Assembly (NCBI GenBank): GCA_003676145.1
Contig: NAUB01000022.1
Coordinates: forward strand, 1-64,000
Origin: a gamma proteobacterium symbiont of Stewartia floridana
Lineage (GTDB): Bacteria > Pseudomonadota > Gammaproteobacteria > Chromatiales > Chromatiaceae
Reading direction: 5' to 3'
Length of the DNA: 64,000 bases
Shown here in pieces: positions 1-64,000 of this stretch; position 1 is the stretch's first letter, and each line of letters opens with the position of its first letter. Both the position numbers and the translations under genes were made by a program. The notes beneath the pieces are model-generated. The model was not told where the DNA came from, ran no database searches, and saw only the letters and a program-made list of their open reading frames with translations.

Positions 1-64
1 TTCGCTCATGTAGAATGACTACACGACGCTCATTCTGCCTTGCTGGACACAAAAACAGACCCAG

Positions 65-98
65 CAGGGCGTATTGGATTAGTGTTAACAGGCCCTAG
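65..98. repeat. Dispersed repeat family A, copy 1
   Basis: The core reads CAGGGCGTATTGGATTAGTG followed by TTAACAGGCCCTAG. The same core recurs, intact or decayed, at 3218, 8302, 10675, 13077, 23731, 47538 and 63969. The preceding bases 1-64 contain a TTCTGCCTTGCTG stretch that recurs near 63,838, so the unit may be longer here. It lies downstream of the hydrolase gene. Confidence 0.7.
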
Positions 99-231
99 TG
101 ATCTACGCTTCAAATGGCGTTGCCATATACAGAGTTGAAAGCCAACCGGTAGCTGTTTCCCTCCTTGGAAGACCACCTCATGATGGATTGAAATCTCGGC
201 GTTAATACCGACCTTTATTACGGCTGCAACT

Positions 232-1230
232 CTATCTTCCAACATCATCGGTGAGTGGAAAATCACGAATCAGCGATGCCACCACCGAGGGTTGATCGAT
301 CTGCACAAAGTGCCCTGCACCCTCGACCAAATGGATCTCGGAGTTGGGTAGCAGACGATGAAAATCTTCCGCCACACCCGCATTCAGGTCGGTATCGTCA
401 CTACCGAATATGATTTGCACCGGGATCTGCAGTCTCTTTAGTGCCGGAATCATCGCCTGACGTTTTTCGATCTCTTCATTCAATACCCGATTCAGGCTGA
501 AGAAGGCAGGACGGATCTGCAGTGATTGATGCCCGAGTATCTTTTGAAACGGTTCCCGTTGCGCATCTGTGCTGATGAACTTGGCAATCTGCTCATTGTA
601 GCCTTGCATCCAGAGGCTATCGAAGTGGCGGGTTAGCCAGACCGAGATATCCCGATAGATACCTGGCGTTGAAAACCGCTTGATGGCCTCAGGCGCCTTT
701 AAAGTGGCTGCTGGCGCGTAATAGGTGTTGAGCAGAACCAGGCCTGAAGATTTCTGTGGATTATCCAGAGCCCAGTCAATTCCCGGTTGACCGGACGCAT
801 CGTGCATGACGAGTACAACCTGGTTCAAGTTGAAATGATCGATTACCGCCTCCAGGTCCCTACGCAGACTGGCCACGTCGTATCGATGTTGCGCTGGCTT
901 ATCCGAATCACCCCAGCCTAAGAAGTCGAAAGTGATGATATGCCGATCATTCGCAAGCAGCGGCACCAATCTGTCGTAGAGATGCATACTGTCCGGAAAG
1001 CCATGCATCATAACCAGGGTCGGCTTCCCGCTCTCGATTCCGTACTCACGGGCATGGATCTCAAAACCGTCCCGAGGCAGTCGATGGCCCCGATAGTCGG
1101 TTTGCCCCTGGTAATGCGCTTCGTATGCCTGGAAATAGCCGCTTTGATCCACCGTTGCGCAGCCATTCAACAGCAACATAAAAAGCGCAAAGTTACTGAT
1201 CACAATTAACTTAACCAGCCGTAATTCCAT
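232..1230 (-). CDS. Alpha/beta hydrolase lipoprotein, haloalkane-dehalogenase-like
   Basis: A 332-residue alpha/beta-fold hydrolase that is probably membrane anchored. Residues 8-24 form a hydrophobic signal ending in the lipobox L-N-G-C (Cys24), so it should be a periplasmic lipoprotein. The family oxyanion loop HGFPDS and the C-terminal catalytic His (AGHFVQ) are visible. At the nucleophile elbow it reads HDASGQPG, with Asp where esterases have Ser. That resembles the H-D-W-G elbow of haloalkane dehalogenases and epoxide hydrolases. The substrate cannot be told. The start is supported by a GAGGCA ribosome site. It is a single gene, convergent with nothing visible at the window edge. Confidence 0.8.
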   Translation of the reverse strand: MELRLVKLIVISNFALFMLLLNGCATVDQSGYFQAYEAHYQGQTDYRGHRLPRDGFEIHAREYGIESGKPTLVMMHGFPDSMHLYDRLVPLLANDRHIITFDFLGWGDSDKPAQHRYDVASLRRDLEAVIDHFNLNQVVLVMHDASGQPGIDWALDNPQKSSGLVLLNTYYAPAATLKAPEAIKRFSTPGIYRDISVWLTRHFDSLWMQGYNEQIAKFISTDAQREPFQKILGHQSLQIRPAFFSLNRVLNEEIEKRQAMIPALKRLQIPVQIIFGSDDTDLNAGVAEDFHRLLPNSEIHLVEGAGHFVQIDQPSVVASLIRDFPLTDDVGR

Positions 1231-1353
1231 TTTTGCTTGCCTCAGATTGTCACTTGCATTTTTAAAGTTACTTCAGTCTAGGCAACAGACTTGTTAATTG
1301 CAAGTCACTCATGACATGTAAATGAGAGCATCACAAAACGGGATGAATGAGAT

Positions 1354-2967
1354 TCAGGCTTTATCGAGGGTATTGAAATGTTGTTTCAAATCCTCAGCAA
1401 AACCTTTACCGGCCTCTGTATAGATGTTGAAAACGAAATTTACGCCAAGCTTCTTGAGGGAGGAAATTTCATCCTTGAACTTGGAAGTTGAAGCAATGCG
1501 CCCTTCAAATCCAATCTCACGCAGACGTTCTGCAGCCGCCAGGTTAGCCGGATGCCTGGGTAATGCGAGAATGACCCATTTCAACTTCGCTGCCAGATCG
1601 GGCGCACGTGACCAGAAATCGGGGTTGGTCGCATCTCCCTTGACAACCTGCTGCCCCTGAGCCAGACGTCTCTCGACCTGGAAATCATCCATGTCGACCC
1701 CAAGCACTTTGCCAGGAAAGTCCACGGCTAGTGACTCATAAACTGAACTACCAACACGCCCCATTCCAAACACCAGCACCTGAACATCACCAACCTGAAT
1801 GTCTTCCTCTCCAGTGAGACGCTGTTTCCGCTCCATGCGTTTGAATCGTGGACGCCACAGTGTATAGAGACGCTCGCCGTTATCGATGATCGGTGCAGCA
1901 CCGATAAAAGAGAGCGACAGCAGGATGGCAAAAACCGCCATCCATTCCGCTGCAAGCCAACCGGCTGCGACCGATACCGATCCGACAATCAAACCAAACT
2001 CGCTGTAGTTGGCCAATACCAGTGACGAGCGCCAGGATGTGCTGGCGCGCAGTTTAAATGCAGCGAACAGGCCGAAGTAGAGCGCGGTCTTGATCGGCAA
2101 TACAAGAAGAAACAGGCAAGCCAACAGAATCGCATTCCAACTTGGCGGCACGGCCATACCGACACTGAGAAAAAATCCCACCAGGAACAGCTCTTTAAAA
2201 CCAAGCAGATTTTTCGCCATTTCATTCGACTTGGGATGACCAGCCAGCAGCATCCCAACCACCAGCGCCCCCAAGTCTCCCTTGAGATTGACCAGTTCGA
2301 ACAGGTCGGCACCACCAAGTGCCAATACAAAGCCGTACAGTACCAACAGTTCGCCATGGCCGGTACGCGATAGTATTGCAAACAGCAAGTAACGCAGCGG
2401 AATAAGCGCTAACAACCCGAATGCCCAAAGGGATGGCAGTTTACCTGCGGATACGGCAAGAAACGCCACCGCAGCAATATCCTGCATGATCAACACGCCG
2501 ATGGCGATCAAGCCATAAAAGGAACCGCTCGAGCCGACCTGATCAAGAATTTTTACCGCAAACACTGTGCTGGAAAATGTCAGGGCAAAGGCAATGATCA
2601 AAGCGGTTTGTAAATTAATTCCCGAGACCAGTGGCAGACTGAATGAGGCGAGAAAAAGCACAAACACGGTCATCAAACCAACCACCAGAGCCATATGCAG
2701 GATGGCCACACCCCAGATATAGGGCGGCAGCAAAGCTTTCACTCGCAGCTTCAAGCCGATGGTAAAGAGTAACAGCGTTACACCCAGGTCAGCGGTGATA
2801 CGAAGAAAATCACCGCCTTCGGCACCGGCCGCATTGAGCACAAACCCAGCCAGTAAAAAGCCAACCAATGGTGGTAAACCAATGTGGCTTACCAGTAACC
2901 CACAGGCGAAAGCAAATCCAATCCACAACGGTTCACGTGGATCTATTGATAGCAGGAGGGAGTCCAT
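1354..2967 (-). CDS. Kef-type cation/proton antiporter with TrkA-N domain
   Basis: A 537-residue inner-membrane monovalent cation:proton antiporter of the CPA2 (KefB/KefC/YbaL) superfamily. About 12 hydrophobic segments fill residues 10-370. They are followed by a cytoplasmic Rossmann nucleotide-binding TrkA-N domain from about residue 395, with the glycine motif GMGRVGSS. This arrangement is known for K+ efflux systems gated by nucleotides or glutathione adducts. No separate KefF/KefG-like ancillary gene is adjacent, so glutathione control is uncertain. The single gene is followed by the hydrolase on the same strand after a 123-base gap. Confidence 0.85.
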   Translation of the reverse strand: MDSLLLSIDPREPLWIGFAFACGLLVSHIGLPPLVGFLLAGFVLNAAGAEGGDFLRITADLGVTLLLFTIGLKLRVKALLPPYIWGVAILHMALVVGLMTVFVLFLASFSLPLVSGINLQTALIIAFALTFSSTVFAVKILDQVGSSGSFYGLIAIGVLIMQDIAAVAFLAVSAGKLPSLWAFGLLALIPLRYLLFAILSRTGHGELLVLYGFVLALGGADLFELVNLKGDLGALVVGMLLAGHPKSNEMAKNLLGFKELFLVGFFLSVGMAVPPSWNAILLACLFLLVLPIKTALYFGLFAAFKLRASTSWRSSLVLANYSEFGLIVGSVSVAAGWLAAEWMAVFAILLSLSFIGAAPIIDNGERLYTLWRPRFKRMERKQRLTGEEDIQVGDVQVLVFGMGRVGSSVYESLAVDFPGKVLGVDMDDFQVERRLAQGQQVVKGDATNPDFWSRAPDLAAKLKWVILALPRHPANLAAAERLREIGFEGRIASTSKFKDEISSLKKLGVNFVFNIYTEAGKGFAEDLKQHFNTLDKA

Positions 2968-3217
2968 ACGTAAGATTAACTTATTACAGCGGGTTTAGGA
3001 ATAATCGCCAATTTCTACCACCGGTTTTATCTCCAATCATAATCTGTCGAATCAAACGGTGTATATATGATCCTTATGATTAGCAATCAACCAATGGCTT
3101 CCGGTCCGTTGTGAAGAGCCCGTTTCTCAGCTGCAGCATCAGAGTCTCCCCCGCTGTGCCCGGCGTGACTTACCCTGCAGGCTCGACACGTTGAGCGGTA
3201 AAAGTGATAAGCAAACG

Positions 3218-4188
<971 letters not shown>

Positions 4189-4250
4189 TCAAGCTACGAC
4201 CATACGCCAACCCAGGATTGGCGAGCATCGGTGTAGCCTGGCCCCAAAGG

Positions 4251-4556
4251 TTACATAAGTCGTTTTAGAAATACACGCATCTCTTTGGCTGCCTGGATAT
4301 CCCCTTTTTCCTCAGCGACCTCGATCCCTTGCTGATAGCTCGCCACAGCCTCTTCAACTCGTTCCATCCCGGCCAACGCTTTGCCCAGATGTTTCCAGCT
4401 GGCTGAATGCTTGGGATCGAGTTCCACCGCTTTCGAGAGGTGCTCAACAGCCTGAGCATAATCTTTTTGTTTTAGAAACAGGGTACCCAGGGTATAGCGC
4501 AATAGTGCGTTGTCAGTACCTTGCTCCAACATCTTTTCCAGATTGACCTGGTCCAT
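4251..4556 (-). CDS. Small tetratricopeptide repeat protein
   Basis: A 101-residue protein made almost only of TPR helices. Two full repeats are visible at about residues 14-47 (LLRYTLGTLFLKQKDYAQAV) and 48-81 (ASWKHLGKALAGMERVEEAV), followed by a capping helix. It has no signal peptide, so it is presumably a cytosolic protein-interaction scaffold. Short TPR proteins of this size next to hemF or other metabolic genes are common in Gammaproteobacteria, but no partner can be named. The start is an ATG with no strong competing start nearby. Confidence 0.75.
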   Translation of the reverse strand: MDQVNLEKMLEQGTDNALLRYTLGTLFLKQKDYAQAVEHLSKAVELDPKHSASWKHLGKALAGMERVEEAVASYQQGIEVAEEKGDIQAAKEMRVFLKRLM

Positions 4557-4775
4557 AATATGACCTCAGTGTGTTGGCAGACAGAATCGGATCATGACCA
4601 TTAATGCAAAACCATACAGGCTGCTGACCTCCGGATAGTATCAGATGCGGGTCAGAATTCTTCCATACAACCGGAGACAATACGTGGATATCGGACCCGC
4701 TCAACAAATACAAATTGCTATCGAATGACTACTCGTTTCGGCCACAGCCAGAAGTGTAACGCGTTGCAACCGTGG

Positions 4776-5372
4776 CTACTTTTGTGCCACCAACATGGCC
4801 ACATCCCGACTGCCGAGGGAGAGATCACCCAATCGCCCTTCCTCCCGGTAGACACACACTTGGAGTTGGCTGAACAGCTGCAACAGCTCCTGATCTGCGA
4901 GGCGAAACGCGGGATTCTGTGGTCCTTCCGAAGAGACGGCCTGACGTGTAAAGGTCTGATAGAAGACTAACCCACCCGGTTTCAGGGCCTGGATCAAGGT
5001 GGGGATCAAGCTACGCTCCAGGAAGTAACTCACCACAATCACATCAAACTGCTCTGTCTGGGGTGGCTGCCCCTCCACATCGCGCACACGGGCATGGAGA
5101 TTGTTCAGTTTCAGTTGCCCGGCAGCCTGTACCAGTCGCTGTATGGCGACCGAGGAGAGATCCCAGGCCTCTACGGTAAACCCCCGCTGCGCCAGAAACA
5201 GCGCATTACCGCCCAGGCCACAGGCCAGGTCCAGCGCACTGCCCTGCTCCGGTAACAGGTGTGCATTGCTCAGCAACACCTCAGCCGGTCGTGCCACTTT
5301 TTCTGCATCTGCGTAGCGTTGGTCCCACTTGATACGCAGTTGTTGTGTCGGATCAGGCTCTTGCTGGCTCAA
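4776..5372 (-). CDS. Class I SAM-dependent methyltransferase (TehB-like)
   Basis: A 198-residue Rossmann methyltransferase. Motif I (LDLACGLGGNALFLA) lies near residue 45, the acidic residue ending strand beta2 is in VEAWDLS, and the motif IV region is FDVIVVSYFLERSLIP. This layout resembles TehB-type methyltransferases that act on small substrates such as tellurite, or on thiols. The substrate is not known. The start is a TTG that overlaps the metZ stop as TTGA, which implies translational coupling with metZ upstream. There is no export signal. Confidence 0.8.
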   Translation of the reverse strand: MSQQEPDPTQQLRIKWDQRYADAEKVARPAEVLLSNAHLLPEQGSALDLACGLGGNALFLAQRGFTVEAWDLSSVAIQRLVQAAGQLKLNNLHARVRDVEGQPPQTEQFDVIVVSYFLERSLIPTLIQALKPGGLVFYQTFTRQAVSSEGPQNPAFRLADQELLQLFSQLQVCVYREEGRLGDLSLGSRDVAMLVAQK

Positions 5373-6559
5373 AGACTGTCCAGTCCCCGGGAGAGGTCCC
5401 GCTGAATATCCTCGATGTTCTCCAAACCGACCGCAACACGCACCAGACCATTACCGATCCCCACCCGACTACGCTCTTCCGGACTCAAACGTCCGTGTGT
5501 GGTGGTGGCAGGGTGGGTTATGGTGGTCTTGGTATCCCCCAGGTTGGCGGTGATCGAGAGCAGGCGGGTGGCATCGATCAGGGTCCAGGCAGCGGTCTGC
5601 CCCCCTTTGACATCGAAGGCGACAATACTGCCAGGGGCACTCTGTTGCGCCATCGCCAGATCGTGTTGTGGATGACTGCTCAACCCCGGGAAATAGACCC
5701 GTTCGACCTTCGGCTGGTCCTCCAGCCACTCCGCCAGCTGTTGAGCATTTCTGCAATGGGCCTGCATACGGATATCGAGGGTTTCCAAGCCTTTCAGGAA
5801 TACCCAGGCATTGAAGGGACTGAGGGTGGGTCCTGCTGTTCTCAATACGCCAAACACCGCGTCACCGACCACTTCATGACTGCCGACGACGGCGCCGCCG
5901 ACACAGCGCCCCTGGCCGTCCAGGTATTTGGTGGCGGAGTGAATCACGATATCAGCGCCAAGACTCAACGGACGCTGCAGTGCCGGGGTACAGAAACAGT
6001 TATCGACCACCAGCAAGGCCCCCTCGGCATGGGCCAGTGCACTCAGCTTCGGGATGTCGGCCACCTCGGTGAGTGGATTGGAGGGGGTCTCGAGAAACAG
6101 CAGTTTGGTCTCTGGACGCATTGCGGATTGCCAGGCAGCCAGATCATCCAAGGGTACGAATGTGGTATCGATACCGAATTTCTTCAGATACTTCTCAAAC
6201 AGAATGGCGGTGGTACCGAACAGACTGCGGGATGAGACGATATGGTCGCCGGACTCCAGCAAACCCATGCAGGTGGCCATAACGGCGGACATGCCGGAGG
6301 CGGTGGCCACGCAGCAATCCCCACCCTCCAGCGCAGCCAGTCGTTGCTCAAAATTCCTCACCGTCGGATTGGTGAACCTGGAGTAGATGTTGCCCGGCTC
6401 ATCACCACTGAAACGGGCTGCGGCTTCAGCGGCACTGCTGAAAACAAAACTGGATGTGGGGAAAATCGGCTCACCATGCTCGCCTTCGGGCGTGCGATGA
6501 TGTCCGGTGCGAATGGCTAGTGTCGAAAACCCCAGGCCTGACTCATGCTGATCCTCCAT
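5369..6559 (-). CDS. metZ: O-succinylhomoserine sulfhydrylase
   Basis: A PLP enzyme of the Cys/Met metabolism family, which makes homocysteine from O-succinylhomoserine and sulfide in direct-sulfhydrylation methionine synthesis. It has 396 residues. The PLP lysine is Lys211 in SATKYLDGQGRCVGG, and the YLDGQGRC variant is typical of MetZ as opposed to MetB or MetC. PLP-phosphate contacts (ASGMSAV) and LFLETPSNP are also present. The start ATG is preceded by GAGGAAAGAAG. It is the first gene of a two-gene unit with the downstream methyltransferase, with which it overlaps. Confidence 0.93.
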   Translation of the reverse strand: MEDQHESGLGFSTLAIRTGHHRTPEGEHGEPIFPTSSFVFSSAAEAAARFSGDEPGNIYSRFTNPTVRNFEQRLAALEGGDCCVATASGMSAVMATCMGLLESGDHIVSSRSLFGTTAILFEKYLKKFGIDTTFVPLDDLAAWQSAMRPETKLLFLETPSNPLTEVADIPKLSALAHAEGALLVVDNCFCTPALQRPLSLGADIVIHSATKYLDGQGRCVGGAVVGSHEVVGDAVFGVLRTAGPTLSPFNAWVFLKGLETLDIRMQAHCRNAQQLAEWLEDQPKVERVYFPGLSSHPQHDLAMAQQSAPGSIVAFDVKGGQTAAWTLIDATRLLSITANLGDTKTTITHPATTTHGRLSPEERSRVGIGNGLVRVAVGLENIEDIQRDLSRGLDSL

Positions 6560-6641
6560 CTTCTTTCCTCATCTTTGTTTGCCCGGCTATCTTCCAACCA
6601 TCTGCCAGGATGCTCTTTTGCGAGCATTTTATTTTAGACTC

Positions 6642-8267
6642 TCATTTTGCAGAGACACTTTTGCTGCTGATCAGATCACCGGTCTCATCGTTCAACTGCT
6701 GTGCAAAGTAGTCTTCCAGGAACTGATCGAAGCTCAGTGTATCAGAGGCCTCGATCTCCCGCTGTCTTCGCCAGGAATCCATAGCCTCCTGGCTCAGCAG
6801 TTTCTGCTCCTCTGACGAAGCCTGCTGCTGCATGAAATCGTGCCGATGCTGTTTCGACATGCGTTGTGCAAAATGGAAGAAACCCTCGCCCTTCTCTCTC
6901 ATCTCCCGCAACATGCGGGCGGATGGTGTCGACTCAGGATCCTGCAAACGACTCTTCTGCAGTTGCAGGCTCTTAGTGTAAGGTTGTCCGGGCAGTCCGC
7001 TCTCCAGGATCTCACAAATCGGCAGCAGTGCCTCACAGATCTCAAGCCCCCACTCCCGCAGACTGACCATCGACTCCTTTCTCTGCAATTCGAGCCCCGG
7101 CTTTCTACCCTGATGGGCGGCAGCCAGCTCATTCCAATCGATACTCTTCTGTTCGGCAACATTGATCGAAGGACTCTCATGCAGCAGACAAAACAGCATC
7201 AGGGCTTCGATAAAGTAGACCTGCTCATCGGCGATGCCCAGTGGATGGAAGGCATTCACATCCAGCGATCTCAGCTCGACGTAGCGTACGCCCCGTCTCT
7301 GCAGCGCATGGATCGGCTTCTCCATCATCTCCGGTATCTGCTTGGGTCGTACGGTACTGTAGTACTCGTTCTCAATCTGCAGAATGTTGGCGTTGAGCTG
7401 TTCGTAACGCCCATCGATTTTTACCCCCATGGCCTGATAGATCGGGCATGGCGTCTCAATGGCACGGGAGAGGGTCTCAACATAGGCATCGAGACAGTCA
7501 TAACAGGCTTTGATGCCGGTACCCTGCTCCTTACTGTTCTGATAACCGATATCCCCCATTCTCAATGAGGTGGCATAGGGTGAGAAGTAGGTATATTCGT
7601 CGAAAGACTCCAGGGATGTGGGACGTCCGCCGAGAAATGATTTACACACTGCGGGCGAGGCGCCGAACAGATAGGGAACCAGCCAACCCAGCCGTTGCAG
7701 ATTTCTCAGCATGCCGAAATAGGCGTCGGAAATGAATCCCTGGGTATCCGATTTGTCCCCTTCGAGCTGCTGGTAGACCCACCAGAAATCCTGCGGCAGC
7801 GAATAGTTGAAATGCACCCCGGCAATCACCTGCATGACCCGGCCGTAACGATGCCCCAGCCCCCGTCTGTAGACTGTCTTCATCATGCCCGCATTTGAGT
7901 TCCCATACTCGGCAATCGGGATGCGCTCATCATCCTCCACCACACAGGGCATGCTGGTGGACCAGAGAATCTCATCCCCTAAATGCTGATAGACAAAGCG
8001 ATGGGCTTCAAACAGGAATTTCAGCGGTTCATGACGATCCGTGGATGGCGGGGTGATAATCTCAGTCAACGCCTCGGAGTAGTCGGTGGTGATGTAACGA
8101 TTGGTCAGGGGGGAACCCAAAACCTCCGGATGGGGCAGGCTCGATATACAACCTTGTGGAGAGACTCTCAAAGCCTCTTTTTCCAGTCCGATCAAACCCC
8201 CGCGCAACAGCTCGAGCTGGCCGGCCTGGTGTAAGCGTTTTAATCGATTTTCGAGTGTTGTATACAA
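6642..8267 (-). CDS. gshA: Glutamate-cysteine ligase, class I
   Basis: The first enzyme of glutathione synthesis, joining Glu and Cys with ATP in the cytosol. Its 541 residues compare with about 518 in E. coli. The N-terminal GLIGLEKEALRV block, the substrate-binding TDYSEALTEIITPP stretch, YGNSNAGMMKTVYRRGLGHRYG, and the later RYVELRSLDVN.FHPLGI block are all conserved. The best start is a TTG, the same unusual codon used by E. coli gshA, with TAGGGA about 9 bases upstream. A repeat of family A lies in the leader between the predicted promoter and this start. Confidence 0.95.
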   Translation of the reverse strand: MYTTLENRLKRLHQAGQLELLRGGLIGLEKEALRVSPQGCISSLPHPEVLGSPLTNRYITTDYSEALTEIITPPSTDRHEPLKFLFEAHRFVYQHLGDEILWSTSMPCVVEDDERIPIAEYGNSNAGMMKTVYRRGLGHRYGRVMQVIAGVHFNYSLPQDFWWVYQQLEGDKSDTQGFISDAYFGMLRNLQRLGWLVPYLFGASPAVCKSFLGGRPTSLESFDEYTYFSPYATSLRMGDIGYQNSKEQGTGIKACYDCLDAYVETLSRAIETPCPIYQAMGVKIDGRYEQLNANILQIENEYYSTVRPKQIPEMMEKPIHALQRRGVRYVELRSLDVNAFHPLGIADEQVYFIEALMLFCLLHESPSINVAEQKSIDWNELAAAHQGRKPGLELQRKESMVSLREWGLEICEALLPICEILESGLPGQPYTKSLQLQKSRLQDPESTPSARMLREMREKGEGFFHFAQRMSKQHRHDFMQQQASSEEQKLLSQEAMDSWRRQREIEASDTLSFDQFLEDYFAQQLNDETGDLISSKSVSAK

Positions 8268-8301
8268 ACCGGATCAATCCCTACTCGGGTGTGGATAGTA
8301 T

Positions 8302-8367
8302 TAGGGCCTTGATTGGCACTTTTTCAGGCACAACAGGGCGTATTGGATTCGTCTTAACAGGCCCTAG
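8302..8367. repeat. Dispersed repeat family A, copy 3 (fullest copy, with terminal inverted repeats)
   Basis: A 66-base unit that begins TAGGGCCT and ends AGGCCCTA, an 8-base perfect terminal inverted repeat. The interior carries GATTGGCACTTTTTCAGG and then CAGGGCGTATTGGATTCGT. This is the shape of a very small non-autonomous mobile element. It lies in the presumed 5-prime leader of gshA. Confidence 0.7.
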
Positions 8368-8389
8368 GCAACTGGCGTAAAAGCCGGGG

Positions 8390-8395
8390 ATTATA
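8390..8395 (-). promoter_or_regulatory. Putative -10 element of gshA
   Basis: A perfect TATAAT on the minus strand about 120 bases before the gshA start. The -35 position holds only a weak CTACAA, and a 7-bp hairpin (8407-8423, AGCGCTA-TTG-TAGCGCT) overlaps it. The assignment is tentative. Confidence 0.4.
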
Positions 8396-8541
8396 CCCTG
8401 CCATCGAGCGCTATTGTAGCGCTTCGGTGAGTGGTTGGATCCACAGCTTGGAGCGAGAATATCAGTTCAGATAGAGACCAATCCCCACAGCGGTGAAGCG
8501 GGGTTCAGGTGGAGATTGGTCAGTTTGCCTGAGTGTACGGT

Positions 8542-10626
8542 TTAGCGCATCACCGCCATCGGTTGTGCAACTTTGATCGAGTCCATCAGAATCCGTGCAG
8601 CTTCATTCAGCTCGATGCGACTGGTCGCTTCGGTCTCCTTCTCATCGGGCTCATCATCGAGCTCCGCTTCATCCGTGGATTTGACCACCTTCAGGCCCTG
8701 GGATGCGCGGAAGCGGTTCTTATGCAGCAGGCGTTCATGCTCCCGCTCCTGCCACTCTGTGCGCCGCTGTTTCTCCAACAGGCTGACTTCAGAGCGCTTA
8801 TCCAGTTCCAGGAAGCGTTTCTCCTGATCGACCAACATCTCAAATCCCGCGTCTGATTTGATGCGTGACAGATGGTTGTTCATCAGCTCAGGCACGGTGA
8901 ACTGACCTTTGGTGATGAAATTGGCTGGCCTTATTTGAGCCCACGGCAGCGCATTTTCCAGAGAACGCTCACCATACTCCTCCGAGTATCTGGCGGTCGG
9001 AAACTGGATATCCGGCACCACACCACGATGCTGGGTGCTGCCGCCGTTGATGCGGAAGAATTGCGCCATGGTCAGGCGCAGACGACCCAGATCCTTTTTG
9101 CGCCCTGGCACGAAGCGCCCCAGATCGACCAGGGTCTGTACCGTGCCCTTGCCGAAAGTGGGCTCACCAATCACGATGCCCCTTTTGTAGTCCTGGATAG
9201 CGCCGGCGAAAATTTCTGATGCAGAAGCACTGTTTCGATCAACCAGCACAGCCAACGGCCCCTCATAGGCGATCGACTGGTCAGGATCCTGTTCAACTTC
9301 GATCTTGCCAAACGCATCCTTGATCTGTACCACTGGGCCGGAGTCGATGAACAGGCCGGTCAGCTCAGTGGCTTCCGAGAGGGAGCCGCCACCATTCTCG
9401 CGCAGGTCGATGACGATTCCGTCCACATGCTGTTTTTTCAGGTCAACCAGCAGATCGCGCACATCCCGGGTGGTACTCCTGAAATCTTCATCACCACGGG
9501 CCTCGGCGGCAAAATCCCTGTAAAAAGTGGGGACTTCAACGACGCCGATGCGATATTTACCCATTCCATCCAGTTTTTCGATGATATGGCTCTTTGCTGC
9601 CTGCTCTTCCAGCTTGATCTTGTTGCGTACCAGGGTAATGGTTTTTCGGTTCGAGCCCTCTCCTTTCGACAATACCTCCAGCTGTACCACTGAGCCTTTC
9701 GGACCACGAATCTGTTCAACCACATCCTGCAGCCGCCAGCCGACAATATCGATCATCTCCCCTTCCAGGCCCTGACCCACACCGACAATCTTGTCACCGG
9801 CATGCAGCAGATCACTCTGTTCCGCCGGGCCGCCGATGATGGTTTTCTGCACCACGGTGTAGCCATCTTCATCTTTAAGAACCGCACCAATACCCTCCAG
9901 TGAGAGCCTCATGCTGATATCAAAATTCTCAGAGGTACTGGGTGACATGTAGCTGGTATGGGGCTCCAGACTCAATGTGTAGGCGTTGATGAAGGTCTGA
10001 AACACATCATTGGCGTCAAACTGTTCGACCCGGGAGAGCAGCCTCTCGTAGCGCTCTTTCAGGGTCTTTTTGATCTCAGCATCCTCCTTATCCATCAGAC
10101 GCTGGTTGAGAAAGTCATTTTTCACCCGCTTGCGCCAGATATCGTTCAACGCCGTGCGCGTTTGGGCCCAGGGTTGATCCTCGCGATCGTAAATGTAGGT
10201 CTCATCGATGCTGAAGTCGAAATCCCCATCCACCAGTTTCAAGGCGTGATTGACCGCCTCGCTGACACGCTGACGATAGAGACGATAGATTTCGAAGGCC
10301 GGTTCAATCCGGGCATTTTTCAGGTAATCATCCAGCTTGTCACGATAACCTGAGAAGTGGACCACATCGCCAGCCAGAAAGAACGAGCGGTTTGGATCCA
10401 GGGTGTCGTAGTAGCGCTGCAGGATCATTTCAGACATCGAGTCATCCAGAGCGACGTCTTTATAGTGGTACTTGGCGATGACCTTGACGATGACGCTGGC
10501 AGTCTGCTGCTGCTCTGCGGTCGGTCGCAACTCCTGTATGGGTACAGTTTGACGATTGGCCCAAACTGGTGCTGATACCAGGATAAGCATCAACCACCAA
10601 AACCCTTTCACATTAAGATATTTCAT
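8542..10626 (-). CDS. prc: Tail-specific C-terminal processing peptidase
   Basis: A periplasmic serine protease (S41 family, Tsp/Prc), which degrades SsrA-tagged or misfolded periplasmic proteins and trims penicillin-binding protein 3 and cell-wall hydrolases. It has 694 residues including an N-terminal signal peptide (about residues 1-23, ending VWA). An N-terminal helical domain is followed by a PDZ domain (about 235-320, beginning LEGIGAVLKDEDGY), the S41 core with the catalytic Ser in RNSASASEIFAG and the catalytic Lys in GEPTFGKGTVQT, and the C-terminal DUF3340 tail. AGGTAGGATGA precedes the ATG. Confidence 0.95.
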   Translation of the reverse strand: MKYLNVKGFWWLMLILVSAPVWANRQTVPIQELRPTAEQQQTASVIVKVIAKYHYKDVALDDSMSEMILQRYYDTLDPNRSFFLAGDVVHFSGYRDKLDDYLKNARIEPAFEIYRLYRQRVSEAVNHALKLVDGDFDFSIDETYIYDREDQPWAQTRTALNDIWRKRVKNDFLNQRLMDKEDAEIKKTLKERYERLLSRVEQFDANDVFQTFINAYTLSLEPHTSYMSPSTSENFDISMRLSLEGIGAVLKDEDGYTVVQKTIIGGPAEQSDLLHAGDKIVGVGQGLEGEMIDIVGWRLQDVVEQIRGPKGSVVQLEVLSKGEGSNRKTITLVRNKIKLEEQAAKSHIIEKLDGMGKYRIGVVEVPTFYRDFAAEARGDEDFRSTTRDVRDLLVDLKKQHVDGIVIDLRENGGGSLSEATELTGLFIDSGPVVQIKDAFGKIEVEQDPDQSIAYEGPLAVLVDRNSASASEIFAGAIQDYKRGIVIGEPTFGKGTVQTLVDLGRFVPGRKKDLGRLRLTMAQFFRINGGSTQHRGVVPDIQFPTARYSEEYGERSLENALPWAQIRPANFITKGQFTVPELMNNHLSRIKSDAGFEMLVDQEKRFLELDKRSEVSLLEKQRRTEWQEREHERLLHKNRFRASQGLKVVKSTDEAELDDEPDEKETEATSRIELNEAARILMDSIKVAQPMAVMR

Positions 10627-10674
10627 TCATCCTACCTGGTCTTTGCAGGAAACTGGGAAAGCTCCCTGATAGCC

Positions 10675-10763
10675 CCTAGGGACAGTTAACACGAATCCAA
10701 TCGGCCCTGATTGGCATTTTTTCAGGTTTACCCGGTCCTGTGATTCGAACTGACAGGCCCTGG
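10675..10763. repeat. Dispersed repeat family A, copy 4
   Basis: This copy runs in the opposite orientation to copy 3. It starts CCTAGGGACAGTTAACACGA, continues ATCCAATCGGCCCTGATTGG and ends ACAGGCCCTGG. Both ends keep the GGGCC-type inverted termini, but the interior is longer than in copy 3. It lies between the Nudix gene and prc. Confidence 0.6.
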
Positions 10764-10858
10764 CTACAATTTGAGTATGCTTTGGACTGAAATTCCAGTC
10801 ACCGGGTTCCGCACGCTCTGGAAAAGCGAACCGCTCCCCTTGAATCTACCACCTTTGT

Positions 10859-11719
10859 TCACAATTTCTCGTGCAGTCCGTTGATTAATTTGAGATATCC
10901 CGGTGTTTCAGGATTTATAATCCCATGCCGCACTAGAAAGTCAATCACCACCAGATTGCAGTTCGGCTTGAAATCGTCGCTGTTGGCGACCCGTTCGGCC
11001 ACCTCCTCGATCGGCATCAGCATGAATTCTGCCACTTCACCATCTGAATTATAGGGGACAAAATCCGGTGGAAGTTCAAGATCATAACAGTAGAGAGTAT
11101 CGGGCTTTAGACCGACCGGCGTTTCCGTACAGTAGGTGATCGCACCGATCGGTACCGCCTGAGCCACGATGTGGGATGGCACACTCGCCTCTTCCTGACA
11201 CTCTTTGTGCAGATTGTCCGCCAGTGAGATCTCATGGGGCAGCCCTCCGGCCACCATATTGTCCAGATGGTCAGGAAAAACCCTTCGGTCGGCCGACCGC
11301 CTGGCGACCCACAGCAACAGCTCAGATCCATTACGCACATAGCCATTCAGGTGCTGTCCATAGGCGCGCAGTCCGAAATAGGCAGCGGCAGCACGGTCAA
11401 TGGTTGCCAGCGCAGAATCCCTGTCGGCATGGGTGACCGGATAGCGTTCACCGTGCCGGTGGGTCATCACAGAGGATTCCACCAAGCCATTCACAACCTC
11501 ATCGAGAATTTCAGTCCTCTGCTCGAAGCTGTTGATTTGTGGATTTAAACTGACCCCTCGCTCATTCACTGTGAAAAGCTCGGATTGACTGCTCAAATAA
11601 GACCATACCGGCTCTTTCAGATACCCCACAAGATGAGAATCGAAGTAAAGGGCTTTGAAGTTGTTCCGATTCCATTCATTCAACCTATCTATATGTCTTT
11701 GATATCCTTGCAATTTCAT
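10859..11719 (-). CDS. Nudix hydrolase with DUF4743 N-terminal domain
   Basis: A 286-residue Nudix protein of the type related to the Nudix half of thiamine pyrophosphokinase fusions (Tnr3-like). The N-terminal about 110 residues match the DUF4743 pattern (ALYFDSHLVGYLKEP, then GLRAYGQHLNGYV). The Nudix box lies near residues 166-188 (GGLPHEIS...KECQEEASV), keeping the metal-binding EExxEE-type glutamates with Lys in place of Arg. Homologs hydrolyse oxidised thiamine diphosphates; here that is inference. It is a cytosolic, single gene with a weak ribosome site. Confidence 0.82.
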   Translation of the reverse strand: MKLQGYQRHIDRLNEWNRNNFKALYFDSHLVGYLKEPVWSYLSSQSELFTVNERGVSLNPQINSFEQRTEILDEVVNGLVESSVMTHRHGERYPVTHADRDSALATIDRAAAAYFGLRAYGQHLNGYVRNGSELLLWVARRSADRRVFPDHLDNMVAGGLPHEISLADNLHKECQEEASVPSHIVAQAVPIGAITYCTETPVGLKPDTLYCYDLELPPDFVPYNSDGEVAEFMLMPIEEVAERVANSDDFKPNCNLVVIDFLVRHGIINPETPGYLKLINGLHEKL

Positions 11720-11956
11720 CTTTTTATCTAGTTCCGCGTTCAGACAGGCCCCGATTATATGGCATGGTGACTCCCTAAGCTCACTTTGATGGGGGTAAAA
11801 CTGACTTTTTCAAGGTGTAGTTCGTCTTCAAGAAGAACCAATGGCTCTGATTTTTAAAGTCAATCTGAATGCCTGCTACCTGCAGATGTTGAGAATTTAG
11901 TTGCCAGGTTAATAACTGGTAAAGTTGCTTGCACCTTACAGGGAACAGATAAATCG

Positions 11957-12454
11957 ATGAACAACAGTCAAACACCGGATGATGAACCCAACACTGCTGA
12001 CGCAGAACCTCAACTTGCGGTGAAACGTTTCTGCGACGGCTGCAACTGTGCTCAGGCGGTGATCACCAGCTTTGCCGATCGCTATGGAGTCGATACGGAG
12101 TTGGCGATGCGCATCAGCTCAGGTCTTGGTGGTGGTGTGGGCCGGATGGGGGATATTTGTGGTACCCTCTCCGGCGCTGCATTGGTTCTGGGCCTGCACA
12201 TGGGGCCGAAAACTGCCGACGATGTGAGCGCCAAGGAGGCAACCTATAATGCCACCCGGCTGCTCCAGGAGCGCTTCATGGCGCGCCACGGCAGCAATCG
12301 CTGCAAGGAACTGCTGCAAAAAGATTTGAGCATCCCCGCTGAATATCAAGAGGCCAAGTCTCTCGGACTATTCAAAAACCAATGTCCAGACTATGTCGAG
12401 ACAGTGGTGACACTGCTCAGCCAGATAATCGAAGAGAGCGAACTTAAAGAATGA
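11957..12454 (+). CDS. C_GCAxxG_C_C family redox protein
   Basis: A 165-residue protein of the C_GCAxxG_C_C family (TIGR01909), whose members are thought to be thiol/disulfide-active proteins, often beside oxidoreductases. The signature is visible as CDGCNCAQAV near residue 29 and GGGVGRMGDICGTLSGA near residue 57, with further cysteines in NRCKELL and NQCPDYV. The biochemical role is not established. It overlaps the following dUTPase gene by four bases (ATGA), so the two are translationally coupled. It has no signal peptide and is presumably cytosolic. Confidence 0.8.
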   Translation: MNNSQTPDDEPNTADAEPQLAVKRFCDGCNCAQAVITSFADRYGVDTELAMRISSGLGGGVGRMGDICGTLSGAALVLGLHMGPKTADDVSAKEATYNATRLLQERFMARHGSNRCKELLQKDLSIPAEYQEAKSLGLFKNQCPDYVETVVTLLSQIIEESELKE

Positions 12455-13080
12455 AAGAAAAGATCCTCAACATGCTTGAGCTGCAGGATGCGATGAACTG
12501 CAAAGTCAACGATGACTGGCGCGATGCCGGCTACCCCTGGTATCGAGCGATCTGGACCGAGTGTGCCGAGATGCTCGATCACTATGGCTGGAAATGGTGG
12601 AAACATCAGAAACCCGACATGGAACAGGTTCACCTCGAGATCATTGACATCTGGCACTTCGCGCTGAGTGATTTGATCCTGCACAATGCCACCCTGGAAG
12701 GCGCCGCAGAACAGGCACTCGAAGGTTTGAATCAGGCAACCGACGGGATCGACCTTCGAAGTTCCATTGAGCAGCTGGCGATGTTCAGCATCAAGACCGA
12801 GTCGGCCGACATCGGCCACTTCGCCACCATGATGCAGGCGGCCGAACTCAGCTTCGATGATCTCTACAAGACCTATATCGGCAAGAACGTACTCAACTTC
12901 TTCCGTCAGGATCACGGCTACAAGGAGGGCAGCTACATCAAAGTCTGGGATGGCCGGGAGGATAATGAATACCTGTCGGAGATCCTCTCCAAGCTCGACC
13001 CGGACAGCGCCGACTTCAGTGATCAGGTCTATCAACAGTTGCAGCACTACTACCCTGCTGAAACGACTGACAACAACTAG
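12451..13080 (+). CDS. dUTPase, dimeric all-alpha type
   Basis: A 209-residue helical NTP pyrophosphatase of the dUTPase_2 (dimeric dUTPase, MazG-related) family, expected to hydrolyse dUTP to dUMP and keep uracil out of DNA. The metal-binding helices are recognisable: IWTECAEMLDHYGWKWWK supplies an E..E pattern, and LEIIDIWHFALS supplies E..D. This family is unrelated to the trimeric Dut. It starts inside the stop region of the preceding C_GCAxxG_C_C gene. Its TAG stop is the first part of dispersed repeat copy 5. Confidence 0.82.
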   Translation: MKEKILNMLELQDAMNCKVNDDWRDAGYPWYRAIWTECAEMLDHYGWKWWKHQKPDMEQVHLEIIDIWHFALSDLILHNATLEGAAEQALEGLNQATDGIDLRSSIEQLAMFSIKTESADIGHFATMMQAAELSFDDLYKTYIGKNVLNFFRQDHGYKEGSYIKVWDGREDNEYLSEILSKLDPDSADFSDQVYQQLQHYYPAETTDNN

Positions 13081-13105
13081 GGCCTGCTAAGAACGGCGCT
13101 AACTT
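13077..13105. repeat. Dispersed repeat family A, copy 5 (overlaps dUTPase stop)
   Basis: CTAGGGCCTGCTAAGAACGG is a decayed version of the family A end, and the preceding gene terminates inside it with TAG. Confidence 0.55.
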
Positions 13106-13204
13106 AAGCACTGAAATGCTGTACATCGAGTTTTATCAAGGATTCTGGTGGGGCGTGACCCCACCAAATCGTGCTTAAACAAATACCCTCCGGGCCTGAT
13201 AACG

Positions 13205-13543
13205 CTATCCAGGGGGTAAAGGTCGTTGCCGCTGATGCCTTCTGAGTTTGACCATCAGGTCATAGGGAAGCAGCAGAGTGTCCGCAACAAAACAGAATGG
13301 CACATCCATCCCTCTCACGAACTGCTCGCCATACAGATAGAAATCAGAAAAACTCCTGATAAAGTTGTGAATTGCTGTCTTGGTTCCCAGGTAGGGGTGC
13401 AGGATATCGTGATCTTGCAGATGGACTTTAACGGTGGAGCAAGCCGTCAATACGCTGAGAATGGATGCCACCAATAGGGCTCTGCAGATTGATTGAAAAC
13501 AGCCTTGTTGGTTTTTATTCGCTCTGATTCCTGCCAGTCCCAT
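13205..13543 (-). CDS. YceK/YidQ family lipoprotein
   Basis: A small lipoprotein of about 112 residues with an N-terminal helix and the lipobox L-T-A-C (followed by STV). The C-terminal half carries the YceK/YidQ signature, including the ADTLLLPYDL stretch. Function is unknown; E. coli relatives are outer-membrane-associated lipoproteins. Several in-frame starts exist. The ATG at 13543 sits seven bases after a strong GGAGGT, whereas the ATG at 13549 is too close to it, so 13543 is preferred. The gene stands alone, with the coiled-coil gene next on the same strand. Confidence 0.7.
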   Translation of the reverse strand: MGLAGIRANKNQQGCFQSICRALLVASILSVLTACSTVKVHLQDHDILHPYLGTKTAIHNFIRSFSDFYLYGEQFVRGMDVPFCFVADTLLLPYDLMVKLRRHQRQRPLPPG

Positions 13544-13594
13544 ACTCATGACCTCCGTTGTCATCGATTGGTTCTGCAATGAAGGGCATGCGGA

Positions 13595-14056
13595 TCAGGA
13601 GAGTATCTGCTCCAGCTGCAGCTCGGTATAGCCCGCCTCTTCACCAAACTTCTCAACCAGATCCTCTCCCGCATGTTGTCTTGCCGCACTCTTCTCCTCA
13701 TTCTGCTCCAGATAGTGTTCATAGCGGCTGCGCAGATAACCATGCCGTCGCCAGGCATCCCGTTGATTCAGACCTACCCGTGTTGAGCGCTGGGACCTGA
13801 GCAGTTTTGCGGCACCGCCGGGAGACTTCTGCTTACCAGCCTTTTTCTGCTTACGGCTATCCGATTCATCCAGCTTGGTTTTCAGCTTGGCTATGGTTCG
13901 TTCACGTTTTTCAACCACCGCTTCGAGCATCTTGATTCTGCTCTTCAGTTCAGAGAGTTTTGCACTCTTCTGCTTGACCTGTTTGCCTATGGTTTTGTTC
14001 TTTTTGCTGAGCTTTTCCTTGGCTCTCTTTTTCAGTTTTTTTTCGTTCTTCTTCAT
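13595..14056 (-). CDS. Lys-rich coiled-coil protein of unknown function
   Basis: I do not recognise this 153-residue protein. Residues 1-80 are very rich in Lys and form a long coiled coil (heptads in LSELKSRIKMLEAVVEKRER). They are followed by a linker KKAGKQKSPGG and a charged helical tail with Arg and Glu. No signal peptide, Cys or catalytic motif is seen. The high Lys content with a basic linker suggests nucleic-acid or membrane-surface binding, but that is a guess. The ATG is preceded by GAGGCAGGGG. It is upstream of, and co-directional with, the YceK-like lipoprotein gene. Confidence 0.6.
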   Translation of the reverse strand: MKKNEKKLKKRAKEKLSKKNKTIGKQVKQKSAKLSELKSRIKMLEAVVEKRERTIAKLKTKLDESDSRKQKKAGKQKSPGGAAKLLRSQRSTRVGLNQRDAWRRHGYLRSRYEHYLEQNEEKSAARQHAGEDLVEKFGEEAGYTELQLEQILS

Positions 14057-14410
14057 ACCCCTGCCTCAATTGATCGACTGCAACTGTTATCAGCAGCCAG
14101 CCATTGGATTTCTTGGTTTTCGGCCTGTCAGCAGACACCAATAGTTAAATTAGTCTAGTCTGTTTTTCGCCAAATGCCGGGAATCGGGCTCAACCTCTCC
14201 ATCCATTCACTTCATGCAGATGGATGCTAACCTGAAGAAACTGGAAATCCTCCAGCAAATCTTTCTGCGCCAGGTGAATCCAGATCCAGATTTCAAGAGT
14301 AGAGTCATATAGATGCTCCACTGCAGTAGCCGACGCTGTGCCGGATCGATTCAGGTGAACGGCAGGGCTTAGGCCCCCAAGCCATTGAATTTCCAATCAG
14401 GAGAGACTTC
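14057..14410. other. Intergenic region before the thioredoxin-like gene
   Basis: About 350 bases between divergent genes. I see no convincing gene, repeat or RNA. The GGAGAG ribosome site of the plus-strand gene is at its end. Confidence 0.5.
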
Positions 14411-15007
14411 ATGGGAAAGCGAAACCTGTCACGTAGAGATTTCATCACCACGACGCCCCTGGCTCCGCTGGCGTTGCTGCCACTGGGCTACACCCCCCAG
14501 GTGATGGGCGACGACGACAAAAAAAGATATGGCATCAAAGGCAGACTGGCGCCTCCGCTGCAGGTGGACTATTGGATCGATGCGCAGGGTCGGCCCGGCG
14601 ACTTCAAACAGCAGCAGTTATCCGGAAAGTGGGTCTATCTGAAATGTTTTCAGAACTGGTGCCCAGGTTGTCATGAGTACGGTTTCCCAGCCCTGAAGCG
14701 GGTTGCCGACACCTTTGCCGAGGATCCGCGGGTTGAGGTACTCGCGGTTCAAACCGTTTTCGAAGGCTACAGCAGCAATACCAAAGAAGATCTGCGAAAG
14801 TTGCAGCTGCGTTATGAGCTGCCGATCATGATGGGGCATGATCCGGGTGATCCGCAAACACACACCTATCCGCAAACCATGAGGGACTATCGTACCGGGG
14901 GAACACCATGGGTGGTGATCATCGATCCCTCGGGAAAGGTGGTGTTCAACCATTTCCATATCGAACCGGACGAGTTCATTCCCCAGCTCCAGAAGATACT
15001 GGGGTGA
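14411..15007 (+). CDS. Tat-exported thioredoxin-like (TlpA/AhpC-type) protein
   Basis: A 198-residue thioredoxin-fold protein. A twin-arginine signal (SRRDFITTT, Arg8-Arg9) is followed by a hydrophobic stretch to about residue 32, so it should be folded before export to the periplasm. The active site is C-P-G-C at residues 84-87 in FQNWCPGCHEYGFP, and a late cis-Pro region GGTPWVVIIDPSG is present. It may reduce or oxidise periplasmic thiols. Tat export rather than Sec is unusual for TlpA-like proteins. A good ribosome site (CAGGAGAGACTTC) supports the start. It is a single gene. Confidence 0.8.
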   Translation: MGKRNLSRRDFITTTPLAPLALLPLGYTPQVMGDDDKKRYGIKGRLAPPLQVDYWIDAQGRPGDFKQQQLSGKWVYLKCFQNWCPGCHEYGFPALKRVADTFAEDPRVEVLAVQTVFEGYSSNTKEDLRKLQLRYELPIMMGHDPGDPQTHTYPQTMRDYRTGGTPWVVIIDPSGKVVFNHFHIEPDEFIPQLQKILG

Positions 15008-15130
15008 CCCTGAAACGCTCCCGGGGCTCTCTACAACTGCACTGCCCAAACCGGTGGCGGTGGAAGCCGAGAGCAAAATGATGCGGGTTATCCAAAAGCT
15101 GATTGGGTAATTTATTCAGTAACCCAATGC

Positions 15131-15583
15131 TCAATTGAAAGAGCAGCCGTTCAGCAGATAGCGGATGGCCTTGCGATTGGTCCATGAGCTGGCCATTCGC
15201 AGGGCACGCTCTGATGAGACCCAGCGGTATTCGCTGTGTTCAGCCGCCTGCAGTCTTGGCAGTCGGCGACTGGGAAGTTGCAGGGCGAACCAGTGCTCTT
15301 TATTGGTATGGGCTGTTGCGGCGTATCGGGCGCGCCAGGCGGGAAGAATTGGAAAGCTCACCTGCTGGCGCAGATCGACCAGTCGATTGCCGGCCAGGAT
15401 GCCGGTCTCCTCATAGAGCTCGCGACGGGCCGCCTGTGCGGCAGACTCTCCCCACTTCAGACTGCCGGTGACCGATTGCCAGAAATGCTTCGGCCGGACC
15501 CGGCGCATCATCAACACCTGTCCGGCCTGGGTGTAGACCACCACCAGCACTGACTCTGGTCGCTTATAGGCGCTGCCTGTCAT
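15131..15583 (-). CDS. nudB: Dihydroneopterin triphosphate diphosphatase (Nudix)
   Basis: A Nudix hydrolase that removes pyrophosphate from dihydroneopterin triphosphate, the second step of folate synthesis. From the ATG at 15583 it has 150 residues, the length of E. coli NudB. KRPESVLVVVYT is the usual N terminus, so the longer reading frame that runs into aspS is not preferred. The Nudix box is GSLKWGESAAQAARRELYEE plus TG, and WQSVTGSL is characteristic of NudB. It follows aspS by 43 bases, an arrangement common in Gammaproteobacteria. Confidence 0.9.
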   Translation of the reverse strand: MTGSAYKRPESVLVVVYTQAGQVLMMRRVRPKHFWQSVTGSLKWGESAAQAARRELYEETGILAGNRLVDLRQQVSFPILPAWRARYAATAHTNKEHWFALQLPSRRLPRLQAAEHSEYRWVSSERALRMASSWTNRKAIRYLLNGCSFN

Positions 15584-15626
15584 CTCTGGCTGATCAGCTC
15601 GCGCCAACAGCAGCGGTGAACGGCAA

Positions 15627-17414
15627 CTAAGCTTCCTCTTCCACCACAGGTTTACGTACCCGGATGGAGAGCTCACGTAACTGATCCGGCGCCACTTCCG
15701 ATGGCGCTGAGGTGAGCATGCAGGCGGCAGTCTGGGTTTTTGGAAAGGCCATTACCTCGCGGATCGAGGAGGAACCGGTCAGCAGCATCACCAGACGATC
15801 AAGACCGAACGCCAGTCCCCCATGGGGAGGACAACCGTATTTCAGCGCGTTGAGCAGAAAACCGAACTTCTCTTCAGCCTCCTCATCGCTGATCTCCAGC
15901 AACTGGAAGATCTTCTGCTGTACATCCTGCTGGTGAATACGAATCGAACCACCACCCAGTTCAACGCCATTCATCACCATGTCGTAGGCACGGGATTTAC
16001 AGGCGCCGGGATCGGAGTCGAGCAGTTCCAGCTGATCCAGCTTGGGCGAGGTGAAAGGATGGTGCAGCGGTGTCCAACGATCGTGGTTTTCATCCCACTC
16101 GAACATCGGGAAATCGACGACCCACAAGGGGCGCCAGTCACCCTGCAACAGCTCCATATCCTGACCGACTTTGACGCGCAGGGCGCCGAGAGCCTCGTTG
16201 ACCACATGAGCCTTGTCGGCGCCGAAGAAGATCAGATCCCCATCCTTCGCGGCGGTACGCTCAAGGATCGCATTTACCACCTCATCCGGGAGGAATTTCA
16301 GAATCGGTGACTGCAGACCCTCGATACCCTTGGCCAGCTCATTGACTTTGATGTAGGCCAGCCCTTTGGCGCCGTAGATGCCCACATACTTGGTGTATTC
16401 ATCGATCTGTTTGCGGCTCAGCGCACTGCCACCGGGCACCATCATTGCCGCCACCCGGCCTTTGGCATCCTTGGCAGGACCGGAAAACACCTTGAACTCC
16501 ACCGACTGCATCAGATCCCCCAGATCGACAAGCTCCAGGGGTACCCGCAAGTCGGGACGGTCAGAGCCGAAACGGGAGATTGCCTCATCGTAGGTCATGC
16601 GTGGGAATGGATTCGGCAGGTCCACATCCAGGACCTCTTTGTAGAGCTGGCGAATCATCTCCTCATTCAGCTGCAGAATCTCGTCCTCACTCATGAAAGA
16701 GGTCTCGATATCGAGCTGAGTGAATTCAGGTTGCCGGTCGGCACGTAGATCCTCATCGCGGAAACAGCGCACAATCTGGTAGTAGCGGTCCATACCGGAC
16801 ATCATCAGCAGCTGTTTGAACAGCTGTGGAGATTGAGGCAGGGCAAAAAACTCGCCTGGATGGGTACGGCTCGGCACCAGGTAGTCCCGCGCCCCTTCCG
16901 GGGTGGCCTTGGTCAGCATCGGTGTTTCGATGTCCATGAAACCCTGATCTTCGAGGAAACGGCGCAGGGATTTGGTCACCTGAGCGCGCACTCGAATCTT
17001 CTCCAGCATTTCTGGACGGCGCAGATCGATATAGCGATAGCGCAGGCGGATCTCTTCCGATGCCTTCTCGTGCTCATCGAGTTGAAATGGGGGTGTATCC
17101 GAGCGGTTCAGCACTTCCAGATCAAGACCGAGAATCTCGATCTCGCCAGTGGGCAGATCCTTGTTGACGGTACCTTCGGGTCGAGCTCTGACCCGCCCTT
17201 TCACGCGCAGCACGAACTCGTTGCGCACATGCTCAGCAATCGAGAAAATCTCCGGCAGATCCGGATCATAAACCACCTGCACTAGACCCTCGCGGTCACG
17301 CAGATCGATGAAAATCACCCCACCATGATCACGACGACGATGCACCCATCCACAAATTTCAACTTCCTGGTCGATATGGGAGCTATTGATTTGTCCACAA
17401 TAATGACTGCGCAT
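15627..17414 (-). CDS. aspS: Aspartyl-tRNA synthetase
   Basis: A class II aminoacyl-tRNA synthetase charging tRNA-Asp. Its 595 residues match the bacterial type. An OB-fold anticodon-binding domain occupies residues 1-110 ([20 protein letters not shown]). It is followed by motif 2 ([20 protein letters not shown]), the bacterial GAD insertion domain around 290-420, and motif 3 ([17 protein letters not shown]). It belongs to the FmdB-DUF502-aspS-nudB run, all on one strand with short gaps, and is probably co-transcribed with them. Confidence 0.97.
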
Positions 17415-17462
17415 GGGTATTATCCTGTGAGGTTTCGCTGGAACGGCTAAAAAGCGGGAATG

Positions 17463-18089
17463 TTACGGCTTGGCTTGCGCCTCTGCAAGCCCGGAGGTTG
17501 AGTTTACCGCTCCCATCGAGAGCAACATTTTCAATCCGTCATCCACACTCATATCCAACTCACGCACTTCCTCTTTCGGCAGAAGCACGAAATAGCCGCC
17601 GGTGGGGTTGGGTGTGGTGGGAATGTAGACACTCACCAGTTCGCGCCCGAGCGCCTCCTGGATCGGACCACTCTCCTCATTGGTTAGGAAGGCCAGGGTC
17701 CAGAGCCCGCGTCGCGGAAACTCCACCAGTACAACTTTGCGGAACGACCTGCCGTTGTCGGCAAACATCGTCTCCACCAGCTGTTTGACAGCGGAGTAGA
17801 CCGATCTGACCAGAGGAATACGGGAGACCAACGCCTCCCACAGCTTGACCAGACGACGGCCGAACAGATTTGCCGCCACCAGGCCGGTAATGAACAGAAT
17901 CACCAGGGAGAGCACGACGCCGAGGCCTGGGACATGGAATCCCAGCAGACTCTCCGGGCGGTAGGCTTGTGGCAGCAGCAGCAGGCTGCGATCCATCCAG
18001 TCCACCAGCAGACTGACCACCAGATAGCTCGCCCCGAGCGGTAACCAGACCAGCAGACCAGCTACCAGGTAACGACGTAAGTATGTCAT
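17463..18089 (-). CDS. DUF502 family membrane protein
   Basis: A 208-residue inner-membrane protein of the DUF502 family. Two hydrophobic segments lie at about residues 8-30 and 55-80. They are followed by a soluble region with the conserved IPLVRSVYSAVKQLVET stretch and the PTTPNPTGGYFVLLP signature. The molecular function is not known. In Gammaproteobacteria it sits between the FmdB zinc ribbon and aspS, as here, and this linkage is the main annotation clue. The start lies 21 bases after the FmdB stop. Confidence 0.85.
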   Translation of the reverse strand: MTYLRRYLVAGLLVWLPLGASYLVVSLLVDWMDRSLLLLPQAYRPESLLGFHVPGLGVVLSLVILFITGLVAANLFGRRLVKLWEALVSRIPLVRSVYSAVKQLVETMFADNGRSFRKVVLVEFPRRGLWTLAFLTNEESGPIQEALGRELVSVYIPTTPNPTGGYFVLLPKEEVRELDMSVDDGLKMLLSMGAVNSTSGLAEAQAKP

Positions 18090-18110
18090 TCAGAGATCCA
18101 AAAGGCTGTC

Positions 18111-18371
18111 TTAAGCGCCACAAGAGCCGCCACCGCAGCCCTTTGATTTCCCTGCTGATTTACCGCTATCGTGAACATTTTTCTTGTTGCCGCTCTTGAA
18201 ATCCGTCTCATACCAGCCACTGCCCTTGAGGCGGAATCCAGCTGCTGAGATGAGCTTTTTCAGACTATCCTGTTTGCATTCAGGGCATTCGGTCAGGGGC
18301 TCATCGCTCATCTTCTGCATCGCCTCCAACTCATGGTCACAGGCCTGGCAACGATACTCATAAATCGGCAT
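18111..18371 (-). CDS. FmdB family zinc-ribbon protein
   Basis: An 86-residue protein starting MPIYEYRCQAC. Cys8/Cys11 and Cys29/Cys32 form a zinc ribbon of the FmdB/CxxC_CxxC_SSSS type. The C terminus is Gly/Ser/Cys-rich (GCGGGSCG), as in many relatives. It was named after a putative regulator of formamidase, but its role in this operon is unknown. It is the first gene of the FmdB-DUF502-aspS-nudB unit. Confidence 0.88.
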   Translation of the reverse strand: MPIYEYRCQACDHELEAMQKMSDEPLTECPECKQDSLKKLISAAGFRLKGSGWYETDFKSGNKKNVHDSGKSAGKSKGCGGGSCGA

Positions 18372-18518
18372 TTTCGTGCTTCCTCAATAATCGGTTTCGG
18401 CGACAGAATCGGGCTCAGCCACCTGGAATTGCTGAATCCTACCATATTGGGCACCACAGACTAATAATCAAGACCGTTTAAATCCTAAGCCCGGGCATGG
18501 GGAAGTGAAGCACCTGTT

Positions 18519-18673
18519 GGCCGCAAATAGACGCAAAGCACCGCAAAGTGCCGCGAAACAGATGAATCAGAATCTGGTTTGTATGCAGTTGAGTGCTTTT
18601 AAGCCGAACAGAAATGGGAAAAATAGTGGATCAAATTCGCGAAATTTTGCGGTGATTCGCGATCATTCGCGGC
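18519..18673. repeat. Inverted-repeat hairpin family B, copy 1
   Basis: The left arm is built from GCAAATAGACGCAAAGCACCGC units. The right arm (ending GCGGTGATTCGCGATCATTC then GCGGC) is roughly its reverse complement. The two arms are separated by about 75 bases. This accounts for most of the 312-base gap between the FmdB gene and the PilZ gene. Confidence 0.65.
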
Positions 18674-18683
18674 AAAATACCCT

Positions 18684-19307
18684 TCAAGACTCGTCCTCTT
18701 CCAGCTCTTTCATTTCACGACGGTGCCTCAGCATCTCACCCTGGCGACGGGTGATATGTCGTATCAACGCATCCTGATCCGAACCCCGAATCTTGGTGAA
18801 ATTGATCCGCACATGGTAGGGGTAGCCCTCGTGCTCGCCGTCAGATGGCTCACTTCCAACCACCTCGCCATACGCCAGCAGGCCGGAAAATGAGGGCAGC
18901 AACAGCATCTTGACTTCCACCTTGGAGCCGATTTCAACCTCTTCGGTGATATCCATTGCCAAGCCACCGGCACTCAGATTGACCTGCTGTGAGGGCCGGT
19001 CGAGCAACTCCCGGGCTTCTGTCAGGAAACTGCGGCCCAGCAGATTGATCTTTTCATCCAGCGCTTTCAGATAGTCGGCGATATCCGTATCCCGCTGTTC
19101 GATACGATGCATTGAGGCGGACAGGTGCTGGCTGATCTCCTGCAGCCGGGTCATGACGGTAAACCGCTCCCCTGCCCTCAGCTGCTCATCAATACTGGTG
19201 GGTATATCGGCCGCCGGAATCACCCGGTAACTTACTCGGATCGAATCGTCTATACGGAAAAACTCCCTGCGTTCATCCTGGATTTTTTCCTGATCATCGA
19301 TAGACAT
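18684..19307 (-). CDS. PilZ domain protein
   Basis: A 207-residue protein with a C-terminal PilZ-type cyclic-di-GMP binding domain. The RxxxR element is in ERREFFRID near the N terminus, and the second element is the NLSAGGLAMDI stretch around residue 128. A helical region sits between them. It follows pomA and pomB on the same strand with a 15-base gap. This supports a role in coupling cyclic-di-GMP levels to flagellar stator activity or motility, analogous in concept to YcgR or FlgZ. That role is inferred from context. Confidence 0.8.
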   Translation of the reverse strand: MSIDDQEKIQDERREFFRIDDSIRVSYRVIPAADIPTSIDEQLRAGERFTVMTRLQEISQHLSASMHRIEQRDTDIADYLKALDEKINLLGRSFLTEARELLDRPSQQVNLSAGGLAMDITEEVEIGSKVEVKMLLLPSFSGLLAYGEVVGSEPSDGEHEGYPYHVRINFTKIRGSDQDALIRHITRRQGEMLRHRREMKELEEDES

Positions 19308-19322
19308 CGGTCTGGCTCCTAT

Positions 19323-20189
19323 TTATTCCTCAGGGATTTCAGTCGGTTCAGCATCGAGTTCAACATCCTCGCCACGTCTGATCACCAGCTCAACCCGTCT
19401 GTTCTGAGCCCGGTTCTCAGCGGTTTCATTGTCCACCAGAGGCTGGGAATCTGCATAGCCCTGGATTAGAAAACGGTCCTCTTCAATCGAGGCGTTGCTC
19501 AGCATGGCATGCACCACCGTCACGGCCCGAGCTGAGGAGAGCTCCCAGTTGGAGCGGAAGCGCCGGGTAGAGATCGGAATATTGTCGGTGTGCCCGGCCA
19601 CAATGATCTTACCTGGAGTTGTGGCGATCACTTCGGTTATTTTCGAGATGACTTCAAAGAAATCGGGGTTCAGGTTGGCTCTGCCAGAGGGGAATGAACC
19701 CTTCTCCTGAATACGGATGATGATGTTGGTCGACTCTGTCTCCACATCGATCAGACCGTCAGTGATCTCCGTCTCAAGCATCTCCTGAAGCTCTTCGGCC
19801 TGCGCCTGCACCTCTCGCTCCAGCTCTGCCTGCATCGCCGCCTTGGCCTCATCCACATCATTCGCATCCTTGGATTCCCGGTCAAGAAACTCCTGCTCCA
19901 GATCACTGGTAATCTGCCGTATGTCTTCGATCGGTGAGGGTTCGGGTTTACCGGGACTGAACTCCTGCATGATCACGCTGGTGCCCTTGACGATCTCCAC
20001 GGCAGGAATCTCCCGCTGCACGCCAAACGCATCCTTCATCGATTCCGCCATCTTCTTGAAGCGTTGCGCATCCACCTCGGCAAAAGAGAGCAGCAGCACG
20101 AAGAAGCACATCAGCAGTGACATCAGATCGGCAAATGTCGCCAGCCATGGGGGTAGCCCTTCGGGACATTTGGGACATTCGTCAGCCAT
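19323..20189 (-). CDS. pomB: Flagellar stator protein PomB (MotB family)
   Basis: The peptidoglycan-anchoring stator subunit of the flagellar motor. It has 288 residues. A single N-terminal membrane helix (WLATFADLMSLLMCFFVLLL) holds the essential ion-binding Asp21. A long periplasmic helical region and a C-terminal OmpA/MotB domain follow (VAGHTDNIPISTRRFRSNWE). Pairing with a PomA-type partner and the WLATFADLMSLLMCFF helix points to sodium coupling, though that cannot be proved by eye. It follows pomA by two bases. Confidence 0.9.
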   Translation of the reverse strand: MADECPKCPEGLPPWLATFADLMSLLMCFFVLLLSFAEVDAQRFKKMAESMKDAFGVQREIPAVEIVKGTSVIMQEFSPGKPEPSPIEDIRQITSDLEQEFLDRESKDANDVDEAKAAMQAELEREVQAQAEELQEMLETEITDGLIDVETESTNIIIRIQEKGSFPSGRANLNPDFFEVISKITEVIATTPGKIIVAGHTDNIPISTRRFRSNWELSSARAVTVVHAMLSNASIEEDRFLIQGYADSQPLVDNETAENRAQNRRVELVIRRGEDVELDAEPTEIPEE

Positions 20190-20191
20190 CC

Positions 20192-20950
20192 TCAGCCTTC
20201 CTGTACAGGACGCTTACCGGTGGGCAGATAGGTACTCAGCAGCTGCTCCAGTACCCGTGGATTCATACCCTCCTGAATACCGGAGATGGTTTCAATGATC
20301 AGCGATTTGTTGGTCTTTTCCATGGCACTGGCTCTAGCCAGCTTATCCGACATCGGTTGAGCGAAGGCATTCGCGATGACCGCACCATACAGGGTGGTCA
20401 ACAGGGCAACCGCCATGGCCGGCCCGATACTGGCGGGATCCGACATGTTCGCCAACATCTGCACCAAACCCACCAGTGTTCCGATCATGCCCATGGCCGG
20501 TGCCATAACGGCCATGTTTTTGAACATGGTCTGACCCACCTCATGACGCTGAATGGTCAGATCGATATCCTTGGTGAGCAATTTATTCACCAGCACTGGA
20601 TCGTGGCCATCCACGCAGAGTCCGATTCCCTGTTTCAGAAAACCGTTGGAGATCTCCTGCCCCTCCAAAGCCAGCAGGCCGTTCTTTCTGGCGATGTCGG
20701 CCAGCTCTACCGCTTCCTCGATCAGTTTTTTGGGGTCATCGGTCTTATAGAAAAAGGCCTTCATACCGATGCTGAACGATCCCAGAAAGTCACCGAGTGA
20801 CACCTGCATGAGTGTCACCATGAAGGTGCCACCCACAACAATCAGTAGTGAGGGAACATTGACAAACAGCATTACGTCGCCACCGGAAGCGATCGCCCCA
20901 ATGATAATGCCGAAACCACCTAATAGACCAACCAGTGTCGCAATGTCCAC
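20192..20950 (-). CDS. pomA: Flagellar stator protein PomA (MotA family)
   Basis: The four-helix stator subunit that forms the ion channel with PomB and contacts FliG. It has 252 residues, the short PomA length. The N terminus (DIATLVGLLGGFGIIIGAIA) and the later GMIGTLVGLVQMLANM block are PomA-like. The start is a GTG preceded by GGAGAA. A close match to a flagellar sigma-28 promoter lies about 100 bases upstream. First gene of a pomA-pomB-PilZ unit. Confidence 0.92.
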   Translation of the reverse strand: MDIATLVGLLGGFGIIIGAIASGGDVMLFVNVPSLLIVVGGTFMVTLMQVSLGDFLGSFSIGMKAFFYKTDDPKKLIEEAVELADIARKNGLLALEGQEISNGFLKQGIGLCVDGHDPVLVNKLLTKDIDLTIQRHEVGQTMFKNMAVMAPAMGMIGTLVGLVQMLANMSDPASIGPAMAVALLTTLYGAVIANAFAQPMSDKLARASAMEKTNKSLIIETISGIQEGMNPRVLEQLLSTYLPTGKRPVQEG

Positions 20951-21050
20951 CTAGTTTTCTCCGAAACTCCGTTGCCGTTATTGTGCTCATCGAGAACAAA
21001 TTTCAAGCTCGGTTGTTGAGATTTGTCTCTGAACATTTAATCTGTTTGGT

Positions 21051-21077
21051 TTAGCGGTCAGATTGAGACAAACTTTA
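21051..21077 (-). promoter_or_regulatory. Sigma-28 (FliA) promoter for pomA-pomB-PilZ
   Basis: On the minus strand it reads TAAAGTTT, 11 bases, then ACCGCTAA. The FliA consensus is TAAAGTTT-N11-GCCGATAA: the -35 is perfect, the spacer exact, and the -10 has two mismatches. It places pomAB in the late flagellar class. Confidence 0.72.
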
Positions 21078-21146
21078 ATTCCTGATTGCGTCTGACGGGC
21101 TGATTTCGCTCAGCCGATTAACCACGATATGGGGTCGGTCATAACC

Positions 21147-21995
21147 ATGACAGATAACAAAAGCATACTGATCACCGGCTGCTCCAGCGGCATCGGCCTG
21201 TGTGTCGCCAGAGGCTTGAAGGAGCGTGGCTATGCGGTCTATACCAGCGCCCGTATGGCAGAAGATGTCAGCATGCTTCAGCAACAGGGTTTCAAGGCCT
21301 TGCGACTGGATCTGACGCAGAGTGAAACGATCGGCAGCGCGCTGGAACAGGTACTGGAGGATACCGGCGGAACACTCTACGCACTGTTCAATAACGGCGC
21401 CTACGGCCAGGTTGGCGCAGTGGAGGATCTGACTGTTGAGGTATTACGTGAACAGTTCGAGACCAACTTTTTTGGCTGGCACGACCTGACCCGCCGGGTA
21501 ATCCCAGTAATGAGAGCACAGGGGACAGGTCGCATCATTCAAAACAGTTCGATTCTCGGTTTCATGACCTTGCCATACCGGGGTGCCTATGTGGCCAGCA
21601 AATATGCCCTGGAGGGACTGACTGACACCATGCGCCTGGAACTGGCGGAATCGGGCATCAAAGTGTCACTCATCGAACCCGGGCCCATTGAAAGCCGGTT
21701 CCGCGACAATGCCCTGGCGATGTGGCAGAAAAACATCGATCCGGAGAGTTCGGTACACAGGATCTATTACCAGTCGACACTGGAGCGACTTCGCAAACAG
21801 GGCGCAGCGATCCCATTCACTCTGCCGGCTGAGGCTGTTTTGAAGAAAGTGATACATGCCCTTGAAAGCCCGAGACCCAAAATCCGCTATCCGGTCACCT
21901 TCCCGACCTACCTGTTTGGCATGCTGCGACGTCTGCTGACCAGCCAAGGCATGGACCGGGTACTGTTGAAGGTATCCGCAAGCGGTAAACGCTGA
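21147..21995 (+). CDS. Short-chain dehydrogenase/reductase
   Basis: An NAD(P)-dependent oxidoreductase of the classical SDR family, 282 residues from the ATG at 21147 (a start six codons earlier is possible). The cofactor motif is ITGCSSGIGLC, followed by FNNGAYG and the catalytic Ser in NSSILGFMTLPYRG. The Tyr and Lys are in AYVASKYALEG. The C-terminal part (about 190-282) resembles retinol-dehydrogenase-like or cyclic-ketone SDRs; the substrate is unknown. It is divergent from the pom operon and followed by a family B repeat. Confidence 0.88.
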   Translation: MTDNKSILITGCSSGIGLCVARGLKERGYAVYTSARMAEDVSMLQQQGFKALRLDLTQSETIGSALEQVLEDTGGTLYALFNNGAYGQVGAVEDLTVEVLREQFETNFFGWHDLTRRVIPVMRAQGTGRIIQNSSILGFMTLPYRGAYVASKYALEGLTDTMRLELAESGIKVSLIEPGPIESRFRDNALAMWQKNIDPESSVHRIYYQSTLERLRKQGAAIPFTLPAEAVLKKVIHALESPRPKIRYPVTFPTYLFGMLRRLLTSQGMDRVLLKVSASGKR

Positions 21996-22030
21996 GATTG
22001 GTTGCTATGGCCTGTTCACACCAACTCAAG

Positions 22031-22112
22031 CCGCAAATGGACGCAAAGCACCGCGAATGGACACCAATCGTTCATTTGCGTGTATTTGCAGTGATTAGCG
22101 TTTATTAGCGGC
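22031..22112. repeat. Inverted-repeat hairpin family B, copy 2
   Basis: The left arm is CCGCAAATGGACGCAAAGCA continuing CCGCGAATGGACACC. The right arm, TTCATTTGCGTGTATTTGCA through TTTATTAGCGG, is its approximate reverse complement. Compact, with almost no loop. It lies between two convergent genes. Confidence 0.7.
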
Positions 22113-22129
22113 CTGATCAGCCCAAATAA

Positions 22130-23080
22130 CTAATTGAGATCGAAACTCAAGGTGCGGCTTTGACCGTTGCGGATAATATCCACTTGCAGGTTCGAGGCAT
22201 CTTTCAGTTGATCCATCAGCTTCATCGCCTCCTTGTCATTGGTCAATGGCACGCCATTGACTGCTGTAACCAGATCCGAAGGTCTCACCCCGAGTTGATT
22301 GTAGAGCTCCCGATTCTTCTGTGGCAGGATTCGATAGCCTTTCATACCGTCACGGGATTTCACAGGTACGAATCTGACATACTCAAATACCTTCAATGGC
22401 TCCTGCTTCAACATATCCCGGTATTTGCTGAGATTGGGATTACGGGATACCGGACCCGGGCCAAAATTGTCACTGGTTTTGACCGTTCGTTTTGAGGATT
22501 TTCCAGACTTTCGTTTACTTGGCGCGCTGTTGTTTTTCAGCTTGGGGAAACGCAGTACTTCAGATTGTCCCTTTCGCAGCAGTACTACCCGGTCTGTATA
22601 GACCGCCTGTAGAGTAACACCGGACATCACCGCACTGCCCACTTTGTGATATTTCTGGTCAGAGCCCTTGGCGATGATTGCGGCACCGTTTTCCGGCAGG
22701 TCTGCAACAAAAACCCCATGCAAGGTCAGATTCAGGCGGGTTTCCGGCGCTTTCTTATCGACTTTCTTCGGCTTTTTGACCTCTCCGGCTTTACCGAACA
22801 GGTGCAGATCCGAGACCTTTGAGAGTCGTGTATCACTGCTTGAGGATACGTTGTCGGAGCGGGTTTGCTGGGTTTCGGTGGGTGCACGGTGATAGGGCAC
22901 ATCCGCTACCGGTATCATTCCCCAGGTAAGCTCAGCCGCACGCCAGCTGATCAGCAGAATCAAGAGTATGGCAACAACGATCGGCAACTGATTGCTGACG
23001 AAGCCCTCCAACCATTTTGGGGTACTCTTCTCGCCTACCCATCCATCCAGATAGGATTGTGCGCGTGTTGCAAAATTCAT
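22130..23080 (-). CDS. gspC: Type II secretion system protein GspC (orphan)
   Basis: A 316-residue inner-membrane protein. A short cytoplasmic N terminus is followed by one membrane helix (about 32-52, LPIVVAILLILLISWRAAE). A proline/lysine-rich linker leads to the homology region (LTLHGVFVADLPENGAAIIA) that contacts the secretin GspD, and then to a C-terminal PDZ domain (NQLGVRPSDLVTAVNGVPLT). No other gsp gene is in the window, so it is separated from the rest of the secretion operon. A degenerate family A repeat lies just upstream. Confidence 0.85.
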   Translation of the reverse strand: MNFATRAQSYLDGWVGEKSTPKWLEGFVSNQLPIVVAILLILLISWRAAELTWGMIPVADVPYHRAPTETQQTRSDNVSSSSDTRLSKVSDLHLFGKAGEVKKPKKVDKKAPETRLNLTLHGVFVADLPENGAAIIAKGSDQKYHKVGSAVMSGVTLQAVYTDRVVLLRKGQSEVLRFPKLKNNSAPSKRKSGKSSKRTVKTSDNFGPGPVSRNPNLSKYRDMLKQEPLKVFEYVRFVPVKSRDGMKGYRILPQKNRELYNQLGVRPSDLVTAVNGVPLTNDKEAMKLMDQLKDASNLQVDIIRNGQSRTLSFDLN

Positions 23081-23127
23081 CTCAGTTATCCACTCGAGCC
23101 TGTTATCGCTAATCCAATCGGCCTCCC

Positions 23128-23715
23128 TTATTCAGGGTAGCGCATCAGTTTCGGATTCAATTTAAATTCTCTCTTTATCTTAGCAAGCATCTTTTCAGCA
23201 AGTCTGTGATCCACCTCAGGACCTACTCTGACACGATAGTGTGGCTTTCCGTTCAATTTAACCGGTGCCATCTGTGCTGGCAGATCTGCTTTGCGTAATC
23301 TCTGCACCAGTTTATTCGCGTTGCTCTCATTTGTCAGACTGGCCACCTGGATTATCCAGGCAGTGGGAGAAGGACGCGGTTTGGTTTGCTTGCCACTCGG
23401 CTTTGGCTCACTCTTTTCGACCGGTTTTTTACTAGCAACCGGTTTGGCTTTCGGCTCGGGCTTGGCTTTTGAGGCTGGTTCAACCGCAGCTTTCGCTGGT
23501 GCTGCCTGGACTACCGTCTTCTGCTCTGGTTTTTCAGTGGGCTGGCTGGCAACCGGTTGATGCTGTTGGGATTGAGGCTTGATCGGTATGGCATGGGTCG
23601 ATTTATCCCTTTGCTCAACCGGCTCATCGATCAACATCGGCACGAAAATGACCACCAGCGCTACCAGCACTGCGCCACCCAGCATCCGCTGTTTCAGTCT
23701 CTCCTCCAGAGCCAT
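23128..23715 (-). CDS. SPOR domain protein (DedD-like)
   Basis: A 195-residue bitopic inner-membrane protein. The N terminus MALEERLKQRMLGGAVLVAL followed by VVIFVPMLID is the DedD-type anchor. A low-complexity Pro/Lys/Ala linker (about 55-115) and a C-terminal SPOR domain (about 118-193, WIIQVASLTNESNANKLVQR) follow. SPOR domains bind denuded peptidoglycan at the division septum. The position after accD-folC matches dedD in other Gammaproteobacteria, where cvpA-purF normally come next. Here gspC is next instead. Confidence 0.87.
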   Translation of the reverse strand: MALEERLKQRMLGGAVLVALVVIFVPMLIDEPVEQRDKSTHAIPIKPQSQQHQPVASQPTEKPEQKTVVQAAPAKAAVEPASKAKPEPKAKPVASKKPVEKSEPKPSGKQTKPRPSPTAWIIQVASLTNESNANKLVQRLRKADLPAQMAPVKLNGKPHYRVRVGPEVDHRLAEKMLAKIKREFKLNPKLMRYPE

Positions 23716-23730
23716 ATCTTTTTTACACCT

Positions 23731-23757
23731 CTAGGGCTTGCTAACACTCATAATTTC
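23731..23757. repeat. Dispersed repeat family A, copy 6
   Basis: CTAGGGCTTGCTAACACTCA is a decayed family A end in the folC to SPOR gene gap (195 bases). No gene is seen in that gap. Confidence 0.5.
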
Positions 23758-23910
23758 GGTTTCAAACTTGCAACCGGTGTCCCGTCAGACATGTTTCGGT
23801 TACCAATTGATATATGCTTCAACATCCATCGTTATGCAAGTATATCAGTTCCCTTATGCGACCTCATGCCGGGTTGATGAGCTTTTTGTCAGCGCAGGTC
23901 AAGCGAGCTA

Positions 23911-25182
23911 TTACGTTTCTGGATCAATAACATCCAGGGCGTCGCCGACAACCAGGAAGGAGCCGAATATGACGATCAGATCTTCTGCTTTGGCATGGCT
24001 TTTAACGCAATCGAAGGCAGTGGAAAAGTCCGAAAAACAGTGCACAGGTTTCTGCTCCCCATGCGCTCGAACCACCCTGGCCAACTGCTCGGCGGATTGT
24101 CCCCTCGCCCCGGGCAGATCAATCAAATACCAAGCGGCTATGGTGGAATGGAGGCACTCTACAATGGCCTCGGTATCCTTGTCCTTAAGCAGACCGAACA
24201 GAGCATACACCTCAGCCGGCCAATCCAGACGATCGAGATAGCGCCTCAATGAGGCCACCGCCTGGGCGTTGTGTGCCACATCCAGCAACAGTGTGGGACG
24301 CCCCTCGATCAACTGCATTCGCCCTTGCAGTGAAACCTGCCGGAGGCCTTGTGAGAGCTGCCCCTGTTGCAGCGGCAAACGGGACTGTAGCAGGCTGGTA
24401 ACCATCACGACGGCACTGGTGTTGTGTAACTGTGCCTGACCGGTTAAGCGGGCCAGAGGCAGTGTCAGTGGCTCACCCCCCGATCTCTGCCAGTGCAAGT
24501 GATCATCTGACTGGCTGGCGTTGAAATCCCGGCCGGCCAGGTAGAGCTCGGCGCCAATCTGCTTGGCGAAACCCGGCACACTCTCCGGTATCCCGCTATC
24601 TCCGACCACCACCGGCTGTTTCGGACGCATGATTCCGGCCTTCTCCAGTCCGATCTCCTCGCGGCTGTTGCCGAGCCAGTCGGTATGGTCCAGATCCACT
24701 GTAGTGATCAGCGCCAGGTCGGCATCGATGATATTCACCGCATCCAGCCTGCCCCCCAGTCCGACCTCCAGAATCACCAGATCCAGCGGTTGTTCGGCAA
24801 AGATCATCAGGGCGGCCAGGGTGGCGAACTCGAAGTAGGTCAAAACAGTCTCGCCACGCGCCTGATCGACCTGCTCAAAAGCCAGGCAGAGCGCCTCGTC
24901 GTTCACCTCCCGACCGTCAATCCGGATACGCTCGTTGTATCGCACCAGGTGGGGCGAGGTATAGGCTCCAACCCGATAGCCCCCTTGACGGTAGATACTC
25001 TCCAGCATGGCCACGCTGGATCCCTTGCCATTGGTACCTGCGACGGTCACCACCAGTGACTGCAGGCCCGCAGGTTTGAGACGTTGCCAGACACTGGCCA
25101 CCCGCTCCAAGCCGAGTTCGATCTCCTTGGGGTGCAGGGTTGTTTGCCAGTCGAGCCACTGCTCGAGGGAGTTGAAGCGCAT
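23911..25182 (-). CDS. folC: Bifunctional dihydrofolate synthase / folylpolyglutamate synthase
   Basis: A Mur-ligase-family ATP enzyme that adds Glu to dihydropteroate and extends folate tails. It has 423 residues. The P-loop GTNGKGS is at 49-55. The YTSPHLVRYNERIRIDG, VGLGGRLDAVNIIDADLALI and LDHTDWLGNSREEIGLEKAGI blocks are all FolC hallmarks. It lies 77 bases after accD on the same strand, the usual gammaproteobacterial arrangement, and is followed by the SPOR gene. Confidence 0.96.
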   Translation of the reverse strand: MRFNSLEQWLDWQTTLHPKEIELGLERVASVWQRLKPAGLQSLVVTVAGTNGKGSSVAMLESIYRQGGYRVGAYTSPHLVRYNERIRIDGREVNDEALCLAFEQVDQARGETVLTYFEFATLAALMIFAEQPLDLVILEVGLGGRLDAVNIIDADLALITTVDLDHTDWLGNSREEIGLEKAGIMRPKQPVVVGDSGIPESVPGFAKQIGAELYLAGRDFNASQSDDHLHWQRSGGEPLTLPLARLTGQAQLHNTSAVVMVTSLLQSRLPLQQGQLSQGLRQVSLQGRMQLIEGRPTLLLDVAHNAQAVASLRRYLDRLDWPAEVYALFGLLKDKDTEAIVECLHSTIAAWYLIDLPGARGQSAEQLARVVRAHGEQKPVHCFSDFSTAFDCVKSHAKAEDLIVIFGSFLVVGDALDVIDPET

Positions 25183-25259
25183 TACTGATTATCGCAAGCG
25201 GATCAGAGCGATCGGGTCAGATCCAATCCACCACCGCAGATAAGTGGCAAACCAACCGG

Positions 25260-26120
25260 TCAGGCCCTGGGTTTGCTCATCAGAATGCTGATCAGGTCTG
25301 AGATACGATCACGCATATCACGTCGATCGATAATCATATCGATGGCGCCGTGTTCGAGTAGAAACTCACTGCGCTGAAAGCCTTCCGGCAACTTCTCACG
25401 CACCGTCTGCTCGATTACCCTGGGCCCGGCAAAACCGATCAGTGCATTGGGCTCCGCCACATTGATATCGCCGAGCATGGCGAGACTGGCGGAGACACCG
25501 CCCATGGTCGGATCTGTCATCACGGAGATGAAGGGCAAACCACGCTTCTGCAGACGTTCCAGCGCCGCACTGGTCTTGGCCATCTGCATCAGGGAGAACA
25601 GGGACTCCTGCATGCGTGCACCACCGGAGGCGGAGAAACAGACCAGTGGGGTATGGCGCTCCAGCGCCATGTTGACGGCCCGAACAAATCGTTCTCCGAC
25701 GACCGATCCCATGGAGCCACCCATGAAACTGAATTCGAAGGAGGCGACAATGATATCCATCCCTTTCAACTGACCCCGCATTGCGACCAGAGCATCCTTC
25801 TCGCCCGATCCTTTCTGCGCCTGGGTCAGGCGTTCCTTGTATTTTTTGCTGTCTTTGAATTTCAGCGGATCCACAGACTCGAGATTGGCTCCGATCTCCT
25901 CCTGAGGCTCAGGATCAAGAAAGGTCTCAATCCGCCGTCTGGCGCTGATTCGATTGTGGTAGTGACACTTCGGACAAACATCCAGATTTCTTTCCATCTC
26001 CGCCCGGTAGAGAATTGCGCTGCAACCGGGACACTTGGCCCACAATCCCTCAGGGACTGCGCGTTTGTGGCCGGCATCCGTGCGGATCCGGCTTGGCATC
26101 AGTTTTTCGAACCAACTCAT
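25260..26120 (-). CDS. accD: Acetyl-CoA carboxylase carboxyltransferase subunit beta
   Basis: The beta half of the carboxyltransferase that forms malonyl-CoA. It has 286 residues. A four-cysteine zinc ribbon is visible (Cys30, Cys33, Cys49, Cys52), followed by the crotonase-like core with [38 protein letters not shown] and [14 protein letters not shown]. It works with AccA, which is not in the window. It is preceded by trpA with a 21-base gap, so it is probably in one transcript with trpFBA. Confidence 0.97.
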
Positions 26121-26141
26121 AGATGTAGTTAACCTTTATCG

Positions 26142-26957
26142 TTATTTATGGACGGCGTTGTCCATGGCCTGTCTCATGTCTGAGAGCGTTTCACGCAACG
26201 CGGCACCAATCTTCTCAGGTTGATCGGCCAGTGCCTCAACCCGGGATACCAGAGCACTGCCCACCACCACGGCATCGGAAACCTGTGAGACCGCTGCAGC
26301 CGTCTCCGCATCCTTGATGCCGAAACCGACGCCTACCGGCAGATCGGTATTTTCCCGAATCTGCTTAAGTTTTTCATCCAAACTCTCGATATCGAGATGA
26401 CTTGCACCGGTAACCCCTTTCACAGAGACATAGTAGACGAAGCCTCCGGAGAGGTCACAAATCCGCTCGATCCGGGCCGCTGTACTGGTGGGCGCCACCA
26501 GGTAGATCTGATCCAGGCCATGTTGTTGCAGTATCTGTTGAAACTCCTGCCCCTCTTCGGGGGGCAGATCAACCACCAGCGCCCCATCCACGCCCGCTTC
26601 AGCGGCCTGTTCAGCAAAGTTCTGGTAGCCCATGATCTCGATCGGATTCAGATAGCCCATTAGGACCACCGGTGTCTCACGATCCATCTGCCTGAAACGA
26701 CTCACCATTTCCAGCACATCCCGAAGACTGACATGATACTCCAGTGCCCGCTCACTTGCCCGCTGAATTACCGGACCATCCGCCATCGGATCGGAGAACG
26801 GGATACCCAGCTCGATGATATCTGCACCGGCGGCAACCAGATCCTGCATCAGATCGACCGTGATCTCAGGCAGTGGGTCACCTGCGGTGATGAAGGGAAT
26901 CAGTGCGGTTTTCTGCTGCTGCCGAAGCTGGGCAAACTTCTCCTTGAGCATGCTCAT
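26142..26957 (-). CDS. trpA: Tryptophan synthase alpha chain
   Basis: Cleaves indole-3-glycerol phosphate to indole and glyceraldehyde 3-phosphate. A TIM barrel of 271 residues. The catalytic Glu and Asp are in [25 protein letters not shown]-type [10 protein letters not shown], then [14 protein letters not shown] and VGVGFGIKD at the phosphate-binding end, are conserved. It overlaps the trpB stop by four bases (ATGA), which indicates coupled synthesis for the alpha2-beta2 complex. Confidence 0.97.
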
Positions 26958-28171
26958 ATCTTCAGGCCCTCTTGTGCTGCCACGGTGTGCATGTCTTTAT
27001 CCCCTCGCCCGGAGAGATTCACCAGGACGATCTGGTCACGACGCATGGTCTGGGCCAGCTTGGCTGCATAGGCCAAAGCATGGCTCGATTCGAGGGCTGG
27101 AATAATCCCTTCGATACGCGTCAGATCGTGAAATGCGGCCAACGCTTCCTGATCGGTTACCGCGACATAGTTGGCTCGACCGGTATCCTTCAGCCAGGCG
27201 TGCTCGGGGCCGACACCCGGGTAGTCCAAACCGGCAGAGACCGAGTGGGTTTCAATAATCTGGCCATCCTTATCCTCCATCAGGTAGGTCCGGTTACCAT
27301 GCAGTACACCGGGCTTGCCGGCACACAGTGGGGCTGCGTGCTGACCACTATCCAGGCCGCTACCAGCAGCCTCGACACCGTATATAGCAACCTCCCGGTC
27401 ATCCAGATAGGGATAGAACAAGCCAATCGCATTCGACCCGCCGCCAACGCAGGCGACCAGGGCATCCGGCTGCCGCCCTGCCTGCTCAGGCATCTGTCGA
27501 CGCGCTTCCCGGCCGATCACCGCCTGAAAATCCCGCACCATCGCTGGGTAGGGATGAGGGCCGGCAACGGTGCCGATGATGTAGAAGGTGTTATCCACAT
27601 TGGTCACCCAATCCCGCATCGCTTCGTTGAGGGCATCCTTGAGGGTTTTCGAGCCGGATTCCACCGATCTGACTTCTGCACCCAGCAGGCGCATGCGATA
27701 GACGTTCGCCTCCTGCCTGGCGATATCCACCGCCCCCATGTAGACCACACACTCCAGTCCGAGGCGGGCTGCCACGGTAGCCGAAGCGACACCATGCTGT
27801 CCCGCACCGGTCTCGGCGATAATCCGGGTTTTGCCCATATGGCGGGCCAGCAGTGCCTGACCGACCGTGTTGTTGACCTTGTGTGCCCCGGTGTGATTCA
27901 GGTCTTCCCGTTTCAGGTAGATCTGAGCCCCATTCAGCTCTTCACTCCAGCGCTTGGCGTGGTAGATTGGTGAGGGTCGTCCCACATAGTGTTTCAGATC
28001 CTCGTCCAGCTCCTTGAGAAAGGCCTCATCCTGCATGAAGCGTTGATAGGCCTCTCGCAGTTCATCCAGGGGATCCATCAGGGTTTCGGAGACAAAAAGT
28101 CCACCATAGGGTCCGAAATGTCCCCGCTCGTCAGGATAGTTCCCAATCATCTTTTCAGTCGTTGTCACCAC
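26954..28171 (-). CDS. trpB: Tryptophan synthase beta chain
   Basis: The PLP-dependent subunit that condenses indole with serine. It has 405 residues of the TrpB1 type. The PLP lysine is in [15 protein letters not shown] (Lys98), [14 protein letters not shown] binds the PLP phosphate, and the C-terminal LSGRGDKDM is conserved. The start here is the first GTG, 17 bases inside trpF. Another GTG directly after it, and an ATG seven codons in, are possible. It is the middle gene of trpF-trpB-trpA. Confidence 0.97.
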
Positions 28172-28781
28172 GCATCACTCCGGTAATGAAGGCCTCTATC
28201 TTTGCCGCATCTTTGATTCCCTTCGCCGCTTCCACACCACCGCTGACATCAACCGCATAGGGGTGCAGTGACGCTACAGCCCGTGTCACATTTTCACTAT
28301 TCAATCCCCCGGCCAGAATCACTCTTCCTGCCAGGGACTCAGGTACCAGATCCCAGTCAAAAGTCTTGCCGGTTCCTCCAGGCACACCAGCCTGATAGGT
28401 ATCCAGCAGCAGTCCCGATGCGTCCGCATATTGCTGTTCCAGGGAGAGCAGGTCGGTCTCCTGACGCATTCTGATCGCTTTGATCCACGGTCTGCCGAAG
28501 CCGCTGCAATCCTCTGCGGATTCATCACCGTGAAACTGCAACAGATCGAGGGGGACCTGATTCAGGATCTGTTCGATAACTGCCCTATCCTCATTCACGA
28601 ACAGACCCACAACTGTAACAAAAGGCGGCAGGCTTTTCACAATCCGCTGCGCCTGTTCGGGGCTGACCGAGCGGGGACTGGGAGGATAGAACACCAGACC
28701 GATGGCGTCCGCACCCAGGCGGGTTGCCGTCAGAGCATCCTCAGTCCGGGTGATTCCACAAATTTTGATTCTGGTTCTCAT
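28155..28781 (-). CDS. trpF: Phosphoribosylanthranilate isomerase
   Basis: The third step of tryptophan synthesis, an Amadori rearrangement of phosphoribosylanthranilate in a TIM barrel. It has 208 residues. The catalytic Cys is in [11 protein letters not shown] and the Asp in [24 protein letters not shown] and [20 protein letters not shown] are further family markers. It is the first of three overlapping trp genes downstream of truA. trpE, trpG, trpD and trpC are elsewhere. Confidence 0.95.
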
Positions 28782-28867
28782 AGGTTGCAGAAAGATACAG
28801 CAAGCGATTAGCCGATGCTATGGCCAGGAGCGGTTTTCGCACCATACCCATAATAACGCCAAGGCCA

Positions 28868-29620
28868 TCAGCTCAATGCAAACTCCTCGGGATAATCCAC
28901 CTGTGTCAGACAGAGCCCTTGAGGTGGTGCTGTCACCCCACCCAGGGTGCGATCACGCAGCGCCAGGATCTCATCAGCCCAGCTCTCGGACTGCTCCCCC
29001 TTGCCGATCGCGATCAGCACGCCGGCTATATTTCTTACCATATGATGCAGAAACGCATTGGCATGGACTTCGATGCTCAACATCTCCCCCTGACGGCTGA
29101 CCGACAGACTGTGCACTGTCCTGACCGGATGTTTTGCCTGACATCCGAGTGCCCGATAGGAGGAAAAATCGTGGGTACCGACCAGGGATTGAGCGGCCCG
29201 GTGCATCGCCTCTTCATCCAGAGGTTTATGAATCCATACGGCCCGGTCACGCCACAATGCGGAGCGATAGGTCCGGTTGAGTATCTGATAGCGGTAGTGC
29301 CTGCCGATTGCACTGAAGCGGGCATGGAAATCTTCGGGCATCGGTTTCGCCCAACAGATGCTCACATCCGCAGGCAGATTGACATTGGTACCTAACACCC
29401 AAGAGCGTTCTGTTCTTACTGACGGGGTATCGAAGTGCACGATCTGTCCCGTAGCGTGAACGCCCGTATCTGTGCGTCCGGCACAATGTACCGTTACTTC
29501 ATGATCGGCAACTTTTGAGAGTGCGATCTGCAGTGACTCCTGAACACTGCGCACATCCCCCTGGAACTGCCAGCCATGAAAAGCCGTACCGTCATACTCA
29601 ACCCCCAGAGCCACTCTCAT
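28868..29620 (-). CDS. truA: tRNA pseudouridine(38-40) synthase
   Basis: Modifies U38-U40 in the anticodon arm of tRNAs. It has 250 residues. The catalytic Asp51 is in CAGRTDTGVHATGQ. The N terminus VALGVEYDGTAFHGWQFQ and the SYRALGCQAKHPVRTVHS and NAFLHHMVRNIAGVLIAIG blocks are typical. It lies between fimV and trpF as in Pseudomonas. A transcription terminator after fimV separates the two, so truA may head the next transcript. Confidence 0.96.
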   Translation of the reverse strand: MRVALGVEYDGTAFHGWQFQGDVRSVQESLQIALSKVADHEVTVHCAGRTDTGVHATGQIVHFDTPSVRTERSWVLGTNVNLPADVSICWAKPMPEDFHARFSAIGRHYRYQILNRTYRSALWRDRAVWIHKPLDEEAMHRAAQSLVGTHDFSSYRALGCQAKHPVRTVHSLSVSRQGEMLSIEVHANAFLHHMVRNIAGVLIAIGKGEQSESWADEILALRDRTLGGVTAPPQGLCLTQVDYPEEFALS

Positions 29621-29777
29621 TGAACTGTCTGCCTGCAGCGATCGGATTCGACCGCGCCTCTGTCAAACCAACTCTGGTGGCCGGTGACTCGCCCCAACAG
29701 CGCTGTTTTGTATGCAGGATAAGAAGAACAAGTCTTGCGTCGGTACATATTCGAATTGAAAGCTCCTGAAACAGAAA

Positions 29778-29796
29778 GGGCGCACTCTGTGCGCCC
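29778..29796 (-). terminator. Rho-independent terminator downstream of fimV
   Basis: A perfect 8-bp stem GGGCGCAC with loop AGA/TCT and GTGCGCCC. On the minus strand it is followed by TTTCTGTTT. A second hairpin (CGGACAG-GAT-CTGTCCG, 29808-29824) lies just before it on the same transcript. Confidence 0.75.
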
Positions 29797-29837
29797 CTCA
29801 TATAACCCGGACAGGATCTGTCCGAAGTGGATGACAA

Positions 29838-32633
29838 TCAGCTGCTAAGATTGCTTAACAGTTCTTGAGCCTCTTTCTGCTGATTCTCACTTCCCTCGCC
29901 GACAACCTCTTCGAGGATGCTCTTGGCCCCTTCGTTGTCACCCATATCGATATAGGCCCGGGCCAGGTCGAGCTTGGTTGTGATCTCATCCGTGGAATCC
30001 AGGTCGAGGTTCTCGCTGTGGCTCTGCAGCAGGCTCAGCTCATCAGCCTCATTGGATTCTTCGTTATCCAGATCGGTTGAGATGCCTTCCAACTCACGCT
30101 CGATACTCTCGAGATCGAGATTGTCCAGTACCTCTGAATCCTCCATTTCAACCTGGTCTTCAACACCATCGATGGCTTCGCTATCGTCGACATCGGAGAG
30201 ATCAAAAGGCAGTGGATCCTCATTCATCTCCTCGGCGGCAGGTGCGGAATCGATTCCGGAAGGCACAGAATCCACTTCAAGATCGCTCAGGTCGATATCC
30301 AGCGCATCGGAATCCTCCATTGCTGGTGTAGACTCGGAACCATCCATTTTGTTCAGAAATTCTGAATCCAGAGAGAGATCGGCTTCGAGGGTTTCGGAAT
30401 CCATCTCATCCAGGTTCTCGAGACCGCTCAGGTCCATGGAGTCCAGCTCATCGGATACGTCTTCCGCTGGTGCCGAGACTTCCGCCACAGCGTCCTCAAC
30501 AGCCGGTGCGGATACATCCTCATCTGACAGTTGCCCCAGATCCAGACCCAGGTCATCCATATCATCCGCCATATCCGCTGCGGCTAGACCCGCTGCGCCG
30601 GCAAACAGAGCATAACCGGGATTGAGCTCTTTACCCATGGTCGCAATCTTCGACCAGGCATCAGGCTGCTGCTCTTCCAGACCATTGTCATGCAACTGCT
30701 GAGCAAGGTTGGTATAGGCATCCGATTTCTTGGCCGAGAAATAGATCTCGAGCAGTTTGTGTTTCAACTCTTCCCGTTCAGGGTACTTCTCAATCGCCTG
30801 ATTGATCAGCTCTTCCGCCTGCTGGTAACGTCCATAGGCGATGTAGACATCGGCCTCGGAGAGAGGATCGACTTCACCCGTCTCATCCTGCAAGGCATCG
30901 ATATCGCTGGGTGAAAAGTCACTCATGAAAGAGGTTTCATCAGTCGGTGAAGTCAGCGAGCTGCTGTCGTCCACACCGGAAGGTGCGATATCACTATCCG
31001 GCGAAACCAGGATACTCTCGGCAAATTCCGCTTCGGCCTCTTTACGACGGCGCATGATCATCGCCAACAAACCAAGCAACAGTACGCCGGCACCACCGAT
31101 GATGGCCACCATTGTGCTGTTCTCTTTCAAGCCATCGAAATAGCTGACTTTCTTTTCAGGCAGTTTGGCTACCGGTGGTTTTGCCAACTCGGGCTCCGGC
31201 ATCGCCGGTTTGCTCTCCGGCGCTTTCGCGACGGGCGGTGGTTCAGCCACAGCCGGTGGCTCAACGGCCGGAGGCGCCATCTGTTCCTTGGCCTGCTGTT
31301 CAGCAATCTTCGCCTCGATATCGACCTCTTCGATGACCGTGCCTTCAGGTACCGGAATGACCGGTTCTGCCGCTTTCTCCATTGGCGCTGCCGGCTCGGC
31401 CTCTGTCATGGCGACCGGCTCTTCGGGCGCCATCTCTTCAGCTACCATCTCTTCAGCTGGCGGTTCCGCCATCGGGGCTTCAGCTGCAGGCTCCATCTCC
31501 TGCATCTTTTCGGCTGCCACACTTTGAGCGGCCTGTACTTCGGCAAGCTGATCACTCTTGAGGGTCAGCAGCCTTTGGATGTCCTGGATCTGTTTTTCCA
31601 GCTCCTGAACACGGGATTTCAGCGCGCTGTTCTCCTGCAGAGCCCCTTCATTGGACTCCCGCACGAGCATGATCTCTTGTTGCAGCTGCTCAATCTCAGC
31701 GGATTCAGCCTGACCCTCCCGCTCGGCCGATTCACCGGCGCCAGGCTTGGGTGAGACCAGCTTCAGACGATCCTCGGGAGTCGGAGCCGCAGCTGGTGCA
31801 GGCGCCACAGCAGCTTGCTGCTGGCGACTCGGAGCCGCAGCTCTTGTGCCGGATTTCCACTCTCTGGTCTGGGCAAGAAACTCCTCACGGGCAGCCCGTT
31901 TGGAAAGTCCAGTGACCTCCGCATCCTCGGGCAGACGCAGAATCTTGCCAACCTTCAGGTTGTTCACATTGTTGTTGATGAAGGCGGATGGATTGTGATC
32001 CAGCAACGACATCATCACCTGTTCGATGGACTCATCGCCTTCCTGCATCTGCTTGGCGATGTTCCATAGATTGTCATTCGGCTGTACCGGTCCGTACTCC
32101 CTGCCGCCTGCAGAACTCATAGCGCTCTCAGACATGGGGGCAGAGGCGGCCGGTGCTCTGCGGCTGGGCATCACTTTGCTCACCACAGGCTGGCTCCTGG
32201 CGACCGGAGCAGCCACCGGGGCCGGCTTACGGCTCAGGGTCACTGGCGGGTCGAGCAGTACGGTGAATTCCCTCACCAGCCTGCCCTTTGGCCAATTGAC
32301 TTCCACCAGAAAATTCAGGAACGGCTCCCGGATCGCATCTCTACTGGTAATCGTGATTACCGGTTTTCCCGATGCGGTCAGCTGGGGCGTGAATTTCAAA
32401 CCGGTCAGGTGGAAAGGCCTGTCCATGCCTGCTTTTTTAAAGGCCTCATGCGAAGCCAGCGAGACACGTACATCTTGCAACTCTTCCTGGGTAACGGAAA
32501 GCAGATCGATATCGGCCTTGAAGGTTTGATTGAGTGCCGATTGAGGGTGGATTTCACCCAGTCCGAGGGCTAATGCGCCCATTGGTGATAAGGCTGTTGC
32601 AACAGCCACTGCCAGAGACAGCTTACGAATCAT
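29838..32633 (-). CDS. fimV: Pilus assembly / polar hub protein FimV
   Basis: A large inner-membrane protein organising the cell pole, type IV pilus assembly and chemosensory placement (FimV/HubP family). From the ATG at 32633, which has a perfect AGGAGG, it has 931 residues. Visible parts are a signal peptide, the conserved GLGEIHPQSALNQTFKADI N terminus, a LysM domain (EYGPVQPNDNLWNIAKQM), a coiled coil (about 310-360), a Pro/Ala/Glu-rich linker, one membrane helix (MVAIIGGAGVLLLGLLAMIM), a very acidic cytoplasmic region, and the C-terminal FimV domain (LDLARAYIDMGDNEGAKSIL). Confidence 0.93.
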   Translation of the reverse strand: MIRKLSLAVAVATALSPMGALALGLGEIHPQSALNQTFKADIDLLSVTQEELQDVRVSLASHEAFKKAGMDRPFHLTGLKFTPQLTASGKPVITITSRDAIREPFLNFLVEVNWPKGRLVREFTVLLDPPVTLSRKPAPVAAPVARSQPVVSKVMPSRRAPAASAPMSESAMSSAGGREYGPVQPNDNLWNIAKQMQEGDESIEQVMMSLLDHNPSAFINNNVNNLKVGKILRLPEDAEVTGLSKRAAREEFLAQTREWKSGTRAAAPSRQQQAAVAPAPAAAPTPEDRLKLVSPKPGAGESAEREGQAESAEIEQLQQEIMLVRESNEGALQENSALKSRVQELEKQIQDIQRLLTLKSDQLAEVQAAQSVAAEKMQEMEPAAEAPMAEPPAEEMVAEEMAPEEPVAMTEAEPAAPMEKAAEPVIPVPEGTVIEEVDIEAKIAEQQAKEQMAPPAVEPPAVAEPPPVAKAPESKPAMPEPELAKPPVAKLPEKKVSYFDGLKENSTMVAIIGGAGVLLLGLLAMIMRRRKEAEAEFAESILVSPDSDIAPSGVDDSSSLTSPTDETSFMSDFSPSDIDALQDETGEVDPLSEADVYIAYGRYQQAEELINQAIEKYPEREELKHKLLEIYFSAKKSDAYTNLAQQLHDNGLEEQQPDAWSKIATMGKELNPGYALFAGAAGLAAADMADDMDDLGLDLGQLSDEDVSAPAVEDAVAEVSAPAEDVSDELDSMDLSGLENLDEMDSETLEADLSLDSEFLNKMDGSESTPAMEDSDALDIDLSDLEVDSVPSGIDSAPAAEEMNEDPLPFDLSDVDDSEAIDGVEDQVEMEDSEVLDNLDLESIERELEGISTDLDNEESNEADELSLLQSHSENLDLDSTDEITTKLDLARAYIDMGDNEGAKSILEEVVGEGSENQQKEAQELLSNLSS

Positions 32634-32748
32634 GCTTCCTCCTTGCCAGAAAACATATCCACCAGTCAAAAAGTCACCTTGACGAGTGGGTCAGAGGCCC
32701 GCCGTACAGCCCCGATCGGTTTTAGAATAAACTTAATAATCAGTCGCT

Positions 32749-32779
32749 AACTATAGCTTATGAATGATCTTTTTACCAA
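32749..32779 (-). promoter_or_regulatory. Putative sigma-70 promoter of fimV
   Basis: On the minus strand TTGGTA, 18 bases, TATAGT, about 115 bases upstream of the fimV start. The match is fair; no mapping is available. Confidence 0.4.
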
Positions 32780-32968
32780 AAGTTAAAGGATCATCACACT
32801 AAATATTGCAATACTGTACAAGTTGATGGCGATAACCGCTAAAAGTGAGAATTCGGTCTTACTTTTAACAATCAGCCCAAGCGGTCTCAGAGGGAAGGGG
32901 CAACCTCCCTCCGGCCGACTCAGAATTGCCATACTGGCACACTCGGGGACAACTGCTGGCTTGTCTCG

Positions 32969-34084
32969 TCACCCTTCCAGCAGAATCCTCAGCATGCGCC
33001 GCAATGGCTCTGCAGCTCCCCATAACAACTGATCACCCACAGTGAAGGCATTCAGATACTCTTCACCCAGATTCATTTTACGTAGACGCCCGACGGGTAC
33101 AGTCAGTGTGCCGGTTACCTTGGCGGGGTTCAGCTCATCGACTGTCAGTTCACGCTCGTTGGGAACAACTTTTACCCAACTGTTGGCGCCATCCAGTATT
33201 GACTCCACCTCGTCTATCGGCACATCCTTACGTAACTTTATGGTCAGTGCCTGACTGTGGCAGCGCATAGCGCCAATTCGCACACAAGTTCCATCGATTG
33301 GTACCGGGTTCTCACTTCGTCCCAGAATCTTGTTGGTCTCAACAAAGCCCTTCCACTCCTCTTTACTCTGGCCATTCTCCAATGGCACATCGATCCAGGG
33401 GATCAGGCTTCCGGCAAGGGCAGCCCCGAAGTTGTCTGTTGGGAATCCATCGTCGCGCATGGTATCGGCCACTTTGCGGTCGATATCCAGAATCGCTGAA
33501 GCGGGATCGACCAATTGATCATGCACCGCCGTCTCCAGAGCACCCATCTGACTGATCAGTTCACGCATGTTACGCGCGCCTGCACCGGATGCCGCCTGAT
33601 AGGTCATCGAAGTGGTCCACTCGACCAGATCCTCTTGAAACAGACCACCGAGCGCCATCAGCATCAGACTGACAGTACAGTTGCCGCCGATGAAATCGCG
33701 CCGCCCATCGGCCAGGCCGTTACGGATCACCGACTCATTTACCGGGTCGAGTACGATCAGAGTGTGGTCCTTCATACGCAGACTGGATGCCGCATCGATC
33801 CAGTAACCCTGCCAACCAGCAGCACGCAACTGATCGTAGACCTGATTGGTGTAGCTACCGCCCTGACAGGTGACGATCGCTTCCATCGCCATCAGTTCCT
33901 CGATATTCGTTGCATCTTTCAGTGCCGGAATCGGTTTTCCAATATCCGGACCCGCCTGCCCGACCTGGGAGGTGGTAAAAAAGACCGGCTCATCGATCAG
34001 GGAGAAATCCCCCTCATCAAGCATTCGGCCCATCAGTACCGAACCCACCATGCCACGCCAACCTACGAAACCGACTCTTTTCAT
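32969..34084 (-). CDS. asd: Aspartate-semialdehyde dehydrogenase
   Basis: An NADPH enzyme that reduces aspartyl phosphate to the semialdehyde, feeding Lys, Thr, Met and diaminopimelate synthesis. From the ATG at 34084 it has 371 residues, starting [18 protein letters not shown] exactly like the proteobacterial type. A TTG two codons earlier is in frame but not preferred. The nucleophile is Cys136 (GGNCTVSLM). It lies between leuB and fimV, the conserved order in Pseudomonas relatives. Confidence 0.96.
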
Positions 34085-34239
34085 CTTCAATTAACCCGTT
34101 TAAAAACATGTCGAACAGGACGATTCCTGACGACTGGATACCTTATATCAACATAGATTCAGCCTGGAATCATTTCCAATCCATCAACCGCCGTCGTGGA
34201 TTTAGTGATTCCAGACTCAAGCTATCAATACCACCACAC

Positions 34240-35316
34240 TCAATCCAATGCGGCAACAACCGCATCACCCATGGTTTCACAATTTACCTCAGTCATCCCC
34301 TCGGCAAAGATATCGGGGGTGCGCAGACCCTGATCCAACACCTTGTCGACAGCCGCCTCCACCCGCTCAGCCATCTCCGGTTCGTTCAGGCTGTAACGCA
34401 GCATCATCGCCACCGAGAGTATGGTCGCCAGAGGATTGGCCACGCCCTGCCCTGCGATATCGGGGGCTGAGCCGTGGATCGGCTCATACATGCCCTTGCC
34501 CTGCTCATCCAGAGAGGCGGATGGCAGCATGCCGATGGAACCGGTCAGCATGGCAGCACAATCGGAGAGGATATCGCCGAACATGTTGGTGGTGACCATG
34601 ACATCGAACTGTTTTGGCCATTTCACCAACTGCATGGCGGCATTATCCACATACATGTGGCTCAGTTCGACGTCGGCATACTCTTCCCCGACCCGGCTGA
34701 CCACTTCCCGCCAGAGTTCGGTACATTCAAGCACATTGGCCTTGTCCACAGAACAGACCCGACTATCCCGCTTTCTGGCGATATCAAAGGCCACCCGGGC
34801 GATGCGGTCCACTTCAGACTCCTGGTAGACCAGGGTATTGAATCCCTGTTTTTCACCACCTTCCAGTTCCCTGATGCCTCTGGGCTGTCCGAAATAGATA
34901 CCGCCGGTCAGTTCACGCACGATCATGATATCGAGTCCGGCCACGATCTCGGCTTTCAGACTGGAAGCGTCCGCCAGCTGAGGATAGAGAATCGCCGGAC
35001 GCAGATTGGCGAACAGATTGAGTGAGGAACGCAGCCCCAGCAACCCCTTCTCAGGTCGGATGGAGATATCGAGCTGCTCCCATTTGGGTCCACCAACCGC
35101 TCCGAGCAGTATGGCATCCGCCTCTTTGGCCAGCTCCAGTGTCGCATCAGGCAAGGGTCCACCGGTGGCGTCGATGGCGGCTCCACCGACCAACGCCTCA
35201 TCCATCTCCACGTCGAAGCCAAATCGATCGCGCAGCGCCGCCAGCACTTTCACCGCTTCAGTCACAATCTCGGGCCCGATACCGTCACCAGGCAGAATCA
35301 AAATTTGTTTGCTCAT
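34240..35316 (-). CDS. leuB: 3-isopropylmalate dehydrogenase
   Basis: NAD-dependent oxidative decarboxylation of 3-isopropylmalate in leucine synthesis. It has 358 residues. [19 protein letters not shown] at the N terminus, the substrate arginines in [10 protein letters not shown] and [17 protein letters not shown], the metal site [15 protein letters not shown], and the NAD region [20 protein letters not shown] are all present. It closes the leuC-leuD-leuB operon, 13 bases after leuD. Confidence 0.97.
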
Positions 35317-35328
35317 CGAAAAATTACC

Positions 35329-35967
35329 TCAAGAAAAGAGCCAGGGCGCTTCATCGGCACGACGCGCTTCGTAGGCTTTGATCAGATCCACATGTTGCAG
35401 AGTCAGGCCGATATCATCCAGCCCGTTGAGCAAACAGTGTTTACGGAAAGGATCCACTTCAAATGGGATAGGCGCGGCATCGCCAACCACCAGCTGCTGT
35501 TGCTGCAGATCCACAGTTAAGGAGAGCGCCTGCTCAAGGCTCGCCTGAGCAAACAGTTCATCCACAATTTTCTCATCAAGAACAACAGGTAATATGCCAT
35601 TCTTGAAACAGTTATTAAAGAAAATGTCGGCATAACTCGGGGCAATAATGACGCGGAATCCGTAGTCTTCCAGCGCCCAGGGGGCATGCTCCCGGGAAGA
35701 TCCACAACCAAAATTCTCCCGGGTCAGCAGCACCTGAGCCCCCTGATAACGGGAATCGTTGAGTACGAACTCCGGATTCAGTGGGCGCTTGCTGTTATCC
35801 ATGCCCGGCTCACCATGATCCAGGTAGCGCCACTCATCGAACAGATTGGGGCCGAAACCGGACCGTTTGATCGACTTCAGAAACTGCTTCGGAATAATGG
35901 CATCGGTATCCACATTGGATCGATCCAACGGGCAGACGGTGCCGGTAAAGGTCTCGAATTTTTCCAT
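35329..35967 (-). CDS. leuD: 3-isopropylmalate dehydratase small subunit
   Basis: The small subunit of the isopropylmalate isomerase, which swivels over the iron-sulfur subunit LeuC. It has 212 residues. The N terminus ([20 protein letters not shown]) and the substrate-specificity loop [19 protein letters not shown] are diagnostic. It lies in order with leuC and leuB; the leuC gap is 75 bases. Confidence 0.96.
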
Positions 35968-36042
35968 CCTGTATTCCTCAAATTCAGTATTAGTCCAATA
36001 ATTTCAATTAATTGAAACTAATACCTAATGTTAATTCTTCTG

Positions 36043-37446
36043 TTAGATCTCAACGAAGTGACCATGGATGGCCGCTGCCGCAGCCATCGCCGGGCTGACC
36101 AGATGGGTGCGGCCACCCTGCCCCTGTCGTCCCTCAAAATTGCGATTTGAAGTGGAGGCGCATCGCTCACCCGACTCCAGGCGGTCTGCGTTCATCGCCA
36201 GACACATGGAACAACCGGGCTCACGCCACTCGAATCCCGCTTCGACAAAGATCTTATCCAGACCCTCCTGCTCGGCCTGCGCCTTGACCAGACCGGAACC
36301 CGGTACGATCAGAGCGAGTTTGACGTTGGATGCCACCTGTTGACCTTTCGCCACCTGGGCCGCCGCGCGCAGGTCCTCGATTCGAGAGTTGGTACAGGAA
36401 CCGATGAAAACCTTATCCACAGCAATATCCTGGATGGGCGTGCCCGCCTCCAGTCCCATGTACTCAAGTGCCCGGCGCATACCGTCTGCCTTCACTTTAT
36501 CCGCTTCGTCCGCCGGATCGGGTACGGCTTGATCGACGCCAACCACCATCTCCGGTGAGGTGCCCCAGGTGACCTGAGGTTTGATGGCGGCCCCATCGAG
36601 AATCACAACTTTGTCAAATTCAGCGCCGGGATCCGTGTGCAGGGTCTGCCAGTAGGCGACGGCCTTATCCCAATCGTCCCCTTGCGGGGCATAGGGTCGA
36701 CCTTTGACGTAGTCGATGGTCTTCTGGTCCACCGCCACGAAGCCAGCCCTGGCGCCTGCCTCGATGGCCATATTGCAGAGTGTCAGACGACCTTCGATGG
36801 AGAGGGCTTCGATCGCATCCCCGGCGAACTCGATCGCGTATCCGGTGCCACCCGCAGTGCCGATTTTACCGATGATCGCCAATACGATGTCTTTTGCGGT
36901 AACCCCGGCAGCGACCGGCCCATCGACCCGTACCTGCATCGACTTGGATTTTTTCTGAATCAGGCACTGGGTCGCCAGAACGTGCTCAACCTCGGAGGTG
37001 CCGATACCGAAAGCCAGAGCACCCATGGCGCCATGGGTCGAGGTGTGGGAGTCACCGCAGACCACGGTCATACCCGGCAGGGTGGCACCCTGCTCCGGAC
37101 CGATCACATGCACGATGCCCTGCCTGGGATCGAGCATCTCAAACTCGGTGATGGCGAAATCCCGACAGTTCTGATCCAGGGTCTCCACCTGCAGCCGGGA
37201 GACTGGATCGACTATGGTCGACACCCCACCCGAACGCTCTGTGGTCGGAACATTATGATCCGGCGTGGCCAGGTTGGCCTCGGTGCGCCAGGGTTTACGC
37301 CCGGCCAGACGCAGACCTTCGAAGGCCTGGGGCGAGGTCACTTCATGTACCAGGTGCCGATCGATATAGATCAGCGCCGTACCATCCTCATCGGTACGCA
37401 CCAGATGGGACTCCCAAAGTTTGTCGTAAAGCGTTTTGGCACTCAT
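36043..37446 (-). CDS. leuC: 3-isopropylmalate dehydratase large subunit
   Basis: An aconitase-family protein carrying the [4Fe-4S] cluster that interconverts 2- and 3-isopropylmalate. It has 467 residues. The active-site blocks [20 protein letters not shown] and [15 protein letters not shown], and the Cys pair in [11 protein letters not shown], give the three cluster ligands. It is the first gene of leuCDB and divergent from a LysR-type regulator, 124 bases apart from its start. Confidence 0.97.
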
Positions 37447-37472
37447 TGTTGCTCCTAATTACTGGTCTACCG

Positions 37473-37485
37473 AGCAGACTCTGCT
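37473..37485. promoter_or_regulatory. Small palindrome between leuC and the LysR gene
   Basis: AGCAG-ACT-CTGCT, a 5-bp inverted repeat within the 124-base divergent region, with a wider GTAG...CTAC pair at 37493-37521. Either could be part of a LysR operator; the support is positional only. Confidence 0.25.
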
Positions 37486-37570
37486 GCGGCGGGTAGTCAA
37501 AACATAGGGGAGTGTGCTACATAATACAAATTCATATTTTTCATTTTTTCCATTCTTTTCAGGAATAGAT

Positions 37571-38458
37571 ATGGAGTTCGCATCACTACGCGCATTTGTC
37601 CAGGTTGCCAGGGAGGGATCGTTCTCCAACGCGGCCCAGGGCCTCTATCTGACACAGCCCGCCGTCAGCAAGCGGGTTGCAGCCCTTGAGCAGGAGTTGT
37701 CCGTGCGCCTATTCGACCGGGTGGGAAGACAGGTTTTCCTCACCGAGGCAGGTCGACAACTGTTACCCCGGGCCGAGCAGATACTGCAGCAGATGGTTGA
37801 TATCCGACGGGGTCTCTCCAATCTCTCAGGAGAGATCTCAGGTCGCCTGGTGATGGGCACCAGTCACCATATCGGACTGCATCGCCTGCCATCGGCACTG
37901 AGAAATTTTTCAGATGCCTATCCCAAAGCCGAATTGGATATCCGCTTCATGGAGTCGGAAAAGGCCTGCCTGGCGGTGGAACATGGTGAGTTGGAGATGG
38001 CTGTGGTCACCCTGCCCCTCAACCCCATCGAGGCACTTGATGCATTGAAGATCTGGCATGATCCGCTCTGTTTTGCCGTCTCACCCGATCATCAACTCGC
38101 CGAGCAGCAATCGACCAGCCTCAAGCAGCTGGTCAGCCATCCTGCGGTACTGCCAACCAAGGGAACCTATACCCGCACACTGTTGGAACAGTCGATCAAC
38201 GATAGGCAGCTGAACATCAACTGCACCTTGGCAACCGACTATCTGGAGACACTGAAAATGATGACCAGTATCGGTCTGGGCTGGAGCCTGTTGCCGGAGA
38301 TACTGCTTGAGGAGGGTCAGATTCTGAAACTTGAGGTGGCGGAGCTGCAGTTGAGTCGCTCACTCGGTATTGTGACTCATCGCAAGCGAACCCTCTCGAA
38401 TGTGGCGAACGCCATGCGCCAGCAGTTGCTGGCGCAGAGCAATCTTGAAACCACTTAG
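37571..38458 (+). CDS. LysR family transcriptional regulator
   Basis: A 295-residue LysR-type regulator. From the ATG at 37571 (TCAGGAATAGAT upstream) the winged helix-turn-helix is at residues 1-60 ([20 protein letters not shown], then [19 protein letters not shown]). It is followed by the two-lobe effector domain. A longer reading frame beginning at 37514 adds a Phe-rich extension that does not fit the family. Being divergent from leuCDB, it may control leucine synthesis, but its effector is unknown. Its stop overlaps the end of convergent ndk by four bases. Confidence 0.85.
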
Positions 38459-38883
38459 CGAGTGCGCTCGCAGATACCTTCCGGAAAGAAGAATTCAATC
38501 TCTACCTTGGCGGTATCGGGACCGTCGGAACCGTGCACCGCATTCTCATCAACCGTCTCGGCGAAATCGGCGCGAATGGTGCCTGACGCAGCCTCTTGCG
38601 GGTTGGTGGCGCCCATGATCTCACGGTTGCGGGTGATCGCATTCTCACCTTCCAACACCTGAACCATGACCGGGCCTGAGGTCATGAAATCGAGCAGATC
38701 ATTATAGAAAGGACGCTCTTTATGCACGGCATAGAACTCCCCGGCCTGCTCACGGCTGAGATGCAGCATCTTTGAGGCAACGATCTTCAGACCCGCGTCT
38801 TCGAAACGTGCATAGATTTTACCGATCAGGTTTTTGGCTACCGCATCGGGTTTGACGATGGAAAAAGTGCGTTCAATGGCCAT
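38455..38883 (-). CDS. ndk: Nucleoside diphosphate kinase
   Basis: Transfers gamma-phosphate between nucleoside triphosphates through a phospho-His. It has 142 residues. The catalytic His117 is in [14 protein letters not shown]. The N terminus [19 protein letters not shown] and [17 protein letters not shown] are family blocks. The C-terminal EIEFFF is normal. Convergent with the LysR gene with a four-base stop overlap. Confidence 0.97.
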
Positions 38884-39003
38884 GGTATAGGGCTCCGGGG
38901 AAATTCAGGGTTGGGAACAAGCCGCTGCACGCTGAAAAGCTATGCTGCAGCGCAGCAGGTGCTGCAAAATACTCATCTGCCTGGCTAGTGTCAAGCTTAT
39001 GTT

Positions 39004-39142
39004 AGCCGCGAAGGGACGCGAATCACCGCTAATTGGCGCAAATACCAGTTAATAGCGGTTGTTAGCGATAACTGAAGCGTACCGGAACCCTAAAAAGCTA
39101 TTGGCGACATTTTGGCGGTGATTTGCGTCCATTTGCGGTTAG
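39004..39142. repeat. Inverted-repeat hairpin family B, copy 3
   Basis: The left arm is CCGCGAAGGGACGCGAATCA continuing CCGCTAATTGGCGC. The right arm ends TTTGGCGGTGATTTGCGTCC then ATTTGCGG. Inner units (AATAGCGGTTGTTAGCG) suggest more than two modules. It occupies most of the gap between the MFS gene and ndk. Confidence 0.65.
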
Positions 39143-39159
39143 ACGTAGTTGAATTTGAT

Positions 39160-40326
39160 CTACTGAACCTGTTTTACCGCCTGACCGGATGGGGCATCAC
39201 GATGACCAAGCCAGAGTATGGCGATGATCACCGCAATCAGCGCATAACCGGCTGCCACCCAATAGGGCGCCTCCGGCCCCATGCCGCTCCACAGATAGCC
39301 ACTCAACAGACTGCCGAAGGCGCCGCCGGCGCCAAAACTGATACTGCTGTAGAGTGCCTGCCCCCGCCCCTGGTGCTTGCCGACAAAATAGTGATGCACC
39401 ATATGGATCGCTGCTGCGTGGAAGGTGCCGAAAGTCGCTGCGTGCATCACCTGCGCCAGCAACACCATGGGCATCTGATCAGAGGTGGTCGCCACCAGTA
39501 CCCAGCGCACCACCGCGATCGCCAGACTGGCGATCAGCACCGTCCTGGCCCCCCAACGATGCAGCAGGTGGTGCATCACCAGGAACACCAGCACCTCAAC
39601 CACGACACCCAAAGCCCACAACTGGCCGATCAGGCTGCTGCTGTAACCGATCTCCTCCATATAGATGGAATAGAAGGCGTAGTAGGCACTGTGGCTCGCC
39701 TGCATCAGAAAGCAGACCAGCAGAAAAGCGATGATCTCCCGGCGTTTCAGCACATCGAGAATCGAACCTTGTGCATGCTGCACCACGCCGGCTCCCTTTT
39801 CCGGCACCAGCAGGCTGTAGAGAAAGATTCCCATATAGAGCACCAGCACCACTTGTGGCACCAGGCCCACACCCCACTCCTCGAGCATGAAGCCGAGTGC
39901 CAGGACAGCCAGAATAAAACCGACCGAACCCCACAGACGAATCCGGCTGTAGTGCTGAATGCGCTCGCGCAGATAGCTCATGGTCACCGCCTCGAACTGG
40001 GGTAAGGAGGCGTTCCAGAAGAAGCTGAACAGCATCATCACCAGGGCCAGTGGCCAGTAGCCGTCAACAAAGAAGACCCCAACGAAACAGATCACTGAGA
40101 AGAGAGAAGCGAAACGCACGATCGGCATGCGTTGTCCGGTATGATCGGCAATCCAGCCCCAGATGTTCGGTGCAATCAGTTTGGTGACCATGATCACCGC
40201 CATCAACTCACCGATCTCTGCCGGGGAGTAGCCCCGATCCTGCAGGTAGAGCCCCCAGAACGGCAGCAGTGCCCCGAGTGAAGCAAAGTAGAAGAAGTAG
40301 AAACCAGAGAGGCGCCAGTAAGGCAT
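39160..40326 (-). CDS. MFS transporter, HcaT-like (MFS_1_like)
   Basis: A 388-residue inner-membrane carrier with 12 hydrophobic segments. The N terminus (FYFFYFASLGALLPFWGLYL) and ADHTGQRMPIVR after helix 2 are typical of the MFS_1_like group, which includes the E. coli phenylpropionate permease HcaT and nucleoside/sugar symporters. The substrate cannot be predicted. It is followed on its upstream side by aroC with an 8-base gap, so it is probably co-transcribed with aroC. Confidence 0.85.
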   Translation of the reverse strand: MPYWRLSGFYFFYFASLGALLPFWGLYLQDRGYSPAEIGELMAVIMVTKLIAPNIWGWIADHTGQRMPIVRFASLFSVICFVGVFFVDGYWPLALVMMLFSFFWNASLPQFEAVTMSYLRERIQHYSRIRLWGSVGFILAVLALGFMLEEWGVGLVPQVVLVLYMGIFLYSLLVPEKGAGVVQHAQGSILDVLKRREIIAFLLVCFLMQASHSAYYAFYSIYMEEIGYSSSLIGQLWALGVVVEVLVFLVMHHLLHRWGARTVLIASLAIAVVRWVLVATTSDQMPMVLLAQVMHAATFGTFHAAAIHMVHHYFVGKHQGRGQALYSSISFGAGGAFGSLLSGYLWSGMGPEAPYWVAAGYALIAVIIAILWLGHRDAPSGQAVKQVQ

Positions 40327-40334
40327 CCTTCTAT

Positions 40335-41426
40335 CTAACCACCAAGATCTGCAAGGCCCGACTCGACATCCATGTTCTGTCCACGGTGGCGCAACAGATG
40401 ATCGATGATCACAATCGCCATCATCGCCTCGGCAATCGGTGTGGCGCGAATGCCCACACAGGGATCATGGCGCCCTTTGGTAACCACCTCCACCGATTCA
40501 CCCGAACGGTTCACCGTCTGACCGGGCAGTCGCAGGCTGGAAGTGGGTTTCAGTGCAATTGAGGCCACCAGATCCTGGCCACTGGAGATCCCACCCAATA
40601 CGCCGCCGGCGTGATTGGTGAGAAAACCCTCCGGAGTCATCTCGTCACGATGTTCGGTCCCTTTCTGTTCCACGCAGAGAAAACCATCACCGATCTCCAC
40701 CCCTTTGACCGCATTGATGCTCATCAGGGCGTGGGCCAGATCCGCATCGAGTCTGTCGAAAATCGGCTCGCCGAGACCGGCCAGCATACCGCTGGCGACC
40801 ACATTGATGCGCGCACCGATGGAGTTACCCTCTTTACGCAGCTCATCCATGTAGGCTTCCATCTCCGGCACTTTGGCAGCATCCGGGCAGAAGAATGGAT
40901 TCTGCTCGACCTGATCCCAGTCGAACTGCTCCGCCCGGATCGGGCCGATCTGTGAAAGATAACCGCGCACCTGGATGCCGTAGCGTTGCTGTAGATATTT
41001 CTTGGCGATTCCACCGGCGGCCACCCGCATCGCGGTCTCCCGTGCGGATGAGCGACCACCCCCCCGATAGTCACGGAAACCGTACTTCTGGTTGTAGGTA
41101 TAGTCCGCATGACCCGGCCGGAAACGGTCCATGATGTCGGAGTAGTCTTTGGAACGCTGATCCGTATTGCGGATCAACAGACCGATCGGCGTACCGGTGG
41201 TCTTGCCTTCGAACACCCCGGACAGAATCTCCACCTCATCCGCTTCACGACGCTGGGTGGTGTGACGGGAAGTGCCAGGCTTGCGACGGTCCAGGTCGTG
41301 CTGAAGGTCCGCCTCACTGAGCGCCAGCCCGGGAGGACAACCATCCACGATACAGCCGATGGCGGGACCATGGGACTCTCCAAAGGAGGTCACCGTAAAG
41401 AGTTTGCCGATACTATTACCTGACAC
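40335..41426 (-). CDS. aroC: Chorismate synthase
   Basis: The last step of the shikimate pathway: FMN-dependent loss of phosphate from EPSP to give chorismate. It has 363 residues. Signatures [37 protein letters not shown] and [18 protein letters not shown] are all visible. The start is a GTG. In the same direction lie the TolC-like gene upstream (20-base gap) and the MFS gene downstream. Confidence 0.97.
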
Positions 41427-41446
41427 AGAAACCTACCTCTTGGGAA

Positions 41447-42766
41447 TCACTTTTCCAACCAGCCATTGACCGTCTCCAGATCACTCTCACTGAGAGTTCC
41501 GGCAGCGGATTTCAAGGCCAGACCGTTGAGGATATAGCCATACCGGGAGTTCAGATAGTCACGCTGAGACGAGAAGAGATTGCGTTGTACATTCAACACA
41601 TCCACGATGGTACGGGTACCCACTTCATAACCGGCCTGGGTCGACTCCAAGGCACTCTGGGCGGAAACCGTAGCCGCTTTCAGCGCCTCCACCTGACTGA
41701 TGGTGGAGAGTACGCCACGGAAGGCATCCCGAACCTGGCGGTTGACCCCTCTTCGGGTCTGATCGAGACTCTGCTGGGCGGCCCGGTAGTTGGCCTGGGA
41801 CTGACGGGTCGAGGCACTCACCGCCCCACCGGTATAGATCGGCACTTCGAGAGAGAGCCCGATTTTGGCGGTATCCGCTTCGGTTGCCCGATCACTGTCA
41901 CTGCGATTGATGGAATAGCCACCCACCAGATCAAGGGTCGGGTAGTGTCCCGATTTGCTTACATCGATCTCCTGCTCCAGCACCTTCAGGTTGGAACGGG
42001 CGGCGATGATGCTGTAGTTCTGCTGCTGGGCGGTATCCGACCAATCCGTAAGATTGTTGGGGACCGGTGGATTGAGCAGCAAGCCATCCCCCAGCTTGGC
42101 GAGATCGCTCTTCGCCTTGGGGCCGATGATTTCAAAGAGTGCTTCCCAGGCATTATCGAGGCTGTTTTCAGCGGCAATCTCCGATGCCCGGGCTGCGTCG
42201 TAGGCCGCCTTGGCTTCATGCACATCGGTGATCGCGATCAAGCCCACATCGAAACGCTGTTGGGCCTGTTCCAGCTGTCGCCCGGTCGCCTCACGCTCCG
42301 CATTGGCCACCCGCAGATCATCCTCAGCGGAGAGGATATCGAAATAGGCGGTGGTGCTGCGAACCATCAGGTCGATCTCAGCCGAGGCAAAGTCCGCTTC
42401 CGCCTGGGCGATGGTGCTGTCTGACTGCTCCAGCTGTACCAGACGATCCCGTCGATAGATCGGTTGGGTCAGATTCAGTCCAAGACCACTCTCACGATAG
42501 GTGCTTGTATCATCCACCGAGGTACCCTGTAGGGTTTTCACATCACTGCGCACTGCATCATAGGTGGCGCCCAAACCGATCGTCGGCAGCAACTGGGAAC
42601 GGGCCAGGCTCTTCGACTCACGGGCCGAATTCAACTGTTCCTTCGCGGCCTGAAGCTGAGGATCATTTTCCAGGGCAAGCCGATAGACCGACATCAAGTC
42701 ATCCGCCTGAGAAAGGGGCATCCATAGAAACAGGAAAAGTATCGCCAATTGCTTCGTGGGTCTCAT
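41447..42766 (-). CDS. TolC family outer-membrane channel
   Basis: A 439-residue TolC-type protein with a signal peptide (about 1-22, ending SQA). Two structural repeats of long amphipathic helices are present, typical of the trimeric tunnel (LALENDPQLQAAKEQLNSAR and later RRGVNRQVRDAFRGVLSTIS). The GYEVGTRTIVDVLNVQRNLF motif near the C terminus is characteristic of TolC itself. It would work with a periplasmic adaptor and an inner-membrane pump encoded elsewhere. It is upstream of aroC in the same direction. Confidence 0.9.
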   Translation of the reverse strand: MRPTKQLAILFLFLWMPLSQADDLMSVYRLALENDPQLQAAKEQLNSARESKSLARSQLLPTIGLGATYDAVRSDVKTLQGTSVDDTSTYRESGLGLNLTQPIYRRDRLVQLEQSDSTIAQAEADFASAEIDLMVRSTTAYFDILSAEDDLRVANAEREATGRQLEQAQQRFDVGLIAITDVHEAKAAYDAARASEIAAENSLDNAWEALFEIIGPKAKSDLAKLGDGLLLNPPVPNNLTDWSDTAQQQNYSIIAARSNLKVLEQEIDVSKSGHYPTLDLVGGYSINRSDSDRATEADTAKIGLSLEVPIYTGGAVSASTRQSQANYRAAQQSLDQTRRGVNRQVRDAFRGVLSTISQVEALKAATVSAQSALESTQAGYEVGTRTIVDVLNVQRNLFSSQRDYLNSRYGYILNGLALKSAAGTLSESDLETVNGWLEK

Positions 42767-42870
42767 TGTTTTTCCATTGATTACGTGAAATTTAACGATT
42801 TCGGAATGACGGGCACTTTATCATATTAAGCGTCCATAAGTATCAGGGCCTGGTCACTCTCAAGTGCCGC

Positions 42871-43725
42871 TTACTCCTGTTCGGGCATCGGCGGAACCAG
42901 CAGTTGCGGATCGATGCGGGCGGCCCGGAGATTCATACGCCAGTCGAGATGGGGACCGGTCACCCGACCGGTGGCGCCTATCTCGGCAATCGGATCACCC
43001 TGCTTTACCACCTGCCCTTCCTTTACCAGGATCTTATTCAGATGCAGGAAAGAGGACGACAATTGCAGACCGTGATCAATGATCAAGGTTCCGCCTGAGA
43101 AGAACATATCCGGATGGGCCAGAGTCACCACACCTGCGGCGGGGGCAACCACCAGGGTACCGACCGGCGCCGCCACATCGACCCCATAGTGGGGACGCCT
43201 GGGCTCACCATTGAGAATACGCTGGCTGCCGAAGACACCGGATATCACCCCCTTTGAGGGCCAGATGAAACCGTTGAGGAAGTCGGTACGGTCCTCATTC
43301 AGCTTGCGCGCCTGCTTGACCAGCGCAACGTCCTTTTTGATCCTCTCCCAGTCCCGTTTTGGCGGCGAGACCTTACTCGGCGGCAATCCATCGATACGCT
43401 GTATCTGGTACTCGCGGGCCTTGATGGTGAATTGACGGCTCTGCCTGGGCTGGCCGTCCCGGCTCACCACCAGCTTGTGCTGTAACGGGGCGTCCCGATC
43501 AAACCCCACCAGAAACTCACCGGTCCTGGAGACCTTCACCGATTGACCATTCACCGATACCTGACTGCCCGGCTCTACCTGACCGATCAACATCCCACCT
43601 TGAACGTAATCCCCTTCCAGGGTCATCGCCACGGCAGGCCGCAGAGCCATCATCAGCAGCAAGAGTAACCAGCCGATGAAGGATGAGCCTTTGATGTTGG
43701 GTAAGTTGATCATAAACGGGTCCAT
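42871..43725 (-). CDS. M23 family metallopeptidase (LytM)
   Basis: A periplasmic peptidoglycan endopeptidase of the M23 type, 284 residues from the ATG at 43725 (43713 is also possible). A signal peptide follows (SSFIGWLLLLLMMALRPAVA). Next come an N-terminal beta domain and the LytM core with Zn ligands in HYGVDVAAPVG and the second His motif in GPHLDWRM. A longer reading frame to 43869 would overlap the tRNA-Leu promoter and lacks a usable signal, so it is not chosen. The catalytic set looks complete, so it is probably an active hydrolase and not an EnvC/NlpD-like activator. Confidence 0.88.
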   Translation of the reverse strand: MDPFMINLPNIKGSSFIGWLLLLLMMALRPAVAMTLEGDYVQGGMLIGQVEPGSQVSVNGQSVKVSRTGEFLVGFDRDAPLQHKLVVSRDGQPRQSRQFTIKAREYQIQRIDGLPPSKVSPPKRDWERIKKDVALVKQARKLNEDRTDFLNGFIWPSKGVISGVFGSQRILNGEPRRPHYGVDVAAPVGTLVVAPAAGVVTLAHPDMFFSGGTLIIDHGLQLSSSFLHLNKILVKEGQVVKQGDPIAEIGATGRVTGPHLDWRMNLRAARIDPQLLVPPMPEQE

Positions 43726-43805
43726 TCTATTAGGTTCATTTGTTCTGAGCCGGGATTGGCAGGCCTGTGTGGCGAGCCTACAACATAACGATTCCAAACC
43801 AAAGA

Positions 43806-43834
43806 TTGACAGACACCCAAACTGCTTGTAGAGT
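43806..43834 (+). promoter_or_regulatory. Sigma-70 promoter of tRNA-Leu
   Basis: TTGACA, 17 bases, TAGAGT, with predicted start near 43842 and the tRNA at 43875. A perfect -35 and ideal spacing make it convincing. Confidence 0.6.
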
Positions 43835-43874
43835 TCGCGGTCTCCAGCCGATCTGCATCGGCAAACCACATCAT

Positions 43875-43961
43875 GCCGAGGTGGTGAAATTGGTAGACAC
43901 GCTAGCTTCAGGTGCTAGTGGGGGCAACCCCGTGGAGGTTCAAGTCCTCTCCTCGGCACCA
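43875..43961 (+). tRNA. tRNA-Leu (anticodon CAG)
   Basis: Class II tRNA, 87 bases including an encoded CCA. The acceptor stem GCCGAGG pairs with CCTCGGC. The D arm is GTG-AAATTGGTAGA-CAC. The anticodon stem CTAGC/GCTAG holds the loop TTCAGGT, giving anticodon CAG at 43909-43911, which reads CUG. The long variable arm GGGG-CAA-CCCC is typical of Leu, and the T loop is TTCAAGT. Confidence 0.97.
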
Positions 43962-44052
43962 TCTTTACTTCATAGACAAGATTCAATCCCCCATCCACCT
44001 ATCCCATAAGCAACCTGTGGTTGTCAGCAGGGGGCGACTTAGTTTCATGAGA

Positions 44053-45606
44053 TTAGTTTTGACTTAAAACACCACCTCGAAACCAGATCTGTTTGAAGTC
44101 CGCATCCAGTGTGAATGTTGGTAGGTGGTATACCACACCATTGGCATACCTGAGCACGAGATTGTAACCATCGAACTCATAGTGCCCTCTCTGATCTTCG
44201 CTCAGCTGCACGTTTGATCGTTTTTCAGCCTCACCAAGCACCTCTCCATTGACCCGAACAGTTTCACTTTTTCGATTCGTGAACCTTCCATCCCGACTGA
44301 ACCGATCACCCCAGGCGGTTGTCGACGCGAAATCCTCACCGCGATAGGTGGTTGAGGCCAGCCACTCTCCATCAAGCCGGGTTCCCGCAGGGATTGGTTG
44401 GGTCTTGCGTTGTCTTCCCCTGGGAACCACATAGTGGGATCGATCCATATGCCAGGCGAAGCTGTAGCGCTCCCCGTCATATTTCCACCACCCCCAGCGA
44501 TCGGGTTCCCGATTTTGCGACTTCGCCACATCGAGTTGATTGGGTGCCACAGGGAGCCCATCCATCACCCGGCCGCTCTTGGTCAGCAGGTAGATCTCTT
44601 CGTGCAGCGGACTGTTTCCCTGAACTTTGGATCCCTCATAGACGTAGAGAATGGTTTCGATCTCATCCAGCGACAGACCATCCCCTGGATTGGTGGTATA
44701 GGCATAGCCTTTTTCCTGTTTCTGTTTTTCGAGTTTTTTGCGCTGACTTGGTGAAAGCCTGTCAACTTCCCCGACCCAGTTCAGACGATACTCGGCAGGT
44801 GAATCATAGGCGTAGATAACCGGTTTACCGGTTTTCGTACTGGTGCCATAGACACAATAGTCATTGTAGGTCTCCCGGGCACTGGTAAAGGGGTCTCGCA
44901 TATAGAGTTTGCCGAAGCGTTCGGAATAGGTGTAATAACCTGACTTCTTCTTTTTCAAATCGGGAAATTCGTACTCACCGGATTCATACAGGATGACGGT
45001 GTAATCTCCACGCGACTCACCGCTCACGGTTTTTTGTCCCACATAACGTCCCGCTCTGATGGAACCACCTTTCTTTACTCCACGGACCTTCGGAGTACCG
45101 GTCTCCAGATCGAGCCCACGCCACTCCGCCTTGGCGTTGGCTATCTCATCCTGATCCATGGCTTTCAAAATGGTGTATCCCTGATCCTTCAGGCTCTCAG
45201 ACACATTCTCACCAATCATGATCATGGCGAGTCGTACATAGAGCAGATCCGCACTGAACGCCACCGCACCCAACATCCCAATGGAGCCATCACTGCGGCG
45301 AAATTTACGAAAGCCGAACGAGCGGTTGAAACTCTCCCGGGTAAATCGACTCAATCCATCAACCCACTGGCCCTGGGGTGCCCGACTGGTCTCCAGTTTA
45401 TTGGTCAACCAGGATTTGACACTCTCACCTTCAAGCAGTTGTTTGGGGTAGTACTTGACCATGATGTCCGCATTCTGGTTCAGCGGCTTGAAAAGCACGG
45501 TTTTCTTCGCAGGATCGTCATACCGATTCCACCCGGTGGGTATTTCAACCGCTGAAACCACTCCGCTTATGAGTAGCGCTGTGAAGAGTAATATCATCCT
45601 GACCAT
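44053..45606 (-). CDS. Secreted protein of unknown function, paralog 2 of a tandem pair
   Basis: I do not recognise this 517-residue protein. Residues 1-19 are a Sec signal peptide (ending VSA). An N-terminal domain (about 22-165) carries PTGWNRYDDPAKK, KYYPKQLLEGES and RRSDGSIG. A middle domain has GGSIRAGRYVGQK and LYESGEYEFPD. The C-terminal half has VDRLSPSQRKK, IETILYVYEGSKVQGN and DGLPVAPNQLDVAKSQNREP, then RWGWWKY and IPAGTRLDGEW, and the end is HLPTFTLDADFKQIWFRGG. It is a full-length paralog of the adjacent gene, 66 bases upstream, so the pair is one operon. Expected location: periplasm or outside. Confidence 0.8.
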   Translation of the reverse strand: MVRMILLFTALLISGVVSAVEIPTGWNRYDDPAKKTVLFKPLNQNADIMVKYYPKQLLEGESVKSWLTNKLETSRAPQGQWVDGLSRFTRESFNRSFGFRKFRRSDGSIGMLGAVAFSADLLYVRLAMIMIGENVSESLKDQGYTILKAMDQDEIANAKAEWRGLDLETGTPKVRGVKKGGSIRAGRYVGQKTVSGESRGDYTVILYESGEYEFPDLKKKKSGYYTYSERFGKLYMRDPFTSARETYNDYCVYGTSTKTGKPVIYAYDSPAEYRLNWVGEVDRLSPSQRKKLEKQKQEKGYAYTTNPGDGLSLDEIETILYVYEGSKVQGNSPLHEEIYLLTKSGRVMDGLPVAPNQLDVAKSQNREPDRWGWWKYDGERYSFAWHMDRSHYVVPRGRQRKTQPIPAGTRLDGEWLASTTYRGEDFASTTAWGDRFSRDGRFTNRKSETVRVNGEVLGEAEKRSNVQLSEDQRGHYEFDGYNLVLRYANGVVYHLPTFTLDADFKQIWFRGGVLSQN

Positions 45607-45672
45607 AAGCTCGTTCCCTGAAGCTGTGTGCCAAACCTGTAGTTCACAGGTAGTGTCTAGTGACTGATTCAG

Positions 45673-47346
45673 TTATTTTTTGGATAAGTATCCACCTTCG
45701 AACCAGATGCCTGAAAACCGATCATTGAGTGCGAAGGTGGGCAGGTATTTCACGACACCACTATCATATTTCAGTATCAGGGTATAACCATCGAATTCGT
45801 AGCTGCCGACACGATTTTTATTTGGTGGACGCCGGGTGCTGGATCCACCACCTACGCTATTGCCAATCACGTTTACTGCTGAGAACTCATCTGAGTTATG
45901 TGCTGTTACCAAAGGTCCCACGCCCATCGATCCGCCAGCCTGTTTTGTATTGCTGCGGTAGCGTTTGAAGCGCCCGCTGTCATCCAGATAGACACCCCAG
46001 AATGAGACATCGGAGAAGTCCAGACTGACAAAACTTGAGGAGCTTCCCCAATCCCCGCTCAGGCGAGTACCGGCCGGTATCGGCATTGACCTGATCTGCT
46101 TCCCGGTTGGTGTTTTAAACTGCTTTTGTTCAATATTCCAGGAGAATCGATAACCATCATCACTCTGTTTCCACCAGCCCCATCGACCAGGCTCACGACT
46201 TCGGGATTTGGCCGCATCCAGCCTTGACGGTGCCACAGGCAATCCATCCCTGACCCGTCCATCCTTCATCAACAGATAGATAGCCTCCTCGATTTGGTAT
46301 CCGCCATAGGTGTAGGCATCCTCATAGGTATAGAGAATGGCCTCGATCTGATCGTTGCTTACGCCCTGGCCTGGTTCAGTGACATAGGGATAACCTGGCT
46401 CATCCGCCCGTTGCAGACTTTTGAGCTGTTTTCGCTGCCGGGGTGAGAGACGATCGACTGGCCCGGCCCATCTCAAGCGGTAACGGTGATTGCCGTCTCT
46501 GGCATAGATCATCGGTAACTCGAGACTCTGATTGAAACCATAGACGCAGAAGTTCTCATCGGCTCGATAGCTGCTGTTGTAAAAATCCTCCGCCAGATTG
46601 AGCCGGCCATTCGCCTGGGAATAGACAAAGCGACCCGATTCGTCATGACCCCGGGTGAATTCGAATTCACCGGATTCGTAGAGTACAACCTCAAACAGAC
46701 TCCTGACCTCATCATCCCAGGTCTTAGATCCCACATACCGCCCTGCTTTGATCCGCCCCCCCAGTTTCATACCATTGATCTTTGGTGGACGGGTTTCGAT
46801 ACGCTTCTCGCGCCCTTCATTCACAGCCGCTATTTTTTCGACGTCATAAATATTGGTCAGAATCTGAAAGCCCTGTTTGATCAGATTATTGTTTGGATCG
46901 TTTTGCCCTTTGATCATGATCGCAAGACGGACTTGATCCCGGTCAGCGGATACCGCAACCGCATGCAGTTCTCCAAGCTGGCCGTCGGAACGTTTGAAGC
47001 GGCGTAACGCATGGGCATAGTTGGCGGTATCTCTTACTACTTCCGCATCCCCCTGCCATTCACCTTTTGGCGCTTTTCGACTGGAAACCCTGTTTCCCAG
47101 CCAAGCACTGATATCCAGCGATCCCAAAGGCTCTTTTGGATAGTATTTAATTAATAGGTCTGAATTGGCATTATGCGGTCGAAAGACCTGAGCATGCTTT
47201 GTACTATCGTATTCTTGCTGCCATCCTGAAGGCGTGTCAGCGGCTAAGCCGTTGGACAGAAGCAAATAAGAGAAGAGCGTTGCAGCCAGCCATTTACCCA
47301 CGGACGCATACAGATTGATCAACAACGGTGAGCGAATCCTTTCCAC
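45673..47346 (-). CDS. Secreted protein of unknown function, paralog 1 of a tandem pair
   Basis: A 557-residue secreted protein, paralogous along its whole length to the next gene. The signal peptide runs to about residue 35 (LFSYLLLSNGLAA). Shared blocks are PSGWQQEYDSTK, KYYPKEPLGSLD, RFKRSDGQLGE, GGRIKAGRYVGSK, LYESGEFEF, RWAGPVDRLSPRQRKQL, IEAILYTYEDA, GLPVAPSRLDAAKSRSREP plus RWGWWK, and LPTFALNDRFSGIWFEGG. It is about 40 residues longer, mainly through an insertion near 480-515 (QAGGSMGVGPLV to SSTRRPPNK). The start is a GTG after AAGGATATTTCAG. The first gene of the pair. Confidence 0.8.
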   Translation of the reverse strand: MERIRSPLLINLYASVGKWLAATLFSYLLLSNGLAADTPSGWQQEYDSTKHAQVFRPHNANSDLLIKYYPKEPLGSLDISAWLGNRVSSRKAPKGEWQGDAEVVRDTANYAHALRRFKRSDGQLGELHAVAVSADRDQVRLAIMIKGQNDPNNNLIKQGFQILTNIYDVEKIAAVNEGREKRIETRPPKINGMKLGGRIKAGRYVGSKTWDDEVRSLFEVVLYESGEFEFTRGHDESGRFVYSQANGRLNLAEDFYNSSYRADENFCVYGFNQSLELPMIYARDGNHRYRLRWAGPVDRLSPRQRKQLKSLQRADEPGYPYVTEPGQGVSNDQIEAILYTYEDAYTYGGYQIEEAIYLLMKDGRVRDGLPVAPSRLDAAKSRSREPGRWGWWKQSDDGYRFSWNIEQKQFKTPTGKQIRSMPIPAGTRLSGDWGSSSSFVSLDFSDVSFWGVYLDDSGRFKRYRSNTKQAGGSMGVGPLVTAHNSDEFSAVNVIGNSVGGGSSTRRPPNKNRVGSYEFDGYTLILKYDSGVVKYLPTFALNDRFSGIWFEGGYLSKK

Positions 47347-47537
47347 CTGAAATATCCTTGTAGCACTACTTTGCTAATCGTGAAGAGTTGGAATTATATT
47401 TCCATCCTCTACCAAGTACAAACCTCGTCAAACATAATCAAACAATGTTCTACAGATCCAATTGCACAAGATTTTTTCCAGCTAAATTTCCCTCATCAGT
47501 ACCGTGAGCTTATTTGGTTACGCCCTCAAAGGGCGTA

Positions 47538-47564
47538 CTAGGGCCTGTTAACACTAATCCGACA
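47538..47564. repeat. Dispersed repeat family A, copy 7
   Basis: CTAGGGCCTGTTAACACTAA followed by TCCGACA is the reverse complement of the end of copy 1 over about 22 bases. Confidence 0.7.
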
Positions 47565-47667
47565 CTATCTTTTCAAGACACCCAAATTGGAATGAACTCA
47601 TTGATTGCGACTTCAGATTTTTTTAGTCAATCATGATGTTGCGCACAATAATAACCACTATCGTTTT

Positions 47668-47756
47668 ACCACGAAGAACACGAAGCGCACGAAGGATGGT
47701 GCTTCTGAGGCGAATAATTTATGTTGTTCCTTCGTGCACTTCGTGTTCTTCGTGGT
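47668..47756. repeat. Inverted-repeat hairpin family C
   Basis: The left arm, CCACGAAGAACACGAAGCGC then ACGAAGG, and the right arm 33 bases later are reverse complements at 26 of 27 positions. CCACGAAGAACACGAAG-type hairpins are widespread between genes of environmental bacteria. Confidence 0.75.
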
Positions 47757-48151
47757 CATACAATGCAACCTGACAACAACTCAAACCCCCGTTTCGATAA
47801 CACCTGTGCCAGTCTCCATGGCACAGCCTGGGATTTGTCCATGTCAATCAGTCACCCTTTTGATCAATCGCCATTCTAAATTCCACTGCTGCAACAGATT
47901 CCATGATTCCCATAAGGCGCGATGAACAGGTTCAAGACACTGAAATTTCCTCATGCCAGGGAACGCCATTTCTGAGTAGCTGTTTTGAGTGGTTTCAAAC
48001 AGTTGAATCACCTCAAATCCGCATCCTCTCTCATCGACCGGATAAGATATTCCGCCATCCGTTGACCAATACTTGCCAATTTTCACGAATTTACTCTAAA
48101 ATAGATCAGTAATTCATTGATTTAATTTTGAATATCCCTAAATACCAGGCC

Positions 48152-49351
48152 ATGTTTTCAAAGCATTACAACATTCTGGCGGCGCTTCTGCTCTCACTCC
48201 TGATGCCACTTCCTGCCGTGGCAGCCCAGGGTTACGATATCTCCTATGTCTGGTCGCGCAATCTAAGCAGCGTTAAGGACTACCGGGACCAGGTGGCCAA
48301 TATACTGGGCCCCAGTGTCGCCAGGCATTTGAAAGTTGTCACCAAGGGTGACCTGTATGGCCTGATCTACCGGCGTAACGGCAATAACGAATCCACTACG
48401 CGGGTTGTTAAATCCCATACGAAGCTGTTGCGCGCCAGAGGGCTGGATGCCGTAAGCCCGATCAAGACACGCAACTGGCAACTGGCCGGCAATGCCACCC
48501 TGCCCCAGAAAATTGAGCCCTCAAGCAAACCGGTCAAAGCTCTCAAGACGGTTTCACAACGCAAGCAGATCCAGGATCTTGAAACGGCGGTGGAAGCCTA
48601 TATTGGTGAGTTACGTCGTACCGGCAAGATCGCCAGAGATGAACGTACCGGCTGGTCCGTTTTCGACTTCACCACAGGCAAGAAACTGGTCACCATCAAC
48701 GAGGACACCCAGTTCCAGGCGGCCAGTCTGGTGAAGCCTTTTATCGCTGCTGCGTTTTTCCATAAAGTGAAGCAGGGAAAACTGGTCTACGGACCGAAAA
48801 GCCGTCGTCACATGCAGCGCATGATCCAGCACTCCAACAATCCCTCAACCAACTGGGTGATTCGTCAGGTTGGAGGGCCTAAGCGTGTGCAAAGGATTCT
48901 TGAGAAACACTATCCGGCGATCTTTCAGGATACGCTGCTGGTTGAGTATATTCCCGCAAACGGTCGAACCTATAAAAACAGGGCCTCGGTACATGACTAC
49001 AGTCGATTCCTGTATGCCGTCTGGAACAAAAAGATCGCCGGCGCCCGGGAGATCAAACGTCTGATGGCCCTGCCCAGCTCCGACCGCATCTATACCGGAG
49101 TACCTGAGGTCCCCAAGGGAACCCGGGTCTACAATAAAACCGGCAGTACGGCGCGAGTCTGCGGCGATATGGGTATCCTAAGCGTCAAAGGTGCAGACGG
49201 TAAACGTTACCCCTATATCCTGATCGGTATCATCGAAAAACAGCGCAGTGCTCAGAACTACACCAGCTGGATTCGCTCGCGCAGTGAAATCATCCGTAAC
49301 GTCTCCGCGATTGTATACAAAGGGGTCATAGCCCAGCATAACGGAGCTTAA
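48152..49351 (+). CDS. Serine hydrolase of the class A beta-lactamase fold
   Basis: A 399-residue periplasmic protein with a signal peptide (about 1-25, ending AVAA). Residues 26-135 form an N-terminal region not found in beta-lactamases. From about 140 a penicillin-recognising fold appears. The active-site S-x-x-K is ASLVKPF (Ser192, Lys195), the second motif is SNN (228-230), and the third is YNKTGST near 333. No obvious Glu166-type omega loop is seen, so it is more likely a DD-peptidase-like or unknown hydrolase than a resistance enzyme. A TTG eight codons earlier is possible; ATG is preferred. Confidence 0.8.
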   Translation: MFSKHYNILAALLLSLLMPLPAVAAQGYDISYVWSRNLSSVKDYRDQVANILGPSVARHLKVVTKGDLYGLIYRRNGNNESTTRVVKSHTKLLRARGLDAVSPIKTRNWQLAGNATLPQKIEPSSKPVKALKTVSQRKQIQDLETAVEAYIGELRRTGKIARDERTGWSVFDFTTGKKLVTINEDTQFQAASLVKPFIAAAFFHKVKQGKLVYGPKSRRHMQRMIQHSNNPSTNWVIRQVGGPKRVQRILEKHYPAIFQDTLLVEYIPANGRTYKNRASVHDYSRFLYAVWNKKIAGAREIKRLMALPSSDRIYTGVPEVPKGTRVYNKTGSTARVCGDMGILSVKGADGKRYPYILIGIIEKQRSAQNYTSWIRSRSEIIRNVSAIVYKGVIAQHNGA

Positions 49352-49422
49352 GACTTTTCAACTACCCCTTTCGCTGGTTTGGAAGGTTATCGTGCAAACC
49401 AAAAAACGGATTATAAATCTAT

Positions 49423-49562
49423 AACCGCAAATGGACGCAAACAACCGCAGATCCTCGCGAATAGTTCATTCAAATGCATGCAGATAATTGGCCTGGCAAC
49501 GACGCCTCTGGTGTTAATTAATATTAGCGAGTATTTGCGGTTGTTTGCGTTCATTTGCGGCA
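49423..49562. repeat. Inverted-repeat hairpin family B, copy 4 (best preserved)
   Basis: The left arm (CCGCAAATGGACGCAAACAA then CCGCAGATCCTCGCGAAT) and the right arm (reverse complement CCGCAAATGAACGCAAACAA then CCGCAAATACTCGCTAAT) match at 34 of 38 positions. It lies between the convergent serine hydrolase and hipA genes. Confidence 0.75.
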
Positions 49563-49616
49563 ATAAGTTTCTCATTGCTGGCACACGAGAGGATGATACC
49601 CTCCGGTATTTGGTTC

Positions 49617-50912
49617 TCAAATGAGATTCAAACGATGGTTCTTTCGGATCACCTCTGACAGCTTCTTTGGCACCTCAGCCTTTGCTGCATAACTGGGCCA
49701 ATCAGCCACCGTGTCGGTGATCTGCTGGATGATCCTTTTCGCCTCTGGCCTGAATCGCTCTGCTGGCTGTAACAGATCAGCCAGAGTGAAATCATCCCGC
49801 TTGCCGTTGAGTGTCAACTGATGACTGTTGACCCATTTTGAGTCCGCTCTGTAGCTGTAGGCGAGATCGAAAGCCGGCGCCAGAGTCCAGCTGCCATCCT
49901 GCTGCATCAGAAAGCCAAAGTTCTTGGTGTGGTCATCCTGATTGCGCGCCACGATGTTGAAAACCATCCGCCGGTAGAGCTCCAGTGCTGTCGGGCGATT
50001 GAAACGTAAACTGCGCAATACACCGAAAAGGGCTTCATAACTGTAGTGCCCCGGCTGCTTGTAATCCGCATGATCCATTGCGCAAAGAGATTGGTAGTGG
50101 AGCTTTCGATCGCCCTGCCGATCAAATCGCCTGGTGAGAAAATGCGCCCGCTCACCCTCCTGCAGCAACTCACACTCAGAGATATCGATACCGACCGCCC
50201 TGGCCATCAGATAGTAGGCATATTCCATCCGGCCATACCCTTGAGGATCGCCGAATGTCTGCTGGGTGCGGTTTGACTCAACAATCCCATCGAACTTCAG
50301 CAGATAGTGCTCGTATCCATCTTCAAGCTCCACCTGACCACTGCGAATTCTACTTCGAGCCTTGTCGACCGCGACAACCGCTTTTGCCCGGGCCCCACCG
50401 GCTGAAGTGCCGACCTGGAACAGGGTCTCGAGACCATTCGTGTCGGCAGCCAGCTGCAGATTGGCACGACCATCGATCACCTTCTGCGCCATCTCTGCCA
50501 GACTCTCGAGATTGAGCTCTGCTGCTTTCCTGGGTCGATCACCCGGTTGCGGAAAATACTCCAGCGCCCCCATGCCTCGCTGTCCCATGTACTGCAGTCG
50601 TTCAACCGGCGTAAAGGAGCCAGGATCCCTTCCCTGCCGCGCCAGCCAGGCATCGATCACGGCGTTACCGAAATCATCCGGTAGCGAATCGGCAAAGGCC
50701 GCCGGTAAACCTTTATAGGTCGCCCGATTCAACTCGGGAAACTGAAATTTTCGATCACTGAGCGGCAGATGCAGTGGGGATATCTGCAGCCCACTCTCTC
50801 GCCACGCTTTGGTGTATTCAAATGTACCCAGCCCTTTCTGCTCATCGAATGCCAGCGCACCAACGAGCTTGCCCCATAGCTTCACTTCAGCGATCTGGAT
50901 CTTCTCTACCAT
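49617..50912 (-). CDS. hipA: HipA-type toxin kinase
   Basis: Toxin of a type II toxin-antitoxin pair, a Ser/Thr kinase whose E. coli homolog phosphorylates glutamyl-tRNA synthetase and causes dormancy. It has 431 residues. The N-terminal HipA_N subdomain (VGALAFDEQKGLGTFEYTKA) and the C-terminal kinase core (HFLTRRFDRQGDRKLHYQSL) are visible. The catalytic loop is VARNQDDHTKNFGFLM, and the DFG-like DLAYSY follows. These residues look intact, so it should be active. It overlaps the hipB stop by seven bases. Confidence 0.92.
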   Translation of the reverse strand: MVEKIQIAEVKLWGKLVGALAFDEQKGLGTFEYTKAWRESGLQISPLHLPLSDRKFQFPELNRATYKGLPAAFADSLPDDFGNAVIDAWLARQGRDPGSFTPVERLQYMGQRGMGALEYFPQPGDRPRKAAELNLESLAEMAQKVIDGRANLQLAADTNGLETLFQVGTSAGGARAKAVVAVDKARSRIRSGQVELEDGYEHYLLKFDGIVESNRTQQTFGDPQGYGRMEYAYYLMARAVGIDISECELLQEGERAHFLTRRFDRQGDRKLHYQSLCAMDHADYKQPGHYSYEALFGVLRSLRFNRPTALELYRRMVFNIVARNQDDHTKNFGFLMQQDGSWTLAPAFDLAYSYRADSKWVNSHQLTLNGKRDDFTLADLLQPAERFRPEAKRIIQQITDTVADWPSYAAKAEVPKKLSEVIRKNHRLNLI

Positions 50913-51259
50913 CCCAGATCATCCTTCTCATCATCCATCCTCTCGCGCTCTTCTTTTGCCGGTGCCGCCCGTTTCCGTTTATGTCCCTTGAGTTTCATCA
51001 GCATCAGTGGACTTAACGGGGTCTCCGGCACAAACGCCTCCACCAGTTCCAGCTTACCCAGGATCCGCAAAATCCCGATCATGGTCTCAAACTTGCCATG
51101 CCCCTGGATCGTCGAGCGGTAGGTTTTTGCTGTGATACCCAACTGATCCGCAATCGTCTTCTGGGTAATATTGGCTTCAAGGCGTAACTGTTCGATACGC
51201 CCACCCACTTCCGATGCAAGCGCCTGGTCACTCATCCTGTAAAGATTTCTAGAGGTCAT
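50906..51259 (-). CDS. hipB: HipB-type antitoxin, HTH regulator
   Basis: A 117-residue antitoxin and autorepressor. A Cro/C1-type helix-turn-helix occupies about residues 17-70 (IEQLRLEANITQKTIADQLG then ITAKTYRSTIQGHGKFETMI). The basic C-terminal tail KGHKRKRAAPAKEERERMD is longer than in E. coli HipB. A good ribosome site (AAGGAAATAA) supports the start. It is the first gene, with hipA translationally coupled behind it. Three related AT-rich sites upstream could be its operators. Confidence 0.88.
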   Translation of the reverse strand: MTSRNLYRMSDQALASEVGGRIEQLRLEANITQKTIADQLGITAKTYRSTIQGHGKFETMIGILRILGKLELVEAFVPETPLSPLMLMKLKGHKRKRAAPAKEERERMDDEKDDLGW

Positions 51260-51294
51260 TTATTTCCTTTTATAAATTTAAATTTCATAAAAAA

Positions 51295-51308
51295 GGTATA
51301 TTTTTACC
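51295..51308. promoter_or_regulatory. Putative HipB operator 1
   Basis: GGTA-TATTTT-TACC, a perfect 4-bp inverted repeat, 36 bases upstream of the hipB start. The first of three similar sites. Confidence 0.35.
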
Positions 51309-51348
51309 CTGTATTAATCACAATTATAGCTGAACTTGGCAATTAATA

Positions 51349-51362
51349 GGTATTTTTTTATC
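51349..51362. promoter_or_regulatory. Putative HipB operator 2
   Basis: GGTATTTTTTTATC, related to the site at 51295 with one change in the right arm. Confidence 0.3.
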
Positions 51363-51388
51363 TTTTGTGTGATTATTATAGGCTAATC

Positions 51389-51402
51389 GGTATTTATTTA
51401 CT
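51389..51402. promoter_or_regulatory. Putative HipB operator 3
   Basis: GGTATTTATTTACT, the third copy in the series; base composition alone could yield such a match. Confidence 0.28.
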
Positions 51403-51751
51403 CTTTTTGCTCTCCATAAAACCTTTAATTTATTGAATTAAATTGGAATTTTAAGCTCGGCAGGGGCTGGCAATACTTTTATCCATGCCCCCTCCTCTTG
51501 CTGCCCCCCCCCTAGAGCCGTTGTTTGCAGTTCAAGGCCTCTCGCGACAAGCACCGGATGCTTATTACTTCAGCCCTGCCTATTCAGGATCTGGAGATGA
51601 CCCGGTCATAGCCACCGAAATTCAGCCGATCGTTGCAATCCAGCCCCAGCCGGAAGCGGTCACTGACAGACTGTTTTCGGTGTATTCGACGACAAACTAC
51701 GATTATCATCAGCTGATTGAACAAATAACCCAGAGCACCTTTAACCGCAAC

Positions 51752-52372
51752 ATGAAACCTTTCTGCTCGAGTCACTCACAACTTTATACAGGGTCCATTC
51801 TGACAATCTTGTTTCTACTTTCGATACCGGTCTTCGCTGATGACTTCCAGACCGCACTGGTGTCGGCCGCACTGGAACGCACCCAACACAGTGTGAGATA
51901 TGATGGCTCCTACTATTCGATTCCCTACCCCGATGGGGATGTACCCTCCAACATCGGAGTCTGCACCGATGTGGTTATTCGCAGCTATCGTGCCTTGGAT
52001 CTGGATCTGCAACGGCTGGTGCATGAGGATATTGCCAAACATTTCAGTGAGTACCCTTCGCAGAGAATCTGGGGATTGAGCCGACCCGACCCGAATATCG
52101 ATCATCGAAGGGTACCAATATTACAAACCTTCTTTCGCCGACACGGTGTCACATTGCCTGTGACCCAAAATGCCGCAGACTATCAGGCCGGCGACCTGGT
52201 GACCTGGATGTTGCCGGGTAACCTGCCGCACATCGGCATTGTCAGTGATCAACTCGATCAGGACCGTGGTACCCCGCTGATTGTGCATAACATTGGGGCT
52301 GGTCCAGTTGTCGAGAATATATTGTTCCACTATCAGATTACCGGACACTATCGCTACTGGCCTGAACCCTAG
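51752..52372 (+). CDS. DUF1287 family secreted protein
   Basis: A 206-residue protein with a signal peptide (about 1-27, ending VFA), belonging to the DUF1287 family. Conserved stretches are YDGSYYSIPYPDGDVPSNIG, VCTDVVIRSYRALDLDLQ with an invariant Cys, and PDPNIDHRRVPILQTFFRRH. The domain resembles an NlpC/P60-like Cys hydrolase fold (Cys followed later by the HIGIVSD His). Activity is unproven. A longer reading frame upstream is Pro-rich and would bury the signal peptide, so the ATG at 51752 is chosen, although its ribosome site is weak. Confidence 0.75.
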   Translation: MKPFCSSHSQLYTGSILTILFLLSIPVFADDFQTALVSAALERTQHSVRYDGSYYSIPYPDGDVPSNIGVCTDVVIRSYRALDLDLQRLVHEDIAKHFSEYPSQRIWGLSRPDPNIDHRRVPILQTFFRRHGVTLPVTQNAADYQAGDLVTWMLPGNLPHIGIVSDQLDQDRGTPLIVHNIGAGPVVENILFHYQITGHYRYWPEP

Positions 52373-52522
52373 TGGGCCACGCGGTAAATAGTGTAACGAT
52401 CAGCCGGACCCACTAGCCTGGATTCTGGAGTGGCCGGACTGGTTGATTGATCCAGGCAAATCCCTGACATTCATCGGGATGTCGATAGCAACTCTTGCAG
52501 TTTGCTCTTGAGGCCTGTTGAC

Positions 52523-53713
52523 TCATCTGACGTAAATCTTGGCATCCTCTGTGAAGTCGGATACATCCGCTGAGGTCTGACCATGAAAGATCTCGACTTT
52601 AAGACGCCCCTCCTGCAACAGTTGAACAAGCACCACAGCATCGATAAATGTGTAGTTATCCATTTCCAGTCCCTGTGTGAAGCTGGATCTGTCCCAGGCT
52701 ATGCCGTTGTCATAGTAGTCGTAGCTGACCAGATCATACTTGACCAGACCACTTGAGGTTGAGACCTCTGCGGGATCCGGACTATTGCCAAGCACCCCGA
52801 ACTGTTTTTGCTCACCCGCATAGTCACCGAAAGAGGCGATGATATGGCTTGGCACGATATAGTCATAGGCAAATGAGAGATGTCCCAACCAGTAGTTGTT
52901 TTGGTCCAGGCCGGCATAGCCGTTGGTATTCTCTTCGAACCAGTTACCCACCAGCCGGCCACTGATATCATGATCGATCTTTCCACCGATGGGTTCTACC
53001 GTACGCAGGGACTTGGCAATCAGGGTGGCACGGATGGTATCGTTAAAGTAGTCAAATGGATCCGGTGTGTGAATCTTCCAGGGCTCTGCCGTGTAACTGC
53101 TGGGATTGATGAATCCGCTCAGGGTCATGTTGTAATCCACCAGATTGTAATCCACTGAACCGGAATAACTGCCCAGCACTTCTCCCGCGGTGACTGAGAT
53201 GCTGGTGTTGACATATTGACCATCGGTCGGTGCGTGGGGAGTCAGTTTGTCAGAGAGGTTATCCACATGGATGTAGATCGATTGCAGACTGTTTGCGTGA
53301 TCGACAACAAACCGGTAGTCATCATTGTTGAAATTGCCCATGTGTTGAATACTGGTCACGGTGCCATCAGCCGGAGCATAGACATCGATCACTATGGTTT
53401 CATTCTCACCGAAATCGGGGGCCACATAGTATTGGTGATCGATCGGCGTGACATGGTTACCGATCATCCCTCCGAGCGGGAGGATGAACTCGATCTTCGA
53501 CAGGTCCAGGGGTGGGAAATTGAAGAGCACTGACTGATTGTCGGTATCCGGTGTTGTATCATCTACCGTGTCGGTATCAGTTTGGGTATCGCTGTCACTA
53601 TCGTCACCACTTCCACCACCGCCTCCACAACCGATCATCAATAACAGAAGCACCCCAAGTAACCAAACAACGCTTCTGTTAGCGGCCTGATTTGCAACAG
53701 CGGAGGTGGACAT
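52523..53713 (-). CDS. Lipoprotein with degenerate M23-like domain
   Basis: A 396-residue lipoprotein. The lipobox L-M-I-G-C ends at Cys29 and is followed by GGGGGSG, then a low-complexity Asp/Thr linker. Residues 75-200 resemble the M23 (LytM) beta fold, with APADGTVTSIQHMGN and FVVDHANSLQSIYIHVDN. The usual H-x3-D and H-x-H zinc motifs are not complete, since only a single His is kept in YIHVDN, so it is probably not a working peptidase. The C-terminal 200 residues are rich in Tyr and Asp and are not recognised. It is divergent from the sigma-54 operon. Confidence 0.7.
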   Translation of the reverse strand: MSTSAVANQAANRSVVWLLGVLLLLMIGCGGGGGSGDDSDSDTQTDTDTVDDTTPDTDNQSVLFNFPPLDLSKIEFILPLGGMIGNHVTPIDHQYYVAPDFGENETIVIDVYAPADGTVTSIQHMGNFNNDDYRFVVDHANSLQSIYIHVDNLSDKLTPHAPTDGQYVNTSISVTAGEVLGSYSGSVDYNLVDYNMTLSGFINPSSYTAEPWKIHTPDPFDYFNDTIRATLIAKSLRTVEPIGGKIDHDISGRLVGNWFEENTNGYAGLDQNNYWLGHLSFAYDYIVPSHIIASFGDYAGEQKQFGVLGNSPDPAEVSTSSGLVKYDLVSYDYYDNGIAWDRSSFTQGLEMDNYTFIDAVVLVQLLQEGRLKVEIFHGQTSADVSDFTEDAKIYVR

Positions 53714-54020
53714 GGCGCACTCCCCTTATGGTGATCTGATAACCCTAATGGAAGTATAGACCTACCTATCATGTGGTTTTTAAGTCTCTGTCAGCAGACT
53801 GTTTGCCCCCGCTACCCCCTCTAAAACGAGGCACAAGCTGACCTAACCACTGCCAACGACCGTTCTCCATCATGAGCAGCGAACAGCCTATAAACACCGA
53901 TTTACAGCGCAACAGCGGCGTTCAATCCGGGTTTTTCAGTGAAAAACCGGGACCCGCCAATTTGGCATATAAATTTTCTATAAATAACAGCCAGTTATCA
54001 ACCACCCCATGAATTGACAC

Positions 54021-54036
54021 GACAATTTGTCATGTT
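54021..54036. promoter_or_regulatory. Putative upstream activator site 1
   Basis: GACAATTTGTCATGTT, an inverted repeat GACA-ATT-TGTC plus ATGTT. It is identical over 16 bases to the site at 62862, and lies 92 bases upstream of the -24 GG of the operon promoter. Confidence 0.6.
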
Positions 54037-54111
54037 CTTGGTTTGTATTGGCTTTCTGCCGTTTAATTTTTTTCCATAGAAGACAAAGGGATATCTCCAC
54101 CATTCCATACC

Positions 54112-54127
54112 TGGCATAGGGATTGCT
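54112..54127 (+). promoter_or_regulatory. Sigma-54 promoter of the NrfC/NrfD cytochrome operon
   Basis: TGGCATAGGGATTGCT against the consensus TGGCACG-N4-TTGCW. GG and GC are separated by exactly 10 bases, with mismatches only at two -24 positions. The predicted start is about 54138, some 150 bases before the first gene. The neighbouring NtrC-type activator makes this the expected promoter class. Confidence 0.75.
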
Positions 54128-54288
54128 GTTTTTACATGAATCAGTTCGCACGTTTGCAATAAAAACCGACATAACAGCGTGTAGTACCAATCGGGCTTGC
54201 TTACTGCCAACAGTGAATCGATGCCGGCTGGCATCGTGAGCTGTAATGAAACCAATTGATAACTGACACAGGCCATGGGGTGACCTAG

Positions 54289-54624
54289 ATGATGAAACAG
54301 TGGCTCATTCAAATAGAGCAGTGGTTGTTCGGTGAAGATAAAAAACAGCAGAAGCCTGAACTGAGTAGTTCCGATGAGCCCAATCCCGTCCGCAGGCGAC
54401 TCTTCAGGCAGGTTGCCATTGGTGCCGCCGGTGTCACCGGCACTGCAGGCTTGGCAAAGAGTGTTGTCGATGCCGTCCCGGAGCCCGACCTGAAGAAGAA
54501 ATACCGCCAGGATGCCTTGCAAGGAGAGACAGAACTCAGTGAGAGAGAATATGTGGTCATGACCAACCAGGAGAAGGAGGCAATGCTGCAATCGTTCATT
54601 GATAACTACAACAATAAATCCTGA
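54289..54624 (+). CDS. Small twin-arginine protein (formate dehydrogenase region Tat-target type)
   Basis: A 111-residue protein whose middle holds an internal twin-arginine signal, NPVRRRLFRQVAIGAAG (about residues 32-48), preceded by about 30 polar residues. The pattern resembles the small proteins known as formate dehydrogenase region Tat-target proteins, which accompany respiratory iron-sulfur/molybdenum genes. The tail has LSEREYVVMTNQEKEAML. Its function may be as a small subunit or assembly factor. It is the first gene of the operon. The ribosome site is GGGGTGACCTAG. Confidence 0.75.
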   Translation: MMKQWLIQIEQWLFGEDKKQQKPELSSSDEPNPVRRRLFRQVAIGAAGVTGTAGLAKSVVDAVPEPDLKKKYRQDALQGETELSEREYVVMTNQEKEAMLQSFIDNYNNKS

Positions 54625-54677
54625 ACAGCATGAGATGGTTCACGCCTATTTGATAGCCACTCGATCAGAGGACAACC

Positions 54678-55706
54678 ATGCCGAAACAAGATTCGAGCAA
54701 AACAAAAGATAACAAACTCACCAGCCGCCGGGATTTCCTGCGTAGTGCGGGAAATTACACGGTGGCCTCACTCTCCGGCGCAGCGATGCTGCTCTCCGAT
54801 CCAAAACCGGCAAAAGCCAATGTGACCTGGGAGGAGCATTTCCAAAAAAATTATCGACTGATGACAGACGAGGAGAAGCAGCAGGCCATCGAACGCCTCG
54901 AAACCCGCTATACCGAAGAGTACGGTAAGCCGGTAACGGTCGATGGCAGCCCATCCATGGAGGGGGTTCTGTTTGGATATGCGCTGAATATTCAGAAGTG
55001 TATTGGTTGTCGTCGATGCGTAAAGGCCTGTGTGGCTGAGAACAATCAGTCCCGTGGTGATGAGCAGCAGATCGAGTGGATCCGGGTACTCCGCATGGAG
55101 AAGGGAAAGTTCTCAGAAGCGGACAGGGACCAACATGGTTACCCGGAATCCTTTGGCGTTCAGGTGGGCGGGAATGCCTACAAACCTGCCGGTGTGGTGC
55201 TGGAAGGCCAACACTACTACGAACCGGATCAGGTTCCGGAAAAAGATGCCTTCTATTTTCCCATGCAGTGCATGCAGTGCGAGAAGCCACCATGCGTCAA
55301 GGTCTGCCCGGTACGTACAACCTACCGTGACCCGGATGGTATCGTTGTCATCGACTACAACTGGTGCATTGGTTGCCGCATGTGTATCGGTGCCTGCCCC
55401 TACTGGGCAAGACGCTTCAACTGGGGTGAACCCAATCTACCCAAGGAGGAGATGAATCCTGTCACTCACTATCTTGGAAATCGACCACGTATGAAAGGGG
55501 TTGTGGAGAAGTGCTCCTTCTGCGTTCAACGCACCCGCAAGGGCCGCTGGACGGCCTGTGTCGAGGTCTGTCCGGTTGGTGCTCGCAAATTCGGCAATCT
55601 GCTCGATCCGAACAGTGAAATCCGCAAGGTTCTGGCCAAGAAGAAGGTCTTCCGACTGCGAGCAGACCTCAACACCTATCCAAAGTTCTTCTACTACATG
55701 GATTAA
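54678..55706 (+). CDS. Tat-exported 4 x [4Fe-4S] ferredoxin subunit (NrfC/DsrO type)
   Basis: A 342-residue periplasmic electron-transfer subunit. The twin-arginine signal is SRRDFLRSAG (Arg17-Arg18). Sixteen cysteines form four clusters: 108/111/114/118, 198/201/206/210, 230/233/236/240 and 279/282/294/298, in the usual NrfC/DsrO/HmcB arrangement. It should dock to the following NrfD-type membrane protein and pass electrons between the quinol pool and periplasmic cytochromes. No catalytic molybdopterin subunit is present. The start follows GAGGACAACC. It is 15 bases from the next gene. Confidence 0.9.
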   Translation: MPKQDSSKTKDNKLTSRRDFLRSAGNYTVASLSGAAMLLSDPKPAKANVTWEEHFQKNYRLMTDEEKQQAIERLETRYTEEYGKPVTVDGSPSMEGVLFGYALNIQKCIGCRRCVKACVAENNQSRGDEQQIEWIRVLRMEKGKFSEADRDQHGYPESFGVQVGGNAYKPAGVVLEGQHYYEPDQVPEKDAFYFPMQCMQCEKPPCVKVCPVRTTYRDPDGIVVIDYNWCIGCRMCIGACPYWARRFNWGEPNLPKEEMNPVTHYLGNRPRMKGVVEKCSFCVQRTRKGRWTACVEVCPVGARKFGNLLDPNSEIRKVLAKKKVFRLRADLNTYPKFFYYMD

Positions 55707-55720
55707 TCGGAGATCCCCTA

Positions 55721-56974
55721 ATGCGTTTTCTTCATTTTGTGGTCGATTACCTCAAGGCAGGATTTACCGGCGGCATCCTATTCTGGCTCTGGATGCTGTT
55801 TCTGCTGTTTTTCATCATGCTCTGGGGTTATGGCGAGTATATACAGATCGTCAATGGCATGATTGTCACCAATCTTAACGATCAAGTCACTTGGGGTTTC
55901 TATCTGGCCAATTTTGTCTTCATGGTGGGTGTGGCGGCCGCTGCAGTGACCGTGGTTTTTCCCGCCTATGTCTATAAGCACAAAGAGCTTCATCGGGTCG
56001 TGGTGCTGGGTGAAATGATCGCCATTGCGGCAGTCGTCATGTGTCTGCTGTTCGTGATTGCACACATGGGCAGACCGGACCGATTGTGGCATATCCTTCC
56101 GGTCATCGGTATTTTCAACTTTCCCCATGCCATGCTGACCTGGGATGTGATTGTACTCAATGGCTACCTGCTACTGAATATCATCGGCGGTTACTACTAC
56201 CTCTATACAAAATACAGTGGTGGTGAGATCAACAAGTCCTTCTATCTGCCGGTTGTCTATATTGCGATTGTCTGGGCATTGAGTATCCACACGGTTACTG
56301 CCTTCCTGATCAACACCATGCCGGCGCGTCCCATGTGGTTCCATTCGATGATGCCGATCAAGTTCATCACCACCGCTTTTGCTGCCGGTCCGTCACTCAT
56401 CATTGTCGTGTTTTTACTGGTACGCCGTTTTACCCCCATGAAAATCGCAGATGAAGTCTTTCATCTACTCTCTCAGATCGTGGTCTGGTGTCTCGGTATT
56501 GCGCTGTTTCTGACCATGTCGGAAATCGTCACTGAACTCTACCCCTCGACCGAACACTCCCTGGGCCTGCAATATCTGATGTTCGGACATAATGGCCTGG
56601 ATCGTCTGGTGCCCTTCTTCTGGACGGCACTCTCGCTGATGGTGGGGTCCTTCATACTGCTTCTGATCCCCAGCATAAGGAAAAACCTGAAGCTGCTACC
56701 GTTCATCTGCATTGCCGCATTTGTCGGTATCTGGATCGAAAAAGGTATGGGATTGATGCTGCCCGGCGTGATTCCAACCCCGATTGGTGAGTTTGCTGAA
56801 TATACCCCAAGCCAGATTGAGTTGATGGTGGTGGGTGGTATCTGGGCAATTGGTTTCTTCCTGCTCACCTTCATGCTGAAAGGTGCGGTGGCCGTACTGC
56901 AGGGAGAGGTTCGTTACAGATCCAAAACCAGCGAGCCAGCAGTTTCGAAGCAGCAGGCCGAAGCGGCAACCTGA
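55721..56974 (+). CDS. NrfD-type quinol-interacting membrane protein
   Basis: A 417-residue integral membrane protein of the NrfD/PsrC/HmeB family with about 10 hydrophobic segments. ITFWGFYLANFVFMVGVAAA-like and LHRVVVLGEMIAIAAVVMCL helices are visible, then HMGRPDRLWHILPVIGIFN, a block with the conserved Arg-Pro-Asp loop. Family members exchange electrons with menaquinol or ubiquinol through a ferredoxin partner, here the upstream gene. The last 20 residues are polar and cytoplasmic or periplasmic. With only NrfC and NrfD subunits it lacks a catalytic head. Confidence 0.9.
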   Translation: MRFLHFVVDYLKAGFTGGILFWLWMLFLLFFIMLWGYGEYIQIVNGMIVTNLNDQVTWGFYLANFVFMVGVAAAAVTVVFPAYVYKHKELHRVVVLGEMIAIAAVVMCLLFVIAHMGRPDRLWHILPVIGIFNFPHAMLTWDVIVLNGYLLLNIIGGYYYLYTKYSGGEINKSFYLPVVYIAIVWALSIHTVTAFLINTMPARPMWFHSMMPIKFITTAFAAGPSLIIVVFLLVRRFTPMKIADEVFHLLSQIVVWCLGIALFLTMSEIVTELYPSTEHSLGLQYLMFGHNGLDRLVPFFWTALSLMVGSFILLLIPSIRKNLKLLPFICIAAFVGIWIEKGMGLMLPGVIPTPIGEFAEYTPSQIELMVVGGIWAIGFFLLTFMLKGAVAVLQGEVRYRSKTSEPAVSKQQAEAAT

Positions 56975-57020
56975 GTGAATGAAGCTTGGTATGAACGGGC
57001 AAACTCGATTGGAGAAAAAT

Positions 57021-57833
57021 ATGACATGCTATCGATTCCCTCAAACACTCTTTGGTTTGTGCCTGCTGCTGTTTCTTATCACTACCCCACTGCATGGCAC
57101 AGAAAACCAGACTGACCAGGAGTGTTTCGAGAGCCGTGACGGCATGTCACAGGTCAAGGTAGAGGAAATCAGCCCAGGGCTGGTTAATGTCAAGTGCTCA
57201 TCAACAACTGGAGGAGTGCTCTGGTGGGGTGACCCGTTCGCTGGCACCATCCCCATGGGAGACATGGATATCGAGGCGGACTACTCCACTGAAGAGGCGG
57301 TGGTGAAACCCCGTGAGCCAGAACTCGATAAGAACAAAATGTTGACGATCTGCAGTATGGCCTGTCACGACGGTAATTATGTGCCGATTCCCCATAGCAA
57401 AAGTCCGCGTCGACTCAAGATGCACCTGGACACGGTACCAGACGCCTTGAATTTAAAGCATGGCAAAGGAAACATCTGGTGCCTGGATTGTCACCATCTG
57501 GTGGAACGCACCAAACTGATCGACAACTTCGGATACTCGATCAGTTTCAACCAGCCTCAGAAACTCTGCGGAAAATGTCATGGGCAGGTCTATCGGTCCT
57601 GGCGGGATGGTCTGCATGGCAAACGGATCGGCATGTGGGACAAGGGAGGCAAAAAACGTTGGTGGGTCTGTACTGAATGCCATAACCCACACGACGTTGA
57701 ACAGGAGGAGAGAAACTCAGGCTTTGCTCAGTTACGCCCTGAACCGGCACCAAACCTGCCCAAGGGAATGGACAATGCGAACCATGAACGAATGCATCAT
57801 GGCCCACACTCTGGTGGAAATGCGCATGAGTGA
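57021..57833 (+). CDS. Periplasmic tetraheme cytochrome c
   Basis: A 270-residue secreted cytochrome. From the ATG at 57021 (GGAGAAAAAT upstream) it has a signal peptide to about residue 26. Four heme-binding motifs are visible. The first is C-x3-C-H (CSMACH, 111-116), a less common spacing. The others are CLDCH (154-158), CGKCH (183-187) and CTECH (217-221). Extra His residues are available as distal ligands, as in cytochrome c3/NrfH-like folds. The C terminus is His-rich (HERMHHGPHSGGNAH). Presumed electron acceptor for the NrfC/NrfD pair. Confidence 0.85.
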   Translation: MTCYRFPQTLFGLCLLLFLITTPLHGTENQTDQECFESRDGMSQVKVEEISPGLVNVKCSSTTGGVLWWGDPFAGTIPMGDMDIEADYSTEEAVVKPREPELDKNKMLTICSMACHDGNYVPIPHSKSPRRLKMHLDTVPDALNLKHGKGNIWCLDCHHLVERTKLIDNFGYSISFNQPQKLCGKCHGQVYRSWRDGLHGKRIGMWDKGGKKRWWVCTECHNPHDVEQEERNSGFAQLRPEPAPNLPKGMDNANHERMHHGPHSGGNAHE

Positions 57834-57950
57834 TTCTGCAGGCTGAACCAATGCAATCATTTAACACTTGATAAATCCGGTGATGTCAAAGAAAGCCAGG
57901 CTGTTTAACCCATATTTGGAACCTATCCAGTTTATACGCGGAAAATTGTC

Positions 57951-58277
57951 ATGATAAGTCAAACCAGAATGATCAGCGCAACTCTATTTGTCGCCCTATT
58001 GATGATATCGGTCTCTGTACTGGCTATGGATCCTGCGACGCTCTATCACGAACGAACCTGCATTGCCTGCCACGGTGCTGAAGGCAAGCAGCCTGTGATG
58101 GAGGAATATCCAAAACTCGCCGGTCAAGCTGAGGCTTATCTATTGACTCAAATGAAGGATATCAAGAACGGTTACAGGACAAACGCACATTCCGTTGCCA
58201 TGCAAAATGTTATGCATCTTGTGAGCGACGAAGAGATTGCCGTATTGGCAAAATGGCTTTCGTCTCTACCTGAATGA
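57951..58277 (+). CDS. Small class I cytochrome c, copy 1
   Basis: A 108-residue monoheme cytochrome of the c553/c4-half type. It has a signal peptide to about residue 25 (ending VLA), the heme motif CIACH at 37-41, the YPKLAGQAEAYLLTQ block, and a Met ligand in the region of AMQNVMHLVSDEEIAVLAKW. It would shuttle electrons in the periplasm. It is paralogous to the small cytochrome at 59230. Confidence 0.87.
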   Translation: MISQTRMISATLFVALLMISVSVLAMDPATLYHERTCIACHGAEGKQPVMEEYPKLAGQAEAYLLTQMKDIKNGYRTNAHSVAMQNVMHLVSDEEIAVLAKWLSSLPE

Positions 58278-58318
58278 GTTATCCATCCTACTACTGTCGC
58301 TGGGTTGAACCATCTGCT

Positions 58319-58777
58319 TCAAGCAGACCAGGCATCATCAACCAGATCAGCGACCTGTTGATAATAGGTATCCCGATCCAATCCAAGGATAGTGGCACCG
58401 AAGATTTCTGCATCGTTTGCTGTCGCGAGATCGCCGTAATTGACCAGCACCAACTGATAGAGAATGAGCTTGGGAAGATCGTCGTGTCGGTTTTCAAAAT
58501 GGTTATGGATCAAGATGGTATAGCCGTCATCGGGATTTTCGGAGACCGGCTCCGTCCTGGCAAACATACCGGGTTCGATACCCTCGGAGACAAACCTGAG
58601 GGTCACCGGATAGCGGACGGATTTTCTGTCTTCGAGCATCTGAAGCACAGTCTGGTAGTCAATTACTGGCGCATAGCGGTTGCGTATATCTTCCGCTTTT
58701 TCACGAGCGTGCAGCGAAACCGCGCTGTGGACAACCTTTCCCGCTCGTTTTTTGACCTTGGGCTTATCATCTGTCAT
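58319..58777 (-). CDS. Conserved-looking soluble protein of unknown function
   Basis: I do not recognise this 152-residue protein, which is on the strand opposite to its neighbours. From the ATG at 58777 (GTGAG upstream) it is cytosolic, with a basic start (DDKPKVKKRAGKVVHSAVSL) and a mixed alpha/beta body rich in Asp and Glu (YPVTLRFVSEGIEPGMFART, HNHFENRHDDLPKLILYQLV). The opposite frame has no sensible features. It is divergent from the gene at 58816, with 38 bases between. Its role with the cytochromes is unclear. Confidence 0.6.
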   Translation of the reverse strand: MTDDKPKVKKRAGKVVHSAVSLHAREKAEDIRNRYAPVIDYQTVLQMLEDRKSVRYPVTLRFVSEGIEPGMFARTEPVSENPDDGYTILIHNHFENRHDDLPKLILYQLVLVNYGDLATANDAEIFGATILGLDRDTYYQQVADLVDDAWSA

Positions 58778-58815
58778 GACAATCTCACAAAATTTTCTAC
58801 AAATAAGGATTACGC

Positions 58816-59187
58816 ATGCCTGAGTACACACTGAAGTTTAGCGAAGATCCTATAGAGGAATCCAGAGTTCGCACCATGGATGAGATAAATCAGTTCATCC
58901 ATATGATGGATGGCAAATCCTTGGCCGTGGTTACCCTCGATGATAGACAAAGTGATCTATGGGACACAGAGGGTGATGTAGACTATCAGGATCAGTACGG
59001 AGAGCAGATCATCAGCCAGATATCAGATAATGACACTGAAACATTGCTCATCAGAAACTGTCATGGACTTCCCCTGGCATTGGGTGTGAAAAATCATACT
59101 CATGGCTGGCAAGGCATTGGCATTGAAAAACGACTTCGCTTCGAAGTCGCCAGGATGTTTCAAAACGACGAGACAGAGTTCGATTGA
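58816..59187 (+). CDS. Acidic protein of unknown function
   Basis: A 123-residue cytosolic protein with no signal peptide and no family recognised. It is acidic, with EDPIEESRVRTMDEINQFIH at the start, a VVTLDDRQSDLWDTEGDVDY stretch, and a C-terminal LRFEVARMFQNDETEF. It lies between the two small cytochrome genes, in the same direction, and its start follows a clear ribosome region (AAGGATTACGC). Confidence 0.55.
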   Translation: MPEYTLKFSEDPIEESRVRTMDEINQFIHMMDGKSLAVVTLDDRQSDLWDTEGDVDYQDQYGEQIISQISDNDTETLLIRNCHGLPLALGVKNHTHGWQGIGIEKRLRFEVARMFQNDETEFD

Positions 59188-59229
59188 GCATAAGACTTAC
59201 ACAGATTTTTGTTAGCCTCAGAGGTTGAT

Positions 59230-59562
59230 ATGAAAAAATCAAAACACATTGGTAGATCTGTATTCCTTCTGATCGCCACAATTGCAATTTCCAGCGCTAA
59301 TGCGGAAAATTCAGATAGCAATCTTGCCACTCTCTACCTGGCAAAAGCCTGTGCAGGTTGCCATGGGGTCGATGGCAGAACACCAACAACACCCTATTAC
59401 CCAATCATTGCAGGGCAAAACGAGGCTTACATTTACAATCAGTTGAGAGATTTCAAGGACGGCAGCCGATCAAACAGTATGTCAACTGTGATGACAGGCA
59501 TTATGAGCGCAGTCAGTGAGCAGGAGATACGTTTCATTTCTGCTTGGCTTTCCAAGCAGTAG
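59230..59562 (+). CDS. Small class I cytochrome c, copy 2
   Basis: A 110-residue monoheme cytochrome with a signal peptide to about residue 25 (ending ANA). The heme motif is CAGCH at 41-45, the YPIIAGQNEAYIYNQLRDFK block mirrors copy 1, and Met candidates lie in MSTVMTGIMSAVSEQEIRFI. From the ATG at 59230, AGAGGTTGAT is upstream; a TTG seven codons earlier is disfavoured. It ends 10 bases from the convergent regulator gene. Confidence 0.87.
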   Translation: MKKSKHIGRSVFLLIATIAISSANAENSDSNLATLYLAKACAGCHGVDGRTPTTPYYPIIAGQNEAYIYNQLRDFKDGSRSNSMSTVMTGIMSAVSEQEIRFISAWLSKQ

Positions 59563-59571
59563 CCGTTTCGG

Positions 59572-60939
59572 TCAGCTTGCTTTATAACTATTCTCATCCA
59601 GTTCGTAGCGCTTGATCATACGGTAGATACTTCGCTCACTGATACCCATAACTTCGGCCACTTTGCCCCGACGCCCTGAGTATTTCTTTAGCTGATAGGA
59701 TAAGTAGTGCGCCTCCAACTCCTCCATGGATGGATCGTGATCAAAACTCAGGGTGACAACCCCTTCACTCTTGCCAAGCACACGGCTAAACGAAAAATGC
59801 TCAGGCTTGATGACCTGTCGGTCTCCGGAGAGAATGATCGCCCTTTCGATTACATTCTTCAGTTCTCTGATGTTTCCTGGCCAGTCATAGGAGACCAGCG
59901 AACGAACCGCGGATGATGAAAGGTTCTTGCTTACACGTGTCGAGAAAGTGTGATTCTTTACAAAGTGCGCCGCCAATTCGGGTATGTCGTCACGTCTGTC
60001 CCGCAATGGCGGTATGACGATATTGAAAGCATTGAGTCTGAAAAACAGATCGGAACGAAACTTCCCTTCTACCGACATGGTCTCCAAATCCCGATTCGTA
60101 GCAGCGACAATTCTGACATTTGCTGTCAGATCCTTGGTGCTTCCCAGCCTCCTGTATTGTCCAGTTTCGAGTACACGCAGAAGTTTCGCTTGACCGCTAC
60201 TGTTGATCTCTCCAATTTCATCGAGAAACAGAGTGCCCCCCTCTGCCCCTTCGATCAATCCTTTTTTCTGCTTGTCTGCACCGGTAAATGCGCCTTTTTC
60301 ATGTCCGAATAATTCAGATTCAAACAGGTTTTCCTGAAGTGTACAGCAGTCAACAGCAACATAGTTGTGCTTCTTTCTATGACTGTGGGCATGGATTGCC
60401 CGTGCCACCAGTTCCTTTCCCGAACCACTCTCGCCCTGTATCAGTACAGTAATATCGTTTGGCGCCACAGCACCGATCATCTGTTTCAGTTCAGCCATTG
60501 CAGTGCTGTTCCCCACCAGGGAGGAGTTTCGCTGGATACTCTGCTCCAACTGCCTTTTGCAAAACATGTGGTCTCTGCGCAAGGCAGCATTATCGAGTGC
60601 CCGCTCAACGGTTATTGTCAATGTATCGAGACTGACTGGCTTTAATATGTAATCCACTGCGCCGGCCTTTATCGCACTTACAGCGTCGCGCACCGAACCA
60701 AATGCTGTCAAAACAATGACAGGATAGTTGACAGATATCTTTTCAATATACTCAAGGCTATTGGCATCAGGCAGACGAGCATCAGTTAATATCAATGCAG
60801 GCTCATACTTTTCCAGATAGTCCATTACACTGTGCCAACGACTCAGCCCTTCAACCTCATAGTCCAAATTCGACAGATGCTGGATCATTAAGGTTCTGAG
60901 TGTATCGTCATCCTCTACTACAACGAGTTTGGCTTTCAT
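59572..60939 (-). CDS. NtrC-family sigma-54-dependent response regulator
   Basis: A 455-residue activator with three domains. The receiver carries the phospho-acceptor Asp53 ([11 protein letters not shown]) and Thr78 in VIVLTAFGS. The AAA+ core has the Walker A GESGSGKE near 169, the sigma-54-contacting GAFTGA at 216-221 and the Walker [10 protein letters not shown] Fis-type HTH is at the C terminus ([20 protein letters not shown]). It overlaps the sensor gene by four bases (ATGA). The intact GAFTGA loop says it activates sigma-54 promoters, of which two lie close by. Confidence 0.93.
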
Positions 60940-62792
60940 CTATCCCCCTCCAGTTCATGCTCTGCATTCGGCAGTATGACAGTAAACACACTGCCAACAG
61001 AAACTTCACTGGTCACTTTTATGGTTCCACCATATTTTTCTATTATCGCCAAGCTGATCGAAAGACCTAAACCCGTACCTTTGACATCGTCGGCACGACG
61101 TGAAAAAAACGGATCAAAAATATAGGGTAGATCTTTAGGCCGGATCCCAGCACCGGTATCAGAGAAAACCATCTGGACCTTATCCTCAACGATCGAGCAG
61201 GTTACCGTTAAAATGCCACCACCAGGCATGGCATGAAAGGCATTCTGCGAAAGATTGAGGGCTACCATCCTGATTTCACTGTCAGAAGCCAGGACCCGGA
61301 GGCCCTCATTTTTATAATTCTCTTCAATTGAGATATTCGCCTCATCAGCCTGCCATCTGATCAGTGCAAGTGTATCGTTGATAGCGGCAGCAACATCGAC
61401 AAGTTCCATGTATTCCTGGGGCAAAGCACCGAGCTTCAATAATTTACCGGTGATCTCAATACAGTTGTTGATCTGATCATCAATCAGTTCAAAGTTTTGC
61501 TTGATCCCATCAGTGAAGTTGTTGCTGACAACAATTTCGTTCTTGGTCGCATCCATTGCCAATTTCAGCGAAGCCAGAGGATTATGAATCTCATGAGCTA
61601 CCCCGGTAGCCAAACGCCCTAATTCAGAGAGTTTCTGTTCCTGGGAATATTTAACCGCTTTTTCAAGATCCCGAATCGATTCAACAATCAGAGTCTTCTC
61701 CTTCCCGCCTTGCTGAATCGTCATCGGCGCCGCAATAATCTCCACCTCAAAGGTAGTAAGATCCGAACGGTGGTGTTGATGCACCACCTTGATCGGCTTT
61801 TTACACCGAGACACTTCATGAATCGGGCAGTTGATCAAGGTCGGTGGACAGGGTTTGTTGGCGTTGTGGGTTACACCGTAACAGGTTGCGCCAACCTCCA
61901 GCTTGTCCTCAAGTCGGTGCTGTTCACAATAGGCTTTATTGACAAGCACCACCTTGAAGTCTTCATCAATAATCCTGATACCATCGGGGATGGCATCAAC
62001 CAGTGCCTGTAGGAACCCCCGCTGCTCTTCCAATTCAAGCAGCTTCTCCTGTAATCGCTCCGCCATCAGATCAAAGGTGGAACCGAGTCGGCTGAGTTCA
62101 TCTGCCCCCTGCATCTCAACACGGGTTTGTAAATTCCCATCAGTCAACGCCTGACTCGCGTTTTTGAGCTGTTTGACTGGTCTGAGAATATGGCTGTGTA
62201 TGAACCACCAGCCACCTGCCAGATTAAGTATCACGATCAGGGATCCGGCACTCATCAGCATCAGCGTGGTGGTACTTACCTTGTGTCTGAGCGAACTGGC
62301 GTCGTAGTCGACATAGAGTATGCCGTTGATCGGATTCTGCTCTGCCGGACCATGACACTCTTTGCAGGCTGGCTTGTTGTGCACCGGATTGATGCTGCGC
62401 AGCAACTCCTGCTGTGACTCACTCTCTATGAACCGGGTTGTTTGAAGACTCTCCAGATAGGGATTTTCCAGTTTTTTACCGAAATCCCCATCACGACTGC
62501 TGAAACGGATTTCACCTGCCGGGTTAGTGATAAAAACCCGCACGATATCCTTCTGCTCCCCGAGCTTTTGCACCATATCACTCAATCCGGGCAGGTCGCG
62601 CTTGAGCATGGCGTTCTCCAGGGAGACCTGCAGCAACTTGTTGACCTGATTGGCGGTCTCCGCTCGCGCCCCTTCCAGTTCCGATTGGTAGATCGGTATA
62701 TAGAGTAAAAGAAATACCAGGGTGCTTAAGACAAGACCTGATGTGGTACCGAGGATGAATTTTCTATTCAGGCTTTCGTTTATCCAGTTCAT
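60936..62792 (-). CDS. Sensor histidine kinase with heme c motif and Cys-rich PAS
   Basis: A 618-residue sensor (ATG 62792; a TTG four codons earlier is possible). Membrane helix 1 is near 12-33. A periplasmic domain of about 140 residues ends in CKECH (143-147), a covalent heme c motif, followed by GILYVDYDASS. Membrane helix 2 lies near 175-200. Then come HAMP, a PAS domain with Cys304, Cys315, Cys322 and Cys330 (CYGVTHNANKPCPPTLIN and CPIHEVSRC), the His kinase box GVAHEIHNPLASLKL (His400) and a complete HATPase (GTGLGLSIS). It probably senses redox state or a gas. Confidence 0.92.
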   Translation of the reverse strand: MNWINESLNRKFILGTTSGLVLSTLVFLLLYIPIYQSELEGARAETANQVNKLLQVSLENAMLKRDLPGLSDMVQKLGEQKDIVRVFITNPAGEIRFSSRDGDFGKKLENPYLESLQTTRFIESESQQELLRSINPVHNKPACKECHGPAEQNPINGILYVDYDASSLRHKVSTTTLMLMSAGSLIVILNLAGGWWFIHSHILRPVKQLKNASQALTDGNLQTRVEMQGADELSRLGSTFDLMAERLQEKLLELEEQRGFLQALVDAIPDGIRIIDEDFKVVLVNKAYCEQHRLEDKLEVGATCYGVTHNANKPCPPTLINCPIHEVSRCKKPIKVVHQHHRSDLTTFEVEIIAAPMTIQQGGKEKTLIVESIRDLEKAVKYSQEQKLSELGRLATGVAHEIHNPLASLKLAMDATKNEIVVSNNFTDGIKQNFELIDDQINNCIEITGKLLKLGALPQEYMELVDVAAAINDTLALIRWQADEANISIEENYKNEGLRVLASDSEIRMVALNLSQNAFHAMPGGGILTVTCSIVEDKVQMVFSDTGAGIRPKDLPYIFDPFFSRRADDVKGTGLGLSISLAIIEKYGGTIKVTSEVSVGSVFTVILPNAEHELEGDR

Positions 62793-62861
62793 CACTTGTA
62801 ACAACTCGGTTGCTCAGGATCCGATGTTTTGATTGTAATATTAAAAAAATCCCGTTTTTCT

Positions 62862-62877
62862 GACAATTTGTCATGTT
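62862..62877. promoter_or_regulatory. Putative upstream activator site 2
   Basis: GACAATTTGTCATGTT, the same 16 bases as at 54021, now in the region between the sensor kinase gene and the divergent secreted-protein gene. It lies 70 bases upstream of the -24 GG at 62932. Confidence 0.6.
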
Positions 62878-62930
62878 TCCAGTGAGAATCCAACGATTCT
62901 TTTCTCCTTTTTGCCTCTGATTCAGCCCTT

Positions 62931-62946
62931 TGGCTTGTGTTTTGCT
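62931..62946 (+). promoter_or_regulatory. Sigma-54 promoter of the secreted-protein gene
   Basis: TGGCTTGTGTTTTGCT, with GG and GC exactly 10 bases apart and a strong TTGCT -12 box. The predicted start near 62957 leaves about 40 bases of leader with a GGAGGAG ribosome site. Confidence 0.7.
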
Positions 62947-62995
62947 CATAAATTGGAAATCTGAACGCCATACCCTATCTGGAGGAGAAGCGAGA

Positions 62996-63775
62996 ATGAG
63001 AAAAATAAATACAATTTCCGGTTTCCACATCACAATGCTGCTGCTGTGGGTCTTTTTATGGTTACCAATTATGGGCTTAGCGGAACCTGCCAATAGCCTC
63101 GGTGAATCGCTACGCGAATCTCTCCAACAGCAGGGATGGCAACAGTACACTGCTGAGGATGGTAGTGTTATCTATCGACAACCGAAGAAAGATGCGGCGA
63201 CTGACATTCCGTCAGGAAACAGGGAAACAGGCGAGATACGCAAATTTGGAGAAGCACTGCAGAGCCATGGCTGGCAGGTTGAATGGGATGCAGATAACAC
63301 ATTGATCTTAAAACCAGCAACGCCCCCTACCACCTCTGGGAATAACCTGAATCCATCTCAACAGCCCCCCGCAGCTCCTACGCAGACTATGAAAGACGAT
63401 CTACCAAGTGACATGTCAGGTTTTAAATACTGGCATATCGAGCGGGATCAGGGGGGAGCACTACTTTTTCGCCCTGTGGAACTCTCTGCGTTAGAACAGC
63501 AAACCAAAGCAGCGAGAACCATTCAATCGACAGAGTGCCGCATTGATCAATTCCAACTGACCAACGGATCGCTGCCGGTTGATCAGTGGTCAGAAGCACA
63601 GGATGTTGCAAAGCAGTGGCTCAAGACAGAGGGGGTGGCCGGGCTTCAGGTGGGCCGTATCCGTAAGATAAATCGCATCTATCTGGTCAGTATTGTCGGA
63701 GAGTCTGCGCCCTATCCATTGAAACACCAGCTGGTAATTCGTGCTTCCGACGGCTCGGTCATGCTAATTGAGTAA
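62996..63775 (+). CDS. Secreted protein of unknown function in the sigma-54 regulon
   Basis: A 259-residue protein I do not recognise. From the ATG at 62996 (GGAGGAG upstream) residues 1-29 are a signal peptide (ending GLA). Two tandem motifs follow: GESLRESLQQQGWQQY...DGSVIYRQP near 36-63 and GEALQSHGWQVEWDADNTL near 82-100. A third related stretch, YWHIERDQGGALLFRP, is near 140. A Pro/Gln linker lies between. The C terminus (about 190-259) has GVAGLQVGRIRKINRIYLVS and ends VIRASDGSVMLIE, like a PepSY-type fold. It has no Cys pair or heme motif. Preceded by its own sigma-54 promoter. Confidence 0.7.
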   Translation: MRKINTISGFHITMLLLWVFLWLPIMGLAEPANSLGESLRESLQQQGWQQYTAEDGSVIYRQPKKDAATDIPSGNRETGEIRKFGEALQSHGWQVEWDADNTLILKPATPPTTSGNNLNPSQQPPAAPTQTMKDDLPSDMSGFKYWHIERDQGGALLFRPVELSALEQQTKAARTIQSTECRIDQFQLTNGSLPVDQWSEAQDVAKQWLKTEGVAGLQVGRIRKINRIYLVSIVGESAPYPLKHQLVIRASDGSVMLIE

Positions 63776-63968
63776 CGATCGAGATAAAAAAACCTAAACA
63801 CAATCCCTCTCTCGATAGGGACTGTTCTGTACGAAACCGTTCTGCCTTGCTGAGGCTCTGTTGCTACTCAGCAGAGCAGAATGGATTTGCTGCTGCTGTC
63901 ATTGGAAAACCGATTCACCACGGTATAAAGGGATTACCCGTGTACCAGAGCTTGATTGACCCTATTTA

Positions 63969-63985
63969 TTAGGGTCTGTTAAGCG
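63969..63985. repeat. Dispersed repeat family A, copy 8 (window end)
   Basis: TTAGGGTCTGTTAAGCG is a diverged family A terminus. A TTCTGCCTTGCTG stretch near 63,838 is shared with bases 33-45 of the window. No gene is seen from 63,776 to the end. Confidence 0.4.
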
Positions 63986-64000
63986 GTATGAGTGGTGGTT

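Follow-up and report, generated by a model that had tools for sequence, protein, structure and literature searches.

The window analysed here, i.e. positions 1-64000 of the 339-kb contig NAUB01000022.1 of a bacterial clam symbiont, carries toward its end an operon centred on an NrfD-type membrane protein (the NrfD module) and a two-component switch (Table 1); genes for a pentaheme cytochrome, a molybdoenzyme, a ferredoxin and a TorD-like protein follow at contig positions 65657-70494, or 65657-71569 when a second ferredoxin is included. A first-pass annotation had read the locus as a self-contained regulon devoid of a catalytic subunit, and neither part of that reading survives: a molybdoenzyme operon under the same operator begins just past the window edge, with its pentaheme cytochrome gene starting 1.7 kb and its DMSO-reductase-like molybdenum subunit, MoA, 2.5 kb beyond it, and MoA lies 8.6 kb from the tetraheme cytochrome gene and in one row with the module in Azonexus.

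Table 1. Features of the NrfD module, the switch and their putative control sites (window coordinates)
Feature	Position	Strand	Basis or remark
Putative activator operator of the NrfD-module operon, CGACAATTTGTCA	54020..54032		One mismatch to TGACAnnnTGTCA
Sigma-54 promoter-like box, TGGCATAGGGATTGC / TGGCATAGGGATTGCT	54112..54127	+	Pattern search and relatives
Small protein with Tat signal (111 aa), opening the operon	54289..54624	+	ORF list; weak TIGR02811 match
Ferredoxin, Tat-exported, four 4-Cys motifs, DsrO-like	54678..55706	+	Cys count; Fer4_11; DsrO model
NrfD-type integral membrane protein, DsrP-like	55721..56974	+	Pfam NrfD 7.9e-32; NCBIfam DsrP
Tetraheme cytochrome c	56979..57833	+	One CX3CH and three CX2CH; later ATG at 57021 possible
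Monoheme cytochrome c, cytA	57951..58277	+	Pfam Cytochrom_C 5.5e-10; close to module in 21/24 genomes
Conserved protein beside cytA, no assigned function	58319..58831	-	Present in 21/24 genomes
Conserved protein, no assigned function	58816..59187	+	In 20/24 genomes; one miss is a contig end
Second monoheme cytochrome c, cytB	59209..59562	+	Pfam Cytochrom_C 4.1e-08
NtrC-type sigma-54 response regulator	59572..60939	-	Sigma54_activat 1.2e-67; Response_reg 1.3e-19
Sensor histidine kinase	60936..62804	-	Periplasmic c-heme site CKECHG, HAMP, PAS, HisKA, HATPase
Operator between kinase and next gene, TGACAATTTGTCA	62861..62873		Exact; site at same place in relatives
Sigma-54 promoter-like box, TGGCTTGTGTTTTGC / TGGCTTGTGTTTTGCT	62931..62946	+	About 70 bp downstream of operator
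Protein with hydrophobic N-terminus, molybdoenzyme side, no assigned function	62998..63775	+	Accompanies MoA in relatives

The components that the first-pass annotation had named are all recovered. The ferredoxin has exactly 16 cysteines, arranged as four 4-Cys motifs, and matches Pfam Fer4_11; the tetraheme cytochrome combines three CxxCH sites with a CX3CH (CSMACH) as its first heme site, which 24 of 26 distinct sequences retain, the remaining two having CX2CH; and the NrfD-type protein, the two small cytochromes, the activator and its kinase with a c-heme site are recognised by their family matches and motifs (Table 1). Relatives of the tetraheme protein share 63-100% identity across most of its length; its predicted structure (mean pLDDT 34.7) was set aside, and a sequence search of solved structures returned a best match of only E 0.067. 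Three genes had been overlooked, namely the Tat-signal gene that opens the operon and the two conserved reading frames between cytA and cytB. The Tat-signal protein scores weakly with TIGR02811 (formate_TAT; 18.1 bits, cut-off 48.45), its gene has a tblastn match upstream of the ferredoxin in 21/24 genomes, own included, and a similar Tat ORF precedes the ferredoxin in Gallionella. The two reading frames gave nothing at E 0.01, the minus-strand one in a Pfam and NCBIfam scan and the plus-strand one in a Pfam scan. Compared with plasmids, the three-gene stretch yielded a single 5% partial match, to a haloarchaeal plasmid; in a search with PF14589 the control matched nowhere.

The kinase carries a single CxxCH site, and such a site is present in all 19 of the distinct kinases examined. 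Its match to Mcp40H-20_sensor is weak (E 0.0026) and below the cut-off, and its sensor half is predicted (mean pLDDT 74.3) to form a long helix followed by a mixed strand domain, a fold compatible with a PAS-like sensor. In relatives the regulator gene adjoins the kinase and MoA; in two genomes (G001 and G003, with G011 a likely third) the kinase adjoins neither the NrfD module nor MoA. For the next gene, ATG 62998 is preferred as the start because TTG 62930 overlaps the promoter box, and a terminator-like site follows the gene at 63804-63821, such sites being no commoner than in shuffled sequences.

An operator TGACAnnnTGTCA with at most one mismatch is found at 18 of 24 loci in the 420 bp that precede the NrfD-module operon, compared with 5.5% of random 420-bp pieces, and at that threshold is lacking upstream of the module in the other six (G017, G023, G032, L052, Azonexus and Gallionella). 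In 16 genomes of the genus a box like that at 54112 follows the operator at a distance of 92-103 bp, one of them being G004, whose kinase sits elsewhere on the chromosome; the spacing of about 70 bp at 62931 is seen here and in most relatives. The bare sigma-54 pattern is not rarer in the window than chance would have it (three observed, 3.13 expected), and the boxes, and with them the sigma-54 control proposed in the first-pass annotation, are credible because the operator is conserved upstream of the operon. Upstream of the molybdoenzyme operon the operator is present in 18 of 19 genomes and the sigma-54 box in 16 of 19, among them three from outside the class (G066, G156 and G227) and a Rhodobacter plasmid, which has the operator but not the box. 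On the own contig these putative operators lie at 64070 and 64226. The operator stands ahead of both arms even when they are more than 1 Mb apart, as in G004, with 1.1 Mb between the module on one side and the kinase and MoA on the other. It is credible, judging from the common operator and the -24/-12 boxes, that both arms form one sigma-54 regulon.

Gene content was compared across a panel of 56 genomes, 22 of them of the genus. The tetraheme gene is found in 19 of the 56 genomes, own included, and MoA, at no less than 82% identity, in 18 of those 19 (Fisher p 1.8e-6, uncorrected for kinship); at 78% identity or more, MoA is present in 28 of the 56. The sensor half of the kinase occurs in 27 genomes, which are 27 of the 28 with MoA and include none without it, the sole MoA genome lacking a kinase being G026, which is 69% complete. 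MoA without the tetraheme module is seen in ten of the 56, the kinase being present in all but one of these, and in G032, conversely, the tetraheme gene is present while MoA and kinase are both absent. The kinase thus tracks MoA and not the NrfD module. As a counterpoint to a common regulon, ten panel genomes have MoA but no module, and among 398 genomes sampled across the phylum the own genome alone has both, so that neither arm depends on the other in every genome; four genomes, moreover, carry the module and no MoA orthologue. Linkage is similarly divided: the two genes share a contig at a distance of 8-9 kb in four of the 18 genomes that have both (own, G002, G015 and G021), and elsewhere lie on different contigs or 1.1 Mb apart (G004), while Azonexus L055 has a single row, pentaheme-MoA-MoB-TorD-ferredoxin-NrfD-tetraheme-kinase-regulator. 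A catalytic gene adjacent in most relatives, which the first-pass annotation had named as evidence against its own reading, is seen only in part: the gene adjoins the module in Azonexus, is nearby in those four genomes, and is unlinked in the others, where the operator is nonetheless the same.

On the molybdoenzyme side lie the pentaheme cytochrome, a DmsA-like subunit with a Tat signal (MoA), a DmsB-like ferredoxin, a TorD-like chaperone and the second ferredoxin. MoA is matched best by the family models of DMSO, selenate and TMAO reductases; its score with TIGR02166 (DMSO/selenate reductase subunit A) is 624.5 bits, which does not pass the cut-off of 777.7, and it is 34.9% identical to an E. 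coli DmsA. By pattern, its N-terminal cluster motif reads C-x3-C-x3-H in 30 of 35 sequences, the third Cys being a His, whereas E. coli DmsA and YnfF have C-x3-C-x3-C at the N-terminal 4Fe-4S site; the other five MoA sequences have longer N-termini, beyond the stretch searched, and three of these show C-x3-C-x3-H. A secreted Met-rich protein with (MSGMGG)n repeats, about one quarter methionine, is encoded ahead of MoA in 27 of 28 loci, those of Azonexus and the Rhodobacter plasmid among them. The MSGMGG stretches of the own genome's protein have neither K nor R, so that tryptic proteomics would tend to miss it. The plasmid, from the cultured strain Rhodobacter xanthinilyticus LPB0142, carries molybdoenzyme, kinase and regulator genes, and its locus lacks an NrfD module. 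An extra monoheme cytochrome gene lies within the MoA operon in 11 of the 20 loci examined (five MoA genomes without an NrfD module and six with the module elsewhere) and is absent from nine (five of the sub-clade with the NrfD module beside the switch, G023, G029, G066 and the Rhodobacter plasmid). Given this cytochrome inside its operon, MoA may be fed by another route; the pattern of presence and absence may also reflect shared ancestry only.

In our reading, the window probably covers part of a larger sigma-54 regulon, namely its two-component switch and the arm that oxidises quinol; the catalytic core, MoA, begins just outside. The heme-bearing kinase would perceive a redox or gas signal, upon which the activator would bind TGACAnnnTGTCA and switch on both arms. 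In the electron path and direction that we infer, quinol would be oxidised by NrfD, with electrons passing to the four-cluster ferredoxin and the tetraheme cytochrome. From there they would reach the pentaheme cytochrome, with or without a small cytochrome in between, and continue over the DmsB-like ferredoxin to the molybdenum site, which would reduce an oxidised periplasmic compound. Candidate substrates are DMSO, a different S-oxide, and methionine sulfoxide within the adjacent Met-rich protein. The Tat-signal molybdoenzyme, DmsB-like ferredoxin and TorD/DmsD-type chaperone resemble E. coli DmsABC and YnfEFGH, from which the present system differs in its pentaheme cytochrome, separate NrfD module and His at the third Cys position; no DmsC-type anchor was found among the ORFs of contig 63500-83400, seven of which were family-scanned, and the role that DmsC plays as anchor for E. 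coli DmsAB would fall to the NrfD module. Cbc4 (CbcS-CbcT-CbcU) of Geobacter is likewise a quinol-oxidising trio of cytochrome, ferredoxin and NrfD-like membrane subunit, the likeness to the NrfD module being one by description of the subunits only.

A more specific version of this scheme, which we put forward tentatively and consider rather unlikely, is that the regulon constitutes a respiratory methionine-sulfoxide cycle in which MoA reduces the methionine sulfoxides of the (MSGMGG)n protein with electrons from the quinol-NrfD-tetraheme-pentaheme path, the polymer serving a sacrificial or storage function in the periplasm. A parallel is MrpX with YedYZ, reported (PMC4623255) for periplasmic methionine cycling in perchlorate reducers: there, too, a Met-rich protein is encoded together with a periplasmic molybdenum reductase. 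The present system differs in the family of its molybdoenzyme, in its MSGMGG repeats, in being controlled by sigma-54 and not by SigF/NrsF, and in its multiheme cytochromes and NrfD module.

Alternatively, as the first-pass annotation had proposed, the module could be a stand-alone quinol:cytochrome c oxidoreductase, that is, a minimal alternative complex III delivering electrons via the small cytochromes to oxidases, with the switch held in common with MoA being incidental. The ferredoxin/NrfD/tetraheme trio does occur in four genomes (Gallionella, G216, G298 and G032) in which a whole-genome search for a MoA orthologue gave best matches of 29-33%, and partial, so the trio can be an independent quinol:multiheme-cytochrome unit; two monoheme cytochromes adjoin the module, which in many relatives is off MoA's contig or distant from it, and in a sequence search of solved structures the best match of NrfD was ActC of alternative complex III (ActABCDEF), which also has multiheme and monoheme cytochromes. 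To that extent part of the proposal survives. Against it, operator and sigma-54 boxes are common to module and molybdoenzyme even where the two are unlinked, the two are clustered in Azonexus, and family scans of the ten proteins encoded at 54289-63775 show neither a fused ActB-type subunit nor a second NrfD (ActF); we consider the stand-alone reading unlikely for this locus.

Still within the same set of genes, the flow could be reversed, with the tetraheme cytochrome taking electrons from the molybdoenzyme or another donor and the NrfD module reducing quinone. Qrc (PMC13059093, PMC8076601) runs in that direction, periplasmic cytochrome c3 being its donor and menaquinone its acceptor; among NCBIfam models the ferredoxin matches QrcC second best, at 161.2 bits far below its cut-off of 400, and genes that we named by eye make up a dsr cluster of sulfur-oxidiser type elsewhere in the genome. 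The top family models of MoA are nevertheless those of reductases of DMSO, selenate and TMAO, and we regard this direction as improbable. A second Dsr-type complex for sulfur oxidation, in which the ferredoxin is DsrO, NrfD is DsrP and the tetraheme cytochrome replaces DsrJ, is highly improbable and was rejected: the NrfD protein does pass the NCBIfam DsrP model (354.3 bits, cut-off 350), the ferredoxin falls short of DsrO (189 bits, cut-off 200), and the DsrMKJOP operon, known from sulfate reducers and from sulfur oxidisers, likewise combines a periplasmic four-cluster ferredoxin with an NrfD-type subunit and a small multiheme cytochrome c, but the ten proteins scanned from 54289-63775 include no DsrM or DsrK, there are four heme sites in place of three, sigma-54 regulation ties the module to a molybdoenzyme, and contig C36 already carries a cluster of DsrK-, DsrL-, DsrJ-, DsrO- and DsrP-like genes (named by eye), its DsrP-like product scoring just 57.4 bits with the DsrP model.

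Chlorate or perchlorate respiration was also considered. Chlorite dismutase stands beside DMSO-reductase-family enzymes in PMC9751292; its family, PF06778, is found in none of the 22 genomes of the genus, which makes such a respiration unlikely, and in two of the 56 panel genomes (G024 and G030), the second of which, a member of the family, also has MoA, on a different contig.

The regulon as we prefer to read it, with MoA as its catalytic core, bears on a puzzle in lucinid clam symbionts. A "DMSO reductase" of Thiodiazotropha endoloripes features in PMC6872982, and in PMC12172469 the top-100 transcripts listed for the upwelling season in two clades of lucinid symbionts include dmsB and a chaperone of DMSO reductase. 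In five genomes of the genus the top TIGR02166 matches reach 624.4-632.6 bits, and no loci other than those of MoA exceed 600 bits with the DmsA model, the runner-up scoring 223.9; by elimination, we infer that the regulon holds the lucinid "DMSO reductase" and that MoA is this puzzling and highly expressed enzyme. Among the matches listed in a search of the open-access literature, the NrfD module is not described together with this molybdoenzyme or with the Met-rich partner, and automatic annotation will label the window's NrfD protein DsrP despite there being no DsrMK alongside. A long-unexplained enzyme would in this manner be given its switch and operator, together with a likely partner for quinol oxidation and a companion rich in Met, and thereby become testable. 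If the methionine-sulfoxide cycle were to hold true, the polymer would either protect against oxidants, as a shield that can be recharged, or be kept in store as an electron acceptor for use when oxygen is absent.

The apparent lack of a catalytic subunit in the quinol-to-multiheme electron-transfer chain at 54021..63775, which the first-pass annotation had described as self-contained, arises solely from where the window ends. All the genes that it named are present, and a DMSO-reductase-like molybdenum catalytic subunit (hereafter MoA) is encoded just past position 64000 of the source contig (C13, 338,989 bases, positions 1-64000 forming the window; genome of 4.55 Mb in 36 contigs), within a molybdoenzyme operon (see table). 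The closest family of MoA is DmsA/YnfE, yet the match falls under the cut-off (624.5 versus 777.7 bits); identity to an E. coli DmsA is 34.9%, and a His stands where the N-terminal cluster motif would have its third Cys. The same genome carries a second MoA copy (C2:200997, 77% identical), which again has pentaheme, ferredoxin and Met-rich genes beside it. This second set spans C2:197343-204268 (6344-13269 of locus L108); an exact copy of the putative operator TGACAnnnTGTCA stands upstream of its Met-rich gene with, by eye, a CRP/FNR-like ORF in between, and L108 gave no match to the NrfD module, kinase or TorD.

Genes of the molybdoenzyme region beyond the window edge
Feature	Position	Contig	Identified by
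94-aa protein	64401-64685	C13	
Met-rich repeat protein	64796-65539	C13	
Pentaheme cytochrome	65657-66448	C13	family scan
MoA, Tat-signal molybdoenzyme, 854 aa	66474-69038	C13	family scan
DmsB-like ferredoxin	69056-69721	C13	family scan
TorD-like chaperone	69721-70494	C13	family scan
Second ferredoxin	70478-71569	C13	family scan
Thioredoxin/NHL protein	71671-73311	C13	family scan

A monoheme cytochrome lies between the chaperone and the second ferredoxin in 11 of 20 molybdoenzyme loci (L109-L119) and is absent from the five loci of the window's sub-clade. Thiodiazotropha, Azonexus and a Rhodobacter plasmid all keep the 94-aa protein, with the motif YPVAG...PGM.GRYDLR.WH, close to the Met-rich gene.

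Within the window, the NrfD module (operon starting at 54289) is a DsrOP-like ferredoxin/NrfD pair joined to a distinct tetraheme cytochrome, whose first heme site reads CX3CH in 24 of 26 sequences. Additional to the genes first listed are a Tat-signal gene at the operon head and, near the cytochromes, two conserved ORFs of unknown function. The ORFs 58319-58831 (-) and 58816-59187 (+), without family match, accompany the monoheme cytochrome cytA (57951-58277) in 21/24 and 20/24 genomes, respectively. Most of the 14 named loci with a related tetraheme gene belong to Candidatus Thiodiazotropha or to symbionts and MAGs of unclassified gammaproteobacteria; Sedimenticola, Azonexus and Gallionella supply one genome each. 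On this basis our genome is presumed to be that of a Thiodiazotropha, a sulfur-oxidising symbiont of lucinid clams. Upstream of the island, an HTH-like small protein (50906-51259, -) and a HipA-like protein (49617-50912, -) resemble by eye a HipBA-type toxin-antitoxin pair, and upstream of the Gallionella module (L056, 260-4831) stand genes that by eye are methylcitrate synthase-, PrpD- and propionyl-CoA synthetase-like.

The NrfD module and MoA share a contig, 8-9 kb apart, in our genome and in G002, G015 and G021, where the kinase adjoins the module, as it also does in G010, G012 and G016; in Azonexus (L055) both arms and the kinase form a single row, and in the single-contig genome G004 the module (286 kb) is remote from both MoA (1,393 kb) and the kinase (1,400 kb). 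Among 56 genomes (our own and 55 others), tetraheme and MoA occur together in 18, tetraheme only in one (G032), MoA only in 10 and neither in 27 (Fisher p 1.8e-6, a statistic that ignores kinship). When 398 genomes sampled evenly across the phylum were searched, five had MoA (E <=1e-150) and six a tetraheme match (E <=1e-20), three of the latter strong (our own, G216, G298), with both together in our own genome only. The linkage and these counts thus indicate a tie that is strong within the family and in Azonexus and is not universal; Gallionella, G216, G298 and G032 hold the module with no MoA orthologue anywhere in the genome.

The switch, comprising a sensor kinase (60936-62804, -) and an NtrC-type regulator (59572-60939, -), goes with MoA: 27 of the 56 genomes encode the sensor half of the kinase, all of them with MoA, and the sole MoA genome lacking it (G026) is 69% complete. 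In 14 of these 27 genomes the kinase shares a contig with MoA and is no more than about 12 kb from it; in the rest it is on another contig. In G001 and G003 other genes flank the MoA operon and the kinase (53% identical) is elsewhere, adjoining neither arm, an arrangement that G011 resembles up to its contig end; on the Rhodobacter plasmid, MoA is followed by kinase and regulator.

The sigma-54 regulon proposed earlier is credible. Scanning with at most one mismatch, we found the putative operator upstream of the NrfD-module operon in 18/24 loci, as against 5.5% of 420-bp pieces drawn at random; the L054 match (at -57) may be due to chance, and the operator was not found upstream of the module in G017, G023, G032, L052, Azonexus and Gallionella. 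In 18/19 genomes (the miss is G034) it also occurs in the 450 bp that precede the molybdoenzyme operon, with a sigma-54 box in 16/19, and an exact copy stands beside the kinase; sigma-54 boxes in our genome are at 54112, 62931 and contig position 64329. These sites are kept in G004, where 1.1 Mb separates the module from the switch, as well as in G006, G009, G019 and G020, where the two are on separate contigs; those of the molybdoenzyme operon persist outside the class (G066, G156, G227), and the Rhodobacter plasmid has the operator before this operon without a sigma-54 box. Our genome contains 10 exact matches to the 13-mer pattern and three to its reversed control; of the 10, one lies beside the kinase and one before the second Met-rich gene, the others not being tied to the regulon. 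Such motif conservation suggests that the operator would serve a shared regulon.

In 27 of 28 MoA loci (27 genomes, our own counted twice for its two copies), the 3.5 kb preceding the pentaheme gene contain a reading frame in which the repeat M-[SGND]-[GQ]-M recurs 9 to 105 times; methionine makes up 20-30% of the listed frames (26% and 29% in our genome). The exception, G034, retains only a short MGGMSGW-like remnant, read by eye, possibly a repeat collapsed in assembly. Since the DMSO reductase DorA of Rhodobacter sphaeroides reduces protein-bound methionine sulfoxide (PMC7402097) and YedYZ makes up a methionine-cycling system with a methionine-rich peptide in perchlorate reducers (PMC4623255), a methionine-sulfoxide cycle between the Met-rich protein and MoA would, by analogy, be a sensible reading; alternatively, the Met-rich protein may bind copper or play a structural part. 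A short motif seen by eye, F-K/R-I/V-T-P-x-G-x-I (or similar, such as W...DGS.I), occurs in Met-rich proteins including our own, in the diheme cytochrome beside the second copy (L108 13307-14146) and, more loosely, in the 62998-63775 protein.

The most highly expressed genes reported for Ca. T. endoloripes include a DMSO-reductase-like one (PMC6872982), and dmsB with a chaperone is listed among the top upwelling-season transcripts of two lucinid symbiont clades (PMC12172469); in lucinid symbionts, a 2024 study notes a divergent soxY with dmsAB-annotated genes close by (PMC11237559). The DmsA model exceeds 600 bits at one locus each in G016, G009, G004 and G015 and at two in our genome, the next-best match in these five genomes scoring 223.9 bits. 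We infer that MoA is probably the enzyme whose high expression was reported in lucinid symbionts. Taken as a whole, the regulon, which also includes the Met-rich partner and an unusual molybdoenzyme, is of greater interest than the NrfD module alone.
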